Assembly (NCBI RefSeq): GCF_001648555.1
Contig: NZ_LQXM01000030.1
Coordinates: forward strand, 186,001 to 250,000
DNA length: 64,000 bases
From: Rossellomorea aquimaris TF-12
Lineage (GTDB): Bacteria; Bacillota; Bacilli; Bacillales; Bacillaceae_B
Reading direction: 5' to 3'
Shown in pieces: positions 1 to 64,000 of this stretch (positions are counted from its first letter, which is position 1; every line of letters starts with the position of its first letter). The translations under genes were made by a program, and so were the position numbers. The notes below the pieces were generated by a model. The model was not told the origin of the DNA. It saw only the letters and a program-made list of their open reading frames with translations, and did no database searches.

Positions 1-7991: not shown

Positions 7992-8699
7992 CTAGACCGT
8001 CATTTTCCAACTTGAACCTGCCAACCAGTTTTCCTTTTCCTTATAATCAGGCACGATTTTTCCAACGAGACGCCAGAAAGAACGATCGTGATTCAGATGA
8101 ACCATGTGGCACATTTCATGAACAACTACATAGTCAATGACCTCTTGTGGTGCCATGGCCAGTCGCCAGTTAAAGGTTAACTGCCTTCTTGAATCGCAGG
8201 TTCCCCAGGTGGTTTTACTATCTGAAATCTTGATAGAGCGTGGTTTTGCTTTGAAGTGACGTTGATGAAGAGAGATACTCTTCTCTACTAACGATTTGCA
8301 CTGCTGGTAATAATATCGTTTTAAGGCTTGTTTTATTTTGTCATCCTCAAGCTGTTTCACATAGATGTGAAGAGTTTTTCCGTCAAACATGACACGGTCT
8401 TGAGGGGTCGTTGAATCCTCATGGATTTGTATTGGAAAGGAGTTTCCTAAATAAAGAAAGCTCTCACCCGGCTCATAGTTTTTCTTTTGTGGTCCAAGCA
8501 GTCTTTCCTTCATTTCTTTGGATTTTTGCAGAATCACATCCCACTTGTCCTCTAGTATTCGAAGTACAGCTTCATCCGGTGTTCCTTTAGGCGCATGGAT
8601 TTCAATGTTGCCATAGTTATCGAGATAAATGCCGATGGAGGCACGATTTTTGTATTTCACTTCGTAATGGATCGTCTCACCTAAGTAAGTATGGTTCAT
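7992..8699 (-). CDS. YgjP-like (SprT/M48-like) metallopeptidase
   Basis: A 235-residue YgjP/DUF45 zinc metallopeptidase. It has the motif VHEMCHMVHLNHDRSFW (about 189-205), with HExxH plus a downstream histidine, preceded by the characteristic TTWGTCDSRRQLTFNWRLAMAP stretch. In other bacteria these lie beside type I restriction genes or stand alone, and their substrate is unknown. The ATG is 4 bases after the DUF1456 stop with only a weak ribosome site, suggesting translational coupling. Confidence 0.9.
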   Translation of the reverse strand: MNHTYLGETIHYEVKYKNRASIGIYLDNYGNIEIHAPKGTPDEAVLRILEDKWDVILQKSKEMKERLLGPQKKNYEPGESFLYLGNSFPIQIHEDSTTPQDRVMFDGKTLHIYVKQLEDDKIKQALKRYYYQQCKSLVEKSISLHQRHFKAKPRSIKISDSKTTWGTCDSRRQLTFNWRLAMAPQEVIDYVVVHEMCHMVHLNHDRSFWRLVGKIVPDYKEKENWLAGSSWKMTV

Positions 8700-8703
8700 G
8701 TCA

Positions 8704-9222
8704 TCAATCCCTGTATCTTATCGCTAATCCCTTTAAAAAGTTTCGAGCGTATCGATCTCCACATATTTTATAATTCTTATGTCCTTCTCTTCTTAAAAGG
8801 GCACTTAATTCTCCTTTTGTGATTATTACTCCCGCATCTTCTAAAATCTCAATGATATCCTCACTCGTAAGGGTCAAGGCGATTTTCACTTTCTTTAGCA
8901 AAAGATTATTCGCATGTTCATACGACAATTCCGGTCTTTCCGGTTGTCCTGGCTTGGGTTCTTGTTTTCCTCTTTTAAACGTAATAAAGCCGTTTAAAAA
9001 GGACTCATACATATCATCATCACATGGGATATGGTCTTCATCTTCACCAATATCATAATCATCATCATAATCGTCGGTATCCTTCGATTTCGTAAGCACT
9101 TTTAGCACTTCTTCTTTTGTTAAATCAATGCCACCAAGCTTAAAAATTTCAACCATTTCTGTATTTTTAATATCGAGAGCATATCGTAGTCGAATTAATA
9201 TATCGTTATTATCCATGTTCAT
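8704..9222 (-). CDS. DUF1456 family protein (YehS-like)
   Basis: A 172-residue DUF1456 protein. Two copies of the roughly 65-residue repeat are visible: NDILIRLRYALDIKN-x-EMVEIFKLGG (near 5-35) and NNLLLKKVKIALTLTSEDIIEILEDAG (near 100-130). A very acidic linker (DYDDDYDIGEDEDHIPCDDD) joins them. The ATG at 9222 follows GGAGG at normal distance; an upstream in-frame start at 9261 is not needed. Function unknown. It is cotranscribed with the YgjP-like peptidase. Confidence 0.88.
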   Translation of the reverse strand: MNMDNNDILIRLRYALDIKNTEMVEIFKLGGIDLTKEEVLKVLTKSKDTDDYDDDYDIGEDEDHIPCDDDMYESFLNGFITFKRGKQEPKPGQPERPELSYEHANNLLLKKVKIALTLTSEDIIEILEDAGVIITKGELSALLRREGHKNYKICGDRYARNFLKGLAIRYRD

Positions 9223-9420
9223 TTGTGTACCTCCTGAAATTTTGCAATCGTCATTGTTCACTAAATCATTAGCTTAACACTTTCATGACATGTTTTATAG
9301 TATGTCCTGAAAGCTTTAATGGCATTTTTGGAAAGAATGCAGTCAATGTAAAAGAGGAAATATATTAAAGTAGTACGAGTTAATTATATACTTTATAATG
9401 GATGTAAGGAGGTGATATTC

Positions 9421-9996
9421 ATGGAAAAGCAAATGCTCAAAATATTATTGGAGCTTCAAAAGGATATGAAGGAAACAAAAAATGATATCAGGGAGTTACG
9501 AAGTGAGCAAAAAGAAACCAAAGCAGATGTCTCTTCAATAAGAACAGACTTATCGGATACCAAAGCAGACGTCTCTTCAATAAGAACAGACTTATCGGAT
9601 ACCAAGGCAGATGTCTCTTCAATAAGAACGGACTTATCGGATACCAAAGCAGATGTCTTTTCAATAAGAACAGACTTATCGGATACCAAAGCAGACGTCT
9701 CTTCAATAAGAACAGACTTATCGGATACCAAAGCAGACGTCTCTTCAATAAGAACGGACTTATCGGATACCAAGGCAGATGTCTCTTCAATAAGAACGGA
9801 CTTATCGGATACCAAAACAGATGTAAAAACGATTAAAGAAACGGTCAATAGAATTGAAGCATCACAAGCAGAAGAGGTAATTTCTTTGCTTAAATTGACT
9901 AAAAAGAAGTCAGATTTCGAAGTGGAGTATTTGAATACAAGAATGACAGACATCGATAAGCGGGTATTTAATCTTGAAAATCAAGTGGAAGGTTAA
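9421..9996 (+). CDS. Coiled-coil protein with seven 14-residue repeats
   Basis: A 191-residue protein that should be almost wholly alpha-helical. After a Lys/Glu-rich helix, residues 34-131 are seven copies of KADVSSIRTDLSDT (one copy has F for S). Two heptads per repeat make a long parallel coiled coil. A further helical region with ETVNRIEASQ and a final TDIDKRVFNLENQ heptad follows. There is no signal peptide or catalytic motif. AAGGAGG lies 8 nt before the ATG at 9421. Similar repeat proteins in Bacillaceae have no known role. Copy number probably varies between strains. Confidence 0.75.
   Translation: MEKQMLKILLELQKDMKETKNDIRELRSEQKETKADVSSIRTDLSDTKADVSSIRTDLSDTKADVSSIRTDLSDTKADVFSIRTDLSDTKADVSSIRTDLSDTKADVSSIRTDLSDTKADVSSIRTDLSDTKTDVKTIKETVNRIEASQAEEVISLLKLTKKKSDFEVEYLNTRMTDIDKRVFNLENQVEG
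9520..9813 (+). repeat. 42-bp tandem repeat, 7 copies, inside the coiled-coil gene
   Basis: Seven head-to-tail 42-bp units without a length change, differing only at a few third positions (AAAGCAGATGTC versus AAGGCAGACGTC) and one TCT to TTT change. The near identity at DNA level points to recent expansion or gene conversion. Confidence 0.9.
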
Positions 9997-10142
9997 TAGT
10001 CACTGTACGAAAAAAGGTCGAATATAAAACCTTCCTTCTCTTTCCTGCGACACAAACCACATAACATTAATCCTACCTACAATGACCCCATCTAGAACAT
10101 ATTTCCCCCAAGAAAAGTCCAATTTCCTTTGAATGATAAAAC

Positions 10143-10190
10143 AAAAGGTGCGTCCCCCATCACTTTAAAGCGATAGGGGACGCACCTTTT
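10143..10190 (-). terminator. Terminator hairpin with the GGTGCGTCCCC phrase
   Basis: A perfect 15-bp stem: AAAAGGTGCGTCCCC with its complement, and an 18-nt loop. It directly abuts the stop of the histidine kinase gene. The same phrase forms the hairpin at 18846-18895. Confidence 0.85.
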
Positions 10191-11387
10191 TCAAGAATGG
10201 ACGAGGGGAAAGCGAATGGTTACGGTTGTGCCGATTCCTGGCTCGCTTTCAAATTGAATGGTGCCGTTGTATTTTTCTACTATGTTATAGCAGATCATGA
10301 GTCCGAGTCCCGTTCCTTTGCTTTTCAAGGAGTAGAAAGGGGTACCAAGGCTCTTCACTTCCTCTTGTGTCATCCCTTGACCACTATCGTTAATTTGAAT
10401 GACCACATGTCGTTTTTGCTTAGTAGCCGTTACGGAGACGGATCCGCTGTGATGAGAGGCTTCAATGGCATTTTTAATGAGATTGATAAGGAGCTGCTTC
10501 AATTCAATTGAATGGGCCATCACATAACACCCTTTTTCTACATCGAGATGAATGCTGTTATCATTCAACAACCCGTACATATTCAAAAGTTCCGTTACAT
10601 CCTTCAACACGGGCTCGATATCAACGTGATTCAGCGTCTCCCCTTGATCAGGCTTTGAAATGGAGAGGAACTGGGAGATAACATGCTCAGCCGTATTGAG
10701 TTCGTTAATCATCAGTGAAAAATTCTGCTTGTGATTGAATTCTTTCTCCTCCGCATAATACTGCAAAAATCCCTTCACCACCGTCAACGGATTCCGAATC
10801 TCATGAGCGACTGCAGCTGCCAGCTGTCCTGTTGTCTTCATTCGCTCTGCCTGCTGCACCTGCTCATAATACAATCGTTGCTTCTGTATGCGAAGATTGG
10901 TTAAATGAAAGATAAAATATAGCAGGATTTGACTTGCCATGAAGTTTACAACGTTTCCTACTACGTCTGTGTATATGTATGGGTATGATTGACCTTTATC
11001 CACGACCACAATATAGCTAAACAAAAAGGCAATGAACAACATATTCAATACGAGAGAAAAATAAAAAAGCCTACTGTCAAAAAAAAGTATGGAAAAGGCG
11101 GGTATGAAGCAAAGCAAAACAAAGCCCGACCAAGTCTCCGGATACAGATAAAATAAGGTGTAAAAAAACACAGTGGAAGAGATCACTGTGGTGTATCTCA
11201 ACCATGCATGTTCGAATAGAGGATAAAACAACAAACATGCAGAAATGATGGCTACCATTAATCCATGGATGATAAAACGTGAATTAAAGGGATTATCAAT
11301 CACCACTCCCATGACCATCAACACGATGATAAAAGAAACAATCGTATAATAATATTTTTTATGTAATCGATCATGAAATTCCTTCAT
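10191..11387 (-). CDS. Membrane sensor histidine kinase (KinB-like)
   Basis: A 398-residue sensor kinase. Five or six hydrophobic helices fill residues 15-165. HisKA has the phosphorylated His in AAVAHEIRNPLTVVKGFLQYY (His near 192). The HATPase has an N box (IKNAIEASHHSG), G1 (INDSGQGM) and G2 (KGTGLGLMICYNIVEKYNG). No response regulator gene is adjacent. The short loops leave no large external sensor domain. Orphan kinases with this HEIRNPLT-VKGFLQ motif in Bacillaceae often feed the sporulation phosphorelay, so a KinB-like role is plausible but inferred. Confidence 0.88.
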   Translation of the reverse strand: MKEFHDRLHKKYYYTIVSFIIVLMVMGVVIDNPFNSRFIIHGLMVAIISACLLFYPLFEHAWLRYTTVISSTVFFYTLFYLYPETWSGFVLLCFIPAFSILFFDSRLFYFSLVLNMLFIAFLFSYIVVVDKGQSYPYIYTDVVGNVVNFMASQILLYFIFHLTNLRIQKQRLYYEQVQQAERMKTTGQLAAAVAHEIRNPLTVVKGFLQYYAEEKEFNHKQNFSLMINELNTAEHVISQFLSISKPDQGETLNHVDIEPVLKDVTELLNMYGLLNDNSIHLDVEKGCYVMAHSIELKQLLINLIKNAIEASHHSGSVSVTATKQKRHVVIQINDSGQGMTQEEVKSLGTPFYSLKSKGTGLGLMICYNIVEKYNGTIQFESEPGIGTTVTIRFPLVHS

Positions 11388-11474
11388 AGATTTCTCCTAC
11401 TAGTAAACTATTTTTCTCCTATTCATGACAGGACATAGTAACTATCTTACAAATATCGGAAATAGTCAAATGAA

Positions 11475-11505
11475 GAAAAGGCACCTTTTAAATAGGTACC
11501 TTTTC
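11475..11505 (-). terminator. Terminator of the ABC exporter operon
   Basis: GAAAAGGCACCT pairs with AGGTACCTTTTC with one mismatch and a 7-nt loop. It lies 15 bases beyond the stop of the second exporter gene. Confidence 0.75.
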
Positions 11506-11520
11506 TTTTACCTTTTCAAT

Positions 11521-13308
11521 TTACTTAACCGCTACACCCTTAATCGTCGCTCCACCAATTTCAGCCTCTCTCCCAAACAATCTCGAATAGACGCCTGTAT
11601 GGTTTTGAAGCAAATCCGTATGCTTTCCTTGTTCTACGATTCTTCCATGTTCCAGGACCACAATTTTATCAGCTGAAAGAACCGTTGATAAGCGGTGGGA
11701 TACAATGATAATCGTTTGATTTTTCCCGGCTCTCAATACAGCCTCATTGATCTTGGTTTCTGTAATGGGATCAAGTGCTGAGCTTGCTTCGTCCAGAATA
11801 AGAATCGGAGCATCCTTTAAAATCGCTCTCGCCAGGGATAAACGCTGCTTCTGCCCACCTGAAAGAAGGCTCCCTCTTTCTCCTACCTTGGTATTCAATC
11901 CTTCCGGCAGGGTTTCAATGAGTTCACCCAGCCCGCTATCCTCCAACGCTTTCAGCAATTGTTCCTCTGTTGCATCCTGCTTACCGATTCTTAAATTCTC
12001 AGCAAGTGTGCCGCTTCGCAATAATACATCCTGGGTCACGATGGCCATTTGTGATCTCAGCCAAGCTGTATCCCATTCCTTAATATCGCGTCCATCGACT
12101 TCAATCCGGCCAACGCCTGTATCATAAAGCTTAAACAACAAGTCGACAATCGTGGATTTCCCAGAACCACTCGGACCAACCAACGCCCACTTTTCACCTG
12201 CTCCAATGGAAAAGGAAACACCCTTTAAGACGTTTTCTTCTTTTCCGGGATAGGCAAACGAGACATCCTTCAGCACAATGCTTCCACTTGCTCTTTCACC
12301 ACGAATGCCTTCATGAACCTCGGCCTCAGAAGCTTCCTTAGATAAAAGAATATCGGAACGATCAAGGGCCGGTCCCGTTCTTCTGACTGAGAGCCAGTTA
12401 CGAAGTAATCGCTGCATTTCGTTTGCTGCAATCGTCACCAGTCCACCAGCCGTCAGCATCTGTCCACTTGTTAAACCTTGATTCCAAATCAATAACGTAG
12501 AGATTAAATAAACCAGTCCTAAGGCAAATCCATTATAGCTCGCAATCACTACCACGGATTGCATTCTTGCCTTTAGTTCTTTAATGGAGTGTTGAACAAA
12601 GGTGTCACGAATGGCTATAACACTTTCTACCTCACTATCCGAAACCCCTAGAACCCGTGACAAATGAATGCCGGTTACCGATTCTCTTAATCTCTCAAGA
12701 TACCTTGAAGCCTCTTTTCTTGCATCGGCTGAAGCTGTTCTTGTTCTCGCCCCTACATAATTAGAGGTCCAATAAAAAATCACACCAAGTACGACACTGG
12801 TTACCATTAAGTAAGGATGAATCCATAACAGCACAAGACTATAAATGAAAACGCCCTGAACACTGGCCATGAAGGTTGACCCTTCCCAAGCAAGGAAGTT
12901 ATGAAGGGTATCGGGATCATCCGAGACCCTCGCCAGCATTTCTCCAGTAGAGTTATTGTGATAATGGGAGTACGGTAACACCTGCAAATGTCGGAATAAC
13001 CGCAGCTTCTGCCAATTGGTCACGGTCTTTGCGGTTTGATGGCAAAAATATTCATCGATGACCATCATCACTAAATCTAATACGGATGATAGTATCAATA
13101 ACCACATCAATCCCCATAGCCAGTTGTAGTTTTCACTCGGGATGATGGTATCCACCAGCCAGCTAAGGGCCAGAGTCGGAATTAACGCTGAAAATACTTG
13201 ACTGATGGCAATGACAACAGAGTCTGCGATGACCCATTTTTTATAGGGCTTTAAGAAGGCAAGTACCCTTCTGCCGTCACGATTCTTCGTTTGGGAGACA
13301 GTATTCAT
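11521..13308 (-). CDS. ABC exporter half-transporter (permease + ATPase), second subunit
   Basis: A 595-residue half-transporter: six transmembrane helices (about 20-310), then an ATPase with Walker A GPSGSGKST, Q loop IVTQD, signature LSGGQKQRLSLA, Walker B ILILDEASSALD and H loop SHRLS. Its catalytic Glu is present. The ATG overlaps the stop of the upstream half-transporter by 4 bp (ATGA), so the two almost certainly form a heterodimer. Sizes and order resemble the YfiB/YfiC pair of B. subtilis; the substrate (drug, lipid or peptide) is unknown. Confidence 0.92.
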   Translation of the reverse strand: MNTVSQTKNRDGRRVLAFLKPYKKWVIADSVVIAISQVFSALIPTLALSWLVDTIIPSENYNWLWGLMWLLILSSVLDLVMMVIDEYFCHQTAKTVTNWQKLRLFRHLQVLPYSHYHNNSTGEMLARVSDDPDTLHNFLAWEGSTFMASVQGVFIYSLVLLWIHPYLMVTSVVLGVIFYWTSNYVGARTRTASADARKEASRYLERLRESVTGIHLSRVLGVSDSEVESVIAIRDTFVQHSIKELKARMQSVVVIASYNGFALGLVYLISTLLIWNQGLTSGQMLTAGGLVTIAANEMQRLLRNWLSVRRTGPALDRSDILLSKEASEAEVHEGIRGERASGSIVLKDVSFAYPGKEENVLKGVSFSIGAGEKWALVGPSGSGKSTIVDLLFKLYDTGVGRIEVDGRDIKEWDTAWLRSQMAIVTQDVLLRSGTLAENLRIGKQDATEEQLLKALEDSGLGELIETLPEGLNTKVGERGSLLSGGQKQRLSLARAILKDAPILILDEASSALDPITETKINEAVLRAGKNQTIIIVSHRLSTVLSADKIVVLEHGRIVEQGKHTDLLQNHTGVYSRLFGREAEIGGATIKGVAVK

Positions 13309-15044
13309 CCAATCATCTCCTTTTCCAGCTCACTGTATTGTGCTTTATATAATTCATAGTACTTTCCTTTGCGTAAAAGGAGTTCTTCATGGGTTCCCTT
13401 TTCCGCTACCATTCCTTGATCTAAAAGAATGATTACATCCGCTTTTCTCACTGTCACCAAGCGATGAGCAATCGTAATCGTTGTTCGGCCGGGAATCAAT
13501 TTTTCAAGGGATGCCTGCACTCTTTCTTCTGTTTCTCCGTCGAGAGATGAAGTGGCTTCATCAAATATCAAAACAGGCGGCTGTCGTAAAATCGCACGAG
13601 CTAAAGCAACTCGTTGTCGTTGACCACCAGAAAGCTTTAATCCTCTTTCTCCAACAATCGTTTCATAGCGTTCCTCTAATGATTCAATCAATTCCTTTAA
13701 CCCTGCTGCTTCCACCGCTTGCTCCAGCTCTTCCATGGTGGCGTCGGGCTTTCCATATAAAAGATTTTGACGAAGGGTACTATTTAGTAGAAAGGTTTCC
13801 TGAGAAACCACTCCTACCTGTTGCCTGAAGCTGTTCCGATTATATTTGAATAGATTGTTCCCATCTATTAAAACGGAGCCTTGCTGAGGTTCATATAATC
13901 CTAGTAAAAGCTGAACCAGCGTACTCTTTCCTCCGCCACTGGTTCCAACAATTCCGATATGGTTCCCTTGCTCTAAGGAAAGAGAAACACCCTTGAGAAT
14001 TTGTTTGTCGCTTGAGGGATAAGAAAACCATAGATTGTCTAATTCAATTTTTCCTTTTACCTCTCCAAAGGAAGGAAGAGTCTCCTCGTGCTCCTCAGGC
14101 AGATCAAAATATTCATAGATTCGATTTAACGCCGGGATCGCCTGCTGAATCGTCAAGGCATGCTCAGCAAGGGAGCGAACAGGCAAAAACATGATGGGAA
14201 TAAAACTTAGACAGGCAACCAAGGTCCCTACTGAAATCCTTCCATCCCAAATGGCAAATCCACCAATTAACATGACAACTCCAGGAGCTGCAATATTAAA
14301 TAAGTTTCCCAGTCTCCAGTTGACCTTGCCGATAAGGGCTGCTCGAATGGAGTAATTCTTCCAATCTGTTAGCTTCTTTTCCTGTGTTTCCACTTCCTTG
14401 TCCTGTGTTTGATAGGTTCTCACTAATCGAACACTCTCAATGCTTTCCTGTAAATGCTGATACATATCGGCACTCATCTCCCGCTGTACAGCACTCATTT
14501 TTCGCATGGTTTTACCTAATGTAAAGGACGGGATGATGTAAATCGCAAACACAACAAACATGACAATGGCAGCTGGCCAGAATAACACAAACACAGCAGA
14601 GAACGCCGCAATGGCACCAACCACCTGCTGAAGAATTCGAGGCACAACCGTATTATTCAAGTTTTGAATCGACTCCACATCATGAGTCAAACGGAATAAC
14701 ATATCTCCCCGTGGTGTCGTTGAAAAGAACGACATAGGCGTTCGATGCAGCTTTCGAAAGGCACGAATTTGCATATCCGTAATCACATCGAGTCCAATCT
14801 TCACTTGGACATATTCCTGCATAGTTTCAAACAGAGACTTCCCTAAGAATGCTCCGAGAACGCCTCCAACCACCCACAGTAAAAAGTTCATCTCCCCTCC
14901 TGCTATCACTTCGTCCACCAGTTTTTTCACCAGTATAGAAGGAACAATCGTAAAGAGACCCCCTATGACAGAAAACGTCAGTGCAACCAATAGCTTTTTC
15001 CAATAAGGTTTAAAATGCTCTAAAGTAGTTTTTAATAAGTTCAT
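13305..15044 (-). CDS. ABC exporter half-transporter (permease + ATPase), first subunit
   Basis: A 579-residue half-transporter: six transmembrane helices (about 15-300), Walker A GTSGGGKST, signature LSGGQRQRVALA, Walker B VLIFDEATSSLD and AHRLVTVRKAD. The Walker B Glu is present here too, so neither ATPase site shows the degenerate Asp seen in many heterodimeric exporters. The ATG at 15044 is chosen because GGGGAGG lies 8 bases upstream; the open frame extends 17 codons further to 15095. First gene of the exporter operon. Confidence 0.92.
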   Translation of the reverse strand: MNLLKTTLEHFKPYWKKLLVALTFSVIGGLFTIVPSILVKKLVDEVIAGGEMNFLLWVVGGVLGAFLGKSLFETMQEYVQVKIGLDVITDMQIRAFRKLHRTPMSFFSTTPRGDMLFRLTHDVESIQNLNNTVVPRILQQVVGAIAAFSAVFVLFWPAAIVMFVVFAIYIIPSFTLGKTMRKMSAVQREMSADMYQHLQESIESVRLVRTYQTQDKEVETQEKKLTDWKNYSIRAALIGKVNWRLGNLFNIAAPGVVMLIGGFAIWDGRISVGTLVACLSFIPIMFLPVRSLAEHALTIQQAIPALNRIYEYFDLPEEHEETLPSFGEVKGKIELDNLWFSYPSSDKQILKGVSLSLEQGNHIGIVGTSGGGKSTLVQLLLGLYEPQQGSVLIDGNNLFKYNRNSFRQQVGVVSQETFLLNSTLRQNLLYGKPDATMEELEQAVEAAGLKELIESLEERYETIVGERGLKLSGGQRQRVALARAILRQPPVLIFDEATSSLDGETEERVQASLEKLIPGRTTITIAHRLVTVRKADVIILLDQGMVAEKGTHEELLLRKGKYYELYKAQYSELEKEMIG

Positions 15045-15114
15045 ATTTGATCCTCCCCAAAATTCTATTTTATTACAATTAATGAAAATATTCACTAAAA
15101 TTTTAGAGGGACGG

Positions 15115-15134
15115 AGGGACAGGTTCCTTGTCCC
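15115..15134. repeat. Short palindrome GGGACA...TGTCCC
   Basis: GGGACAGGTTCCTTGTCCC-type palindrome preceded by a direct GAGGGACGGAGGGAC run. It lies between the exporter operon and the next terminator. It belongs to the set of short hairpin phrases scattered through this window. Confidence 0.5.
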
Positions 15135-15151
15135 AAAAGGAGGGAACTAAA

Positions 15152-15195
15152 AAAGGGTTAGTAGAAGTTGCCATGAGGCATTCTACTAACCCTTT
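15152..15195 (-). terminator. Strong terminator of the quinone reductase gene
   Basis: A perfect 15-bp stem (AAAGGGTTAGTAGAA with its complement) and a 14-nt loop. On the minus strand it is followed by TTTTAG. Confidence 0.9.
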
Positions 15196-15226
15196 CCCTT
15201 TCGTTCTAAATTTTTTCATCTAATCG

Positions 15227-16213
15227 TTAATCAACCTCAACCACTACACACCCATAAAAATCCCCTGCTTCAATTTGTTCATTCGCCTTCGCAATCTCAT
15301 CTAATTGATATGTAGCTGCAATTCGATGCTGAAGTCGATTTTCTTTCAAAGCAAGTGTAATATCCCTGATGGCATCTCTTTTCGCCTCTTCCGGCATGGC
15401 ATAGACGATAATCAAGCGCAGGGTTAAATCCATAAACATCATTTCTTTAAAGGGTAAGGTCGGTTCCGTTACGACTGTTGAAGAGTAGGTCGCGATAACG
15501 CCGCCGATTCGAATCAGCTGTAATACTCTGGGTAAATTCGCACCAAATTCAACGTCGATGACCCGATCGACCTTAACTCCCCCTGTAAAACCTAATACCT
15601 CATCCACCATTTCATCTTTTTTATGATCCACCACAAAGTCTGCCCCTGCCTCCATGCAATGCTTGCGAGCTAATTCGTTACTCGCAGTAGCAATAACCGT
15701 CGCTCCTGCCTGCTTTGCCCATTGAATCGCATAGTGACCAACACGACCAGCACCTCCAGTGATCAACAACAATTGACCTTCAACAGGACCATCTGAGAAC
15801 ACACTCCGGTGAGCCGTCATAACAGGAATCCCTAAACAAGCACCCTCAACAAAACTCGTATTCTCCGGGAGAGGAATAGCCCGCTTGCTATCAATCGCCA
15901 CATATTGTGCCGCACTGCCGTGAAGACGGCCATACTGAGCCTGATGAATCCATACTCGTTCACCAATGCGGGAATGAGGAACACCTGGACCAACCGCTTC
16001 AATCATACCTGCACCATCACTGTTAGGGATTACCGGACCATCATTAAGTAAGTAGGGAAATGATCCAAGGCGTTTTTTCGTATCAGAAGGGTTCACTCCT
16101 GACGTATGTATACGGACAAGAACTTCTCCATGAGCAGGGTCAGGCGTTTGGAACTCACCTACACGTAGAACCTCCGATGCAGGACCAAATTCAGAAAACC
16201 AAGCAGCTTTCAT
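15227..16213 (-). CDS. Zinc-independent MDR oxidoreductase (quinone reductase-like)
   Basis: NADPH-dependent quinone oxidoreductase-like enzyme of the medium-chain dehydrogenase superfamily, 328 residues. An N-terminal GroES-like domain carries VNPSDTKKRLG and NSDGAGMIEAVGPGV. The Rossmann fold has GGAGRVGHYAIQWAKQAGATV (about 150-170). The structural and catalytic zinc cysteines of alcohol dehydrogenases are absent. The ATG at 16213 follows AAAGGAGG; the frame stays open upstream into the neighbouring gene. The substrate is not identifiable. Confidence 0.92.
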   Translation of the reverse strand: MKAAWFSEFGPASEVLRVGEFQTPDPAHGEVLVRIHTSGVNPSDTKKRLGSFPYLLNDGPVIPNSDGAGMIEAVGPGVPHSRIGERVWIHQAQYGRLHGSAAQYVAIDSKRAIPLPENTSFVEGACLGIPVMTAHRSVFSDGPVEGQLLLITGGAGRVGHYAIQWAKQAGATVIATASNELARKHCMEAGADFVVDHKKDEMVDEVLGFTGGVKVDRVIDVEFGANLPRVLQLIRIGGVIATYSSTVVTEPTLPFKEMMFMDLTLRLIIVYAMPEEAKRDAIRDITLALKENRLQHRIAATYQLDEIAKANEQIEAGDFYGCVVVEVD

Positions 16214-16266
16214 AATACATCCTCCTTTTTCTATTTTTTTAGTATGGCTATTATGATGAAATACAA

Positions 16267-16569
16267 TCATTTTCTTTTCGACTCAGCCATCACTCCAATG
16301 AAAAAATGGACCAAACCAAATACCAGGATAATGGAATAAGGGATTTCTAGAGACGTTACTTTATTTATGACAAATGCAAAGAGTAAAGCAAGGGCAAAAG
16401 AAGATAAGAATGAAATCCAAACGGACTTTAGATTAAAAGATAAATAGCCCATCGATAGGAGTAGGGTAAGAAATAGTAGACTAAAAGAAATCCATTCCAC
16501 AAAAGGAAGAGACGCCCACACAATCAAGCTAACCGTCACTCCGACAATGACTAGATATATGTAGATCAT
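16267..16569 (-). CDS. Small membrane protein, four predicted helices
   Basis: A 100-residue protein made almost wholly of hydrophobic helices (about 3-22, 26-43, 48-66, 75-92) with a basic tail (ESKRK). I do not recognise a family. GGAGGGG sits before the ATG. It ends 53 bp before the quinone reductase start and may be in the same transcript. Confidence 0.65.
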   Translation of the reverse strand: MIYIYLVIVGVTVSLIVWASLPFVEWISFSLLFLTLLLSMGYLSFNLKSVWISFLSSFALALLFAFVINKVTSLEIPYSIILVFGLVHFFIGVMAESKRK

Positions 16570-16631
16570 ATTAACCCCTCCATTCTTTTATCTAGTACCC
16601 AAATCCGTAAGGGCAAAACACCATAAAAAAA

Positions 16632-16647
16632 GCACCCATATAGGTGC
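16632..16647 (-). terminator. Terminator of the ferritin-like/cupin gene
   Basis: GCACC pairs with GGTGC with a short loop. On the minus strand it is followed by TTTTTTATGG. Confidence 0.65.
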
Positions 16648-16662
16648 CTCAAAATCACTACA

Positions 16663-17568
16663 TCAATACCCTTGAAACATATAACCATGTTTCTCTTCAG
16701 CAGCCTCGGCATCGGCTTTCGTCACATGAATCGTCCCACGAGGATGCTGTGGGGGAGCATAAATTGAGTACAGCTTTAGCGCAGTGTCTCCCGTATTGAT
16801 GACATTGTGCCACGTACCAGCTGGAACCATAATAGCGAAATCTTCCTTCACTTCTCTTTGGAAAGTTAAGTTATCTTGTCGATTACCCATTTTCACGATA
16901 CCCTGCCCTTGTTCAAGTCGAAGAAATTGATCAATTTTTGGGTGAACCTCTAAACCGATATCCTCCCCTGGATTAATGCTCATTAAGGTAACCTGCAAAT
17001 GCTCCCCGGTCCATAAAGCCGTCCGAAACGTATCATTTTGAACCGTCGCCTCATCAATATTCACTGTATAAGGAGAAGGACCATAATCCTTTAACGCAAC
17101 TCGATCGTCCTCGTCCGCTCCTAATGCACTTAATCGGTTCGCATGCTCCCATTCATCCTTACAAGCATTCACCAAAACATCATAAACCTGTGGATTCTGG
17201 GTCTGTAAACAGCCTATACGAAACAGCTCATAATCCGCTAATTCTGTTTCATACCCTTTTTGCAAACCCTCCCGGTACGAGTGAAAAGGAATACTCTCTA
17301 CCTGATAGTAAGGCTGACTTCCAGTAAGGGAGGTATAGAGATTCGTTAATTGCCACCAGTTTCGCTGTTCATCCTTCATCATGTGCAGAAGGTCTTGCTG
17401 GTGCATTTGATTCGGTGCTGCATTGGCTAACCGACTATAAAACTCGGCAGATGAAGCCTTCCCTTTGATTCCGTTAAGGAGCACCTCCCCTAATTGCTGA
17501 TGGTTTTCAAGTGAGTTTCTATTCATGTCATTTTGATTAGCATAGCCATAATAAGGATAGTTGTACAT
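16663..17568 (-). CDS. Ferritin-like / cupin fusion protein
   Basis: A 301-residue two-domain protein. The N-terminus is Tyr-rich (MYNYPYYGY). A four-helix ferritin-like domain (about 25-155) has ExxH-type metal positions, such as SAEFY, KDEQRNWW, ETELADYELFR and CKDEWEHANRL. A cupin domain (about 165-290) has EVHPKIDQFLRLEQGQG and VPAGTWHNVINTG, so three cupin metal ligands are visible. A Tyr-rich start and manganese/ferritin-like fold suggest a spore-coat or oxidative role; this is inference. ATG 17568 has AAGGG 10 nt upstream; ATG 17577 has none at usable distance. Confidence 0.8.
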   Translation of the reverse strand: MYNYPYYGYANQNDMNRNSLENHQQLGEVLLNGIKGKASSAEFYSRLANAAPNQMHQQDLLHMMKDEQRNWWQLTNLYTSLTGSQPYYQVESIPFHSYREGLQKGYETELADYELFRIGCLQTQNPQVYDVLVNACKDEWEHANRLSALGADEDDRVALKDYGPSPYTVNIDEATVQNDTFRTALWTGEHLQVTLMSINPGEDIGLEVHPKIDQFLRLEQGQGIVKMGNRQDNLTFQREVKEDFAIMVPAGTWHNVINTGDTALKLYSIYAPPQHPRGTIHVTKADAEAAEEKHGYMFQGY

Positions 17569-17687
17569 ACTGCTCATTCCCTTCAGTTTTTTACCACGAT
17601 ATCTTATGCAAAGGAAAGGGAGATGTGCTTTTGACTATTTTTTAATAAGGCTGTATTCGTATTTCTATTTCAGATAAGAAAGAAGTA

Positions 17688-17814
17688 GTTGATTTCCGCT
17701 TCAGGATGCTCGCTTTCCGCGGGGCGCGAGTTGAGCCTCCTCGGGCTTTGCCCTGTGGGGTCTCAACTTTCACGCATTTCCCGCAGGAGTCGAGCACCTT
17801 CCGCTCCAATCAAC
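17688..17814. repeat. Bacillaceae-type palindromic interspersed repeat
   Basis: A 127-bp element that begins GTTGATTTCCGCT and ends TTCCGCTCCAATCAAC. The inside is GC-rich (CTCGCTTTCCGCGGGGCGCG, GCCTCCTCGGGCTTTGCCC) and has further inverted matches (GTTGAG / CTCAAC). I recognise this as a widespread non-coding repeat of Bacillus-related genomes. No open frame of note. The rest of 17578-18067 shows nothing else. Confidence 0.75.
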
Positions 17815-18067
17815 TTTCTCAGCTTGAATTTTTTAAAATTAAAATGAAAACAACAATATTACAAGAGAGATGTGGTCAATAAATAGTAGACATTATGAAA
17901 GAAAACAACACTTTCTTAGAATAGAGCTTTCAAACTATTATTTGCATGATCGCAGCAACCCTTTTAATGACAAACGAACGTCGGTAACTTGTCACAATGT
18001 ACTATGATAAAATGGGTACAATTCATTTTTAATAAATCACGTTACCAATGGAAGGGAGCCTGAAACC

Positions 18068-18838
18068 TTGTTACCGTCAGATCTAAGAACCAACATTCGA
18101 AACGGTCAGCACCAAACCCATACCTCTGGTGTATGTCAAAATTATGTTCAAACCAATTTAGTCGTTCTTCCTAAAGAGTATGCCTTTGACTTTTTACTGT
18201 TTACGACGCGAAATCCAAAATCCTGTCCAATTGTCGAAGTACTCGAAGCAGGTCAATTCGAATCTCAATACGCGAAGGACTCCGATATTCGAAGGGATAT
18301 CCCTTTGTATCACGTATATGAACATGGTCAACTGGTGGAAAAGAAACATCAAATCGATGATGTTTGGAGAGACGATTTTGTCACCTTTCTAATCGGGTGC
18401 AGCTTTACGTTTGAAAGCCAGCTGATCAAAGGCGACATTCCTTTACGCCATATTGAGGAAAACAAGAATGTCGCCATGTATACAACAACTATACAGACGG
18501 AAAAAGCAGGCGTGTTTGAGGGGCCGATGGTGGTTTCCATGAGACCAATTCCTGATCACCTGGTACAGAAGGCCACGGACATAACTTCATTGTTCCCAAA
18601 AATGCACGGGGCTCCTGTCCATATAGGCGATCCGAGTGAAATTGGGATTAAGGATATAACAAAGCCCGATTATGGTGACTTCGTTGGGATTAAAGACGGG
18701 GAGACTCCTATGTTCTGGGCTTGCGGGGTCACACCTCAAGCGGTTGCTCTACACGGGAAGGTTCCGTTTATGATTACCCATTCTCCTGGGTGTATGTTTG
18801 TGATGGATTGGAGTAATGAGGAGTATTTGCGGGAATAA
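18068..18838 (+). CDS. YcsI-type putative hydro-lyase (DUF1445)
   Basis: A 256-residue UPF0317/DUF1445 protein, a cytosolic putative hydro-lyase similar to YcsI and to D-glutamate cyclase. Family blocks are LLPSDLRTNIRNGQHQTHTSG near the start, VVLPKEYAFDFLLFTTRNPKSCP, IGCSFTFESQLI, VVSMRPIP, HGAPVHIGDPSEIGI, WACGVTPQ and the end ITHSPGCMFVMDW. The start is a TTG at 18068 with GAAGGGAG about 10 bases upstream; the family begins at this point. Its substrate in Bacilli is not established. Three hairpins follow. Confidence 0.92.
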   Translation: MLPSDLRTNIRNGQHQTHTSGVCQNYVQTNLVVLPKEYAFDFLLFTTRNPKSCPIVEVLEAGQFESQYAKDSDIRRDIPLYHVYEHGQLVEKKHQIDDVWRDDFVTFLIGCSFTFESQLIKGDIPLRHIEENKNVAMYTTTIQTEKAGVFEGPMVVSMRPIPDHLVQKATDITSLFPKMHGAPVHIGDPSEIGIKDITKPDYGDFVGIKDGETPMFWACGVTPQAVALHGKVPFMITHSPGCMFVMDWSNEEYLRE

Positions 18839-18845
18839 GAAAGGG

Positions 18846-18895
18846 GGTGCGTCCCTCGTCACGATAAAGCTTTAACGTGTTGAGGGACGCACCCA
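18846..18895 (+). terminator. Terminator hairpin with the GGTGCGTCCC phrase
   Basis: GGGTGCGTCCCTC pairs with GAGGGACGCACCC, 13 bp. It lies right after the YcsI-type stop; AAAAACCTTTTTT follows. It shares its core with 10143-10190. Confidence 0.8.
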
Positions 18896-18947
18896 AAAAC
18901 CTTTTTTATCATTTCCCCTTGCTATGAAACGGGTTTCATACATTAGG

Positions 18948-18985
18948 ATAAAAGGAGAATGCGAACTCTCGCATTCTCCTTTTAT
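18948..18985. repeat. Perfect 16-bp hairpin
   Basis: ATAAAAGGAGAATGCG and its exact complement around a 6-nt loop. It could end transcripts from either side. It is the second of three consecutive hairpins in the gene-free stretch 18839-19380. Confidence 0.7.
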
Positions 18986-19024
18986 GATTGGCGTAACGTG
19001 ATGAGGGCGGCGTGACAATCAAAC

Positions 19025-19077
19025 AATAAGCATAGGAACGGTTCCAAGGAAGTAAGAGAACCGTGCTTGTGCTTATT
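19025..19077. repeat. Imperfect long hairpin
   Basis: AATAAGCA and GGAACGGTTC pair with GAACCGT and TGCTTATT with small bulges. It is the third hairpin downstream of the YcsI-type gene. The remaining bases to 19380 show no gene. Confidence 0.5.
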
Positions 19078-19380
19078 CTATAGCTACTACTCTATTTCAT
19101 TTTTATACTTATTTTCAGTTGAATTTTCTCTTGTGTCTTCTATTTGTTGCAGTATGTTTTTTCTGTTCCTGCATCATTTCTAAAAACATAAGGGATCCCT
19201 CATCAAACTTGGGTTCTTCGGAATAACCCTTATCAATCGTATTCTGTTGATATATTGAAGAGTACAACTTTTAAGCCAATGTTTAACTCAAGGTTGATTA
19301 TCATATAACTTTTTGTGTAAAATGTTTGAATATTCTTATAATGGTTAGTATAATAGAAAAAAGGTCAAGGAGCTGATTTC

Positions 19381-19572
19381 ATGAAGAAGAATTTGCTTAA
19401 CTCACCACAGTCTGATGTAAATCACATGGATTCATTATTTGCAGAAATGATATTGGACGAGGCTCTGCTTACATTTCGAAAAGAGCAAATCACACAGGGC
19501 ATTGACCAATCATTACGTCAACGGAATAAAGAAGAGTTCCTGCGCTTAACGGAGGAATTAAATCATATTTAG
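19381..19572 (+). CDS. IDEAL domain protein
   Basis: A 63-residue IDEAL-domain protein. The central segment LFAEMILDEALLTFRKEQITQGIDQSL fits the Firmicutes IDEAL domain, with ILDEAL in place of IDEAL. It is followed by RQRNKEEFLRLTEELN, typical of stand-alone members. The domain also forms tails of YpiB and ComK-linked adaptors and is thought to mediate protein binding. AAGGAG lies 8 bases before the ATG. No partner gene is adjacent. Confidence 0.85.
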   Translation: MKKNLLNSPQSDVNHMDSLFAEMILDEALLTFRKEQITQGIDQSLRQRNKEEFLRLTEELNHI

Positions 19573-19700
19573 AGTACGGAATAATATCTAATAGGTGGAT
19601 TTTCTATCAGAAAAAGGACACTTTTCTTGCTGGATGTAGCAGGGGGATTGTTCTTTTTTTTGTGTGAATGGCCTTTAATCAATAAGTACCTTTTTAACAG

Positions 19701-19845
19701 ACTGCCTAAAAGAAATCCTACCTGTTCCCTTTAAATTATCTTTTGAGTTAGGAATGTTTTGGGTGACAGGGATAAGAATCAAATTCTTTATACAATATTC
19801 ATTTGAGAGGAAATTCTCAAAAAATATTAATAGCTCTTAGGCAGT
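19701..19845. repeat. 145-bp segment bounded by 12-bp inverted repeats
   Basis: ACTGCCTAAAAG at the left and CTCTTAGGCAGT at the right match in 11 of 12 positions as inverted repeats. The interior is AT-rich with no open frame. It may be a small MITE-like remnant. It lies in the otherwise empty stretch 19573-20054. Confidence 0.35.
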
Positions 19846-20054
19846 TTAACCAATAGTAATTATTCAACCCTAATGTTTTTTTATCTGGGACCGTATGTAT
19901 CATAATTAATTAGAGAGACCTAATCCATTAGTACACCGAGGGACAATACCTCATAAAAGGCATATTTTGGAGAAACCCTCCCTCAAAGTTCTGTGATAAA
20001 TTGACTATATAGTTTGAAAGCCTGAAAGAATAATATAACTTGGAGTGACAAGAT

Positions 20055-22577
20055 ATGAACCTTGAAGAAATCTTCACTAAAAATCCTGCTTTAAAGAACC
20101 AGTGGCACCACGAGAAAAATAGAGAGATTAACCCATCAAACATACGCCTAAAAAACAAAGCTTGGTGGATTTGCGACGTTTCCCACGAATGGGAGGCTGC
20201 AATATCTAACAGAGTAAACGGCACTGGCTGCCCATACTGCGCTGGAAAGAAAGTTACATATGAAGATAGTTTAAAAGGCAAGTTCCCTCAGTTAGCAAAA
20301 GAATGGCATCCTGAAAAGAATGCTAAACAGCCGGAAACGGTTTCTCCAGGCTCCCATAAGAAAGCCTGGTGGATATGCTCAAAGGGACATGAGTGGGAAT
20401 CTCCCATTCACGTACGATCAAAGGGCTCAAAATGTCCATATTGTTCGGGAAGATTACCAGACGAAAAGAATAATCTAGAGGTATTATATCCATATATCTC
20501 CATAGACTGGCATCCTCTTAAAAATAAAAAGAAGCCATCCGATTATCTTCCATTGAGCAATAAAGTAGTTTGGTGGTTATGTTCAAACGGACATGAGTGG
20601 GAGGAAAACATTAGAGTTCGAAGTCAACAACAAGGCTGTCCTTATTGCTTTAAAAAAAGACCAAGTCCCGAATATAACTTAGCCGCCCTTTATCCTGAAG
20701 TTGCCGATGAATGGCACTCTACTAAGAATGGTGATCTTATCCCCACGGAAGTGATGCCATTCACTTCAAAACTCAGAGCTTGGTGGAGTTGCAAAAATGG
20801 ACATGAGTGGGAGGAAACAATTGGACACCGAACAAAAGATGGTCAAGGATGTCCTTACTGTAACAGACGGAAAGCAAACGAAGAGAATAGTATTACCTCC
20901 ACCCATCCTCATTTAGTCAAAGAATGGCACCATGATCATAATGAAGGGCTTACTCCTTCTCAAGTACTATCAGGTACCGAAAGGAAAGTTTGGTGGAAGT
21001 GTTGGAAAGGCCATGAGTGGATAGCGTCCGTTAATGATCGTGCCAGAAAAGAAACTGGATGTCCTTATTGTGCGGGCCAAAAAGTATCCCATGATAATAA
21101 CCTGGCATTCTTACGTCCTGACCTTGCAAAGCAATGGCATCCAACTAACAATGGGAAATTAACTCCCTACGACGTCACCTCCTGTTCATCAAAAAAAGTG
21201 TGGTGGCTCTGTGAAAAAGGACATTCGTGGGAAGCACCTGTGTATTATCGAGAGAGAGGAAATGGGTGTAGCTACTGTTCACATCAATCTACTTCTTTTC
21301 CTGAGCAAGCATTATTTTATTATTTAAAAATGGTTTTTACCGAAATAGACGGAGCATTCACCTATAATCCTGACAGCAAAGAAAGTGTCGATCTTTATCT
21401 TTCAAATAAACATGCACCACTCAATGACACTATCGCCGGCATAGCGATAGAGTACGACGGTGTCTATTACCATAAGGATAGAGTGGAATCTGACCAGCTT
21501 AAAAATGATTATTTAATTTCTAAGAATATCGTCATCATTCGAATTAGAGAATTGGGATTACCCAGCCTGGCCTATCATAAAAAATATATAGAAATTTTCA
21601 GAGACCTAAAACAACCTTTTACATCTGTCATCCAATTATGTCTTAAAGCTCTAACAACTTTAACGACCCAGGAAATCGGTACTAAATTAATGACTCTCGA
21701 CGTTGACGTTGAACGTGACGAACTGAAAATCATTGAGATGTACAAAATGAAAATTGAAGAAAAAAGTGTCTCTTCACATGAGGTGCTGGCTTCTCAATGG
21801 CATGATACGAAGAATGAAAATATTGATTCAAGAGCCATAAAATTAGGTTCTCAGTTACGTGTTTGGTGGAAGTGTGAAAATGGACATGAATGGCAAACCA
21901 GAGTTTCACATCGTGCTGCTGGACGTGGTTGCCCTTATTGCAATAGCTTTAGTGTAGGAGCAGACAATAATCTCGAAGTACTCATGCCTGACTTGGCAAA
22001 ACAATGGCACCCTTCAAAGAATAATGGTTTACTGCCAACCGATGTTACACCCGGTTCTGGGAAAGATGCTTGGTGGATTTGTGAAAAAAAACATGAATGG
22101 AAAGCAAGGATTGGAAGCCGTGCTGGAGGAGTAGGATGTCCCTATTGCAATGGTAAAAAAGTAAGCAGAGATAATTGCTTAGCAGTACTCAGACCGGATC
22201 TTGCTGCTGAATGGCACCCTACTAAAAATGGTGAATTCACACCACAGCAATTTGTAACTGGATCTAGTAAAATGGTTTATTGGCAATGCACACATGGTCA
22301 TGAATGGAAAGCAAAAATTCATCATAGAAATGAAGGCAGAGCCAGTTGCCCTCAATGTAAAGAGGAGATAAACTCCCTAGAGACCCTTCATCCGAAGATT
22401 GCATCATTCTGGGATGAACATCTAAACGAACCTCTGGGTCCCCATAAAGTCTCACCCGGTATGAACATGGTAGTTTGGTGGGCATGTCGCTGTGGGCATT
22501 CCTGGCAAGCTGGAATCAGGAATATGGTCCGTCGGAAACATAAGTGTCCGGAATGTAAGAGTATAGATAATAGGTAA
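20055..22577 (+). CDS. Zinc-ribbon repeat protein with embedded Vsr/DUF559-like nuclease
   Basis: An 840-residue protein. Ten repeats of about 65-70 residues each follow WHPxKN...WWxCxxGHEW...CPYC, which is the DUF4379-type treble-clef zinc-ribbon with Cys, His, Cys, Cys ligands. Six lie before and four after a PD-(D/E)XK nuclease-like insert (about 415-570). The insert has FPEQALFYYL, VDLYL, IAIEYDGVYYHKDR, KNDYL and IVIIRIREL, the layout of Vsr/DUF559 nucleases. Such proteins should bind nucleic acid and may cut it; function is unproven. It is not in an operon. The ATG at 20055 is preceded by GGAG. Confidence 0.82.
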   Translation: MNLEEIFTKNPALKNQWHHEKNREINPSNIRLKNKAWWICDVSHEWEAAISNRVNGTGCPYCAGKKVTYEDSLKGKFPQLAKEWHPEKNAKQPETVSPGSHKKAWWICSKGHEWESPIHVRSKGSKCPYCSGRLPDEKNNLEVLYPYISIDWHPLKNKKKPSDYLPLSNKVVWWLCSNGHEWEENIRVRSQQQGCPYCFKKRPSPEYNLAALYPEVADEWHSTKNGDLIPTEVMPFTSKLRAWWSCKNGHEWEETIGHRTKDGQGCPYCNRRKANEENSITSTHPHLVKEWHHDHNEGLTPSQVLSGTERKVWWKCWKGHEWIASVNDRARKETGCPYCAGQKVSHDNNLAFLRPDLAKQWHPTNNGKLTPYDVTSCSSKKVWWLCEKGHSWEAPVYYRERGNGCSYCSHQSTSFPEQALFYYLKMVFTEIDGAFTYNPDSKESVDLYLSNKHAPLNDTIAGIAIEYDGVYYHKDRVESDQLKNDYLISKNIVIIRIRELGLPSLAYHKKYIEIFRDLKQPFTSVIQLCLKALTTLTTQEIGTKLMTLDVDVERDELKIIEMYKMKIEEKSVSSHEVLASQWHDTKNENIDSRAIKLGSQLRVWWKCENGHEWQTRVSHRAAGRGCPYCNSFSVGADNNLEVLMPDLAKQWHPSKNNGLLPTDVTPGSGKDAWWICEKKHEWKARIGSRAGGVGCPYCNGKKVSRDNCLAVLRPDLAAEWHPTKNGEFTPQQFVTGSSKMVYWQCTHGHEWKAKIHHRNEGRASCPQCKEEINSLETLHPKIASFWDEHLNEPLGPHKVSPGMNMVVWWACRCGHSWQAGIRNMVRRKHKCPECKSIDNR

Positions 22578-22718
22578 ATTAAGAGAGTCGTTCTTAATTT
22601 ATGAGTTGAGAAAGGGTTCAAATCTTTATTGTTAAGGGTATGACTCCAATAAACAAAGACCAGATTATTTTTTAATATCAATAGTTCTGACACGACTTCT
22701 ATGGTTAGCAAACTAATT

Positions 22719-22747
22719 AAGGCTACCCTTAACAAAAGGGTAGCCTT
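22719..22747. terminator. Hairpin terminator
   Basis: AAGGCTACCCTT pairs perfectly with AAGGGTAGCCTT across a 5-nt loop; TTTTAT follows on the plus strand. It is between the zinc-ribbon gene and the convergent membrane-protein gene and can serve both. Confidence 0.75.
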
Positions 22748-22797
22748 TTTATCACCAATACAGTTTCATTTATATCTAAACTGATAGGTCATGATGA

Positions 22798-23484
22798 CTA
22801 TGCTGCTTGTTCTCTTTCCGTACGAATAACTCTTCGTCTGAGCCAGACTCCCCCAAGAAAAAATATGCCCCCTAGAAAGGCAAGAAAAACCAACGATATC
22901 CCCCCACCCTTTTGATACGGAAGGTTTGTGTAATATCCATGTTTCTCTCCTAATAGTCCTCTGATCCATTGGGTTTCCAGCTTAGACTTTGTATCAATGG
23001 TAAAATTACTTTCCTTTACCACTCCGTTTTCATTAATGTGATAGGTACGGTATTTTATTGGCTTTGCGTTCAGCACTTCTGCGTTTGGTGTCGTTTGCAT
23101 GGCAACGATGAAGAACTCCTTCTCATTCTCTACCACCTTTTGGTATTGAATAGCCTCTGCAAAATCACCCATCCCCTCCGGATCAGCAGGAATTTTAAAG
23201 CCTTTTAGCTCTGCTAACGGTTCATCCTTCACTTCAAAGAGTATGTTCCCACTCTCTTTTTCCACAAACGTATTCACCTTCACTCCATGGAACACTTGAA
23301 CAGGATCCACCACACCGTCTTCCTCCAGCGAGATAAACTCATACTGGTTTTCAAAACGATTTTGATAGAATGATTCCCTTATGGATTGAACTAGAAAATA
23401 AGCTACGAGAGTCATGACAAGAAAACCTGAGATGAAAAAGAAGTGACTTAGATACAACAATCGTTTCTTCTTATTTATTGTCAT
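22798..23484 (-). CDS. Bitopic membrane protein with extracellular domain (hypothetical)
   Basis: I do not recognise this 228-residue protein. A basic N-terminus (MTINKKKR) leads into a transmembrane helix (about 9-32). A roughly 160-residue extracytoplasmic domain follows, and a second helix (about 193-213) ends in a basic cytoplasmic tail (RRRVIRTEREQ). No cysteines or enzyme motif are seen. A decayed partial copy of this gene lies at 32967-33110, so the family has been duplicated in this genome. Confidence 0.7.
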   Translation of the reverse strand: MTINKKKRLLYLSHFFFISGFLVMTLVAYFLVQSIRESFYQNRFENQYEFISLEEDGVVDPVQVFHGVKVNTFVEKESGNILFEVKDEPLAELKGFKIPADPEGMGDFAEAIQYQKVVENEKEFFIVAMQTTPNAEVLNAKPIKYRTYHINENGVVKESNFTIDTKSKLETQWIRGLLGEKHGYYTNLPYQKGGGISLVFLAFLGGIFFLGGVWLRRRVIRTEREQAA

Positions 23485-23579
23485 GGAGTCCTCACTCAGT
23501 TCTGTAGTTTTTTATTGGAGAGATCTTTAACCACCAAATAAATAGCTACAGTACTAATTCTTTAAGGAATCCTTATTCC

Positions 23580-23635
23580 CCTTTGGGAAACGTGACAAAT
23601 ATCTTTGGAGTTTTTGTTATAAATGATGGAATGAT
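23580..23635. repeat. 56-bp dispersed repeat, copy A
   Basis: It starts CCTTTGGGAAACGTGACAAA and ends AATGAT. About five of every six bases match copy B at 27466-27521 without gaps. It is upstream of the membrane-protein gene at 22798-23484, as copy B is upstream of the GNAT region. Confidence 0.65.
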
Positions 23636-23687
23636 AGGTTGATATGTAGAAAATTGGGATTAAGATTCAGATCCTCAATCACCTACA

Positions 23688-23900
23688 TCATCTCCTTCTT
23701 TTTCCTCCATCATGCTGCTCATCATGATCATCAACATGATCCTTGATTTGTTCCGATCCCCCTTCAACATTCTGATTAGTTAATTGAAGAAACCTCTCTA
23801 ATGTAATCACCTGAACAGCCTGTTGTTTTAACCTGTTCATGAGGTAGAAACAAATTAATAGGATAAGGATGATCAAAACCAGAATAATTCCTTTACTCAT
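23688..23900 (-). CDS. Single-helix membrane protein (hypothetical)
   Basis: A 70-residue protein: one very hydrophobic helix (IILVLIILILLICFYLM, about 5-21), then a hydrophilic tail ending in DDHDEQHDGGKRRR. No family is recognised. The ATG at 23900 has AAAGGGG at a 9-nt distance; an upstream TTG at 23909 is less likely. Confidence 0.55.
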   Translation of the reverse strand: MSKGIILVLIILILLICFYLMNRLKQQAVQVITLERFLQLTNQNVEGGSEQIKDHVDDHDEQHDGGKRRR

Positions 23901-24100
23901 ATGGAACAACCCCTTTCTATTTCTAAGGATATGAAATTATAGGAGTTTGCATGACAACCCTTCCCCTTAATATTTCTTAGATATCCATCTTCAGACTACT
24001 AACCTGCCCTAAAGCTCGAACAATCTTTTTTCCCCAGAAGGAAATTTGACCTATAACGCCGAATTTCACCTTATAAAATGTAGTTAAGAGGAGAGCCCAA

Positions 24101-25255
24101 ATGGATAAGCCAGTAAATGTACGTAGGTACGATTTGGATTGGATAAAAGTCATCGCCACTTTCTGTGTGTTTTTGTATCACTGTTCCATGTTTTTCAATC
24201 CATTTGAGTGGCATGTGAAAAATAACGAAGTTGATTCAACTTTCATCCTCGCCTTTTCACTACTGCTTGGAAGCTGGATGATGCCTATCTTTTTTGTCAT
24301 TTCCGGGATAAGCTCTTACTATTCGTTACAGAAGAGAAGCGCAGGTACATACCTGAAAGAACGGTTTATCCGTCTTGGAATCCCTCTTTTATTCGGTGTT
24401 TTCATATTGGCTCCGCCACAAGTCTATATGGAGCGTATGGGTAACCATCAATTCACAGGTTCATTCCTTGATTTCATCCCTCACGCTTTTGATGGGTTCT
24501 ATTTAGAAATAGGAGGCACGGGGAACTTTGCTTTCTTCGGTCTGCATTTATGGTATCTGCTGGCTCTCCTATTGTTCTCACTACTGACATCATATGTATT
24601 TGTGAAAACCGATACTTGTAAGAAAATCACGGCCTTCCACTTTCTGTTTGTTTCCATATTGATTATCCTTGCGTCAGCGTTCGTGGAAACTGTACACCTG
24701 GGTGGTTGGGATCTCGTCGTTTATCTCTTATTTTTCCTTACAGGTTACTATATTTTCAGCAGCAGCCAATTGCTTGACGTATTGCACAGGACCTTCCGAA
24801 TTCATTTAACGGTGGGACTGTTGTCCACCATCCTCTATACGGCGTGGTTCATGAATGGCTTGCCTCCAGAGAATTCAGTGGGATCCTTTCTGTTCACATC
24901 CTTAATGGTGATGAGCAGTTTCAATCTGATTCTGTCTTTTTATTTCCTGGCCAACAAGTATTTATCCTTTTCCAACAGGGTGCTCAAGTATAGCAGTGAA
25001 GCCTCCCTGCCATTTTACATCCTGCACCAGCCGGTCATCGTACTTATTGGGTACCACCTCAAAGACCTTAGCTGGTCCATTCCAGTCAAAGCTGTATTCC
25101 TAATAGGGGTTTCATTTACCGTCATTGCACTTACCTATCATCTGGTGATCCGTCCGGTTTCATTCTTACGAGTTCTATTTGGAATCAAAGGAAAGAAACG
25201 GGGGATTTCCGTTGAGACGGTTTCTAGAAAAGAGGTCAGACCCCCTGCAGGCTAA
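24101..25255 (+). CDS. Acyltransferase 3 family membrane protein
   Basis: A 384-residue integral membrane acyltransferase (acyltransferase 3/OpgC-like). It begins RRYDLDWIKVIATFCVFLYHCSMFF, with the conserved H in the first helix region, and has about ten hydrophobic helices. ERFIRLGIPLLFGVFILAPP carries the conserved R-x-x-R/P segment. These enzymes move acyl groups onto sugars or cell-surface glycans. The acceptor here is unknown. AGAGGAG precedes the ATG. Confidence 0.9.
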   Translation: MDKPVNVRRYDLDWIKVIATFCVFLYHCSMFFNPFEWHVKNNEVDSTFILAFSLLLGSWMMPIFFVISGISSYYSLQKRSAGTYLKERFIRLGIPLLFGVFILAPPQVYMERMGNHQFTGSFLDFIPHAFDGFYLEIGGTGNFAFFGLHLWYLLALLLFSLLTSYVFVKTDTCKKITAFHFLFVSILIILASAFVETVHLGGWDLVVYLLFFLTGYYIFSSSQLLDVLHRTFRIHLTVGLLSTILYTAWFMNGLPPENSVGSFLFTSLMVMSSFNLILSFYFLANKYLSFSNRVLKYSSEASLPFYILHQPVIVLIGYHLKDLSWSIPVKAVFLIGVSFTVIALTYHLVIRPVSFLRVLFGIKGKKRGISVETVSRKEVRPPAG

Positions 25256-25264
25256 GGGAAGCGC

Positions 25265-25319
25265 GGGGATGGTTCTCATGCTTCCTTTTCGATCAAGACG
25301 AAGCAGCAGAACCGTCCCC
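25265..25319. repeat. Inverted repeat GGGGATGGTTCT / AGAACCGTCCCC
   Basis: 12-bp arms with one mismatch around a loop holding CATGCTTCC and GAAGCAGC, which pair further. TTTTTT follows at 25328. It is preceded by the GAGGTCAGACCCCC phrase. A decayed relative is at 29092-29140. It probably acts as a terminator for the acyltransferase gene. Confidence 0.6.
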
Positions 25320-25412
25320 ATGCATGGTTTTTTCCTAGTCATGGTAACGTTTATGAGTACTGGCACCGCAAAGCATGTTTGACAATAAAATAGACCATCC
25401 CGATTATATACA

Positions 25413-25442
25413 AAAAAAGAGAGCCAATTGGCTCTCTTTTTT
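25413..25442. terminator. Perfect 30-bp palindromic bidirectional terminator
   Basis: AAAAAAGAGAGCCAA directly followed by its complement. It serves the convergent acyltransferase and DUF779 genes. Confidence 0.9.
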
Positions 25443-25447
25443 GTTTC

Positions 25448-25771
25448 TTACATTTTTTTAGCACGGATAATAAATGATCGATTTTTCGTGCTTTCTAATG
25501 AAAAGGAGTTACCGATTCCGTCCATGACATCAATGACAATCTGTAAGTGTTCCCAATAATTGGAGTTAGAGAGATTCATATAATAGGGAGAGTCCAACAC
25601 ATCTCCTATTTTTTCATCTCTGCTACCAAGGGAAAAACCATCAGCTGTCATACAAATCGGAGAAGTGCCATCACAACAGCCTTCTGAATGCAGGAAAATA
25701 ATTTCCCCAAATTCTTCTTGCAGTTGCTTAATCAGTGACTTTGCTTCTTCTGTCGCAACGACTTTTTTCAT
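25448..25771 (-). CDS. DUF779 protein, aldehyde dehydrogenase partner
   Basis: A 107-residue DUF779 protein. It shows FLHSEGCCDGTSPICMT, the twin-Cys metal-binding-like motif of the family, plus DSPYYM, YWEHLQIVIDVMDGIGNSFSLES and RSFIIRAKKM. DUF779 genes commonly follow acetaldehyde dehydrogenase genes; their role is unknown. The ATG at 25771 begins one base after the dehydrogenase stop (TAAAATG) with no separate ribosome site, so translation should be coupled. A longer reading from TTG 25807 overlaps the upstream gene and is less likely. Confidence 0.88.
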   Translation of the reverse strand: MKKVVATEEAKSLIKQLQEEFGEIIFLHSEGCCDGTSPICMTADGFSLGSRDEKIGDVLDSPYYMNLSNSNYWEHLQIVIDVMDGIGNSFSLESTKNRSFIIRAKKM

Positions 25772-25772
25772 T

Positions 25773-27293
25773 TTAGAAAAAGCCCATTGAACCTTTGTTA
25801 TATCCAACTAGGATATTTTTAGTCTGTTGGTAGTGACCCAGCATGGATAAATGGTTTTCACGGCCGATACCTGATTGTTTGTAGCCACCAAACGCCGCAT
25901 GTGCCGGGTATTGGTGATATGTGTTTGTCCATACACGGCCAGCTTCGATTGCACGCCCAGCACGGTAAGCCGTTTCTCCGTTACGGGACCATACGCCTGC
26001 ACCAAGTCCGTATAACGTGTCATTTGCAATTTCCATTGCTTCGTCAAAATCTTTGAAGGTTGTAACAGATAGGACCGGTCCAAAGATTTCTTCTTGGAAG
26101 ATACGCATTTTATTATTCCCTTTGAATACTGTTGGTTCAACATAATAGCCTTCTGACAGTTCGTCTTCTAACTTGTTCTGTTGGCCACCGATCAACAGTT
26201 CTGCACCTTCGTCTTGCCCGATTTCGATATAAGAAAGAATCTTATCCAATTGTTGCTTAGAAGCCTGAGCACCCATCATAACCTCTGTATCCAGTGGATT
26301 GCCGACTTTGATAGCCTTCACGCGTTCAATCGCACGCTCCATGAACTTGTCATAGATGGATTCATGGATTAATGCACGAGAAGGGCAAGTGCAAACTTCT
26401 CCTTGGTTTAAAGCAAATAACACAAAGCCTTCGATCGCCTTATCCAGATACTCATCGTCCCCATCCATTACATCTGAGAAGAAGATGTTTGGCGATTTAC
26501 CTCCAAGTTCTAGTGTTACCGGAATGATGTTTTCCGTTGCATATTGCATAATTGAACGCCCGACTGCAGTAGATCCGGTGAAAGCGATTTTGGCAATACG
26601 CGAATTAGTAGCCAGTGGCTTTCCAACTTCCAATCCTGTACCATGAACAACATTTAAGATGCCTTTTGGAAGTAGATCTTGAATAAGGTCAAGTAATATA
26701 CAGATAGAAGCAGGCGTTTGCTCTGCCGGTTTCAGCACGATACAGTTTCCAGCTGCTAAAGCAGGGGCAATTTTCCAGGTAGCCATCAGAAGTGGGAAGT
26801 TCCAAGGAATAATCTGACCTACAACACCTAATGGCTCATGGAAGTGGTAAGCTACTGTATCTTCGTTGATTTCGCTGATTCCGCCTTCTTGAGCGCGAAT
26901 GACACCAGCAAAATAGCGGAAATGATCGACAACCAATGGAAGGTCTGCGTTCAACGTTTCACGGACCGCTTTCCCGTTATCCCAAGTCTCTGCAACCGCT
27001 AACATTTCTAAGTTCTCTTCAATACGATCAGCGATTTTATTTAATATAACGGCACGTTCAGCAACAGATGTTTTTCCCCAAGAAGATTTCGCTTCATGTG
27101 CTGCATCAAGTGCCAACTCAACATCTTCAGCTGAAGAACGAGGAACGGCTGTAAAAACCTTACCTGTCACTGGAGAAATAACATCAAGGTATTTCCCTTT
27201 TACCGGCGCAACCCATTCTCCACCGATGAAATTTTGATATTGTTCTTTGAAGTGAATTAAAGCATTTTCTGTGTTAGGATTTGAATAAATCAT
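25773..27293 (-). CDS. NAD-dependent aldehyde dehydrogenase (ExaC/AldA-like)
   Basis: A 506-residue aldehyde dehydrogenase that oxidises aldehydes such as acetaldehyde to acids. The motifs are [10 protein letters not shown] (cofactor), [24 protein letters not shown] with the general-base Glu, and GEVCTCPSR with the nucleophilic Cys near 300. The C-terminus [16 protein letters not shown] is typical. The pairing with DUF779 matches the acetaldehyde dehydrogenase II/ExaC group. The ATG at 27293 follows GGGGGT; the open frame runs to 27341 with no homology. Confidence 0.95.
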
Positions 27294-27465
27294 TATGTAG
27301 TACCCCCGAAGTATTTTGTATTTTTTGTCAAATTTCGACAAATCTTCCTACAATTCTATATTAGAATATTATCTATCAACTAACAAGACTATTAGTAAAA
27401 GTAAAAATTATTAAAAAATTATGTCAACATAACAAAAATCCCCTAGTTGGAAGCACGGGGATTCA

Positions 27466-27521
27466 CCTTTGGGAATCGCGACAAATATATTTGGGTTTTT
27501 TGTTGAAAATGATTCAATGAT
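27466..27521. repeat. 56-bp dispersed repeat, copy B
   Basis: An ungapped match to copy A at 23580-23635; CCTTTGGGAAT, CGACAAATAT and TTTTTTGTT are shared with small changes. Non-coding. Confidence 0.65.
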
Positions 27522-27530
27522 CCTATTTCA

Positions 27531-28415
27531 TCAGGAGAACAATTCCTTCATCATAAATACCTGCTTTACAGTGGTTTGAAACCCCAAGCCCTTATATACG
27601 GCATACGATGTTGCACTGACAGGTGAATTCGGGACAAGCCTCGTAATATCCTCTGAAAAATCACCGAAAATCTCAGCCAGCATGGACGTGATAATGGAGT
27701 CTGCATCCTTTTGTTCCGGGTCCGCTTCACACTGATACACAATGGTATGAGTATGGTCTCCTTCTTTCGAAAAGGCCTTCCGATAATTCGCATATCCAAT
27801 GGCTTTTCCATTCTCATCAAGTGCCATCAATGCCTGACTTCCTTTTGCACTTTGCCAATGCGTCTGCCATGGATTCATGCCTTGATAAAAGGATAATCGA
27901 TCTAATTCATGAATATATACAGGATTTTGCAACGTATACAGACCCGTTGATGTCGTGATGGGAGACGCAGACAGACTTCCTTTAAGCTCTAAATATTCAA
28001 GATGATCGACGATGCTGTAGCCGCATTGTTCGTAAAGAGCAATGGCTTTCTCATTTTCCTGAATGGCCTCAAGGGTTGCGATGTCTACTCCCTCTTCCTG
28101 ATAGATCTCCAATGATCGTTCAATTAACGCTTTTCCAATCCCATGTCTTCTATAGGAAGACGCAACCCCGGTTCCACCGTTCCAAGCGACCTTCTTCCCA
28201 TCCACTTCCCTTATTCCACTCTTCACCAGTCCTACAGGCACCCCGTCCATAAAAGCGACAATCGAATGCTCCGTCGACAAACCCTCGTTGACCAACCGTG
28301 TGGTAAACGCGTCTGCATTCATCGTCATAGTGAAATAATAGCCCTCGAACCCAGTGTTCCAAGCCTGTACCGCTTCATCTAACGTACATTCTTTCAATCT
28401 CTTAATCTCTACCAT
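27531..28415 (-). CDS. Double-domain GNAT N-acetyltransferase
   Basis: A 294-residue protein with a full N-terminal GNAT fold: VGLVKSGIREVDGK, then acetyl-CoA motif VASSYRRHGIGKALIERSLEI (about 85-105), then ALYEQCGY. A weaker second GNAT-like half (about 160-290) follows, with KAIGYANYRKAF and YAVYKGLGFQTT. Such fused forms acetylate small amines; the substrate is unknown. GGAAGAGGG precedes the ATG. Confidence 0.9.
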   Translation of the reverse strand: MVEIKRLKECTLDEAVQAWNTGFEGYYFTMTMNADAFTTRLVNEGLSTEHSIVAFMDGVPVGLVKSGIREVDGKKVAWNGGTGVASSYRRHGIGKALIERSLEIYQEEGVDIATLEAIQENEKAIALYEQCGYSIVDHLEYLELKGSLSASPITTSTGLYTLQNPVYIHELDRLSFYQGMNPWQTHWQSAKGSQALMALDENGKAIGYANYRKAFSKEGDHTHTIVYQCEADPEQKDADSIITSMLAEIFGDFSEDITRLVPNSPVSATSYAVYKGLGFQTTVKQVFMMKELFS

Positions 28416-28521
28416 TTCCCTCTTCCTTTCAAGGTCCGTATAATGTTGAATCTATTGTTATTTCTATGTCACTAGGTGAAAACCCTTCCTATACGATAGA
28501 TTCTCTGGCCATTGAAAAAAA

Positions 28522-28571
28522 GGTGCCTGCCCCAGGTACGATAACGTTTTACCGTATTGGGGGCAGGCACC
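28522..28571. terminator. Bidirectional terminator with the GGTGCCTGCCCC phrase
   Basis: GGTGCCTGCCCC pairs with its exact complement. It is flanked by seven A and seven T, so it works both ways. It ends the ElaA-type gene. Confidence 0.88.
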
Positions 28572-28586
28572 TTTTTTTGAACGTCT

Positions 28587-29039
28587 TTAACCGGCAGGAT
28601 TTTGCAAAATCATATCGATATGAGGGATCCCATCATCCAGATAGGTCTCCGTTATCGCCTTGAATCCAAATGACCCATAGAACTCTCGCAAATATTCCTG
28701 AGCCTGAATCTTCACTGTTTGTTCCCCCCACTCATCATGGATGAAAGCCAACCCTCTTTTAACTAATTCACTTGCGAACCCTTGACCACGATAGGCTTCC
28801 TTCACAAGGACTCTCCCAATGGACGGTTCCTTGTATGAAACACCTGCAGGTAAGAGCCTGGCATAGGCCACCACCTCACCGTTTTCTTCCTTATAAAGAT
28901 GAAAGGCGTGCAGATCCTTCCCATCGACTTCCAGGTAGGGACATTCCTGTTCCACCACAAAGACCCCGGTCCTTACTTGTAGTATTTCGTATAGCTCATG
29001 GGTTGATAATTCATTAAAGCTCTTTACCTTCCAGTTCAT
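28587..29039 (-). CDS. ElaA-type GNAT acetyltransferase
   Basis: A 150-residue ElaA-family N-acetyltransferase. It opens MNWKVKSFNELSTHELYEILQVRTGVFVVEQECPYLEVDGKD, an ElaA signature. The acetyl-CoA site is IGRVLVKEAYRGQGFASELV (about 75-95), with a C-terminal FYGSFGFKAITETYLDDGIPHIDMIL. The ATG at 29039 has AGAGGTG upstream. The longer open frame to 29165 runs through a dispersed repeat and is not coding. Confidence 0.9.
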   Translation of the reverse strand: MNWKVKSFNELSTHELYEILQVRTGVFVVEQECPYLEVDGKDLHAFHLYKEENGEVVAYARLLPAGVSYKEPSIGRVLVKEAYRGQGFASELVKRGLAFIHDEWGEQTVKIQAQEYLREFYGSFGFKAITETYLDDGIPHIDMILQNPAG

Positions 29040-29091
29040 GATATGGGACACCTCTACTGTATTATTTTTTATATTGTACCATGGAAGCAAA

Positions 29092-29140
29092 GTGACGGTT
29101 CTCATGCTTCCTTCTTCGTCAATGGAAGCAAAAGAATCGC
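29092..29140. repeat. Decayed copy of the GACGGTTCTCATGCTTCC hairpin
   Basis: GACGGTTCTCATGCTTCC at 29094 matches 25269-25286 except for one base. The right arm is partly lost (AAAAGAATCGCCC). It lies upstream of the ElaA-type gene. The rest of 29040-29468 shows a hairpin at 29358-29386 and nothing else. Confidence 0.5.
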
Positions 29141-29357
29141 CCAAAAAAGCCTCACACCCAAACACAGTGTGAAACTCTTTTCTATCTTATCCCGGCAGCA
29201 AGTTTCTCAGATCGGCGAAAACATATCCAAAATCACACACTCCTCGAGCACTTTCACACGTTGCTAGATGCTTGATGGGAAATATTGCGTATCCACTTGA
29301 CTCAGGATTCATTTTTTTCCATCGACTTCGAACTTGGATTATTGGTTAGGGCATAAG

Positions 29358-29386
29358 AAAAAAACGCGTGGGAACACGTTTTTTCT
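29358..29386 (-). terminator. Probable terminator of the crt cluster
   Basis: An imperfect hairpin centred on ACGCGTGGGAACACGT with long A and T runs on both sides. It is about 85 bases beyond the crtQ stop. Confidence 0.5.
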
Positions 29387-29468
29387 AGTTTACAATTTTG
29401 TTTTTCGATAAGTGAGGAGACAATTCCAGTGGTCCAACCATTTAGATAAAAAAGGAGATCTAAACCCT

Positions 29469-30575
29469 TCACACCTTTATCTTACGCCCCTTCCACTTCA
29501 CAGAATGAAAAACATTCACCCGAACGAAAGAATAAAGGAAAATCACGGCGAAAAACAAAAAGAAAAGCGGATAAAAAGGGAAATACACCCATCTGAAATC
29601 CCCGACCCTGCGGGCAAACCATGCCGTTTGAACGGTGTAGAGGAAATACAGTGCCCCGTTGACGATCATGGCGGCGGTTTCTCCCTCCATAATCGAAGAG
29701 ATCAATGCAGACGCGCTCGTTAAACTTCCAGTAATCCAGAGGATCACCATCAACATGACAACGGGATGAGTGGATTTGGAACCGACGGCAAAGCTTTTGC
29801 ACCAGCCTTCGATCAGACTCCCCACCCCTTCCGGATACATGCGGAACGAAATGATCCCCCTGCCGCCCAGGCAGCGAACAGGAAGGTTCTGATCCAAAAA
29901 GGCCTCTCCCAGGGCCAGATCATCCATGATGGCACCCTCGATTTTCTCATGCCCTCCGGATAAAAAGTAATCGTCTCGATTACATAGAATACATGGACCG
30001 AACGATCCGGCGGCTTTGAACCGGGAGCCCCAGACGGTAAATAGATTCATACCTACCACAACAATAATGTTAAAGACAATGGAGAGATGTTCATACACAC
30101 GCTCCACGGTGTGATAGGGCTGCAAGGCGAGGATCCCCCTTGCTCCTTTTCCCTGATAGTAATGGAGAAGATTACGTAATCCATCCATACTGGTGAATCT
30201 GGTATCGGCATCCAGGAACAGCAACCAGGTCCCTTTTGCCTCCTTAGCACCCCGCCAGCAGGCAGACGATTTCCCTGCCCCGATATTGTGTAGGACCGTT
30301 ACACCGTAGCTTTCTGCGATGGCCGCGGTACGATCCGATGAATCGTCATCCACCAACAGAACTTCGAATCCCTTGAATCGCTGCTCCTGCAACGACTGCA
30401 ATAACGGGGAGATCCTGCCTTCTTCATTTCTGGCAGGGATAATGATGGACAGAAACGGCAAGCCGGCCGTACTTTTTGAAATGAAACCTGGAACCGGCAA
30501 GGACCAAAACATGATCATGCCAATGATAATCCCCAGGAAACCCAGGATGAGATTAATCACTTCTGAAATTGTCAT
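29469..30575 (-). CDS. crtQ: Carotenoid glycosyltransferase CrtQ-like (GT2)
   Basis: A 368-residue membrane glycosyltransferase resembling staphylococcal CrtQ, which transfers glucose to 4,4'-diaponeurosporenoate in staphyloxanthin synthesis. An N-terminal anchor helix leads into the GT2 domain: IIPARNEEGRISPLLQSL, LVDDDSSDRTA, LFLDADTRF (DxD), ILALQPYHTVERVYEHLSIVFNIIVVVGMN and FRMYPEGVGSLIEGW. Three helices follow. The family signature beyond generic GT2 is clear. It is the last gene of the crtP-crtO-crtQ run, 155 bp after crtO. Its G+C looks higher than neighbouring genes. Confidence 0.9.
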   Translation of the reverse strand: MTISEVINLILGFLGIIIGMIMFWSLPVPGFISKSTAGLPFLSIIIPARNEEGRISPLLQSLQEQRFKGFEVLLVDDDSSDRTAAIAESYGVTVLHNIGAGKSSACWRGAKEAKGTWLLFLDADTRFTSMDGLRNLLHYYQGKGARGILALQPYHTVERVYEHLSIVFNIIVVVGMNLFTVWGSRFKAAGSFGPCILCNRDDYFLSGGHEKIEGAIMDDLALGEAFLDQNLPVRCLGGRGIISFRMYPEGVGSLIEGWCKSFAVGSKSTHPVVMLMVILWITGSLTSASALISSIMEGETAAMIVNGALYFLYTVQTAWFARRVGDFRWVYFPFYPLFFLFFAVIFLYSFVRVNVFHSVKWKGRKIKV

Positions 30576-30729
30576 TTCACCTGCCTCCTTCCTCTAGAAC
30601 TCACAAACGTGACAATCCCCGTTCAGACTTTATGTAGTTGAATCATCGTACAGATTGCCTGTATCCTGGTGTTCCTGCCTGATAACAGCAAGATCGGGCC
30701 ACCCACACCTTTCCTTACAATCGTCTGCT

Positions 30730-31215
30730 TCACTTCTTGCCAACCCCTGACGTAATCGCCGAGATCCGCCCACGATTATATCGTTGAACCACAATAATCG
30801 GAAGGTTAAAGACAACGGCATACAGGACCATCACCCATCCTACCGATACTGGATTCCATATGAAGAACAGGGGAGCCGGGAGAATGGAGAGCCAATGGGT
30901 TAATTCCGCGCGTTTCGTTTCTGCGGCAAATATCATCAAGTCCCTCGACTTCGTCCCATGCAACCCCTTTTTGCTGTATCCCTTTTTGAAAAAAATCGTG
31001 CCATCCAGAATCAAACCCTTCCACGCTTTCACCCGAAATAGACACTGCCACAGTTTTCCGGACTGTTCAAAAGAGAACGTCCGAAACCAGAAATGGTCTT
31101 TCAAAAACCAGGTCAAAGGCAGTTTCAAGCAAACAGCCGAAATGAAGAGATGAAAGAACGTCCAGGCCATCACATCAATGAGTATCATCCAATGGACAGG
31201 CAGTGATACGATCAT
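30730..31215 (-). CDS. crtO: Glycosyl-4,4'-diaponeurosporenoate acyltransferase CrtO-like
   Basis: A 161-residue membrane acyltransferase like staphylococcal CrtO, which acylates the glucose of the carotenoid ester. Recognised by FRTFSFEQSGKLWQCLFRVKAWKGLILDG, ETKRAELTHWLSILPAP and the ending NLPIIVVQRYNRGR, all characteristic of CrtO. Two to three hydrophobic helices. AAGGGGTGATG lies directly before the ATG. It starts 15 bp after crtP and is cotranscribed with it. Confidence 0.92.
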   Translation of the reverse strand: MIVSLPVHWMILIDVMAWTFFHLFISAVCLKLPLTWFLKDHFWFRTFSFEQSGKLWQCLFRVKAWKGLILDGTIFFKKGYSKKGLHGTKSRDLMIFAAETKRAELTHWLSILPAPLFFIWNPVSVGWVMVLYAVVFNLPIIVVQRYNRGRISAITSGVGKK

Positions 31216-31230
31216 GACATCACCCCTTTT

Positions 31231-32718
31231 TTATCCAGAATCCCTCTCCATAATCTTCTTACCTACAAGCTGGCCGCTTAAGGTAACCATCGGCATTCCG
31301 CCGCCGGGGTTCACCGTCCCACCGACAAAATAGAGATTGTCGTAGCGTTCACTCTGTTTCGGATGCTTCAAGCCTTTATTCTTCTTACTGTCCGACACCG
31401 TCCCATAAATCGCCCCGCGGTCAGATCCATACGTACGCCTGATATCTTCCGGTGTCCACATATCCTTCGTGACAATGTTGTCACGCAAGCCATCAAGGCC
31501 CATTTTCTCCAACTTGATCAGGACACGCTCAGCGAATTGTTCATAGTCCTTTTGCGTATACGGATTCTCATCCCGGATAAACGGAATATGAGGCAGCACT
31601 TTGATATTTTCATGTCCTCGAGGGGCCTGAGTCGGATCGGTCTTATTGACATTGACGAGATAAATGACCGGGTCGTCCGGCAGTTCATGGCGGTGGAAGA
31701 TCGATTCCATTTGCTCCTTCATATTTTCGGCGAAAAAGAAATTATGATGGCGGAGCTGCGGATAACTCTTCTTCACACCCAGATGCATGACGAGACCGGA
31801 ACTGGCCGGTTCGAATTTCTTTTTTAATTTAGTAATATAATCGCTGTCTTCCTCCAGTAATCGCTCGTAAACCGGAATGACTTCCATATTGGACACATAA
31901 TGATCGGCCGTCACCCGTGTCCCGTCTTCCAACACGGCTCCGGTAATGTCGCCATCCTTCTTTTCAAGTTTGACGATCTGCCGTCCCAGATGGAAGGTCA
32001 CCCCCACTTCTTCCGCCAGCTTCACAAGAGCATCCGCGAGCTTGTGCAAACCGCCGGGAACATACCATGCTCCCTGATCATGCTGCATATAGATCATCAT
32101 GTTCATCACGGCCGGCGCATCGTAAGGGGACGAACCCACATACTTGATAAAATAGGAGAGCATATCGCGAAACTGCTCATGACTGATCCGCTTATCAAGG
32201 GATTTATGCACCGTGGACATCAGGTCAATGTTCTTCAAGACATTGAACAGTCCCGCTTGCTTGACGATTCCTCTTGCCGTATCCGCACCTTTAAATAAGG
32301 TTTTATCCGTCATATCGTAATGGGTCTTCGAATGCTCCAGCAGCCGTTGATATTCACGAATGTCCTTTTCACTGAGAGAGGCGTTTTTCTCTCGCATTTC
32401 GTTCACATCTTCATACAAGTCTATGATATTTCCATCGGGAAAGAAGGAACGCCATTGATGATCCAGCCTTTCAATCTGGACATAATCCTTCATGGATTTT
32501 CCACTGGCAGCATACAATTTCTCAAAGATCTGCGGCATCGTCAAAATGGATGGGCCAAGATCAAAACCAAAGCCGTCTTGTTCAAGCCGGTTCAACTTTC
32601 CTCCAATGTGATTGTTTTTTTCATATAAGGAAACATCGTATCCCGCCTGAGCGAGTGTAATGGCAGCCGACACCCCGCCGAGTCCGCCTCCAATGATAAG
32701 TACCGTTTTCGTTTTCAA
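31231..32718 (-). CDS. crtP: Diaponeurosporene oxidase CrtP-like (phytoene desaturase family)
   Basis: A 495-residue FAD enzyme of the phytoene desaturase family. It is closer to CrtP (4,4'-diaponeurosporene oxidase, which oxidises the terminal methyl group) than to CrtN. It has GGGLGGVSAAITLAQAGYDV (FAD binding, 9-28), NNHIGGKLNRLEQDGFGFDLGPSILTMP, HQWRSFFPDG, YFIKYVGSSPYDAPAV and the C-terminal YFVGGTVNPGGGMPMVTLSGQ. The start is TTG at 32718 with AGGAGG 11 nt upstream. First gene of the carotenoid run; no crtM or crtN lies nearby. Confidence 0.92.
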   Translation of the reverse strand: MKTKTVLIIGGGLGGVSAAITLAQAGYDVSLYEKNNHIGGKLNRLEQDGFGFDLGPSILTMPQIFEKLYAASGKSMKDYVQIERLDHQWRSFFPDGNIIDLYEDVNEMREKNASLSEKDIREYQRLLEHSKTHYDMTDKTLFKGADTARGIVKQAGLFNVLKNIDLMSTVHKSLDKRISHEQFRDMLSYFIKYVGSSPYDAPAVMNMMIYMQHDQGAWYVPGGLHKLADALVKLAEEVGVTFHLGRQIVKLEKKDGDITGAVLEDGTRVTADHYVSNMEVIPVYERLLEEDSDYITKLKKKFEPASSGLVMHLGVKKSYPQLRHHNFFFAENMKEQMESIFHRHELPDDPVIYLVNVNKTDPTQAPRGHENIKVLPHIPFIRDENPYTQKDYEQFAERVLIKLEKMGLDGLRDNIVTKDMWTPEDIRRTYGSDRGAIYGTVSDSKKNKGLKHPKQSERYDNLYFVGGTVNPGGGMPMVTLSGQLVGKKIMERDSG

Positions 32719-32755
32719 TGGTTACCGTTCCTCCTGTTCGGAAATCTTGTTTGGA

Positions 32756-32848
32756 TTATGTATGGTTATCTAAAACACGTTCAACATCTGCCTGGCCTTG
32801 TGCCAGTGCTTTTTCCAATACATCAAGTTTGTATTCTTTGCACTTATC
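32756..32848 (-). pseudogene. 3' end fragment of an unidentified gene
   Basis: A 30-codon open stretch ends in TAA and reads DKCKEYKLDVLEKALAQG then QADVERVLDNHT. The composition is protein-like, but a stop sits immediately upstream and there is no start. It is 37 bp upstream of crtP. I read it as the C-terminal remnant of a deleted gene; its family is not recognised. Confidence 0.4.
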
Positions 32849-32966
32849 TTATACCCTAACTCCCTCTCATAAAAAACGTTGAATGTGTTTGGGTGATGGT
32901 TCAATATGGAGGGGGTTAAGTTTCAGGCAGTATGTAGAGAGTTTGATATGAATAGTCTTGATAAGA

Positions 32967-33110
32967 CAGGTTTGTGTAATAACCATATTCCTCTCCTGAA
33001 AGTCTCCTGTGATACATTGGGTCTCCAACTTGGACTTTATATCAATCGTAAAATCACTTTAACTCTCAAATAAATAAATAAATATAGTACTAAATCTTTA
33101 ATTCCTTTTT
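32967..33110 (-). pseudogene. Internally deleted remnant of the membrane-protein gene at 22798-23484
   Basis: Bases 32967-33060 align without large gaps to 22921-23012 (AGGTTTGTGTAATA, CTCTCCT, CATTGGGT, CTCCAACTTGGACTTTATATCAAT). The next 45 bases align to 23528-23572, the upstream region of the same gene (AAATAAATA, AGTACTAA, TCTTTAA). About 515 bp between them is missing. A paralogue was lost by internal deletion, leaving its C-terminal part and its 5' flank. Confidence 0.75.
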
Positions 33111-33982
33111 ATTAACTCAATCTGATTCTCCGACATCTGGATTAGGGATTCATCCTCTACCAGCTGGGACACCATCAGTGCTTTTTCAAAATAGTACAAG
33201 GAACGCTCATGTTTTACTTGATCCCTATATATCTTCCCCATTTGAAAATATAACTCCCCCATTCCAAACAGGATTCTATTTTCCTTGCATTCATTGATAC
33301 CTTTTCTGATAAAGTACAACGAGGAATCCAACTGACCATCTAAATACTAGGCCCGTGAATAATTGTAGTACACCTTGATTAAGAGGACTTTATCACGAAT
33401 GAACGGCAGCTGTTTCAAAAAGATCAATATGTCATCAAAGAGACGGATGGCTTCTTGATCATCCTTTATTTCTGTAAAAATATTGGCTTTTGTCAGACTC
33501 ATTTCGATTTCCTTTTCTGAATAACTCTTCGATGTTGTCTCTTTCATAGAAAGTGCCTCATCCAAGAGTGACATGGCCTGTTTATAATCCTGATGAACTT
33601 TATAGAGATAAATGGCTTCATACCAAAGTAATGTCTGTTTATTCTTGAATTGCTTAAAGAGAGGATTCTCCTTCTCATACTCCACCAGTTCTTTTATCTG
33701 TTCATAGTTTTTCATCTTAAGGGCTTCACCTAACTGATGTAGAACCTCTTGAACATAATCCATGCGAGATACATACACGCTCTCAAGGAAATAGTTAATA
33801 TCAATGCCAAGCCTCATAGACAACCGATAAAGTAAGTTGGCAGATGGGGAAATATCACCACTTTCAACCCTGCTGATAAACGATTGACTACAGATATTCT
33901 TGCAGAGCTCTTGCTGTGATAAGCCAAAGTGTCTTCTAAGCTCCTTAATTTGTTCGCCAACTCTTCCTTCTTGTATGTCCAT
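33098..33982 (-). pseudogene. XRE/TPR regulator interrupted by an in-frame TAG
   Basis: An RRNPP-like regulator: XRE helix-turn-helix (about 5-60: IKELRRHFGLSQQELCKNICSQSFISRVESG), then TPR helices. After YNYSRA a TAG (33347-33349) stops the frame. The same frame resumes at once with YLDGQLDSSLYFIRKGI and continues TPR to RN*. Restoring CAG would give a roughly 294-residue protein, normal for PlcR/NprR-like regulators. GGGAGG is 5 bases before the ATG at 33982. It could be a pseudogene, a sequencing error, or yield a truncated DNA-binding form. Confidence 0.85.
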
Positions 33983-34059
33983 AGAAACCTCCCGAAACAA
34001 TTACTATCTTCATAATTCTCTTACATGAAGGAAGAACCCTTCTGATATCAGCAAAAAAA

Positions 34060-34076
34060 GCATCCGTCTTGGATGC
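34060..34076 (-). terminator. Terminator of the lipoprotein gene
   Basis: GCATCC pairs with GGATGC across a 5-nt loop. On the minus strand seven T follow. Confidence 0.75.
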
Positions 34077-34077
34077 T

Positions 34078-34527
34078 TCAGTTTTTCATCGAGGCTTTCG
34101 CTTTATTTATTTGATACTCTGATACTTGAACGAGGCCAATGGTAGGGGTATCCCCTTTGCATTCCTGCAAAGAAATGGATCCGCTTCTTTCCTCAATACT
34201 GCCACATTCAGTGCTCATTTTTTCTTCCCCTGTTCCAGACTTTAATACGTATATTAACACATTATCATCATAGGATAGTTCATTGAGACTCACCTGACGA
34301 TTGGCAAAGTTCGCTACCACCACTTTGGCAGCTTTATTTTCATTTACCTCGTCGATAAATAGTAAGAGGTTATCCAGGTTTACTACCTTTCTTTCTTCAT
34401 CTACAATCGTGTCTCCGTTTTTAACCGATTCTTCCATTGTGTATTGCTTTTCATTTGCAGGGGGATTGTTGGTGCACCCTACTAGCAATATGAACCCAAT
34501 TATGAAACTAGTCGTTAATACTTTCAA
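34078..34527 (-). CDS. Lipoprotein, DUF4362-like
   Basis: A 149-residue lipoprotein. The signal peptide ends in LLVGC (lipobox, Cys near 18), so it is anchored outside the membrane. The mature part begins NNPPANEKQYTMEESVKNGDTIVDEERKVVNLDNLLLFIDEV and continues with the NELSYDDNVLIYVLKSG pattern of DUF4362. Two more Cys (TECGS, LQECKG) could form a disulfide. The function of DUF4362 is not known. Confidence 0.75.
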   Translation of the reverse strand: MKVLTTSFIIGFILLVGCTNNPPANEKQYTMEESVKNGDTIVDEERKVVNLDNLLLFIDEVNENKAAKVVVANFANRQVSLNELSYDDNVLIYVLKSGTGEEKMSTECGSIEERSGSISLQECKGDTPTIGLVQVSEYQINKAKASMKN

Positions 34528-34761
34528 AATGTAACCTCCTTGTCTAGTAATATGGAAGTTTATCCCATTAATAAGTTGTACTTTTAATGTGAGTATATAA
34601 CATATTATTAAGTTTTGAATTTCTGATGTGTTGCTTTTATAGGAGAGATTTGTTGGTAAAATATGAGGTTTTAACTTTTTTCTTGTTTAGATATGAATAT
34701 TGTAATAATTATTATTCACTTGTAATGTAATTAACTCTTTGTTTCCATTTGTTCTCCTAGC

Positions 34762-34872
34762 TCACTCACCTGTACTCCTAATAAACTCCAGCTTCAACGT
34801 TTCAATTGGCCCATTCAAGTTCATGGCGATTTCCACTTCCACTGCATCGCCATCCTTAGAATTGGAATGGTA
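34762..34872 (-). pseudogene. 3' end fragment of an unidentified gene
   Basis: 37 codons open up to a TGA encode YHSNSKDGDAVEVEIAMNL followed by NGPIETLKLEFIRSTGE. A TAA lies directly upstream. The alternating hydrophobic pattern suggests a beta-sheet C-terminus. No start. The rest of 34528-35195 shows no other gene. Confidence 0.4.
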
Positions 34873-35195
34873 TTAGTCATCCCAGTAAATGAAAACATGA
34901 CCACCTCAAATAAAAATGTTGGTTTGTACATCAGTCTAGCTGAAAACGTGGAATCTAATTCTAAAAAAATCTGATTTTTTGTTACGTGCCTTGGAAAAAA
35001 TGTGAGAAGGAAATTATCGACTCTGGAATAACTACACTCAAAAATCTAACAAAAGGAATTTCGTTGCACCTACACGCATTACTAATGAAATCAAAAAACT
35101 ATTCCTTTTTTAAAATACAATAAAGAATTATAATAATTATAAAATATGTATGAATATAACTCATATTACAAATATTAACTATACAAGGAGATGCT

Positions 35196-35390
35196 ATGAT
35201 TAAAAAAGAGTTCTGGTTAATCAAAGATAAAGAAGCCCACCTTATAACCATATTAGGTTTTAATGGAAAAGATGGGTATGGAGAAATACATTTAAGAGAT
35301 AAACGATCAACAACATATGTATTTAGAGGATATGATAGACAAAAAGTTATGAAAAAAGCAAAGAATGAATTAAAATCTAAAAATTATTGA
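35196..35390 (+). CDS. Small basic protein (hypothetical)
   Basis: A 64-residue Lys-rich protein with strand-like N-terminal half (EFWLIKDKEAHLITILGFN) and helical end (RQKVMKKAKNELKSKNY). Not recognised. AAGGAG lies 6 bases before the ATG. It stands alone at the edge of the defence island. Confidence 0.55.
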   Translation: MIKKEFWLIKDKEAHLITILGFNGKDGYGEIHLRDKRSTTYVFRGYDRQKVMKKAKNELKSKNY

Positions 35391-35666
35391 AATCTGATAA
35401 CCTTTTAAAGTAATCAATAAAATACTAAACCAGAAAAGTTCATTCTTGTAGTTTTTCTCTTAAATATATTTCTTATATTCAATGTAATTCTGGTCAAACA
35501 AGTTTATGAGAAATCAGGAATGTGATAAAAGGCAACAGACTTTTAAGAAAAAAAGAAATTGGAACATTTTACACCTATAGAAGCATCAAATACGTGAGGA
35601 ATTTGTAAAGTGGGAGTCCACAAAATGTCTATATTCATAGAAGGATTTAAAATTGTTTACAAATAA
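35391..35666. other. Gene-free AT-rich stretch
   Basis: No open frame of note, repeat or RNA signature seen. It ends at the terminator of the methyltransferase gene. Confidence 0.5.
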
Positions 35667-35690
35667 AAACTCTCCTTTATTGGAGAGTTT
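35667..35690 (-). terminator. Terminator of the cytosine methyltransferase gene
   Basis: AAACTCTCC pairs with GGAGAGTTT across a 6-nt loop, with A and T runs outside. It abuts the stop codon. Confidence 0.85.
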
Positions 35691-35691
35691 T

Positions 35692-36957
35692 TTATTCATT
35701 CAAACCTGTATCAGAATATACCAAATCAAGTTCTTCTTGATTTCCATCTATATTTTCTTTTTCAATTTCCAAAATTATTTTGCCCATTCGTTCTATTAAA
35801 CCAACTACTAATGCATTACCCATACAGAAGTACCTCATCCGTTCAGTCATGCCTTCTGTCCACTCATCAGGAAACCCATTCAGCCGTTCACATTCCACTG
35901 GGGTAAGGAAGCGCAACCTGTTTGTCTCGGGATCTTCAACAACATGAGTACTTCGATTGACAGTGCCCTCGCTCGTTAACATGGTCCTTCCTGGCCTTTC
36001 AAGAGGTTCAGGGAACGCCATGCCGCCTTCAGAAAATATATACTTATGACCTGTAGCCGAAGTTCTTTCTATTTTCTTAGGGCCTTTTAGATATTTAAAT
36101 TTATCAATTGCCGCCTCTGACAAATAGAACCTTTCATCCACACCTGACTGAAGAATTTCTCTCAAGGAAACCGGTGATTCTTCCTTAGGTGTAACTTCTT
36201 CTGTATAAACTAGGTCATCCCTCATAATGCCTGAATTATAATAATTCATCGAAAAGTCGTCGGAAATCTCAACTAAATCCTTTTTCATGATGAATGACTG
36301 AGGTTTTTTCTTTTCAGAAATCCCCTCTTTTACCGGGAAAGCTTTTGCAAAAAATCCCTCCTCATGAATCATTTTGCTCTCATCTACATTTCTTCTATTG
36401 ATAACATAAGAAGTTTCATTTTTGGTGGCAAAGATGAAAACCCTCCTTCTTCTTTGTGCTTTTCCATATTCAGCAGCATTGATAATCCTCCACTCTACTG
36501 AATATCCTAGGTCTCTCAGGCTTGCCAACATAATCGAGAAGTCCCTTCCACGTTGTTTAGAAGGGGATTTCAGTAATCTATCAACATTTTCAAGCAAGAC
36601 ATATTTAGGGTTGGTCTCCTTCATTAATCTGGTGATTTCCCAAAAAAGGACACCCTTTTTACCCTGAAGACCCTTTTCACCGTTCAAACTTCTCGCCACG
36701 GAATAATCCTGACAAGGGAATCCCCCAACTATCATATCGATGGAATGACCCTTGAAAGTATGGGCATTAACGGTACTGATATCCTCGTTGGAGTGTATTC
36801 CTTGACCCTCAAACCGACGTGCATAACAGTCGAATGCATGCTGAACCTTCTTGGAAGGCTCCCACTGGTTTCCCCATACAACACCGAAACCACCTACTGC
36901 TTCCAAACCGATTCTGAATCCACCTACTCCCGCAAATAATTCTATTACATTTATCAT
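35692..36957 (-). CDS. Sau3AI-type DNA (cytosine-5) methyltransferase
   Basis: A 421-residue C5-cytosine methyltransferase. Motif I is ELFAGVGGFRIGLE (6-19), IV GGFPCQDYSVARSLNG (catalytic Cys near 84), VI LLENVDRLL, VIII QRRRRVFIFA, and X GNALVVGLIERMGK. The segments NQWEPSKKVQHAFDCYARRF, GIHSNEDI and EGGMAFPEPLERPGRTMLTSEGTVNRSTH are close to M.Sau3AI as I recall it, so the target is probably GATC (modified at C). Its likely cognate nuclease lies 16 kb away at 53125. AAAGGA is 9 nt before the ATG, in the loop of a small CCGAA/TTCGG hairpin. Confidence 0.93.
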   Translation of the reverse strand: MINVIELFAGVGGFRIGLEAVGGFGVVWGNQWEPSKKVQHAFDCYARRFEGQGIHSNEDISTVNAHTFKGHSIDMIVGGFPCQDYSVARSLNGEKGLQGKKGVLFWEITRLMKETNPKYVLLENVDRLLKSPSKQRGRDFSIMLASLRDLGYSVEWRIINAAEYGKAQRRRRVFIFATKNETSYVINRRNVDESKMIHEEGFFAKAFPVKEGISEKKKPQSFIMKKDLVEISDDFSMNYYNSGIMRDDLVYTEEVTPKEESPVSLREILQSGVDERFYLSEAAIDKFKYLKGPKKIERTSATGHKYIFSEGGMAFPEPLERPGRTMLTSEGTVNRSTHVVEDPETNRLRFLTPVECERLNGFPDEWTEGMTERMRYFCMGNALVVGLIERMGKIILEIEKENIDGNQEELDLVYSDTGLNE

Positions 36958-36992
36958 GACCGAACATCCTTTCGGTTTTATTACTTAGGTTC

Positions 36993-37021
36993 ATTATAAT
37001 AAAAGTTGAACAAAAGATCAA
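36993..37021 (-). promoter_or_regulatory. Methyltransferase promoter with GATC in the -35 box
   Basis: On the minus strand: TTGATC (37016-37021), 17 bp, TATAAT (36993-36998). The -35 region overlaps an inverted repeat AAAGTTGA / TCAACTTT (37002-37027). The GATC inside the -35 box is the presumed target of the enzyme it drives. The rest of 36958-37249 shows no gene. Confidence 0.65.
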
Positions 37022-37222
37022 CTTTTTTTATCTCAAAAATAAAAATTATTATAGGTTTACAAAAGTATATTATATCAGAAAAACGGTCACCATTTGTAGG
37101 TATATTTTAAAATTGAACAATCCTAGAAGTATATTCATATCAGTCCCCTATTTACTTATTTTAATATTAACTAAGGGAATAAGGCAGAACAACCTAATGA
37201 ACCTGATTATGGGTAAAAATAA

Positions 37223-37247
37223 TAAGAGCTGGGATTTCCAGCTCTTA
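37223..37247. terminator. Terminator of helicase cassette 2
   Basis: TAAGAGCTGG pairs perfectly with CCAGCTCTTA across a 5-nt loop. It is 3 bases past the stop of the last cassette gene and is followed by TTATTTTT on the minus strand. Confidence 0.8.
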
Positions 37248-37249
37248 CC

Positions 37250-38662
37250 TTAATACAGATTCATACTTTTATTAAATTGTGTATCCAGCTCTTTTAAAAG
37301 GCGCAATGGCTCCCCATGAGTGAAGAGTTGAAGATGTGCTCGAGCACGTGTGATTGAAACGTATAATAAGCGTCTCTCAATCTCCCAATAGTTTTCTTCT
37401 TTTTCTTCGTCAGGTGTACTCGTGGGTTCAACCAGATCGATAATGAATACAAAATCAAATTCCAGCCCCTTGGCAGAGTGGAACGTACATAGCTTTATGC
37501 CGGGAGTATGTGGATTGCCACCTTCTTTAATATCCTCAGGACGGTACCCTGCTGTCTCTAATTTTCTCAGTATCCGGTTCCTGGATGAATCTTTCCTCCA
37601 GGAAATTCCATTACGATATAATATGCCTATCGTACAGTCTGGCGTTTTAGCCTGGATTTTTTTTATCGATTTGATGATTTCATCGTCCTGGACACTTTCG
37701 GATTTACATTTATACAGGATAGGCATCGGCCCTTCCCTTGTCGGCAATGTCGGCGCTACGTATTCTTCATCATGTATGACAGTGTCATTTTGCTGAAGGC
37801 TATTTGCCAATTCGATGATCTGTTTTGTGGAACGGTAAGATTCCTTCAGGACCTTCGTGCGTCCACCAGTGATATTTATCCCTATTTCCTTCCAGGTGAA
37901 CGAGGTCTTGTAGATTTTCTGACCTTTATCGGCAGCAACAATGAACGTTCTCCGTGCGATATTCTTCAGCACCTGTAATTGGACCTGCTGAAGATCCTGT
38001 GCCTCATCCACAAAGATATGGTCATATTTATCCCCATCCGAGATTTTTTCTTTATTTAGGAACAACGCCACTGCAGCATCGTCAAAGTCATTCCGATAGT
38101 CCTTTTCCTTGTTATAGGCTTCGAAAATATCAAATATGACTTCACGGTCAGCCATGGTTACACGTGTGGTTGTACCTCGCCCCCTACGGTTGACATCCAG
38201 GTATTCATCCATGGTCTGAATCGCTTTTCCCTTTATCCATTGGATTTCTTCCTTCAAGAAATCAAAGTATTCGCCATTATCAACGAATCTATGAGAGCGG
38301 TTGGACTTCACCTTTTCAACCCCTTGTTTGATGAAGTTATCCTGATGTTTCCCTTTCACCAACCAATATTTCTTTTTCATTGCCCGCGTGAATGCTCCCA
38401 TTGCCCAAGAATGGAAGGTCTTGACCTCCAGATTTTTAAGGGCATATTTTTCAATGATATGCTTGGTTGAATTGTTCAAGGCCCCGGCATATGTGAAGAT
38501 GACAACTTTATCTTCCGGGTATTTCATAGCTGTTTTCTTTGCTTTTTTCAACATCACGAGGGTTTTTCCACTTCCGGCAATACCTCTTATCAATACTTCA
38601 TTCCCTTTATAATCCACTATATCCTGTTGTTCTTTAGTCAAAGTCGGTTCTGAATTTGTCAT
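37250..38662 (-). CDS. Short superfamily I (UvrD-like) helicase, cassette 2
   Basis: A 470-residue SF1A helicase with no accessory domains. Motif I is IRGIAGSGKTLVMLKKA (about 28-44), II HIFVDEAQDLQQVQ, III AADKGQKIYKTSFTW, IV LKESYRSTKQIIELANSL, V TFHSAKGLEFDFVFIIDL and VI RRLLYVSITRARAHLQLF. The counterpart in cassette 1 is 44744-46435. As the last gene of the cassette it probably works with the AddA- and AddB-like proteins in DNA processing; the exact role is unknown. Confidence 0.9.
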   Translation of the reverse strand: MTNSEPTLTKEQQDIVDYKGNEVLIRGIAGSGKTLVMLKKAKKTAMKYPEDKVVIFTYAGALNNSTKHIIEKYALKNLEVKTFHSWAMGAFTRAMKKKYWLVKGKHQDNFIKQGVEKVKSNRSHRFVDNGEYFDFLKEEIQWIKGKAIQTMDEYLDVNRRGRGTTTRVTMADREVIFDIFEAYNKEKDYRNDFDDAAVALFLNKEKISDGDKYDHIFVDEAQDLQQVQLQVLKNIARRTFIVAADKGQKIYKTSFTWKEIGINITGGRTKVLKESYRSTKQIIELANSLQQNDTVIHDEEYVAPTLPTREGPMPILYKCKSESVQDDEIIKSIKKIQAKTPDCTIGILYRNGISWRKDSSRNRILRKLETAGYRPEDIKEGGNPHTPGIKLCTFHSAKGLEFDFVFIIDLVEPTSTPDEEKEENYWEIERRLLYVSITRARAHLQLFTHGEPLRLLKELDTQFNKSMNLY

Positions 38663-38723
38663 AATACATAAAAGGTGAACAAACTCCCCTTTTATTCCTT
38701 ACACCTCACAATCTTCAATCGCT

Positions 38724-38918
38724 TTATGGCCAGTCATCATCATCATCATCATCGTCATCGTCGAAATCATCCTGCGATTGACCTATCAACCCTTCTATCT
38801 CAATCAATTCCAGCGCTTCATCGGTCAGGTCCTCAATTGAAGCGGAAGGAGCATCATCAATCGTCATTCTCCAATTGGCAGCGACTTGCTTCCATATAGA
38901 ATCCATCCTTCTTTTCAC
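38724..38918 (-). CDS. Small acidic protein with a ten-Asp tail
   Basis: Up to 64 residues; an unrecognised protein. A short helical start (MDSIWKQVAANWRM) leads into an acidic helix (SIEDLTDEALELIEIEGLIG) and the tail DDFDDDDDDDDDDWP. GTG at 38918 overlaps the AddB-like stop. ATG at 38906, with GGGGTGA 8 nt before it, may be the true start. It lies between the AddB-like and short helicase genes of cassette 2 and has no counterpart gene in cassette 1, whose AddB-like protein instead ends in DDNDTDDN. A DNA-mimic or acidic partner role is speculation. Confidence 0.6.
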   Translation of the reverse strand: MKRRMDSIWKQVAANWRMTIDDAPSASIEDLTDEALELIEIEGLIGQSQDDFDDDDDDDDDDWP

Positions 38919-41542
38919 CCCTTATCCATTGCCAGTCTTGCATCCATACATGTATCAAGATGAGGACAGAACTTACAATGCTTTCCTGGTGATGCCGGTG
39001 GGTTTGTCGAATCATTTTCAATACTTTCAATCATCATTTCATGTAACGATTCCTTCTTTTCCAATGTTTCTTGGAATAACCGATTGCGTTCATAAGAACT
39101 CATCCCTGGAAATTGTACCACTTTCCTTGAAGAACTGACGCTGACAGTTTCGTTGACATCATCATGACCGACAGACGAGACACCGTTGATGAACTTCCGG
39201 GCAATAGATTCCTTCTTGTAATGCGTCCATTGGGGAAATAAATTTCCAACCAATTGGATGATCTCATCTTTTTTCAGGGTCGTGCTTCGTTTGACGGTTC
39301 GAATCAACTCAGTGTAAAGAAATTGATGAACGAAATCATCAGCAAAAACAGGATATTCATTCGTGATATAGCTATAGTAGAAACGCCGTTGACATTGATT
39401 GAATTCTACTAAGTAATCATAAAATGAAAGTTCACGACGGGACTCTTCTATTTGACTTGAATGTATTTCCTTGAAATTGACAGGGTTTGGACGGATTTCC
39501 TCGTGTTTCCCCTCCCTATTCTGCTGGGAGGACAATATCTTCATGCCAAGCTGATGGACATACATCGCCGGATGTAAATCTTTTCGATCTAAAAAGTTTT
39601 CCATCCATGAAAGTTCAAGCTTCATATTTTCTCCATCAAGGAATTCCAAGGCGATGAATAGTAAGTATCTTGATATTTGCTTGATGGATTTGTTCCGAAG
39701 GATATTCAATTCAAGCACTTCATAACGAAGTGATAGTTTTTCGAACGTCTCCTCCTGAAGCGGCCAAGGCGTACTGAACTCGTCTAGAGGCAGCCCCTTC
39801 TCATCCAACCCTGTCAAATAAAAGGACTTCACTTTCCTCTTGAACGCTTCTCCATCTACTTCGATGAAGGGCTTGATGAATGTATTATCTTTCTTTGAAA
39901 GCTTCCCGCTTAAGTAAAGGTTGATTGCTTCGCCGATGTCATCGTAAAGGAAGAAGTTATCATCTTTGATGGTCTCCAACTTGGTATTCAATTCATTGAT
40001 GACCTCGATTTCATCCTCGAATAATACGGAATTTTTTATGGGATTCCGGTTTTGGACGATATTGAGAAGTTTGGTAAAATGCCGGGAGATCGATGTTTCT
40101 TCTGTCCCCGCTTCAAACAACTCTTCAGCAATGAATATCAGCTGATCGGCGAAGTACTTGACCTCTACCACTTGTTTTTTTGTAAAAGAGAAATGTGCAA
40201 TCTTGGTGAATGGACTCCGGACACTCTTTACAATCCTATCATCCCCGGGTTCCTCAAAATGTGGTAGTACATTCTCGTAATGATCCAGCAGCTCTTCAAA
40301 CCTTTTCATCCAGCTTTGTGTACTTTCGCACCCCGAAAAGAACGGCAAAAGTTGTTTCAGGATGTAGGTAAAGTCCCTCGCGTTTTTCTTATTATTAGGA
40401 TTGAAAAGCCAGCCTGATGAAAAGGTAGACATCAGAATATCTTCATCAAGGATGAACCTTTTCCCATCCAACATCCCATGAATTTTGCTTATAAATTGTC
40501 CTATCGGATACTGAAGGAAATTCCGATTTTCTGCAAATCTTTCCGGGTAATACTGAACAAGGATATCATTCAGCATGTCGGCATTCGTCGCAATTATTTG
40601 AACATCCTCTTTGTCTTCCTGTTTCCTTCCAATGGGGTAAGAAGGTATAATCACTTCATTAAGGAACTCAAAAAATGAATCATATTTTATGATATTCCCC
40701 CCATGATTCTTCTTCTGGACTTTTTCCCCTTCAAATGCCGATAGGAAGTTAGTTCCAATTGTCTCCTTCAAGATATCACGGTTACTTTCAATAGCCCACT
40801 CATCGGTCCAATTGAATTGTTCTGAAATGAAAGCCCTTGTAAAGTCAAAGGTCTCGGAAAATCGCTGATCATAAAAATTGAAAAATACAACTTCAAATCC
40901 CGCTTTTGCTAGCGCCTGCAAGAACATCTGCTGTTCAGGCGTGATGAAGTAAAAGCCATGTAAGACGATTCTTTGTCCTTCGGTAAGCCGGTAATCCGAT
41001 TTATTTTTCTTATTCTTCTCTTCCAATAATTCAACAAGTTTGGCCTTCACATTGGCAATCGACCAACCATCCTGCAATTTCCTCCTGATTGAACGATAGG
41101 AAAAATCCGCTTCATATGCCTCTGACCAGATTTGTTGGAAATACTCTTCTTTCTCAGTGTGGCAAAGCCCGGATAAATCCTCGGGCATCACCCCTATATA
41201 AGTCAATAATCGGATAGTTTCAAGTGTATCCGCTATATTATTCCTGAAGGCTTCCTTTAATAAAGGGTTGGTAGGTTCACTTTCAGCCATCACTTTGGAA
41301 AGTGCAAGATACTGCTTTAATTGCTCCTCTGGCTTATTCCATTTAATCAATAATGTGTCGATGACTTCACGAATCGTAAAAATGGAATGGAACTCGCCCT
41401 TCTGTTTGTCCCTGTACGCATCCGCAATGCCATCAGCCAGATTTTTTGTGGCGCAGATATGGATGGATTTATTTATTTTTTCAAACTGAGAATGATGCCT
41501 CCATCTCTTAGGATCATCATAGGTGTAAACTTTTATCTTCAT
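38915..41542 (-). CDS. AddB/RecC-like protein with iron-sulfur cysteines, cassette 2
   Basis: An 875-residue protein distantly like AddB/RecC. There is no Walker A near the N-terminus. IVLHGFYFITPEQQMFLQAL (about 197-216) recalls the AddB helicase-like core. The C-terminal part has FNQCQRRFYYSYI (about 720) and PGKHCKFCPHLDTCMDA (about 855), the four-Cys iron-sulfur staple of AddB/Cas4 nucleases. I find no GxxD...(D/E)xK nuclease motif between those cysteines. It is probably a scaffold or DNA-scanning partner of the adjacent helicase. It overlaps the AddA-like gene by 26 bp. Paralogue: 46410-49013. Confidence 0.8.
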   Translation of the reverse strand: MKIKVYTYDDPKRWRHHSQFEKINKSIHICATKNLADGIADAYRDKQKGEFHSIFTIREVIDTLLIKWNKPEEQLKQYLALSKVMAESEPTNPLLKEAFRNNIADTLETIRLLTYIGVMPEDLSGLCHTEKEEYFQQIWSEAYEADFSYRSIRRKLQDGWSIANVKAKLVELLEEKNKKNKSDYRLTEGQRIVLHGFYFITPEQQMFLQALAKAGFEVVFFNFYDQRFSETFDFTRAFISEQFNWTDEWAIESNRDILKETIGTNFLSAFEGEKVQKKNHGGNIIKYDSFFEFLNEVIIPSYPIGRKQEDKEDVQIIATNADMLNDILVQYYPERFAENRNFLQYPIGQFISKIHGMLDGKRFILDEDILMSTFSSGWLFNPNNKKNARDFTYILKQLLPFFSGCESTQSWMKRFEELLDHYENVLPHFEEPGDDRIVKSVRSPFTKIAHFSFTKKQVVEVKYFADQLIFIAEELFEAGTEETSISRHFTKLLNIVQNRNPIKNSVLFEDEIEVINELNTKLETIKDDNFFLYDDIGEAINLYLSGKLSKKDNTFIKPFIEVDGEAFKRKVKSFYLTGLDEKGLPLDEFSTPWPLQEETFEKLSLRYEVLELNILRNKSIKQISRYLLFIALEFLDGENMKLELSWMENFLDRKDLHPAMYVHQLGMKILSSQQNREGKHEEIRPNPVNFKEIHSSQIEESRRELSFYDYLVEFNQCQRRFYYSYITNEYPVFADDFVHQFLYTELIRTVKRSTTLKKDEIIQLVGNLFPQWTHYKKESIARKFINGVSSVGHDDVNETVSVSSSRKVVQFPGMSSYERNRLFQETLEKKESLHEMMIESIENDSTNPPASPGKHCKFCPHLDTCMDARLAMDKG

Positions 41543-44500
41543 TGTGAGCTCCTTTTATTGCCTGATCTAGTAGGAATCCCCAAGTGAAATCCTGGACCCT
41601 CTTCGGCATCAGGAGGATTAAGCGCTTCTTTGCCCTTGTCATTGCCACATATAGGAGACGTGTTTCCTCACGTTCCACTTCAAATTTCTCATAAGAATTC
41701 AAGGATGAATATCGATCATTTTCCGTATGTTCTTTGATTGACCAACCAACCATTCGTTGGTGCCCTTCCATTTCCTTTTCATCCTGAACGTAAAAAGTGG
41801 TCCTATCGCTCGTAAATTTGTGGCCGACCTTTGGAATAATCACCGTATGATATTCCAATCCCTTCGAACGGTGTACCGTTGTTATCTCAACAGCCCCACT
41901 TTCAGTCTTGATCATTGGCTCATTTTCCGTACGATTCACACGTATCTGCAAAGATAACCACTCATGTAGCCTCCATAACGTCCCATTCATGGAATCGAAT
42001 TGTTGTTGTATGAGATTCACGAGATGGAATAAATTCTTTTCATATTGCTTAATGGCATTCCTGAGTGTATTTTCATTGTCGATGCTTGACTTATAAAATC
42101 CTTCCACATTTCGAAGAAGACCTTTTTCTGAAATTACCTTCTGGATGACGGCTGTTGCAGGTAATAAACGCAGGTCTTCCAAGTAACAGTCGAAATCCCC
42201 TTCGAGATGGGACCGAAGGAATTTGATGATTTTCTCGTCATCCCCTTTGAAAGGAACCAAAAGTTTGCCTGGGATTGAATAACCGAAATAAGGTGACTGA
42301 AGGACATTGACCATATGTGTTGCCTCATGTGGATACATTAAAGCATCCAGTAACATCTTGAAGTGCAGCACGGCATCTGACTTAAAGAATGTCCCATCCA
42401 GATTTTGTACAGTGCCTAATTTAGCTCTATCACACCATTTCAGGACTTCCAAAGCTTGTTTATTGGTCCTGACGATGAGGGCAATTTTTTTATTTTCCTT
42501 TTCCGATAATTTTTCGACATGTTGGAATGCATTTTGAATCTCAAGAACTGTATTCACTTCAAGTTCTTTTGCCTTCGATTCTATTGTACAGAACTCATTA
42601 TCTTCACTATCAATGTCCATGCCAATAAGGCGGTCTTCCTGGGAATAAGGAAGAAGGCTTTGAAGATTTCCCCCCTTGCCCCATCTCTTTTGCCCCCATA
42701 CCAAGAAAAGTTTATCCAATTCATTCAGCAGGCTCTTGGTGGTCCGATAATTCTGATTCAAGGAAATGGGAACAAATCCAGATTGATTATTCTTCTTTGC
42801 AAACTCTTTCAGCCGCTCAAAGGAGGTATAATCCGCACCCCTGAAGCGATATATGGATTGTTTTACATCTCCCACCACAAATAGCTTATAATCTAAAAGG
42901 ATTTGAAGGTTTGCAACAAGCTCTATCTGGGTATTATCGCTGTCCTGGAATTCATCCACAAACAGATACTTTTCAGTTTCAAGCTGCTTCATTTTATCTC
43001 CGTCTCTTGTAAAAAGCTTCAACTTGCGGATAAGGTCGCCCATGTCAATCGCATTTTCTTTCTTCTTCTCAATCTCCAGCATCGTTTCACAACGAGTAAA
43101 TACATATTTGAAAAGGTTATGAAGGATCGTATATCTTTCATCTATGGCCATCCCCCACTCCAATTTCTGGATTTCTTCCTTCGTCAAACCCTTCTTCTCC
43201 ATTTCATCCCAAAAGTTGTTCATCAAATTGACAACTTCATAATGATTAAACTTAAGAGATATCAAGTCAGTGATAGGATGAATTTTGAAATATTCATCAG
43301 CCAATCTTTCGATGATTTCCTTTTTCTTTTTGATAAAGCTCCTCAGCTTCATGTTGCGACCAAAACCCAACTCATGTGCCAGCTGAGTCAAAATGGTCTT
43401 TGAAAAGGAATGAATCGTACTGATTTGCATGTTCTTCACATCTTCAGCCAATAAAAGGTACTTTGTTTTCCCTGTCAGCTCGAACATGGTCAACAATTTC
43501 TTTTGTAGCCGTTCCTTCATTTCATTTGTGGACGAATTGGTGAAAGTAATCATGACGATGTCCTTCATTGTGATATCCGCCATTTCAACTAAATACAATA
43601 TCCGGTCGATCATCACATAAGTCTTCCCGGTACCCGCGCCTGCCGTTATCATCAAGTGATTTGAAGGAAGTGTGTGTGCTGCGGTGAACTGCCCATAGTT
43701 AAAGTCTGGGAAAGCAGGGGCAAGGAAATCCTTAAGGAATCCAACATCGCCCTTCCCATCCTTCATCACCACAGTCTCCAAAGGTCCCTTCCATTTATCA
43801 GTAACAAACACCTGAAATTGGAAATCCTTCCGGAAGCTCTTAAATGTATCCAACCAAGCTTTCTCTAATGGAAAAGTCGTGAAAAGATAAATCTTGACAC
43901 CTTCTCTCATTGAAGCTTCAATCGCTTCCTTTTCTCTTAAAAAATTTTGCTTGTGATGGAAGAGATATAACCGGGAATATGAGCGTTTCTGCCCAAGATT
44001 CATCTCTTCATGTTCTTTGATATAAAAATGCTTCTTGAGTAACAGCCACTTGTGGTCATTTAAAGGCTTTCTGGCTTTATATACTTCCATCCCATCAAGC
44101 TTTCGGACCCATGTCCCTTGAATGAAATCATCTTTGAACAGGATGGGTGGATTTGTGAGGAGCTCATCGAAGCCTTTCTCCTTCCACTGAGTGCTTGTAA
44201 TATAAGGAAGCGCCACGACCGCCCGCTTAGTGAATGAACGATATAACAATGCTTTCTTTTCAATATCATCGCAAAGCATATTAAGCTGCTGCATCGCCTG
44301 ATTGTATGGTTCTCCCTGCTTTGTATAAAAATCTTCATATAGCCATTTATGGCCTTGGATTCCCACGATATTGTCGATGGTGATCCCTTTTACCTCGATA
44401 ACGGTCGCACCAAACTCGCGATCCAATAGTAATATATCAATCTCCCGTTTTTCCGAGTGATTTTTCTTGAACATGGGAAAATGAAGGAAACCGAAGCTGT

Positions 44501-44594
44501 CCCGCTTTGAGAATAATGATTTCACATGGTCCCATACAAGTCGCTCTGCATCGATTCCTGGTCTATAATCAACAACCGTTCCTTCAATAAACAA
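41517..44594 (-). CDS. NERD nuclease + AddA/UvrD-like helicase fusion, cassette 2
   Basis: About 1025 residues. N-terminal NERD domain (about 10-130) with REIDILLLDREFGATVIEVKG, the D...ExK nuclease core. After a roughly 150-residue linker comes an SF1 helicase: ITAGAGTGKTYVMIDRIL (about 315), FVDEFQDSDNTQ, GDVKQSIYRFRGAD, NYRTTKSLLNEL, TVHRSKGLEYHTVIIP and RLLYVAMTRAKKRL. No RecB-type C-terminal nuclease. TTG 44594 has GGAGG 10 nt upstream; TTG 44603 is too close to it. The cassette 1 counterpart lacks NERD. First gene of cassette 2, with its own leader after a terminator. Confidence 0.9.
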   Translation of the reverse strand: MFIEGTVVDYRPGIDAERLVWDHVKSLFSKRDSFGFLHFPMFKKNHSEKREIDILLLDREFGATVIEVKGITIDNIVGIQGHKWLYEDFYTKQGEPYNQAMQQLNMLCDDIEKKALLYRSFTKRAVVALPYITSTQWKEKGFDELLTNPPILFKDDFIQGTWVRKLDGMEVYKARKPLNDHKWLLLKKHFYIKEHEEMNLGQKRSYSRLYLFHHKQNFLREKEAIEASMREGVKIYLFTTFPLEKAWLDTFKSFRKDFQFQVFVTDKWKGPLETVVMKDGKGDVGFLKDFLAPAFPDFNYGQFTAAHTLPSNHLMITAGAGTGKTYVMIDRILYLVEMADITMKDIVMITFTNSSTNEMKERLQKKLLTMFELTGKTKYLLLAEDVKNMQISTIHSFSKTILTQLAHELGFGRNMKLRSFIKKKKEIIERLADEYFKIHPITDLISLKFNHYEVVNLMNNFWDEMEKKGLTKEEIQKLEWGMAIDERYTILHNLFKYVFTRCETMLEIEKKKENAIDMGDLIRKLKLFTRDGDKMKQLETEKYLFVDEFQDSDNTQIELVANLQILLDYKLFVVGDVKQSIYRFRGADYTSFERLKEFAKKNNQSGFVPISLNQNYRTTKSLLNELDKLFLVWGQKRWGKGGNLQSLLPYSQEDRLIGMDIDSEDNEFCTIESKAKELEVNTVLEIQNAFQHVEKLSEKENKKIALIVRTNKQALEVLKWCDRAKLGTVQNLDGTFFKSDAVLHFKMLLDALMYPHEATHMVNVLQSPYFGYSIPGKLLVPFKGDDEKIIKFLRSHLEGDFDCYLEDLRLLPATAVIQKVISEKGLLRNVEGFYKSSIDNENTLRNAIKQYEKNLFHLVNLIQQQFDSMNGTLWRLHEWLSLQIRVNRTENEPMIKTESGAVEITTVHRSKGLEYHTVIIPKVGHKFTSDRTTFYVQDEKEMEGHQRMVGWSIKEHTENDRYSSLNSYEKFEVEREETRLLYVAMTRAKKRLILLMPKRVQDFTWGFLLDQAIKGAHNEDKSLHL

Positions 44595-44714
44595 TGTAAA
44601 CAAACCTCCAAATGAACCGAGTTAGTCTCATTATACTAAACCTTATGTATGAAATGGGAATGAATTTACAAAACCCGACAATTTTCTTGTACCTTACTCC
44701 CTAATAATAAAAAG

Positions 44715-44734
44715 TCCCCTGAAACTTCAGGGGA
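44715..44734 (-). terminator. Terminator between the two cassettes
   Basis: TCCCCTGAA pairs perfectly with TTCAGGGGA. TTTTTATTATTA follows on the minus strand after two bases. It closes cassette 1, so cassette 2 needs its own promoter in 44595-44714. Confidence 0.88.
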
Positions 44735-44743
44735 ACCTCCGAT

Positions 44744-46435
44744 TTATAATAACGTCTTCCTGAAACCACTTGCTTCGTAATCCCTTGTATCAAAATCCTT
44801 TACAAATGGGGAGATTTTTATTTCCGGGTGTTTGGGAGAGTGGTAATACATAAAAACAAGTTGCTTCGCCCGAGTCAAGGATACGTATAGAATCCGTTTT
44901 TCCTTTTCCTCAAGCTCCTTTTTATCAGCTTCAAAATCCGGAGATTTCGACTTGACGAGTCTCACTTTATTCAGACTTTCCACCTCGTCCCTGTGTGGAT
45001 AATGCTTTTTATCTATATCCAGTATGAAGACATAATCGAATTCTAATCCCTTGGTCGCCTTCGCCTCGATGAGATATACCTTAGGCCCATGCTGTCGATG
45101 CCCAGACTGGGTGCTGCGTTCAATATAGGTCCTGAGCTTGAAATACTGTTCGAGATATATCTTAATGTTATTTTCATCCTGTGTTTCATGCCTACGGTGG
45201 ATGATTGCGAAAGTCCTATTGGGATGTATCTGATTTATGCTTCTAATTTTTGTACTTATTTCATCCAGCATGCCGACATAAGTTTTAAAAGCTTTTATCT
45301 GCGGTTTTTCTCCGGGTCGTGGAAAATACTTCTCATCGTCATACTTGGAGTCTTCACTTGAGCGATTGAAGTTTAAGGAATTCGCCAGCTTCATGATGGA
45401 ATAGGTCGAACGCCAGTTCCGTTTCAACACGACGTTGTTTCCGCTCCTTATATTGATGCCAAGGGCCTTGTAAGAAAATGGGCTGCTTTTATATATTCTT
45501 TGCCTCTCATCTCCACTGAGGGATAAAGTACCTTTATCGAAAGCCACTAAGACCCTGAGCTGCATCGGTTGGAGGTCCTGTACCTCATCGATGAAAATGT
45601 GGTCATACATCTGGTCCTTCTTTAAGAGGTGGAAATTCTTCATGATGAGCAATGCAAAATCTTCTGGATCAACCCTATTATAGAAGTTCTTCAGTTGGTC
45701 TTCTTGATAATATACAAATAATCTGAATATGGTCGACCGTTGTTTCACAGATATATTTGGCAGCTGCCCACGCCCTACCCGGTCACACAATAGATAGTCT
45801 TCCTCGGTGATGAATCCATTTCCCTTCATCCACGCGAATTCCTCTGATAAAAATGATGTATTCTGGGTTTTTTTGATTGTATGGATAGCCGGAAGCTCCT
45901 TAAATTCATCGGATTCAAGCAAATCCATCAAACGGAGGATACGGGCCCTCACCTCGTCCTCCCCCCGGTTCAATCCCTTATGATTCGTGCGGAATTTACG
46001 GACTTTGACACCTATCGAGGCCAATAAACGATGCGCCAATTCATGAAAGGTCAGAAAATCGACCCTGTGGTTATGTTCCTGGAGTGCATCATAATACTCC
46101 GACTGCCTAAAGCGGTTCTGGGCATCTTTAATCAGCTCTTCACTGTAGGAAACAAACAGGAATCTTTTTCCGAATTCCTCGGACATCTTCTGCATCATCC
46201 TAGTTAAAAGGGTTATACTCTTTCCGCTTCCAGCAGTGCCCTTCACAAGCAAATGGGTGGATTCCATTTTTGCTACCTTCTGCTGCTCATCACTCAGTTC
46301 AATGTTATGAAGGAACTTCTTGGTTTGGTTTACTATATCATTCGCTGTGCTGGGGATTGTCGACAATGCCTCGTTCAATAGTCCGAATGCTTCGTTAAAG
46401 TTCGTTTCATCAGTTGTCATCTGTGTCATTGTCAT
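44744..46435 (-). CDS. Short superfamily I (UvrD-like) helicase, cassette 1
   Basis: A 563-residue SF1A helicase. Motif I is VKGTAGSGKSITLLTRMM (about 67-84), II HIFIDEVQDLQPMQ, III SGDERQRIYKSSPFSYKALG, IV LKRNWRSTYSIMKLANSL, V EAKATKGLEFDYVFILD and VI KRILYVSLTRAKQLVFMYY. It has about 40 extra N-terminal residues over its cassette 2 paralogue. The start overlaps the end of the AddB-like gene by 26 bp, which implies translational coupling. Confidence 0.9.
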   Translation of the reverse strand: MTMTQMTTDETNFNEAFGLLNEALSTIPSTANDIVNQTKKFLHNIELSDEQQKVAKMESTHLLVKGTAGSGKSITLLTRMMQKMSEEFGKRFLFVSYSEELIKDAQNRFRQSEYYDALQEHNHRVDFLTFHELAHRLLASIGVKVRKFRTNHKGLNRGEDEVRARILRLMDLLESDEFKELPAIHTIKKTQNTSFLSEEFAWMKGNGFITEEDYLLCDRVGRGQLPNISVKQRSTIFRLFVYYQEDQLKNFYNRVDPEDFALLIMKNFHLLKKDQMYDHIFIDEVQDLQPMQLRVLVAFDKGTLSLSGDERQRIYKSSPFSYKALGINIRSGNNVVLKRNWRSTYSIMKLANSLNFNRSSEDSKYDDEKYFPRPGEKPQIKAFKTYVGMLDEISTKIRSINQIHPNRTFAIIHRRHETQDENNIKIYLEQYFKLRTYIERSTQSGHRQHGPKVYLIEAKATKGLEFDYVFILDIDKKHYPHRDEVESLNKVRLVKSKSPDFEADKKELEEKEKRILYVSLTRAKQLVFMYYHSPKHPEIKISPFVKDFDTRDYEASGFRKTLL

Positions 46436-49013
46436 CCCATCCTTTCTTGGAAATATCTACAGCGTATAAAGCATCCTCGCAATATCCGGCATGTGGGCAG
46501 AGTTTACAGAATTCGGATGGATTTGCCTCAGGCAACCCCTCATCTATTGAAGCGATTTGCGTTGCGAGCTCATTCCTTTCCCGCCTCTTCCCTCTCACCA
46601 TCGCAAATGAAGTCCTCCACCGTTCATTTTGGAAGGCACCACGGTGGGTCAGGTATTGAAAGTACAGGGTGCTTTCTGCGTATTCAACATCCTCATACTT
46701 CAATCGATTGGTCAATCCATACTTCCTCATGCTCTGAACGAGGTTTTCCTCCATATTCGTATCAATGATTGCACGTAGGCGGACATCACCCATGAACGGG
46801 AAAAGGGTCTTCATCAACCGCATGACTTCGGTTTTGTTTTTTCCGATGGAAGCATACAGCTTCACCACATTCCCCATCAGGAATCCTTGGTGAAATGAGG
46901 AATCATATGTTGAAAAGCGATCGACGACACTACTGTAGAAAAAGCGTCGCTTGCATAAATTCATTTCAACGAATTCTTCATTGGGATATGATAGAAGTTC
47001 CTCCACCACTTTTGCCTTTTGATCCTCAGACGGTCCGGTGGAGCAGTTTACATATTGATACTGTGAACCTTTATCGTCAGCTGCCTTTTCCACATCCAAT
47101 AGCTGCAAATAAATGGATTTGTCGAGGTTTTCGTGGTCATTCCAATTCCTGATCCAAGACAGCTGGATTTCCCCGTTGAAGCAAAGTCCTGTATAAAACA
47201 AATATTTTGAAAATGAAAGCTCATGCTTTTTCCGAAATAAGTACATATTAGCTGCAGGATTATCCAATTCTCTTAATAAGGCTTCGGACAATGGCCAGGG
47301 CATCGGTGTTTGCCCATTAGGAAAGTGCTTTTCGTCCATTCCACATAAATGAAGGACCTTATCGGATTTCTTATAGATGAGACCGTCCAGGGCTTGCATC
47401 TTTTGAATCTTAATATTCTCTTCAATATCCAATGCTTCTTCAAAATCCTCTTCATCCTTATCCTTAAGACCCGTTTTCAGGAATACGACTATTGCATCCG
47501 ATAAGTCGGAAATATTATAGGGGCTATTCGATCGGCCAGGTCGCCCCAGCATATCCTCCAGCTGTGAGACGAGTTTTTTCTCCGTCTTCCCAAGTAGTGA
47601 GTCCCGCGTTTCATGATTATCGAGTAATTGTTTTATTCGATTGAAGTGTGTCTTGATCGTCACCCTTTCTTCCTCTATATTTATCAACCATTTCGCATCT
47701 TGTATCAACTTTTTGATGAAAGCCTCAATGATCCCTATTTCCTTTAGTGTCAAAGACAGGAAGGAAAATCGAAGCACCGGGTTTACACGCACAGCTTTGA
47801 AATGTTCCCCTGTTCTCAACCCATGAGTTTTAATGGGGCCGGATGATGACCGCTTCGCCATTTTCAATTTTTCTATGGACGACAGCCATTCTTCAACGGT
47901 CTGACACTTATCAAAGTACGGTAGGATTGCCCTTAGCTGCTCTGTATAACTTCTTGCATTAAGGCCATCGTATTCAAGCCATCCCGATGCGAAGCATTCA
48001 GCCAACATCGAACCATTCAAGAGATACTCCTGTTTCGATTCATCCCAGATGGAGTGAAGATGCAGCAAATACTGACCGATGGGATACGACAGAAAATGTC
48101 GCTCTTCTATGAACATATCAGGCTTGAATTCCATCAATCTCCCAGTCAGTTCATCCTGGTTTGGTGAGATATAACGGTGGTTTTCCTGTATATCCTGTAC
48201 AAAATCAATCATATATTCATATGGTTTCTCAGAAATGGACGGCAACGGCTGCCTTTTATAACTCCCTTCAAATGCAGAGGCAAACAACCTGCTTGCCATA
48301 GACATGCCCTTTGATTCCGTCAGCATCCACTCCTCTTTGGAGACCCAACCATTTTCCACTGAGAAATTTTCCTCCAAGAAGGAAAAAATTGCAGGATGGT
48401 CCTTATGGTAGAGATTAATGAATACCAGGTTCATCCCCCGCTCCTTCCACTTTGTGAAAACATGGTGCTGTACAGGCGTGATGAAGTAGAAGCCATGGAG
48501 GACTACGGTATTACCCGTTGTATCAAGGAACGATTGTATGGTATCAAAGGAATCCAGGTTTTTTACTGCATCTTCCATATAGGTATCGAAGGTAGACAGC
48601 ATTTTCTCCCACACATCGCAAAAAACACGCTCCTCCACCTTTTTACAGAGGGGGCGAAGACTTTCCGGTCTCAACCCGATTTCTGTAAGGTTCCTCATGG
48701 TTATCAAGACATTCAACTGATTGCGCTTAAATGATTGGATGATTTCTGCTGAACCATCATCATCCCATGCCCTTAGATGATCCGCCAGCTCAGCATATTG
48801 CTCGAACCGTTTATCCACATCATTCCATTCAGGATAGAATTTCTGGATGACCTCTGTCGCCGAGAAAAGCCCGGACGCCACCTCCCCCGTGAGACCATGC
48901 TTCAATGACTCTGTAGCACAGATGTGAGGGGAATTCCTAAATGGAGCATATTCGGGCAAATCTTGAAAGGTAAACGGATTTTCATACATGATGACATCCA
49001 CTTTTACACTCAT
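46410..49013 (-). CDS. AddB/RecC-like protein with iron-sulfur cysteines, cassette 1
   Basis: An 867-residue paralogue of 38915-41542. Shared features are the opening (VDVIMYENPFTFQDLPEY versus IKVYTYDDPKRWRHHSQF), VVLHGFYFITPVQHHVF, LRAILPYFDKCQTVEEWL, and the C-terminal EMNLCKRRFFYSSVV plus PSEFCKLCPHAGYCEDA. The four staple cysteines are kept; no nuclease D...ExK motif is visible between them. The tail is acidic (WDDNDTDDN). A good SD (AGGAGG) precedes the ATG. It begins 12 bp after the AddA-like gene. Confidence 0.8.
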   Translation of the reverse strand: MSVKVDVIMYENPFTFQDLPEYAPFRNSPHICATESLKHGLTGEVASGLFSATEVIQKFYPEWNDVDKRFEQYAELADHLRAWDDDGSAEIIQSFKRNQLNVLITMRNLTEIGLRPESLRPLCKKVEERVFCDVWEKMLSTFDTYMEDAVKNLDSFDTIQSFLDTTGNTVVLHGFYFITPVQHHVFTKWKERGMNLVFINLYHKDHPAIFSFLEENFSVENGWVSKEEWMLTESKGMSMASRLFASAFEGSYKRQPLPSISEKPYEYMIDFVQDIQENHRYISPNQDELTGRLMEFKPDMFIEERHFLSYPIGQYLLHLHSIWDESKQEYLLNGSMLAECFASGWLEYDGLNARSYTEQLRAILPYFDKCQTVEEWLSSIEKLKMAKRSSSGPIKTHGLRTGEHFKAVRVNPVLRFSFLSLTLKEIGIIEAFIKKLIQDAKWLINIEEERVTIKTHFNRIKQLLDNHETRDSLLGKTEKKLVSQLEDMLGRPGRSNSPYNISDLSDAIVVFLKTGLKDKDEEDFEEALDIEENIKIQKMQALDGLIYKKSDKVLHLCGMDEKHFPNGQTPMPWPLSEALLRELDNPAANMYLFRKKHELSFSKYLFYTGLCFNGEIQLSWIRNWNDHENLDKSIYLQLLDVEKAADDKGSQYQYVNCSTGPSEDQKAKVVEELLSYPNEEFVEMNLCKRRFFYSSVVDRFSTYDSSFHQGFLMGNVVKLYASIGKNKTEVMRLMKTLFPFMGDVRLRAIIDTNMEENLVQSMRKYGLTNRLKYEDVEYAESTLYFQYLTHRGAFQNERWRTSFAMVRGKRRERNELATQIASIDEGLPEANPSEFCKLCPHAGYCEDALYAVDISKKGWDDNDTDDN

Positions 49014-49025
49014 CCTTTACTCCTC

Positions 49026-51539
49026 CTATCGCTCTTTTTTCAATATTTTCGACCAAGTCATTTTGTAGGTATCGTTTTTCAGGTTCCGGATGATCATCAA
49101 CTCATTCTTCGCCCTGGTCATCGCTACATAGAGAAGCCTTGTTTCTTCGTGGATGGATTCAGTGTCATCCTGTGAATTAAGCAACTCAAAATGATTATTT
49201 TTCCTCTCTTCATGGCCTGGTTTATTTATTAGCCAACCTACCCTTCGGCGCTCATTGTCAAAGATGATTTTGCTGAATGAAGTCGTGAAAGGACGTTCTG
49301 TGAAAGGGATGATGACTGTATGATATTCAAGCCCCTTTGCTCTGTGAGCAGTCAAGATATGGACGTGATCGATTTCCGCATCCATGCCTTCCACAGTCAT
49401 TTCCTCTTCATCACGGTTGGTTGCAATCTGTACACGCAGCCAACTCTCGATTTTGTGAAGGGAGACAAATTCAGCTGAAAATGCCTGATGGAGCATTTCG
49501 AATAATTTACCTACATTCAACTTATATTTTTCCGTATCGTTGACTGACTGTTGTTGGAGTTGCTCAGGTGTATAATCTTCCGAAAGAAGATTCACCAAAT
49601 CATCCATACGGCGGGAATATATCCAATTGAATGGCTCCCTTTCCTCAATGATCGTCCTCAGTACCGATAAGACAGGTTGATAAGTCAGAAGCCGCTGATA
49701 ACGCTGGAATGGGAAAGAGGTCGATTCCTTCATCCTCTCGATTGACGACTCTTTGAATCCATTTCGATCAACAACTTCATGAAGGATATAGTCCTCCAAT
49801 TGCCCGTAAGGACCATGCAATAGGTTGCTTAGATATTTACCATCTTCAGGATGGAGGAGGGCGAGTACCAAAGAATGAAAATGACGGATGGCCTTTGACT
49901 GAAAGAATCCACCACCGACTTCAAGCTTTGTCAATAGTTGCTGCCCCCTGCACCATTCATCCACCAAACGGGCCTCCTCGACCGTCCTGGTCAGGACTGC
50001 AATCTTTTCCCGCTTTTCTTCCTGTGGGTTAGAGTCATTCAGCTCAACTATCCTCTTAAATCCGGAGACTACCTTTGGTAGAATATGATTCCTCATATTC
50101 TCTTTCGTTTCCTCACGTTTAGTCTCAATTTTCAAAGGGTCATCTTCTTCGCCGCTTCTCATCCCCACCAAGCGGTCACTGCTTTCCTCGCCATCAACAT
50201 CATAATCAAGATAGCCTCTTTCCCCCCACAAGGAGAAATGGACATCCATTTGTTCCAACAACCGCTCGGTAGTCCGATAATTCTTCTTTAGGTAATACTT
50301 TCCGTCATCGATGAAAATATCGCGTTGTCCAAGCTTCTCTTTCAAGATTTTGAACGCAGTGTGGTTTGCGCCCCTGAAGCGATAGATAGACTGCTTTATA
50401 TCCCCAACAACAAACAAAGTTGCCGAAAATGCCTCTTGGATGGTCGCTATCAACCGTATTTGGATATCATCACTATCCTGGAACTCATCCACGAACAGAT
50501 GGGAAATGGGCTGGCTTATATTCTTGAATGCATCCACTCCATGTCTTTCTCTTATTTCATCTATTTGCCTTGTCAAATCATTCATTGTAACCGCATTCAA
50601 AAGATTCTTCTCTTCCTGAAAGCGGCGCTCCAAATTCCGAATAACTGTTTGCAGCAGGTTGTTCATGCGCTCATTGCCCATCGTCCCTTCTCCGAAATCC
50701 GTTCCAATAAGTATTTCTGCTGTCGAAAAGCCCTTTTGCTCGAACCTCTCAGAAAAATCATATATAGTATCTATCAACTCATAGAGCTTCAATGGAGAAA
50801 TCAGCGCTTCAATCGTCCCCGATGCTTGAGAGAGTTCCTTTTCGAAAAACCTATCGAGCTCCTCTTCAATCCATTCTTTCTTTTCCTGTTTAAAGCTTCG
50901 TAGCGCCACATTCAACCCAAAGCCCCCGAGTGAACCAACTTCCTTCAGTAAAGATTTAGAAAAGGAGTGAATCGTTTGGATCCTTATATCGGCAAGATGC
51001 TCGATCAACGTTAAAATTCCCCGGCTCCCTGTAGCCTTGAAGCGTAAAAATAAGCTTTCCCTCAGCTTATCATACATATTCCGTGCAGCTTCCCTCGTGA
51101 AAGTGATCATTACTATCTCAGCAGGTTTGACCTTTGCTGCTAGCAATAGATAAAGAATCCGATCGATCATGACGGTCGTCTTCCCTGTACCCGCCCCTGC
51201 CTTCACCATGATATTTTCATCATAGGCTGCATGCTCAATCAAGAACTGTTCGATATTGAAACGAGGGAAGAACCTGACTATGTGTTTCATCTCCTCGAGT
51301 GATTGACCATCAATAACTTCAAACGTCTGTGTTATCGATATATCCTCTTTATGAATATGTAAAAGATTGGCGTCGAGATATCCTTCAAAATCATCTTTAT
51401 CTTCCAACAGAAAATCTGAATTTGTGAACAGGAGGACCTTAATCCCTCTTGCCAACAACTCGGCTATTTCTACTAGTTTTCTATTAATGCTTTCATTATC
51501 TGAAAATAATACGTAAGAGTATCGTATCGTCCGTTGCAT
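49026..51539 (-). CDS. AddA/UvrD-like helicase without NERD, cassette 1
   Basis: An 837-residue SF1 helicase. Motif I is VKAGAGTGKTTVMIDRIL (about 113), Ia FTREAARNMYDKL, II FVDEFQDSDDIQ, III GDIKQSIYRFRGANH, IV KKNYRTTERLLEQMD, V LTAHRAKGLEYHTVIIP and VI RLLYVAMTRAKNELMII. The N-terminal 110 residues (RGIKVLLFTNSDFLLED) align with the linker after the NERD domain in the cassette 2 protein, so only NERD differs. No C-terminal nuclease. First gene of cassette 1. GGGGAGG is upstream. Confidence 0.9.
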   Translation of the reverse strand: MQRTIRYSYVLFSDNESINRKLVEIAELLARGIKVLLFTNSDFLLEDKDDFEGYLDANLLHIHKEDISITQTFEVIDGQSLEEMKHIVRFFPRFNIEQFLIEHAAYDENIMVKAGAGTGKTTVMIDRILYLLLAAKVKPAEIVMITFTREAARNMYDKLRESLFLRFKATGSRGILTLIEHLADIRIQTIHSFSKSLLKEVGSLGGFGLNVALRSFKQEKKEWIEEELDRFFEKELSQASGTIEALISPLKLYELIDTIYDFSERFEQKGFSTAEILIGTDFGEGTMGNERMNNLLQTVIRNLERRFQEEKNLLNAVTMNDLTRQIDEIRERHGVDAFKNISQPISHLFVDEFQDSDDIQIRLIATIQEAFSATLFVVGDIKQSIYRFRGANHTAFKILKEKLGQRDIFIDDGKYYLKKNYRTTERLLEQMDVHFSLWGERGYLDYDVDGEESSDRLVGMRSGEEDDPLKIETKREETKENMRNHILPKVVSGFKRIVELNDSNPQEEKREKIAVLTRTVEEARLVDEWCRGQQLLTKLEVGGGFFQSKAIRHFHSLVLALLHPEDGKYLSNLLHGPYGQLEDYILHEVVDRNGFKESSIERMKESTSFPFQRYQRLLTYQPVLSVLRTIIEEREPFNWIYSRRMDDLVNLLSEDYTPEQLQQQSVNDTEKYKLNVGKLFEMLHQAFSAEFVSLHKIESWLRVQIATNRDEEEMTVEGMDAEIDHVHILTAHRAKGLEYHTVIIPFTERPFTTSFSKIIFDNERRRVGWLINKPGHEERKNNHFELLNSQDDTESIHEETRLLYVAMTRAKNELMIIRNLKNDTYKMTWSKILKKER

Positions 51540-51717
51540 TTTTTCAAAATTCCTCCCCTGCAGGAAAATGTGACTCTATCTATTTTACTAGAATACCATT
51601 TATATGGAAACGGGAAATATGTCTGGCGCCTAATAATTATCCTTAAATAGTCGTATAATATTTTCTATGAATTCAATTTTAACCTTTCACTGATTACATA
51701 AAAAAGGGGCTAGGATT

Positions 51718-52152
51718 TTGGCGAATACACGTGCAAATTCCTCAAACGTCAATAAACATATTCTCTTATCTGACCTGGAACTAATCCAATACTCTAATAC
51801 AACGATCTACCAGAAAAGCGGGTACTTCTTCTTATCACCATCCGTCCAGAACAATCACTGGTGGTTCGATCTCAGAAAAGTTAATATTGATAAATTTAAT
51901 AGAAATATAGAACAGGGCTTTCTGCTGGTCAGGTTGCTTGATAAATTCCTTATCTGCAAACTGGTAAACTTCATCGATAAAATGATTTCAGATGATATTT
52001 TTGCTAAAACCAAAAACAACTGCATCCATTGGAAGTTCAATATTGTTTATCGCAACAGTAAATACATAGCCATAAATCAGAAGGATAAAAAGAAGTATTT
52101 GCTTAGAAAGGTTTCTGTAATGCGGTTGAAGAAGTTAGTGGGAATAGGATGA
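51718..52152 (+). CDS. Hypothetical protein beside helicase cassette 1
   Basis: A 144-residue unrecognised protein. It is rich in Lys, Asn, Ile and aromatic residues, e.g. SGYFFLSPSVQNNHWWFDLRKVN and NCIHWKFNIVYRNSKYIAINQ, with a basic end (KKYLLRKVSVMRLKKLVG). TTG start at 51718 with AAGGGG upstream. It is divergent from cassette 1 and ends in its own hairpin. Pattern and place suggest an accessory or DNA-binding protein, but this is inference. Confidence 0.6.
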   Translation: MANTRANSSNVNKHILLSDLELIQYSNTTIYQKSGYFFLSPSVQNNHWWFDLRKVNIDKFNRNIEQGFLLVRLLDKFLICKLVNFIDKMISDDIFAKTKNNCIHWKFNIVYRNSKYIAINQKDKKKYLLRKVSVMRLKKLVGIG

Positions 52153-52194
52153 AACTTATTACTTTTTATGTTTTGTAAATATGAGGTGTTGAAT

Positions 52195-52223
52195 AAAGGA
52201 AAGTCATTAAATGACTTCCCTTT
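52195..52223 (+). terminator. Hairpin terminator
   Basis: AAAGG-AAGTCATT pairs with AATGACTT-CCTTT. It lies 43 bases after the stop of the plus-strand gene. Confidence 0.6.
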
Positions 52224-52283
52224 ATAATATTAAGATTATATTATTCTTATAAACTACCATCAAGTTGACTAAACATGTAGGTA

Positions 52284-52900
52284 TTATTCAATGTAATAAT
52301 TTTCCACCCATGTATGTGGATGAATATGAATAATTCGATTGGCGTCCTTATTAGGAAAGTTGTTTGTAATTATAAGGTCAATTTAATTTTTTTGTACTTC
52401 TTCTTAAGAGTTAATTTCTTGCGAACAATTTTTTGAACTTCTTCCCACCCAATTCGAGCTTCATCTAAATCTTAATTTGATATATTCCACAACTGGCAAC
52501 CCCCTTAAGACAAAACAATCCCCATGTTTTTTGTAAATAACAAGTAAATATTGTTTTGAGCTTAAGTCATTATAAAAATCAGACTCTTCCCAGTCTTAGT
52601 GTACAAACTCTTTGAATGTTTTGTGTGGAATTGAAATACTTTGCTCAATATTTTCTTTTTCTTCTATACTTATTGTCTTAACTTCAATATTAGCTTTTTC
52701 AAACTCTCTGGCCCAATCGGATTTAACAACAAGTATTCGATAAGTTAGTGAACTCCTCAATTTCATGTGGACTACTTATAATAGAGTCATAAGCATCCAC
52801 TTTCTTACGATTATATTCATTCAATACATAGGTCATATAAGATTGTTTAAAACAAAATGTTCTTTTCATGGCTTTTACTTGAGGGCATAAAACTCCTGAG
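52284..52900 (-). pseudogene. Decayed Sau3AI-like endonuclease gene
   Basis: Several frames on the minus strand carry pieces alike to the C-terminal half of the intact nuclease at 53125. They include EFEKANIEVKTISIEE (compare EFKKAGIAVKTVTV), DWEESDFYNDLSSKQYLLVIYK (compare DWEDTRVYDYLSTTKFLLVVYE), DEARIGWEEVQKIVRKK and NNFPNKDANRIIHIHPHTW (compare NNLPSQVSGPQILHIRP). Stops (TAA after FVH, TGA after LRFR) and at least two frameshifts break it. A weak upstream piece (KKVDAYDSIISSPHEIEEF) may belong too. Further remnants to about 53050 are not assignable. Confidence 0.75.
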
Positions 52901-53124
52901 GTACATGAGTCCTTTGTTTGTTGTACTTGTGTATTAAAAAAAGAACATTATAACCTTAAACTTTTACGCTATTGTACTCATGTACTTTACTTAAACTCAT
53001 TCCTATACGTTCAACGATTTCTGTAACTAAGTCATTCCCATTAATACCCTATACAGACAAAAAATTGAATGTAATTTATAATGAAGTTGAGTAGTGGATG
53101 AAAGTTTCTATTAGGGAGATGGCG

Positions 53125-54756
53125 ATGGATAGAGAATATAAAACAATTCGAGAAATAAAAGAACGTGGTGAAGCTGCTATTGGTAAAATGATAAAGGAGC
53201 TTGTGACACAGGAGAATGTGGATAAGTGGTACGCTAGCCCAAGAAATAAAGGTTGGCTTGGGAATGCAGTTGAAAAAGATTGGTTCGGGCTAGCGAATAA
53301 CAGTCGACCTGAGGCTGATTTCAAAAATCTAGGTGTAGAACTCAAATGCGCTGGGCTTAAATTTTTCAAAAATGAAAATTCTTGGGCTGCCAAAGAAAGA
53401 CTAGTTCTTAACATTTTTGATTTTAATGAAGAATATGTGAGGGAGTTTCAGAATTCTTCCTTTTTAAAAAAGTCAAAGCTTGTAGAACTCATGTTGTATA
53501 AATATGACCCAGTTGATTATTTTCAATTCGAAGGAAAGGAATACCCAACCTATCCAGATTTCTCAATGACCCATTCTATTCTTTTGAATTTGTACGACTT
53601 GTTAGAGGATGATTGGGCAATCATGGAAAACGATTGGAACATTATAATGGATATGATTCGTCAGGGGAGGGCTGAGGACATTTCCGAAGGTATGACACAA
53701 TACCTTGGCGCAGTGACAAAAGGAAGTAAAACTGAAAAGAACCAAACAACACAACCGTGTAGTGATGAGAAAGCACATAGACGAGCTTTTTCTTTAAGAC
53801 CAGCTTACATGAAGGAAATTACGAAGCGAATTGTACAGGGCGAATTAAAGAGTTCAATTACTTACGATTCTTATCAATATGATTATCCTGAGTTACATAA
53901 AAAAATCAATGCTAAGCAAATTGGTACTCAAGAGCATGTCATAAAAAATTTATCCGAGTTAAAACACAAAACGTTTGAACAAATCATTCTCGATCAGTTT
54001 ACACCGTTCTACAATATGGATAAACAATCCTTAGCAGAAAAATTTGGCGTTAGAATTAAAGAAAAGAATGATAAAGCAAGTTCACGGCTAATTGCGCAGA
54101 AAATGTTTAATCTAAAAGGTGATTTAGAAAAAACAGATGAGTTTAAGAAGGCTGGAATTGCTGTAAAAACAGTTACCGTAAAATCTAATCAGAGAAAAAA
54201 AGCATCCAAAAAAAGACTCACTACTGAAGGATTTAAACTTGAATCGGATGTTAGCTTCATCAAAGATATTAGTAACCTTGATTGGGAAGATACCCGAGTG
54301 TATGACTACCTTTCCACAACAAAATTCTTATTAGTAGTTTACGAGGAAACACCAGAAGGCGAGATATTTAGGGGTGCAAAATTTTGGTATATGCCAGAAA
54401 ACGAACTCATGGGTACTGTCAAAAAAACATGGGAAAGAATTAAACAAACTCTCATTAATGGTGTCGAGTTAACGTTTAAACATGTTAAGAAAAGTGCCTC
54501 AAATAAGAAAGGTTACAAAATAGAGAATAATCTGCCGAGTCAAGTGAGTGGTCCTCAAATTCTTCATATTCGACCATCAGCTGACAAGTCGGATTATCGT
54601 GAAAGTATTAATTCAGATCAGCTTCCCTCTCCTGCAATATGGAAGTTTAGACCTGAGAATATGAAAGATATTTTGACAAATAATTATATGGTAAAGCAAG
54701 CCTTCTGGTTAAATAAAAATTATATGTACCAACAAGTAAAAGAATTTTTCGAATGA
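53125..54756 (+). CDS. Sau3AI family type II restriction endonuclease
   Basis: A 543-residue MutH/Sau3AI-family endonuclease, expected to cut at GATC. The N-terminal catalytic domain has GNAVEKDWFGLANNSRPEADFKNLGVELKCAG (about 50-80): the Asp, Glu and Lys of the D...ExK centre are all there. The C-terminal half is the second MutH-like domain (DWEDTRVYDYLSTTKFLLVVYEE to ILHIRPSADKSDYRES and QAFWLNKNYMYQQV), used by Sau3AI for allosteric DNA binding. The ATG at 53125 has AGGGAG 6 nt upstream; the frame is open from 53098. Probable partner of the methyltransferase at 35692. Confidence 0.93.
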   Translation: MDREYKTIREIKERGEAAIGKMIKELVTQENVDKWYASPRNKGWLGNAVEKDWFGLANNSRPEADFKNLGVELKCAGLKFFKNENSWAAKERLVLNIFDFNEEYVREFQNSSFLKKSKLVELMLYKYDPVDYFQFEGKEYPTYPDFSMTHSILLNLYDLLEDDWAIMENDWNIIMDMIRQGRAEDISEGMTQYLGAVTKGSKTEKNQTTQPCSDEKAHRRAFSLRPAYMKEITKRIVQGELKSSITYDSYQYDYPELHKKINAKQIGTQEHVIKNLSELKHKTFEQIILDQFTPFYNMDKQSLAEKFGVRIKEKNDKASSRLIAQKMFNLKGDLEKTDEFKKAGIAVKTVTVKSNQRKKASKKRLTTEGFKLESDVSFIKDISNLDWEDTRVYDYLSTTKFLLVVYEETPEGEIFRGAKFWYMPENELMGTVKKTWERIKQTLINGVELTFKHVKKSASNKKGYKIENNLPSQVSGPQILHIRPSADKSDYRESINSDQLPSPAIWKFRPENMKDILTNNYMVKQAFWLNKNYMYQQVKEFFE

Positions 54757-54994
54757 GATTACTAGCTTTGTACTAATGTCCTCAATATGGGTTATTTGTG
54801 GAAAAAATCTGGTTTATAATCAATGTTATACGTACTACACCCACTTTCATTTTTATATTTCGACATTAACTTAGAAAACCTAAAAAATGACTCATCTCCA
54901 TGATGAAGATGAGTCTAATAATAACGCAATGAGATTCCACTATTTTATGATGGTTTGCTAATAACCTCGGTTCCTATATCAACCGTTTTACCAA

Positions 54995-55182
54995 TTAAAC
55001 TAACTCCTCGGAATCCGCGAAGGTTATTAGCAGGGTAAAGAATGTTAACATTGTCATCCCTATCATCTCCTTATCATCTTTAGAGAGCGACTCCCAAGTA
55101 GTCTCCATAGCAAGTGAAAGGGTATTAGCGATAAATATGCCAATAATCCAATAACTGCTACTAAGGGCAATGTTTAATGATT
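54995..55182 (-). pseudogene. Small membrane protein, possibly 5'-truncated
   Basis: The open frame from 55222 reads through the tRNA-like fragment and then gives about 62 residues with two plausible hydrophobic helices (IALSSSYWIIGIFIANTLSLAM and MIGMTMLTFFTLLITFA), joined by the polar WESLSKDDKE. AAGGAG precedes an internal ATG near 55052, which would give only a 20-residue peptide. I cannot choose between a truncated gene, a small-peptide gene and chance. Confidence 0.3.
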
Positions 55183-55220
55183 GGGCGAGGAGTACGGGAT
55201 TCGAACCCGCAACTGCGCAC
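55182..55220 (-). tRNA. tRNA 3'-end fragment (T-arm and acceptor), possible att scar
   Basis: On the minus strand, GCGGGTTCGAATCCCGT forms a complete T-arm with the universal TTCGAAT loop. It is followed by ACTCCTCG and a CCCA-like end. No anticodon or D-arm is found upstream, so this is not a working tRNA. Such 3' fragments are left where integrative elements recombine into tRNA genes. The isotype cannot be decided. Confidence 0.5.
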
Positions 55221-55487
55221 ACTTATTCAAGTATAAGATAATAATAGATAAGCCAACTTATAGTGTCAAAATACTATATGTGGTTTTTAGATGTATTAGA
55301 GATTTAGAGATGTATTAATTTCAAACGATCGTTAGATTATTAGGTGTGCCATTTTATTTAATTTGAGTATAAATTGACATAAACGATGTTATAAGAACTT
55401 TACATTTATTTAAGTAAAACAATAATCCCTGACTTTGTTATTAACTATGATTCGACAATTATTGTTAAAATCCTCCAGATAAAAAAA

Positions 55488-55524
55488 CAGTGAAAGCCAA
55501 TACTGGATTTTGGCCCTCTCACTG
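55488..55524 (-). terminator. Terminator of the McrBC-like operon
   Basis: CAGTGA...GCCAA pairs with TTGGC...TCACTG, with TTTTTTT following on the minus strand. The rest of 55225-55487 shows no gene. Confidence 0.85.
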
Positions 55525-55536
55525 CTTCAAGTTAAG

Positions 55537-56832
55537 CTATAAAGAAACGAAAGTTATTTCATCATGTAATTTACTTAAATCCAACTCGTTTTCAAGAGAA
55601 TCATTCAAATTCAGATTATCCGTAAACAAAATACCTCTGACTTCCACTCCATTATTTTGATCCATATACTGATTGGTTTCATCCTTGATGAAACTGATAT
55701 AATCCACAAGTTCCCTAAGTCCTGTTATGGCATATTCCCTCCTGGAAGTATGTTTTACTTCCCCTATGAAAACTTTCTTTAATTTTTTGGTTCCTTTATC
55801 ATACACTTCAACCAATATATCTGGTCTTCCACTCCAATAGGTAGAAGTATTTAAGCCTTTTCCGAAGAATTCATTTGCAAATCTTTCTGCTCTTTCCATT
55901 GAACCTAATTTCCTTCTTATGAATGGATGCTCATGAAGGCTCACTTCATTCGTAGTAATGTTAAATCTTATTTGACTCGAGCCTGATGAATCATGGTACA
56001 TCTTATATAAAAAATCTTTATCGCTCCAATGAGCTAGAAGATTATTTCGGCCATCTATCATCTGCAAATGGGCGTTCTTGTTGTTCTGTTCAATCAATTT
56101 GACTACCCAGTATAACTCGAATAGGACATCCTCTTCCTGCGGATAAACGAATGTTTCCCGCAATAGTTGTTGAATTTCTAGTTGATTCATCTCACACGAA
56201 AGTACCTTTCGATATTGCTGTAAAATTGAAGCGGCGTTCCTATACAGTGGATTTCTGTGCTTTAACGTATCAAGTATCATCCGATCCGTTACTTTTGCTT
56301 TATCTGATTGAATTCTTGACAGGTATATATTTTTAGTGAGCATATAATTGACGATAGGCTTCAACCTATTCCAATCTTGAAACCATGTATATCTTTTATA
56401 ATAGTCACTGTCTATTTTCTTATATAAGATGTCGTACAGTGTCTGGATAACTTCTAAAAGTACCAGATTTTCTTTTATGGCATATTCCCTGTTCCGTTCC
56501 TTCACTCCGAAGATCGTTTTATCCTTTGCATTCCTTGCAATGCGATCATTGATGGTTTTTGGCCAATTGATCTGTCCTTTTATTTGCCCGTGATATGTGT
56601 TCTGCTTTTCGGTCGTAGAAGTTTTTATCCTCCTTATGAGTATAGGTAATTCCCGGACGAACTGTTTTACTTCATCTTTTAATAAAAAGTGAATCTGAAG
56701 TAATTGTTCCAGTTGGGATATCTGCAAGTCCGTTTTCTTGATGAAGGAGTTGAGTTCCACTTTCCCTGATTTGAGGTAAATGACAAGAAAGTCACTGATT
56801 TCCTCAATCAGTTCTTCTGCACTTCGTTTCAT
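55537..56832 (-). CDS. McrC-like nuclease subunit
   Basis: A 431-residue partner of the McrB-like protein. The C-terminal third has the PD-(D/E)XK layout GRPDILVEVYDKGTKKLKKVFIGEVKHTSRRE (about 325-360), i.e. D...ExK, then YAITGLRELVDYISFIKD. The first two thirds are helical and variable (LLREI...IRRIK), with a central SRIQSDKAKVTDRMILDTLKHRNPLYRNAASILQQY. It starts 3 bp after the McrB-like stop. It would cut DNA when the AAA+ subunit engages a modified site. Confidence 0.85.
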   Translation of the reverse strand: MKRSAEELIEEISDFLVIYLKSGKVELNSFIKKTDLQISQLEQLLQIHFLLKDEVKQFVRELPILIRRIKTSTTEKQNTYHGQIKGQINWPKTINDRIARNAKDKTIFGVKERNREYAIKENLVLLEVIQTLYDILYKKIDSDYYKRYTWFQDWNRLKPIVNYMLTKNIYLSRIQSDKAKVTDRMILDTLKHRNPLYRNAASILQQYRKVLSCEMNQLEIQQLLRETFVYPQEEDVLFELYWVVKLIEQNNKNAHLQMIDGRNNLLAHWSDKDFLYKMYHDSSGSSQIRFNITTNEVSLHEHPFIRRKLGSMERAERFANEFFGKGLNTSTYWSGRPDILVEVYDKGTKKLKKVFIGEVKHTSRREYAITGLRELVDYISFIKDETNQYMDQNNGVEVRGILFTDNLNLNDSLENELDLSKLHDEITFVSL

Positions 56833-56835
56833 AGA

Positions 56836-59800
56836 CTAACCCTTTACATGGAAGAAATCTTCTGCAAATTGTTTTAACAGTTCCCCATCCACTTCCTTCA
56901 AATGACTTATACCTTCGATGAATTCAAGTATTTCCTTATCCATCAATCCTTCAAACTGCGGAAGTACGTATAGGATGATAGCCGAAGTGAAGTTCGAATC
57001 CAATGCAGTGTATTTAGCCAAATCCTCGACAATCGCCGGGCCGATTTGGCGATAGTCATTGATTTTCTGCCATGTAACAGCCAATACTTCCGTATATTTA
57101 TAATCACTTATATCCCATGCGTTAAGGAAGTGTTGTACCAAATCTTCATCGATGCGTTTCGGGACACCCACCGGAATGAAGGCGAAACGCCTCATGAAAG
57201 CATAGCTCATTTCATATAGGGAAGCCTTATCCATTGTATTCATCGTACCGATCAAGCGCCAGTCATTTGGAATCAGGTATTCATGATTGTTGGGCTCCAT
57301 TGTTTCCTCTTCCCCTTGAGGTCGTAATAAGAGGGGATGTCCACTCTCTGCTAGGAAATTCAAGGTTATCGTATCTCCGGTTAGTGCAGAAAATAGAGAA
57401 CCAAATGCTTTATCGATATCGGCACGATTCATTTCATCGATGATTAACCATTTGTTGATTGGCTTATTATTGTTTCCATCCTTGAAGCATTGAAGGAACA
57501 ACCCAGGATTGAAGGACAAGGTCCCGTCACTCTTTGGTCTGTATCCCCCGATTGTTTCATAAGTTGACCAGTCAGAGGTCGCGGTCGCCATTTTATAGTC
57601 AGCCTCAAAAGAGCGACATATCTGTTTGGCCAATTTTGATTTGCCCGTCCCTGGAGGTCCGGTAAGGATGATGTGCTTACCATTACGCAAGGCTGTCTCG
57701 ACTTGTTTCAGCAGTAAATCTTTATCCTCGAAATACAAATTATATAGATTCAATTTCCTTTTAAAAGAGACTGTAGGAATCTTCACTTCTTTGATTACTT
57801 CATTAGTGGGCTCCAATGATAAAATTGTCTCGAATTCTTCCTTCGTTATCTCAAACAGGCTTCCCTGTGCTCCATTCTTGATTGGGGAACAACTTTGCAG
57901 TTCCTCAACTTGAGAAATTGTTTCCCAACTTATAGGGGTGATATCCTCAATATAACGAAAAGATACCCCCAATATCGGCTCATCGAACCCTTCTTCTTCA
58001 ACTTCATGAAGACCCTTGACCACTTCCCCTTGAGCAACGATTTCCTTTCTAGGCGTGGACTCATAAAAGATAATCTTGTCTTCTGGACGTGCGTTTTCAA
58101 ATGCTGAATAAACTCTCCTTTTGTTTCCTTTTTCATTATAAGCTGTGTAGTTAACCGCACCGCCATCTTTGATTTCCTCTACACTCCAAATTGATGGGCT
58201 GGCAGTCAACCAGAAATACCTTGTTTTCTTGTCCTCGGTAGGTGGAATGGTACTATAAAATTCTTTTGTTAGCACCTCTGGCCTCTTTTCAGGATTAAAT
58301 ACTGCTTGTTCTAGTTGTGGTATATGTGCCTTTCTGTATGGTGATTTGGAGTAATTCTTAAATCTATCCTTCACCATTTTCAATGTATCAAAATAGACCT
58401 TCTGCAAGTGAGAGTCATTCTTAAAATCCTCTGCTGGGACATGAGCTATGGCAATCGGTTCTTCGCTTTCTTCATTGGCAAACATATTCTTGTGATATGC
58501 ATCATTTATTTCGCTTTCAGGTAAGGCAAGCTCTAAGAAAAGCCGTTCTTCGTCTTTATAAAAACCTAAAATCAACCATTTACAGAAATTGACTCGTAAT
58601 TTTTTTGAAGATAACGTCATTGAAACTCGCTGGTCGCCCGGCTCCAAGATTCCAAGTTGATTTAGGGATTGATTTGTTAAATTGAAAGTCCATTCTGCTT
58701 CTTCCATAGAATTGAAAATTCCCGAAAATGTATTTGTTAATGCCGTAGATTCATCATCCATGAGTTGTTGCACAAACCGATACCCCTCTTCAGGAATCTT
58801 GAAAATGGATGCAGAACCCATCACAGTAGCTGAATCCAGCCCCATTCTGGATTTGAAGCCGGATTCTGATGACCTGACCGGTTCATCTAATGTCTTGAAC
58901 CATTCGACACCGATACGTTGTCTCCACCCTTCACCATTTACATCAATGAATTTAGATTCATCCTCTTCATTAAAGAATGGTTTGGTTACCTGTCCGATAG
59001 CCAAGAACCCTTTATTTCCAGTATAAGCGATTACATAATCCCCTATGGCTATCTCTTTTATAATGTTCAAATTCCGGGTGACTGCTGCCAACTTTTGTTT
59101 TCCTTCTTCATATTGCATTGCAGCAACGCCATATTCCCTGGATTTTTCCCATACCATCGGATTCTGAGAGTGATACACATTGAAAAGCCAGTAGTTCCGT
59201 TTTACATCACTTCCATCCTGGGTTTTATCATAAATACCTTGCAACTCCTCTATGATTTTTGCAATCTCTTGATCTGCTTCATCCCAGCTGAGGACTTCTT
59301 TTTTCGAAAAGACCTTGCCCACCCTAATCCATCGACCTTCTGAAGTACTTAATAATTCTTTATATTGTTTCTGAAGTTCTTTGTCTCTTAGAAAAGTATC
59401 CAGTGTAATATACTTTTCATCGTCCCCTTCTGCAGTCGTCCAAACACTGTATTCACTAGTGTTTATATTTTCACTCTCAATCCACTCTTCCATATGGTCC
59501 AACCATAAGTTATGTTCCTGGACTGAGGTGGAGGAGCTCTCACTACTGTGCTTATGCCACTCCAAATAAACCCGTAGTGTATATTCATTGATCATGGCAG
59601 CAATACAAGACGATGATTGCTCCCTATCCTTATACTTTAATCTTGTCCAAAACCGGGTACGGACTGACCAACCATTTGTCCAACTCTCAGTAATTGGTTC
59701 ACTGAATTCACTGCTTATTGAATTATATACATTTTGCATTAAAGCTTTCCAAGATCCCCATGATTCTTTATAGGTTTCTTTAACTCTTTCAACTTCTTCA

Positions 59801-59880
59801 GGAGACATTTCTTCCTTCAGCTTTGCAAACAAAAAAAACTCCCTATCGAACAGTTCAAAATGTTTCTCATGTAATTTCAT
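56836..59880 (-). CDS. McrB-like AAA+ protein with EVE-like domains
   Basis: A 1014-residue protein. After a variable N-terminal part comes an EVE/PUA-like region (about 228-370: RNYWLFNVYHSQNP, IGDYVIAYTGNKGFLAIGQV). A second EVE-like domain (about 555-690) has RYFWLTASPSIWSVEEIK, RPEDKIIFYESTPRKEIVAQGEVV. An McrB-type GTPase/AAA+ module follows (about 740-1000): GPPGTGKSKLA, ETIGGYRP, KWLIIDEMNRADIDKAFGSLFSAL, WRLIGTMNTMDKASLYEMSYAFMRRF. EVE domains read modified cytosines, so this should be the specificity and motor subunit of a modification-dependent (type IV) system. Confidence 0.9.
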   Translation of the reverse strand: MKLHEKHFELFDREFFLFAKLKEEMSPEEVERVKETYKESWGSWKALMQNVYNSISSEFSEPITESWTNGWSVRTRFWTRLKYKDREQSSSCIAAMINEYTLRVYLEWHKHSSESSSTSVQEHNLWLDHMEEWIESENINTSEYSVWTTAEGDDEKYITLDTFLRDKELQKQYKELLSTSEGRWIRVGKVFSKKEVLSWDEADQEIAKIIEELQGIYDKTQDGSDVKRNYWLFNVYHSQNPMVWEKSREYGVAAMQYEEGKQKLAAVTRNLNIIKEIAIGDYVIAYTGNKGFLAIGQVTKPFFNEEDESKFIDVNGEGWRQRIGVEWFKTLDEPVRSSESGFKSRMGLDSATVMGSASIFKIPEEGYRFVQQLMDDESTALTNTFSGIFNSMEEAEWTFNLTNQSLNQLGILEPGDQRVSMTLSSKKLRVNFCKWLILGFYKDEERLFLELALPESEINDAYHKNMFANEESEEPIAIAHVPAEDFKNDSHLQKVYFDTLKMVKDRFKNYSKSPYRKAHIPQLEQAVFNPEKRPEVLTKEFYSTIPPTEDKKTRYFWLTASPSIWSVEEIKDGGAVNYTAYNEKGNKRRVYSAFENARPEDKIIFYESTPRKEIVAQGEVVKGLHEVEEEGFDEPILGVSFRYIEDITPISWETISQVEELQSCSPIKNGAQGSLFEITKEEFETILSLEPTNEVIKEVKIPTVSFKRKLNLYNLYFEDKDLLLKQVETALRNGKHIILTGPPGTGKSKLAKQICRSFEADYKMATATSDWSTYETIGGYRPKSDGTLSFNPGLFLQCFKDGNNNKPINKWLIIDEMNRADIDKAFGSLFSALTGDTITLNFLAESGHPLLLRPQGEEETMEPNNHEYLIPNDWRLIGTMNTMDKASLYEMSYAFMRRFAFIPVGVPKRIDEDLVQHFLNAWDISDYKYTEVLAVTWQKINDYRQIGPAIVEDLAKYTALDSNFTSAIILYVLPQFEGLMDKEILEFIEGISHLKEVDGELLKQFAEDFFHVKG

Positions 59881-59911
59881 CTTTTACACCTCTTTATTAA
59901 AAATTCATATC

Positions 59912-60337
59912 CTAGCCTATTGTTAAATCTCGTTGTTTTATCTCTTCTTCTATAAGCCATAATAAATAATCAACTTTACTATTAAATTCATTGGTTTTCC
60001 TAATAAATGGAACCCCATCTTTTATTACTGACACACTTAAACTAACGGCCCATATTAAGCATAGGATAAAATAGACGTATGGAGTATCAGGTGTAAGTTT
60101 CTCAAAGGCTGGGAGTACCAGGGCAACGGTTGATATGTATATAGCAATGATAGAGAAGTTATTCCCTACCTCTTTCTTTTGACATTTTAAAAAGACACTG
60201 ATTTTACATAGTTCCCCAACGGAATTAATATCTTTAAGGTAGTTAATTGCTAAAATGTCTGTTCGTGCTTCTAGTAATTTTTTTGTAATATCTTTAACAT
60301 TGTCTTCCATTACGAAACTCTCAATTTTCATATCCAT
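59912..60337 (-). CDS. Small membrane protein of the defence island (hypothetical)
   Basis: A 141-residue protein. The N-terminal part is soluble and helical (VKDITKKLLEARTDILAINYLKDINSVGELCKISVFLKCQ). Two adjacent hydrophobic helices follow (about 59-76 and 86-107), then a polar C-terminus (RKTNEFNSKVDYLLWLIEEEIKQRD). Not recognised; two-helix membrane proteins are frequent partners of anti-phage systems. It ends 31 bp before the McrB-like start and may share its transcript. AAAGGAG lies 12 nt upstream of the ATG. Confidence 0.6.
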   Translation of the reverse strand: MDMKIESFVMEDNVKDITKKLLEARTDILAINYLKDINSVGELCKISVFLKCQKKEVGNNFSIIAIYISTVALVLPAFEKLTPDTPYVYFILCLIWAVSLSVSVIKDGVPFIRKTNEFNSKVDYLLWLIEEEIKQRDLTIG

Positions 60338-60399
60338 GGAATGCGGATTCTCCTTTTAGTTTAGAGAAACTGTAAACTTTTTTTCTTAATGTATCTTTA

Positions 60400-60790
60400 A
60401 GGAGTCCAAATAGCGTCAATATCATTCTTGACAGAATAATCATAAAGCAAGATCATCTTCTTCGGCCTATAGTTCTGCATCAGCTTGATCAACTGATTAT
60501 CGGTATCAATAGAAGCGAGCTTCTCATTACTCTCCACAATACCTCCAAGGTAACCTCTTTCCGGCTGCTTATCACTCTTTGAGCTTCTATAATATAATCA
60601 TTCTGTATCTCGTGAAGGGGATGTTGTGATGGACGTGGATGAAGTCTTTTCCCACTTCACCATAGATATTTTCGAAGTCCAGGTTACAAACTTGGCAACG
60701 AACCTCATATTGTTCTATGCATTTCTTTCTAGCTAAAGGATTGCGCTCGTACTTATTGTTGTACAGTTCCACACGCTCCTTCTGCTAAAG
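60400..60790 (-). pseudogene. Broken HNH endonuclease fragment joined to another gene end
   Basis: The frame starting at 60772 gives an HNH start: NPLARKKCIEQYEVRCQVCNLDFE, then VGKDFIHVHHNIP, with CxxC and HVHH metal/catalytic positions. It then goes out of frame; the next frame offers LHEIQNDYII, the expected continuation. A third frame (about 60425-60595) reads GYLGGIVESNEKLASIDTDN and QLIKLMQNYRPKKMILLYDYSV, which is not HNH-like. It looks like a mosaic of two gene remnants. Nothing else is seen in 60338-61001 apart from a terminator. Confidence 0.55.
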
Positions 60791-60946
60791 CTTCAGCATA
60801 GTTCCCTCTTGTCAAATCATGATTGTTTTGGTTTCAATATTTGATTTCTTCCTTAAGCGTTTACTTTAAAAAAAGGTTTTTCAATGTAATCAAGAAATCA
60901 GTAAATTCATAAAATCTTCCATTCCCATATTATCAAAACATTGAAA

Positions 60947-60974
60947 AAAGAGCCACCTACTCTAGCGGCTCTTT
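60947..60974 (-). terminator. Terminator of the HEPN operon
   Basis: AAAGAGCC pairs with GGCTCTTT across a 12-nt loop; TTTTTTC is on the minus-strand side. It lies 28 bases past the stop at 61002. Confidence 0.8.
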
Positions 60975-61001
60975 CAAGTAATCAATTATTTTTTTCAATA
61001 T

Positions 61002-62492
61002 CTAACTTCTGAGTTTTAACTTTAAAGATGATAACTCTTTGAAAATATTACTTGTGGAAAGAGACACTAATGCATCCTTCATCATTTTAACTTCGGACTC
61101 ACCAACTTCATCTGTATGTGCAACTTTATTTCTTACCCGATGTATAGTCTGCCAGTTTCTCAAGAAAATATCTTTATTACCTATTCCCATACTGGTCCAT
61201 CCATCGTCGTTAATATAACTCACTGCAAGCTTTTTGGATTTCCCTAGTTCCGGAGGGGTCCACTTTCCATAATGATTGTTATTGAGATCTACAGAAAAAC
61301 CATTTCTTCTGTTACCAGTATAATTAATGTCTACAATAGCATTTTTATCCGGTTGATATTTATAATAATAATAAGGCAATTCAATTCCAAGATGTTTACG
61401 GACCCAGTGAATCAACGAACTATTGATTTCTCTTTCAAACATCTTGGCAAAGCAGATAGCGCTTGCCGAATGATCCAGATTAAGTTCTCTCATTCCCAAG
61501 AACCGTTCTACTCTCAATCCAGTCTGCAGAAATTTGAAAGAATGACCATCCAGCCATTCCGTTTTTATAGGAAACGCATCCTCCGAATCAAAACTGCCTT
61601 TTCTCTCAACCATATTCAAAAAGGTTGCCAATTTTATATAAATACTTTCCAATAGTTGAAATTCAGGTTGTGGTTCCAGGTCATCGTGACCAAGGTCCTT
61701 GATTTTCCTACGAAGTCCCTTGAGTTCTTTAATCACCCGTTTAATTGAATCCTTTCTATGCCTGATTGCAATTTTTTTCACATAAATACTATTGTAATCC
61801 CGTTCTCCTTCCACCAAAAAGCTCAAGACGTCTGATAAAGCCCTTGCTATACTTTCAGTCAGTTGTGAATCCCCCATTCCCTTACATAGGTCAAGGTCTT
61901 GTTCATCCAGCATCTGATATAACATTTCTTGTTTCTCTGACACTGAGTGTTCGGATGATTCTTTGACAGTATGCATTTTATAAGAAACACCCGTGAGCTT
62001 GAACATTTGCTTCTCTATTTGATTCGGGCAAGTCTTGTAATAACGGAAGGAGGAATTACGTACATCTTGTGTCACAATGATTGCAGGCAACATTTCAGGA
62101 CTTATATTCAAACTATGGGCCAGTGCAAATACAGAATAACTCCCATCTTCCATGTTTGGTGTCTTTTCAAAAGAAGAAACCATATCACGGATATCCTGAT
62201 AAAATGGCTTCCTTCCAACCAGATTCAATGCACCTGGTGAATCGACCAAGCCAAAAAACACCAGGTGTTCTCCAGAGCTGTTGTGTAAATTGGCGAATTC
62301 TTTAACAAAATACTCATGGAAGTCTTTATGCTCTAGAGGGTCATGTATTATAAAAGCATAGACACTGTAATCACTTAATGAGTCCAAAGCCAATTCCATT
62401 TCTATGCTTTCTCGTCTCATAGGATTTTGTTCCATCCCGTCGGCTATATATTTGAGAACCGTAAAATCCGACAATGGTACCCCCATAATCAA
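61002..62492 (-). CDS. Putative HEPN-domain defence protein
   Basis: A 496-residue protein not recognised as a named family. The N-terminal third (about 25-130) has YSVYAFIIHDPLEHKDFHEYFVKEFANLHNSSGEHLVFFGLVDSP, a possible sensor domain with alpha/beta pattern. The C-terminal quarter has RNWQTIHRVRNKVAHTDEVGESEVKMMKDALVSL. RNKVAH fits the R-x4-H active site of HEPN (Swt1-like) ribonucleases. It overlaps the preceding gene by 4 bp (ATGA), so the two form one operon. A toxin or abortive-infection RNase role is inference. Confidence 0.65.
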   Translation of the reverse strand: MIMGVPLSDFTVLKYIADGMEQNPMRRESIEMELALDSLSDYSVYAFIIHDPLEHKDFHEYFVKEFANLHNSSGEHLVFFGLVDSPGALNLVGRKPFYQDIRDMVSSFEKTPNMEDGSYSVFALAHSLNISPEMLPAIIVTQDVRNSSFRYYKTCPNQIEKQMFKLTGVSYKMHTVKESSEHSVSEKQEMLYQMLDEQDLDLCKGMGDSQLTESIARALSDVLSFLVEGERDYNSIYVKKIAIRHRKDSIKRVIKELKGLRRKIKDLGHDDLEPQPEFQLLESIYIKLATFLNMVERKGSFDSEDAFPIKTEWLDGHSFKFLQTGLRVERFLGMRELNLDHSASAICFAKMFEREINSSLIHWVRKHLGIELPYYYYKYQPDKNAIVDINYTGNRRNGFSVDLNNNHYGKWTPPELGKSKKLAVSYINDDGWTSMGIGNKDIFLRNWQTIHRVRNKVAHTDEVGESEVKMMKDALVSLSTSNIFKELSSLKLKLRS

Positions 62493-63244
62493 TCCCCCTT
62501 ATTAATGAAAATCTGACCTTCTTGTTCCTTTAAGAATGCCAAGTACCTTGTTTCCATCCAATCATAAAGTTCACCGAAATCTTTTCCTTTCAGGAGTTTT
62601 CTGTTACTGTTACGATTATTCTTGAAAATGTGACGTTTCATTGTAGAAATAGTCTTTGAGTTTTCCAAGAAGAAATTCGCAAATTGGTATGTATCTTCTA
62701 ATACATAATGAAGGTCCCATCTCAATTCTTTCTTGACTGCAACTAAATCCCAATCTGAAGAAAGTGAGGTTCTAAAATTCCATTCATAATTCAGTGTATC
62801 ACTCTTAAAATTATTACAAAAAAGCACCTTGAACCAACATGCATTATATCGTCCAAAAAAAGAGACAAAGGGAGCCTTTCTACCATGGCCATCACAACTG
62901 GAGATTGTAGTTATGCCAGCTGAACTTAAAGATTTTATAAACAAAGCCACCCCGGTTTCCAATGTTAAAGTTCGAACCTTTGGACCATGGATGGATTTTA
63001 TAAAATATTTCCAGCTCCGCCAACCACCATTTCCCCCTGCTTCATGATTTTGTGCTGGATACCAGATTAGCTTGTCTTTATTATACAATCCTTCATTTAT
63101 AAAAAATGTTCTACCTTCTAAATGAATCGGTAAATTCAATTTTTGAATAAGCCACCTAATATCATATAAATCTTCAGGATGATTTGCTGAAGTAAGAAGG
63201 ATTTTATTTTCTTCTTCCTTTACCAGAAAACCACGATATTCCAA
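62489..63244 (-). CDS. Hypothetical protein with an SSCDGHG motif, HEPN partner
   Basis: A 251-residue protein that I do not recognise. It has no membrane segment. A central conserved-looking block, ETGVALFIKSLSSAGITTISSCDGHGRKAPFVSFFGRYNACWFKVLF (about 95-140), has Cys, Asp and His close together like a metal or catalytic site. The C-terminus is helical and basic (KRHIFKNNRNSNRK). It is first in the operon with the HEPN-like gene and overlaps it by 4 bp, so it may be the antitoxin, activator or sensor. Confidence 0.6.
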   Translation of the reverse strand: MEYRGFLVKEEENKILLTSANHPEDLYDIRWLIQKLNLPIHLEGRTFFINEGLYNKDKLIWYPAQNHEAGGNGGWRSWKYFIKSIHGPKVRTLTLETGVALFIKSLSSAGITTISSCDGHGRKAPFVSFFGRYNACWFKVLFCNNFKSDTLNYEWNFRTSLSSDWDLVAVKKELRWDLHYVLEDTYQFANFFLENSKTISTMKRHIFKNNRNSNRKLLKGKDFGELYDWMETRYLAFLKEQEGQIFINKGD

Positions 63245-63528
63245 GCCTTCACTAGATCAATCATATTTAGTTCTTCCTCCAAGGGTATAGATGAATGATT
63301 TGGTTATTTATGAATAATAGTCAGAAGTGATGAAATATAAAATTTTTAAAATTAAGAAAACTCTGCATTAATATTACCAAATAAGAGGTAAAAGAGCTAT
63401 AAGAGGCAAAATAATTTTTGATTTAATAATCCGCGTAATGATGACTAATCAATTGTAGGATAAAGCATTAATTGAATCAGAGGTAAACTAGTATAAAAAA
63501 AGGTCCCTATAGAAGGAACATTCATAAT

Positions 63529-64000
63529 CTATTTAACGGATGGCCATTTAAAATCATTTTTATAAAATTGTTTTTTTAATCGGTTCAAGTCGTATTCCCA
63601 CTCTGTTATTGAATATTTAAACTTTGTAGCACCATTCACTTGACTCGTTCTGTTCCTTATATGGGAGGTTATTGTTTTGACTGTCTGTTCCAAACCTAAA
63701 TTAGGCAACGCATAATTTATTAGTACTCGCCACCTTTGATCCCGATTCAAACCAGTGATACGATATCCTATTTTTCGCAATTCAGACTCTGCATTGAATT
63801 CTATCTTGGATGTTTCCCGCCCATTTGTCTCCGATTTATTTGAAGTATCGTTATTTGAAATGCTACTTTCGGTTTGATTCTCATTATCTGAATAAACAGT
63901 TTGGGGTTCTACAACAACTGCTTTCACCTTTTTGATAAATTGATTTCTTGGCATTAAGACACTGTGCTCACACCCCTGGCACTTGATGCGTATATCTGCC
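63529..64000 (-). CDS. DUF951-like zinc protein with C-terminal extension (partial at window end)
   Basis: The gene runs past the window end. The ATG at 63954 is internal: the same frame upstream, open to 64000, encodes ADIRIKCQGCEHSVLMPRNQF, the second half of a DUF951 domain with its CxxC. After a Ser/Asn-rich linker, a roughly 85-residue domain follows (ELRKIGYRITGLNRDQRWRVL, ALPNLGLEQTVKTITSHI, KFKYSITEWEYDLNRLKKQFYKNDFKWP), probably nucleic-acid-related. Ordinary DUF951 proteins are about 60-70 residues, so this is a fused form. A weak hairpin with T-run follows the stop. Confidence 0.75.
   Translation of the reverse strand, partial: ADIRIKCQGCEHSVLMPRNQFIKKVKAVVVEPQTVYSDNENQTESSISNNDTSNKSETNGRETSKIEFNAESELRKIGYRITGLNRDQRWRVLINYALPNLGLEQTVKTITSHIRNRTSQVNGATKFKYSITEWEYDLNRLKKQFYKNDFKWPSVK

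Follow-up and report, generated by a model that had tools for sequence, protein, structure and literature searches.

Two sets of three genes in the 64,000-nucleotide stretch of DNA analyzed here (the window: Rossellomorea aquimaris TF-12, GCF_001648555.1, contig NZ_LQXM01000030.1, positions 186,001-250,000 of the forward strand, to which all coordinates refer) are, at a probability that we put at roughly 0.55, distantly related accessory helicase-nucleases of the AddAB/RecBCD plan, attached to a MutH-family/C5-methylase restriction system for which they would process DNA ends. Six open reading frames on the minus strand give the order AddA-like, AddB-like, short SF1 helicase, twice over. Unit B consists of P0001 (49026-51539, 837 aa), an AddA/RecB-like SF1 helicase, the AddB-like P0002 (46410-49013, 867 aa) and the short SF1 helicase P0003 (44744-46435, 563 aa). 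Unit A consists of their counterparts P0004 (41517-44603, 1028 aa from a TTG start), P0005 (38915-41542, 875 aa) and P0006 (37250-38662, 470 aa). The three pairs of paralogs can be aligned over almost their whole length (33% over 872 columns for the AddA-like proteins, 26% over 913 for the AddB-like proteins and 28% over 501 for the short helicases), confirming the two paralogous units in one order that a sequence-only reading of this DNA had described. The tight spacing it had noted inside the units is also found: P0001 and P0002 lie 12 nt apart, P0002/P0003 and P0004/P0005 each overlap by 26 nt, and the 252 nt between P0005 and P0006 contain a further ORF. The units themselves are separated by 140 nt. 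Across the loci compared, 54 of 56 pairs of an AddA-like and an AddB-like gene either overlap or are separated by no more than 12 nt.

That P0001 and P0004 are AddA/UvrD-like helicases, as first proposed, is supported by the UvrD-helicase family PF00580 (158 and 173 bits in Pfam), by alignment and tree for P0001, and by the predicted structure of P0004, the unit A member, whose best PDB match is AddA (4cej_A, E 2.3e-27, Foldseek). They are not canonical AddA proteins, scoring 150 and 155 bits against an AddA equivalog cut-off of 707.65. Walker A is present in 36/36 module AddA-like proteins, and in 34/36, those in which motif VI was found, the C terminus follows 26-41 residues past this motif; P0004 likewise terminates shortly past helicase motif VI. 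At its N terminus P0004 carries a NERD nuclease domain (33.1 bits, cut-off 22.1), which is seen when residues 1-205 are scanned alone and is not listed in the Pfam scan of the full-length protein. The same domain occurs in 5 of the 9 AddA-like N-termini scanned. P0001 begins downstream of the region equivalent to NERD in the alignment, and units A and B are therefore not equivalent; no recognized nuclease domain was found in unit B. A different restriction-like N-terminal domain was noted by eye in L038/L055 and L033/L046, for which Pfam gave no support in L055 and L046.

The kinship of the second protein is seen in its predicted fold. The AddB-like proteins have no Pfam, NCBIfam or PHROG match, but the model of P0005 (pLDDT 82.8; unit A member) matches AddB chains best (4cei_B, E 2.9e-15) with RecC among the leading matches, which upholds the earlier assignment as AddB/RecC-like. 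Unit A, whose neighboring subunits have an AddA/RecB-like and an AddB/RecC-like fold, falls within the AddAB/RecBCD superfamily at fold level (Foldseek). The motif set of canonical AddB (Walker A, the nuclease motif DYK and CX2CX5C) is incomplete in the module protein: the CX2CX5C cysteines are kept in 36/36 (13/13 in canonical AddB), whereas DYK between the cysteines and the N-terminal Walker A are each found in 0/36 compared to 13/13. P0002, assigned by its likeness to P0005, motifs and tree, follows this pattern. Profile comparisons of the AddB-like protein with one canonical AddB, and with 13 of them (probability 4%), were not significant although collinear, and a PDB sequence search returned two weak likenesses to the cysteine tail and two chance matches. 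Sequence profiles by themselves do not prove that it is kin to AddB.

Both short helicases match PF00580 (P0003 67 bits, P0006 65 bits in Pfam) and UvrD/HelD/PcrA models, and their top PADLOC model is the GajB helicase (80 and 123 bits), a general UvrD likeness. In RecBCD the third subunit is RecD (SF1B), and no RecD model is listed for either helicase at E 0.01. The third helicase after the AddB-like gene is absent in 5 of the 16 first-mapped loci (L031, L033, L039, L041, L043), and unit-A-type loci have a fourth, small gene, so the strict trio of the sequence-only reading is not supported. This small acidic ORF, the seventh gene of the two units and overlooked by that reading (38724-38918, minus strand; 64 aa from a GTG or 60 aa from an ATG at 38906) ends in DDDWP, a tip which we take to be SSB-like, and recurs in the same slot at unit-A-type loci, with the window copy weak in a leave-one-out small-ORF profile (E 1.7). 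An automatic acidity rule recovered 16/20, and L050 and L032, added by likeness, bring this to 18; the survey covered 48 of 61 non-duplicate AddB-like genes, leaving out L078-L081, L083-L088, L090, L092 and L093. We also considered that the N-terminal extension of the P0003 type (alike by eye in L056 and L059) might be a fused small protein, for which the small-ORF profile gave no match.

The flanks of the two units are restriction-modification genes, as had been read from the sequence. A C5 cytosine DNA methylase (35692-36957, minus strand; PF00145, E 8e-73), the only PF00145 match in the host genome, and a MutH/Sau3AI-type endonuclease (53098-54756, plus strand, 552 aa; PF02976, 70 bits, E 2e-19; PADLOC REase_II PDLC03553, 267 bits) lie 16 kb apart, both over cut-off, with both units between them. 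Recurrence with restriction genes across genomes, proposed as a check, was also observed. In 10/15 carriers the module has a C5 methylase at a distance of 10 kb or less, with 0.19 expected, and the MutH family occurs in 9/15 carriers, every one within 20 kb of the module, compared to 32/382 non-carriers; it is absent in the other 6/15. A chance neighborhood is rejected on these two ties, with linkage probabilities that assume independent genomes and uniform placement and that overstate certainty because defense genes cluster. As a control, canonical AddA shares a contig with a methylase in only 4/14 genomes. In a wider set of loci, 24 of 41 without Dpd genes have a C5 methylase: 18 by an automatic rule, five added with a variant motif at >500 bits (L030, L037, L048, L057, L059) and one as a C5-MutH fusion (L040). 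This tally omits the duplicates L033-L036, L038 and L041 (of L046, L049, L053, L052, L055 and L073) and counts L074, L088 and L093 as non-Dpd by gene content, although the trees place L074 within the Dpd clade.

The AddA-like and AddB-like trees show largely the same clades, and in both the two units fall in separate, well-supported ones. The nearest kin of unit A is in Salimicrobium (L046) and that of unit B in Bacillus sp. MM2020_1 (L061; 81% AddA-like and 76% AddB-like identity). Because closer kin are thus found in other genomes, the "tandem-duplicated" of the sequence-only reading cannot stand as a recent event. A viral gene set was rejected as well: no relative of the module was found in the viral contig set, and PHROG has no match for the AddB-like proteins P0002 and P0005, for the N-terminal NERD stretch or for the small ORF, although both short helicases (P0003 and P0006) do match a phage helicase family. 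A single-protein scan of the genome contig set gave no relative.

In our leading interpretation, the units process the DNA ends that the restriction enzyme produces. Such modules probably help to destroy foreign DNA and may have an anti-phage effect. Unmodified incoming DNA would be cut by the MutH-family endonuclease. The AddA-like motor and AddB-like subunit, in a putative complex whose substrate and polarity we infer, would then load on the resulting ends and unwind them. The AddB-like protein may be a strand-splitting scaffold that lacks motor and nuclease motif and is held by its cysteine cluster, and the short SF1 helicase would be the second motor. Strand cutting in unit A would fall to the N-terminal NERD domain of the AddA-like protein, in place of a C-terminal RecB-type nuclease, and the small acidic protein might regulate loading or tether partners.

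It is also conceivable, although we consider it rather unlikely, that the module is an autonomous anti-phage system and merely occurs in the same defense islands as restriction genes. A divergent AddAB with a GajB-like helicase would then act at the ends of phage DNA, perhaps in cells whose canonical AddAB a phage has disabled. The endonuclease partner does vary (HNH, AlwI, NgoFVII and AspBHI types, type I, McrBC), no restriction-type gene was seen in the available sequence of 11/41 non-Dpd loci, some on short contigs, a sister branch with DpdE/DpdF-like genes has no C5 methylase in 17/17 loci, and other neighbors include ZorA and PDC-M33. Phage end-binding proteins that block RecBCD license Gabija, according to the portion of PMC12407980 consulted, which provides a precedent. 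Against this explanation, the module is strongly and specifically tied to both the C5 methylase and the MutH family among the Bacillales sampled.

The restriction linkage and the AddAB kinship by fold would also suit a host-protection device, one that mends or removes the breaks which the neighboring restriction enzyme makes in the chromosome and does not attack invaders. We regard this as improbable: canonical AddA is already present over the curated cut-off in 14/15 carrier genomes, and the exchanged nuclease and missing AddB motifs would fit destruction better than Chi-regulated repair. Hardly credible is a second general recombination AddAB, which would have the same folds, since the module is sporadic (15/397 genomes of the order in the Bacillales sample, 2/36 of the genus), falls below the AddA cut-off and misses canonical motifs. 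The sequence-only reading had allowed that the module might be the host's only AddAB; a canonical addB-addA pair at another site of the host genome rules this out.

Extending the preferred reading of a restriction-attached end processor, we tentatively suggest, with doubts that outweigh our confidence, an unnamed family of restriction machines that resemble RecBCD and occur mainly in Bacillota. Its parts would be an AddA-like motor whose nuclease has been swapped for one at the N terminus, an AddB/RecC-like scaffold without a motor, a second motor of the GajB type and the small acidic protein with its presumed SSB-like tip. Together with a MutH-type endonuclease and a C5 methylase, and at times a MutL-like GHKL ATPase (a GHKL gene occurs in 11/41 non-Dpd loci), these would form a methyl-directed "cut, unwind, degrade" pathway against invaders, and the sister branch would serve DpdE/DpdF-like systems. 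If so, a central repair machine (AddAB/RecBCD) has been rebuilt for restriction, its own nuclease motif lost and a different one acquired, restriction enzymes gain a dedicated end-degrading partner, and there are natural AddAB relatives that phage inhibitors directed at AddAB might fail to stop. With the small acidic ORF comes a new component that can be tested.

The earlier statement that no named defense system has this trio agrees with our searches: PADLOC 2023 holds no model specific for the AddB-like protein (weak matches, E 0.0022 and 0.0056), and neither it nor the literature searched has a name for such a module. The module resembles AddAB of Bacillus subtilis and RecBCD in the predicted folds of both subunits, the overlapping gene pair, the AddB cysteines and an inactive helicase partner, as in RecC. 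It differs in its AddB-like protein without Walker A and DYK, its AddA-like protein without C-terminal nuclease, the N-terminal NERD of unit A, the extra SF1 helicase, the small acidic ORF and its accessory distribution. P0003 and P0006 resemble Gabija through GajB, but an OLD-type GajA was not seen among the neighbors read or scanned (part of them with PADLOC). MORC/paraMORC restriction loci, as described in the part of PMC2292703 consulted, share the company of cytosine methylase, Vsr and GHKL ATPase, but there with superfamily II helicases, and no GHKL match was found among the scanned window neighbors. UvrD-Cas4 fusions near Dcm/Vsr or type III genes, from the excerpt of PMC5704561 available to us, carry a Cas4-like nuclease fused to the helicase, with an SF1 helicase and nuclease proposed as ancillary to restriction-type loci; the module instead has an AddB-like partner and NERD. 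Finally, compared by its description in the section of PMC10910872 seen, an AddB-like protein beside CRISPR-like repeats shares the inactive helicase part with ours, but is itself a PD-(D/E)XK nuclease next to repeat arrays.

The best supported reading of the module, that is, an AddA-like and AddB-like pair with a short helicase, is an accessory AddAB-like machine serving a MutH/C5 restriction system. The six ORFs reported by the sequence-only reading were confirmed, all on the minus strand: unit B (51539-44744) comprises P0001 (AddA-like), P0002 (AddB-like) and P0003 (short SF1 helicase), and unit A (44603-37250) has P0004, P0005 and P0006 in the same order. Its division into three-gene units held for these ORFs but had overlooked a further small ORF (38724-38918) in the 252-nt gap between P0005 and P0006. 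The other spacings are 12 nt (P0001-P0002), -26 nt (P0002-P0003), 140 nt (P0003-P0004) and -26 nt (P0004-P0005), and in 54 of the 56 AddA-like/AddB-like gene pairs measured the two overlap or are separated by no more than 12 nt. Between the units, the AddA-like, AddB-like and short helicase paralogues align over near full length at 33%, 26% and 28% identity.

P0001 and P0004 are UvrD/RecB-type helicases by Pfam, and at 150 and 155 bits neither reaches the AddA equivalog cut-off of 708 bits. The predicted structure of P0004 (mean pLDDT 84.7) has AddA and RecB as its top PDB matches. Walker A is kept in 36/36 aligned AddA-like proteins; motif VI was located in 34 of these, and none of the 34 has space for a C-terminal nuclease, since the protein ends 26-41 residues past that motif. 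A NERD nuclease domain scores above the Pfam cut-off in residues 1-205 of P0004 and likewise at related loci L032, L049, L053 and L073, making five of nine N-terminal stretches scanned, P0004 included.

Neither P0002 nor P0005 has any Pfam, NCBIfam or PHROG match. Evidence for the fold is that of the unit A model, P0005 (pLDDT 82.8), whose first five matches are AddB chains (E 3e-13 to 3e-15), followed at similar E-values by UvrD and RecC chains. Canonical AddB was compared for 13 of the 15 carriers and in 13/13 has CX2CX5C and DYK as well as an N-terminal Walker A. Module AddB-like proteins keep CX2CX5C in 36/36, with Walker A within the first 80 residues in 0/36, DYK between the cysteines in 0/36 (the string occurs elsewhere in six), and a median cysteine spacing of 138 residues versus 320 in canonical AddB. 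Profile comparison of the two is collinear but by itself without significance.

P0003 and P0006 match UvrD-type models, and GajB models score highest for both in PADLOC, a likeness of a general kind. The small ORF of unit A, without a Pfam or PHROG family, overlaps the P0005 stop by 4 nt and ends 61 nt ahead of P0006. In a slot survey covering 48 of 61 AddB-like genes, a P0006-type helicase follows in 20, and 18 of these 20 slots (16 by rule, two by likeness) hold an acidic-tailed ORF, roughly 60-85 aa long, whose start is rich in tryptophan, compared with 0/28 lacking such a helicase (Fisher p 3e-11). This tail resembles the SSB acidic tip. The other two slots, L040 (11041-11307) and L075, carry a different, basic small ORF, similar by eye between the two. 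The close pair L052/L053 shows 0.47 synonymous vs 0.09 non-synonymous changes per site; L030/L037, with zero synonymous and four non-synonymous differences, is uninformative. Leave-one-out profiles recovered 15/18 acidic ORFs at E < 0.01, the others being L032 (0.018), the window copy (1.7) and L066 (43), so the window ORF is supported by position, start motif and tail. Off the slot, the best match in 19,589 open stretches at 110 loci was E 0.0065 (L063), and 127/3200 shuffles gave an ORF of at least 53 codons from the same start.

Counting the window's own genome each time, the AddB-like protein occurs in 2/36 genomes of the genus, 15/397 of the order and 3/398 of the phylum; it is found in 2/72,556 plasmid records and has no relative among the viral contigs. 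Of the 48 named loci, 46 bear Bacillota-type names; the remaining two are from Thermosipho and a Parabacteroides MAG. In trees of both subunits, unit A falls with Salimicrobium L046 (9-row clade) and unit B groups with Bacillus sp. MM2020_1 L061 (4-row clade), all with strong support; two old lineages thus stand adjacent. At L061, on an 11 kb contig, unit B adjoins a MutH-type gene. Paenibacillus terrigena L048 has the window's order, unit B then unit A; because its unit B AddB-like protein clusters with L057, this pairing was probably assembled separately. L056 and L059 combine a single AddA-AddB pair with helicases of both types.

In 10/15 carriers the AddB-like gene has a C5 methylase no more than 10 kb away (0.19 expected, P 7e-17), and MutH-family genes occur in 9/15 carriers vs 32/382 remaining order genomes (p 2e-6), linkage probabilities that presume independent genomes and uniform placement and so overstate certainty. 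Around canonical AddA, the control, a C5 methylase was found within 10 kb in 0/14. In five of the nine carriers with a MutH-family gene it is within 10 kb of the module, and in all nine within 20 kb; the module was undetected in most MutH genomes, as 32/41 are non-carriers. Of the 58 related loci, a branch of 17 carries DpdE/DpdF-like genes, and none of these 17 has a C5 methylase. Whether the module recurs with restriction genes, a check proposed earlier, can be answered affirmatively for most of the other 41 loci: 30 have some restriction-type gene (C5 methylase in 24), and none was seen in the available sequence of 11. The sister branch (L041, L071, L073, L076, L078-L087, L089-L092), chiefly Clostridia, has AddA-like and AddB-like genes, then DpdE-like SNF2 (245 bits in L041) and DpdF-like (401 bits) helicases, and other conserved genes encode proteins of about 265 and 500-990 aa; it looks like a separate operon-type system.

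Other neighbours in the window are a broken second MutH-family stretch (52524-52724, minus), which contains one stop, scores 25.6 bits and separates unit B from the intact gene of that family, and, at 55537-59880 (minus), a McrB-like protein that combines HI_0552, EVE and AAA_5 domains, next to a 431-aa protein that has no Pfam or PADLOC match and is McrC-like by eye. An 840-aa protein (20055-22577, plus) has repeated CxxC zinc-ribbon-like units and, by eye, a Vsr-like stretch. Proteins sharing a CxGHxR...WF-like stretch by eye lie near AddAB-like loci at 62489-63244 (minus; no Pfam or PADLOC match) and L041:14645-15466 (minus). Elsewhere the module adjoins a C5 methylase-MutH domain fusion in one 759-765 aa frame (L040:13352-15631) and ZorA/ZorB-like genes (L032:424-5314, L039:3589-4482; ZorA 146 and 369 bits), and is immediately followed by the PADLOC candidate system PDC-M33A/B/C (L036:3798-7380; 752, 315 and 326 bits), similar sets being present at several other loci.

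The results are folds, motifs, gene coupling and linkage; all other steps of the mechanism we infer. DNA ends produced by the MutH-family endonuclease would be unwound by the AddA-like motor, with the AddB/RecC-like protein as a passive scaffold, and in unit A cut by the NERD domain. The short helicase could supply a second motor, and the small acidic protein might be a regulator or tether. No nuclease domain was recognised in unit B, which may depend on unit A, the MutH enzyme or host exonucleases.

The terms AddA, RecB, RecC and UvrD do not occur in PMC12839542 or PMC10853773, and in passages of PMC12458937, PMC12407980 and PMC12948488 no AddAB-like restriction-linked module was seen. Titles and abstracts yielded no paper on the module; their coverage is thin for subscription journals, which leaves its name unsettled. 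Related arrangements have been described: an AddB-like protein accompanied by CRISPR-like repeats (PMC10910872), superfamily II helicases at MORC restriction loci (PMC2292703), and UvrD-Cas4 fusions, regarded as ancillary components of defence, that adjoin Dcm/Vsr and type III genes (PMC5704561).
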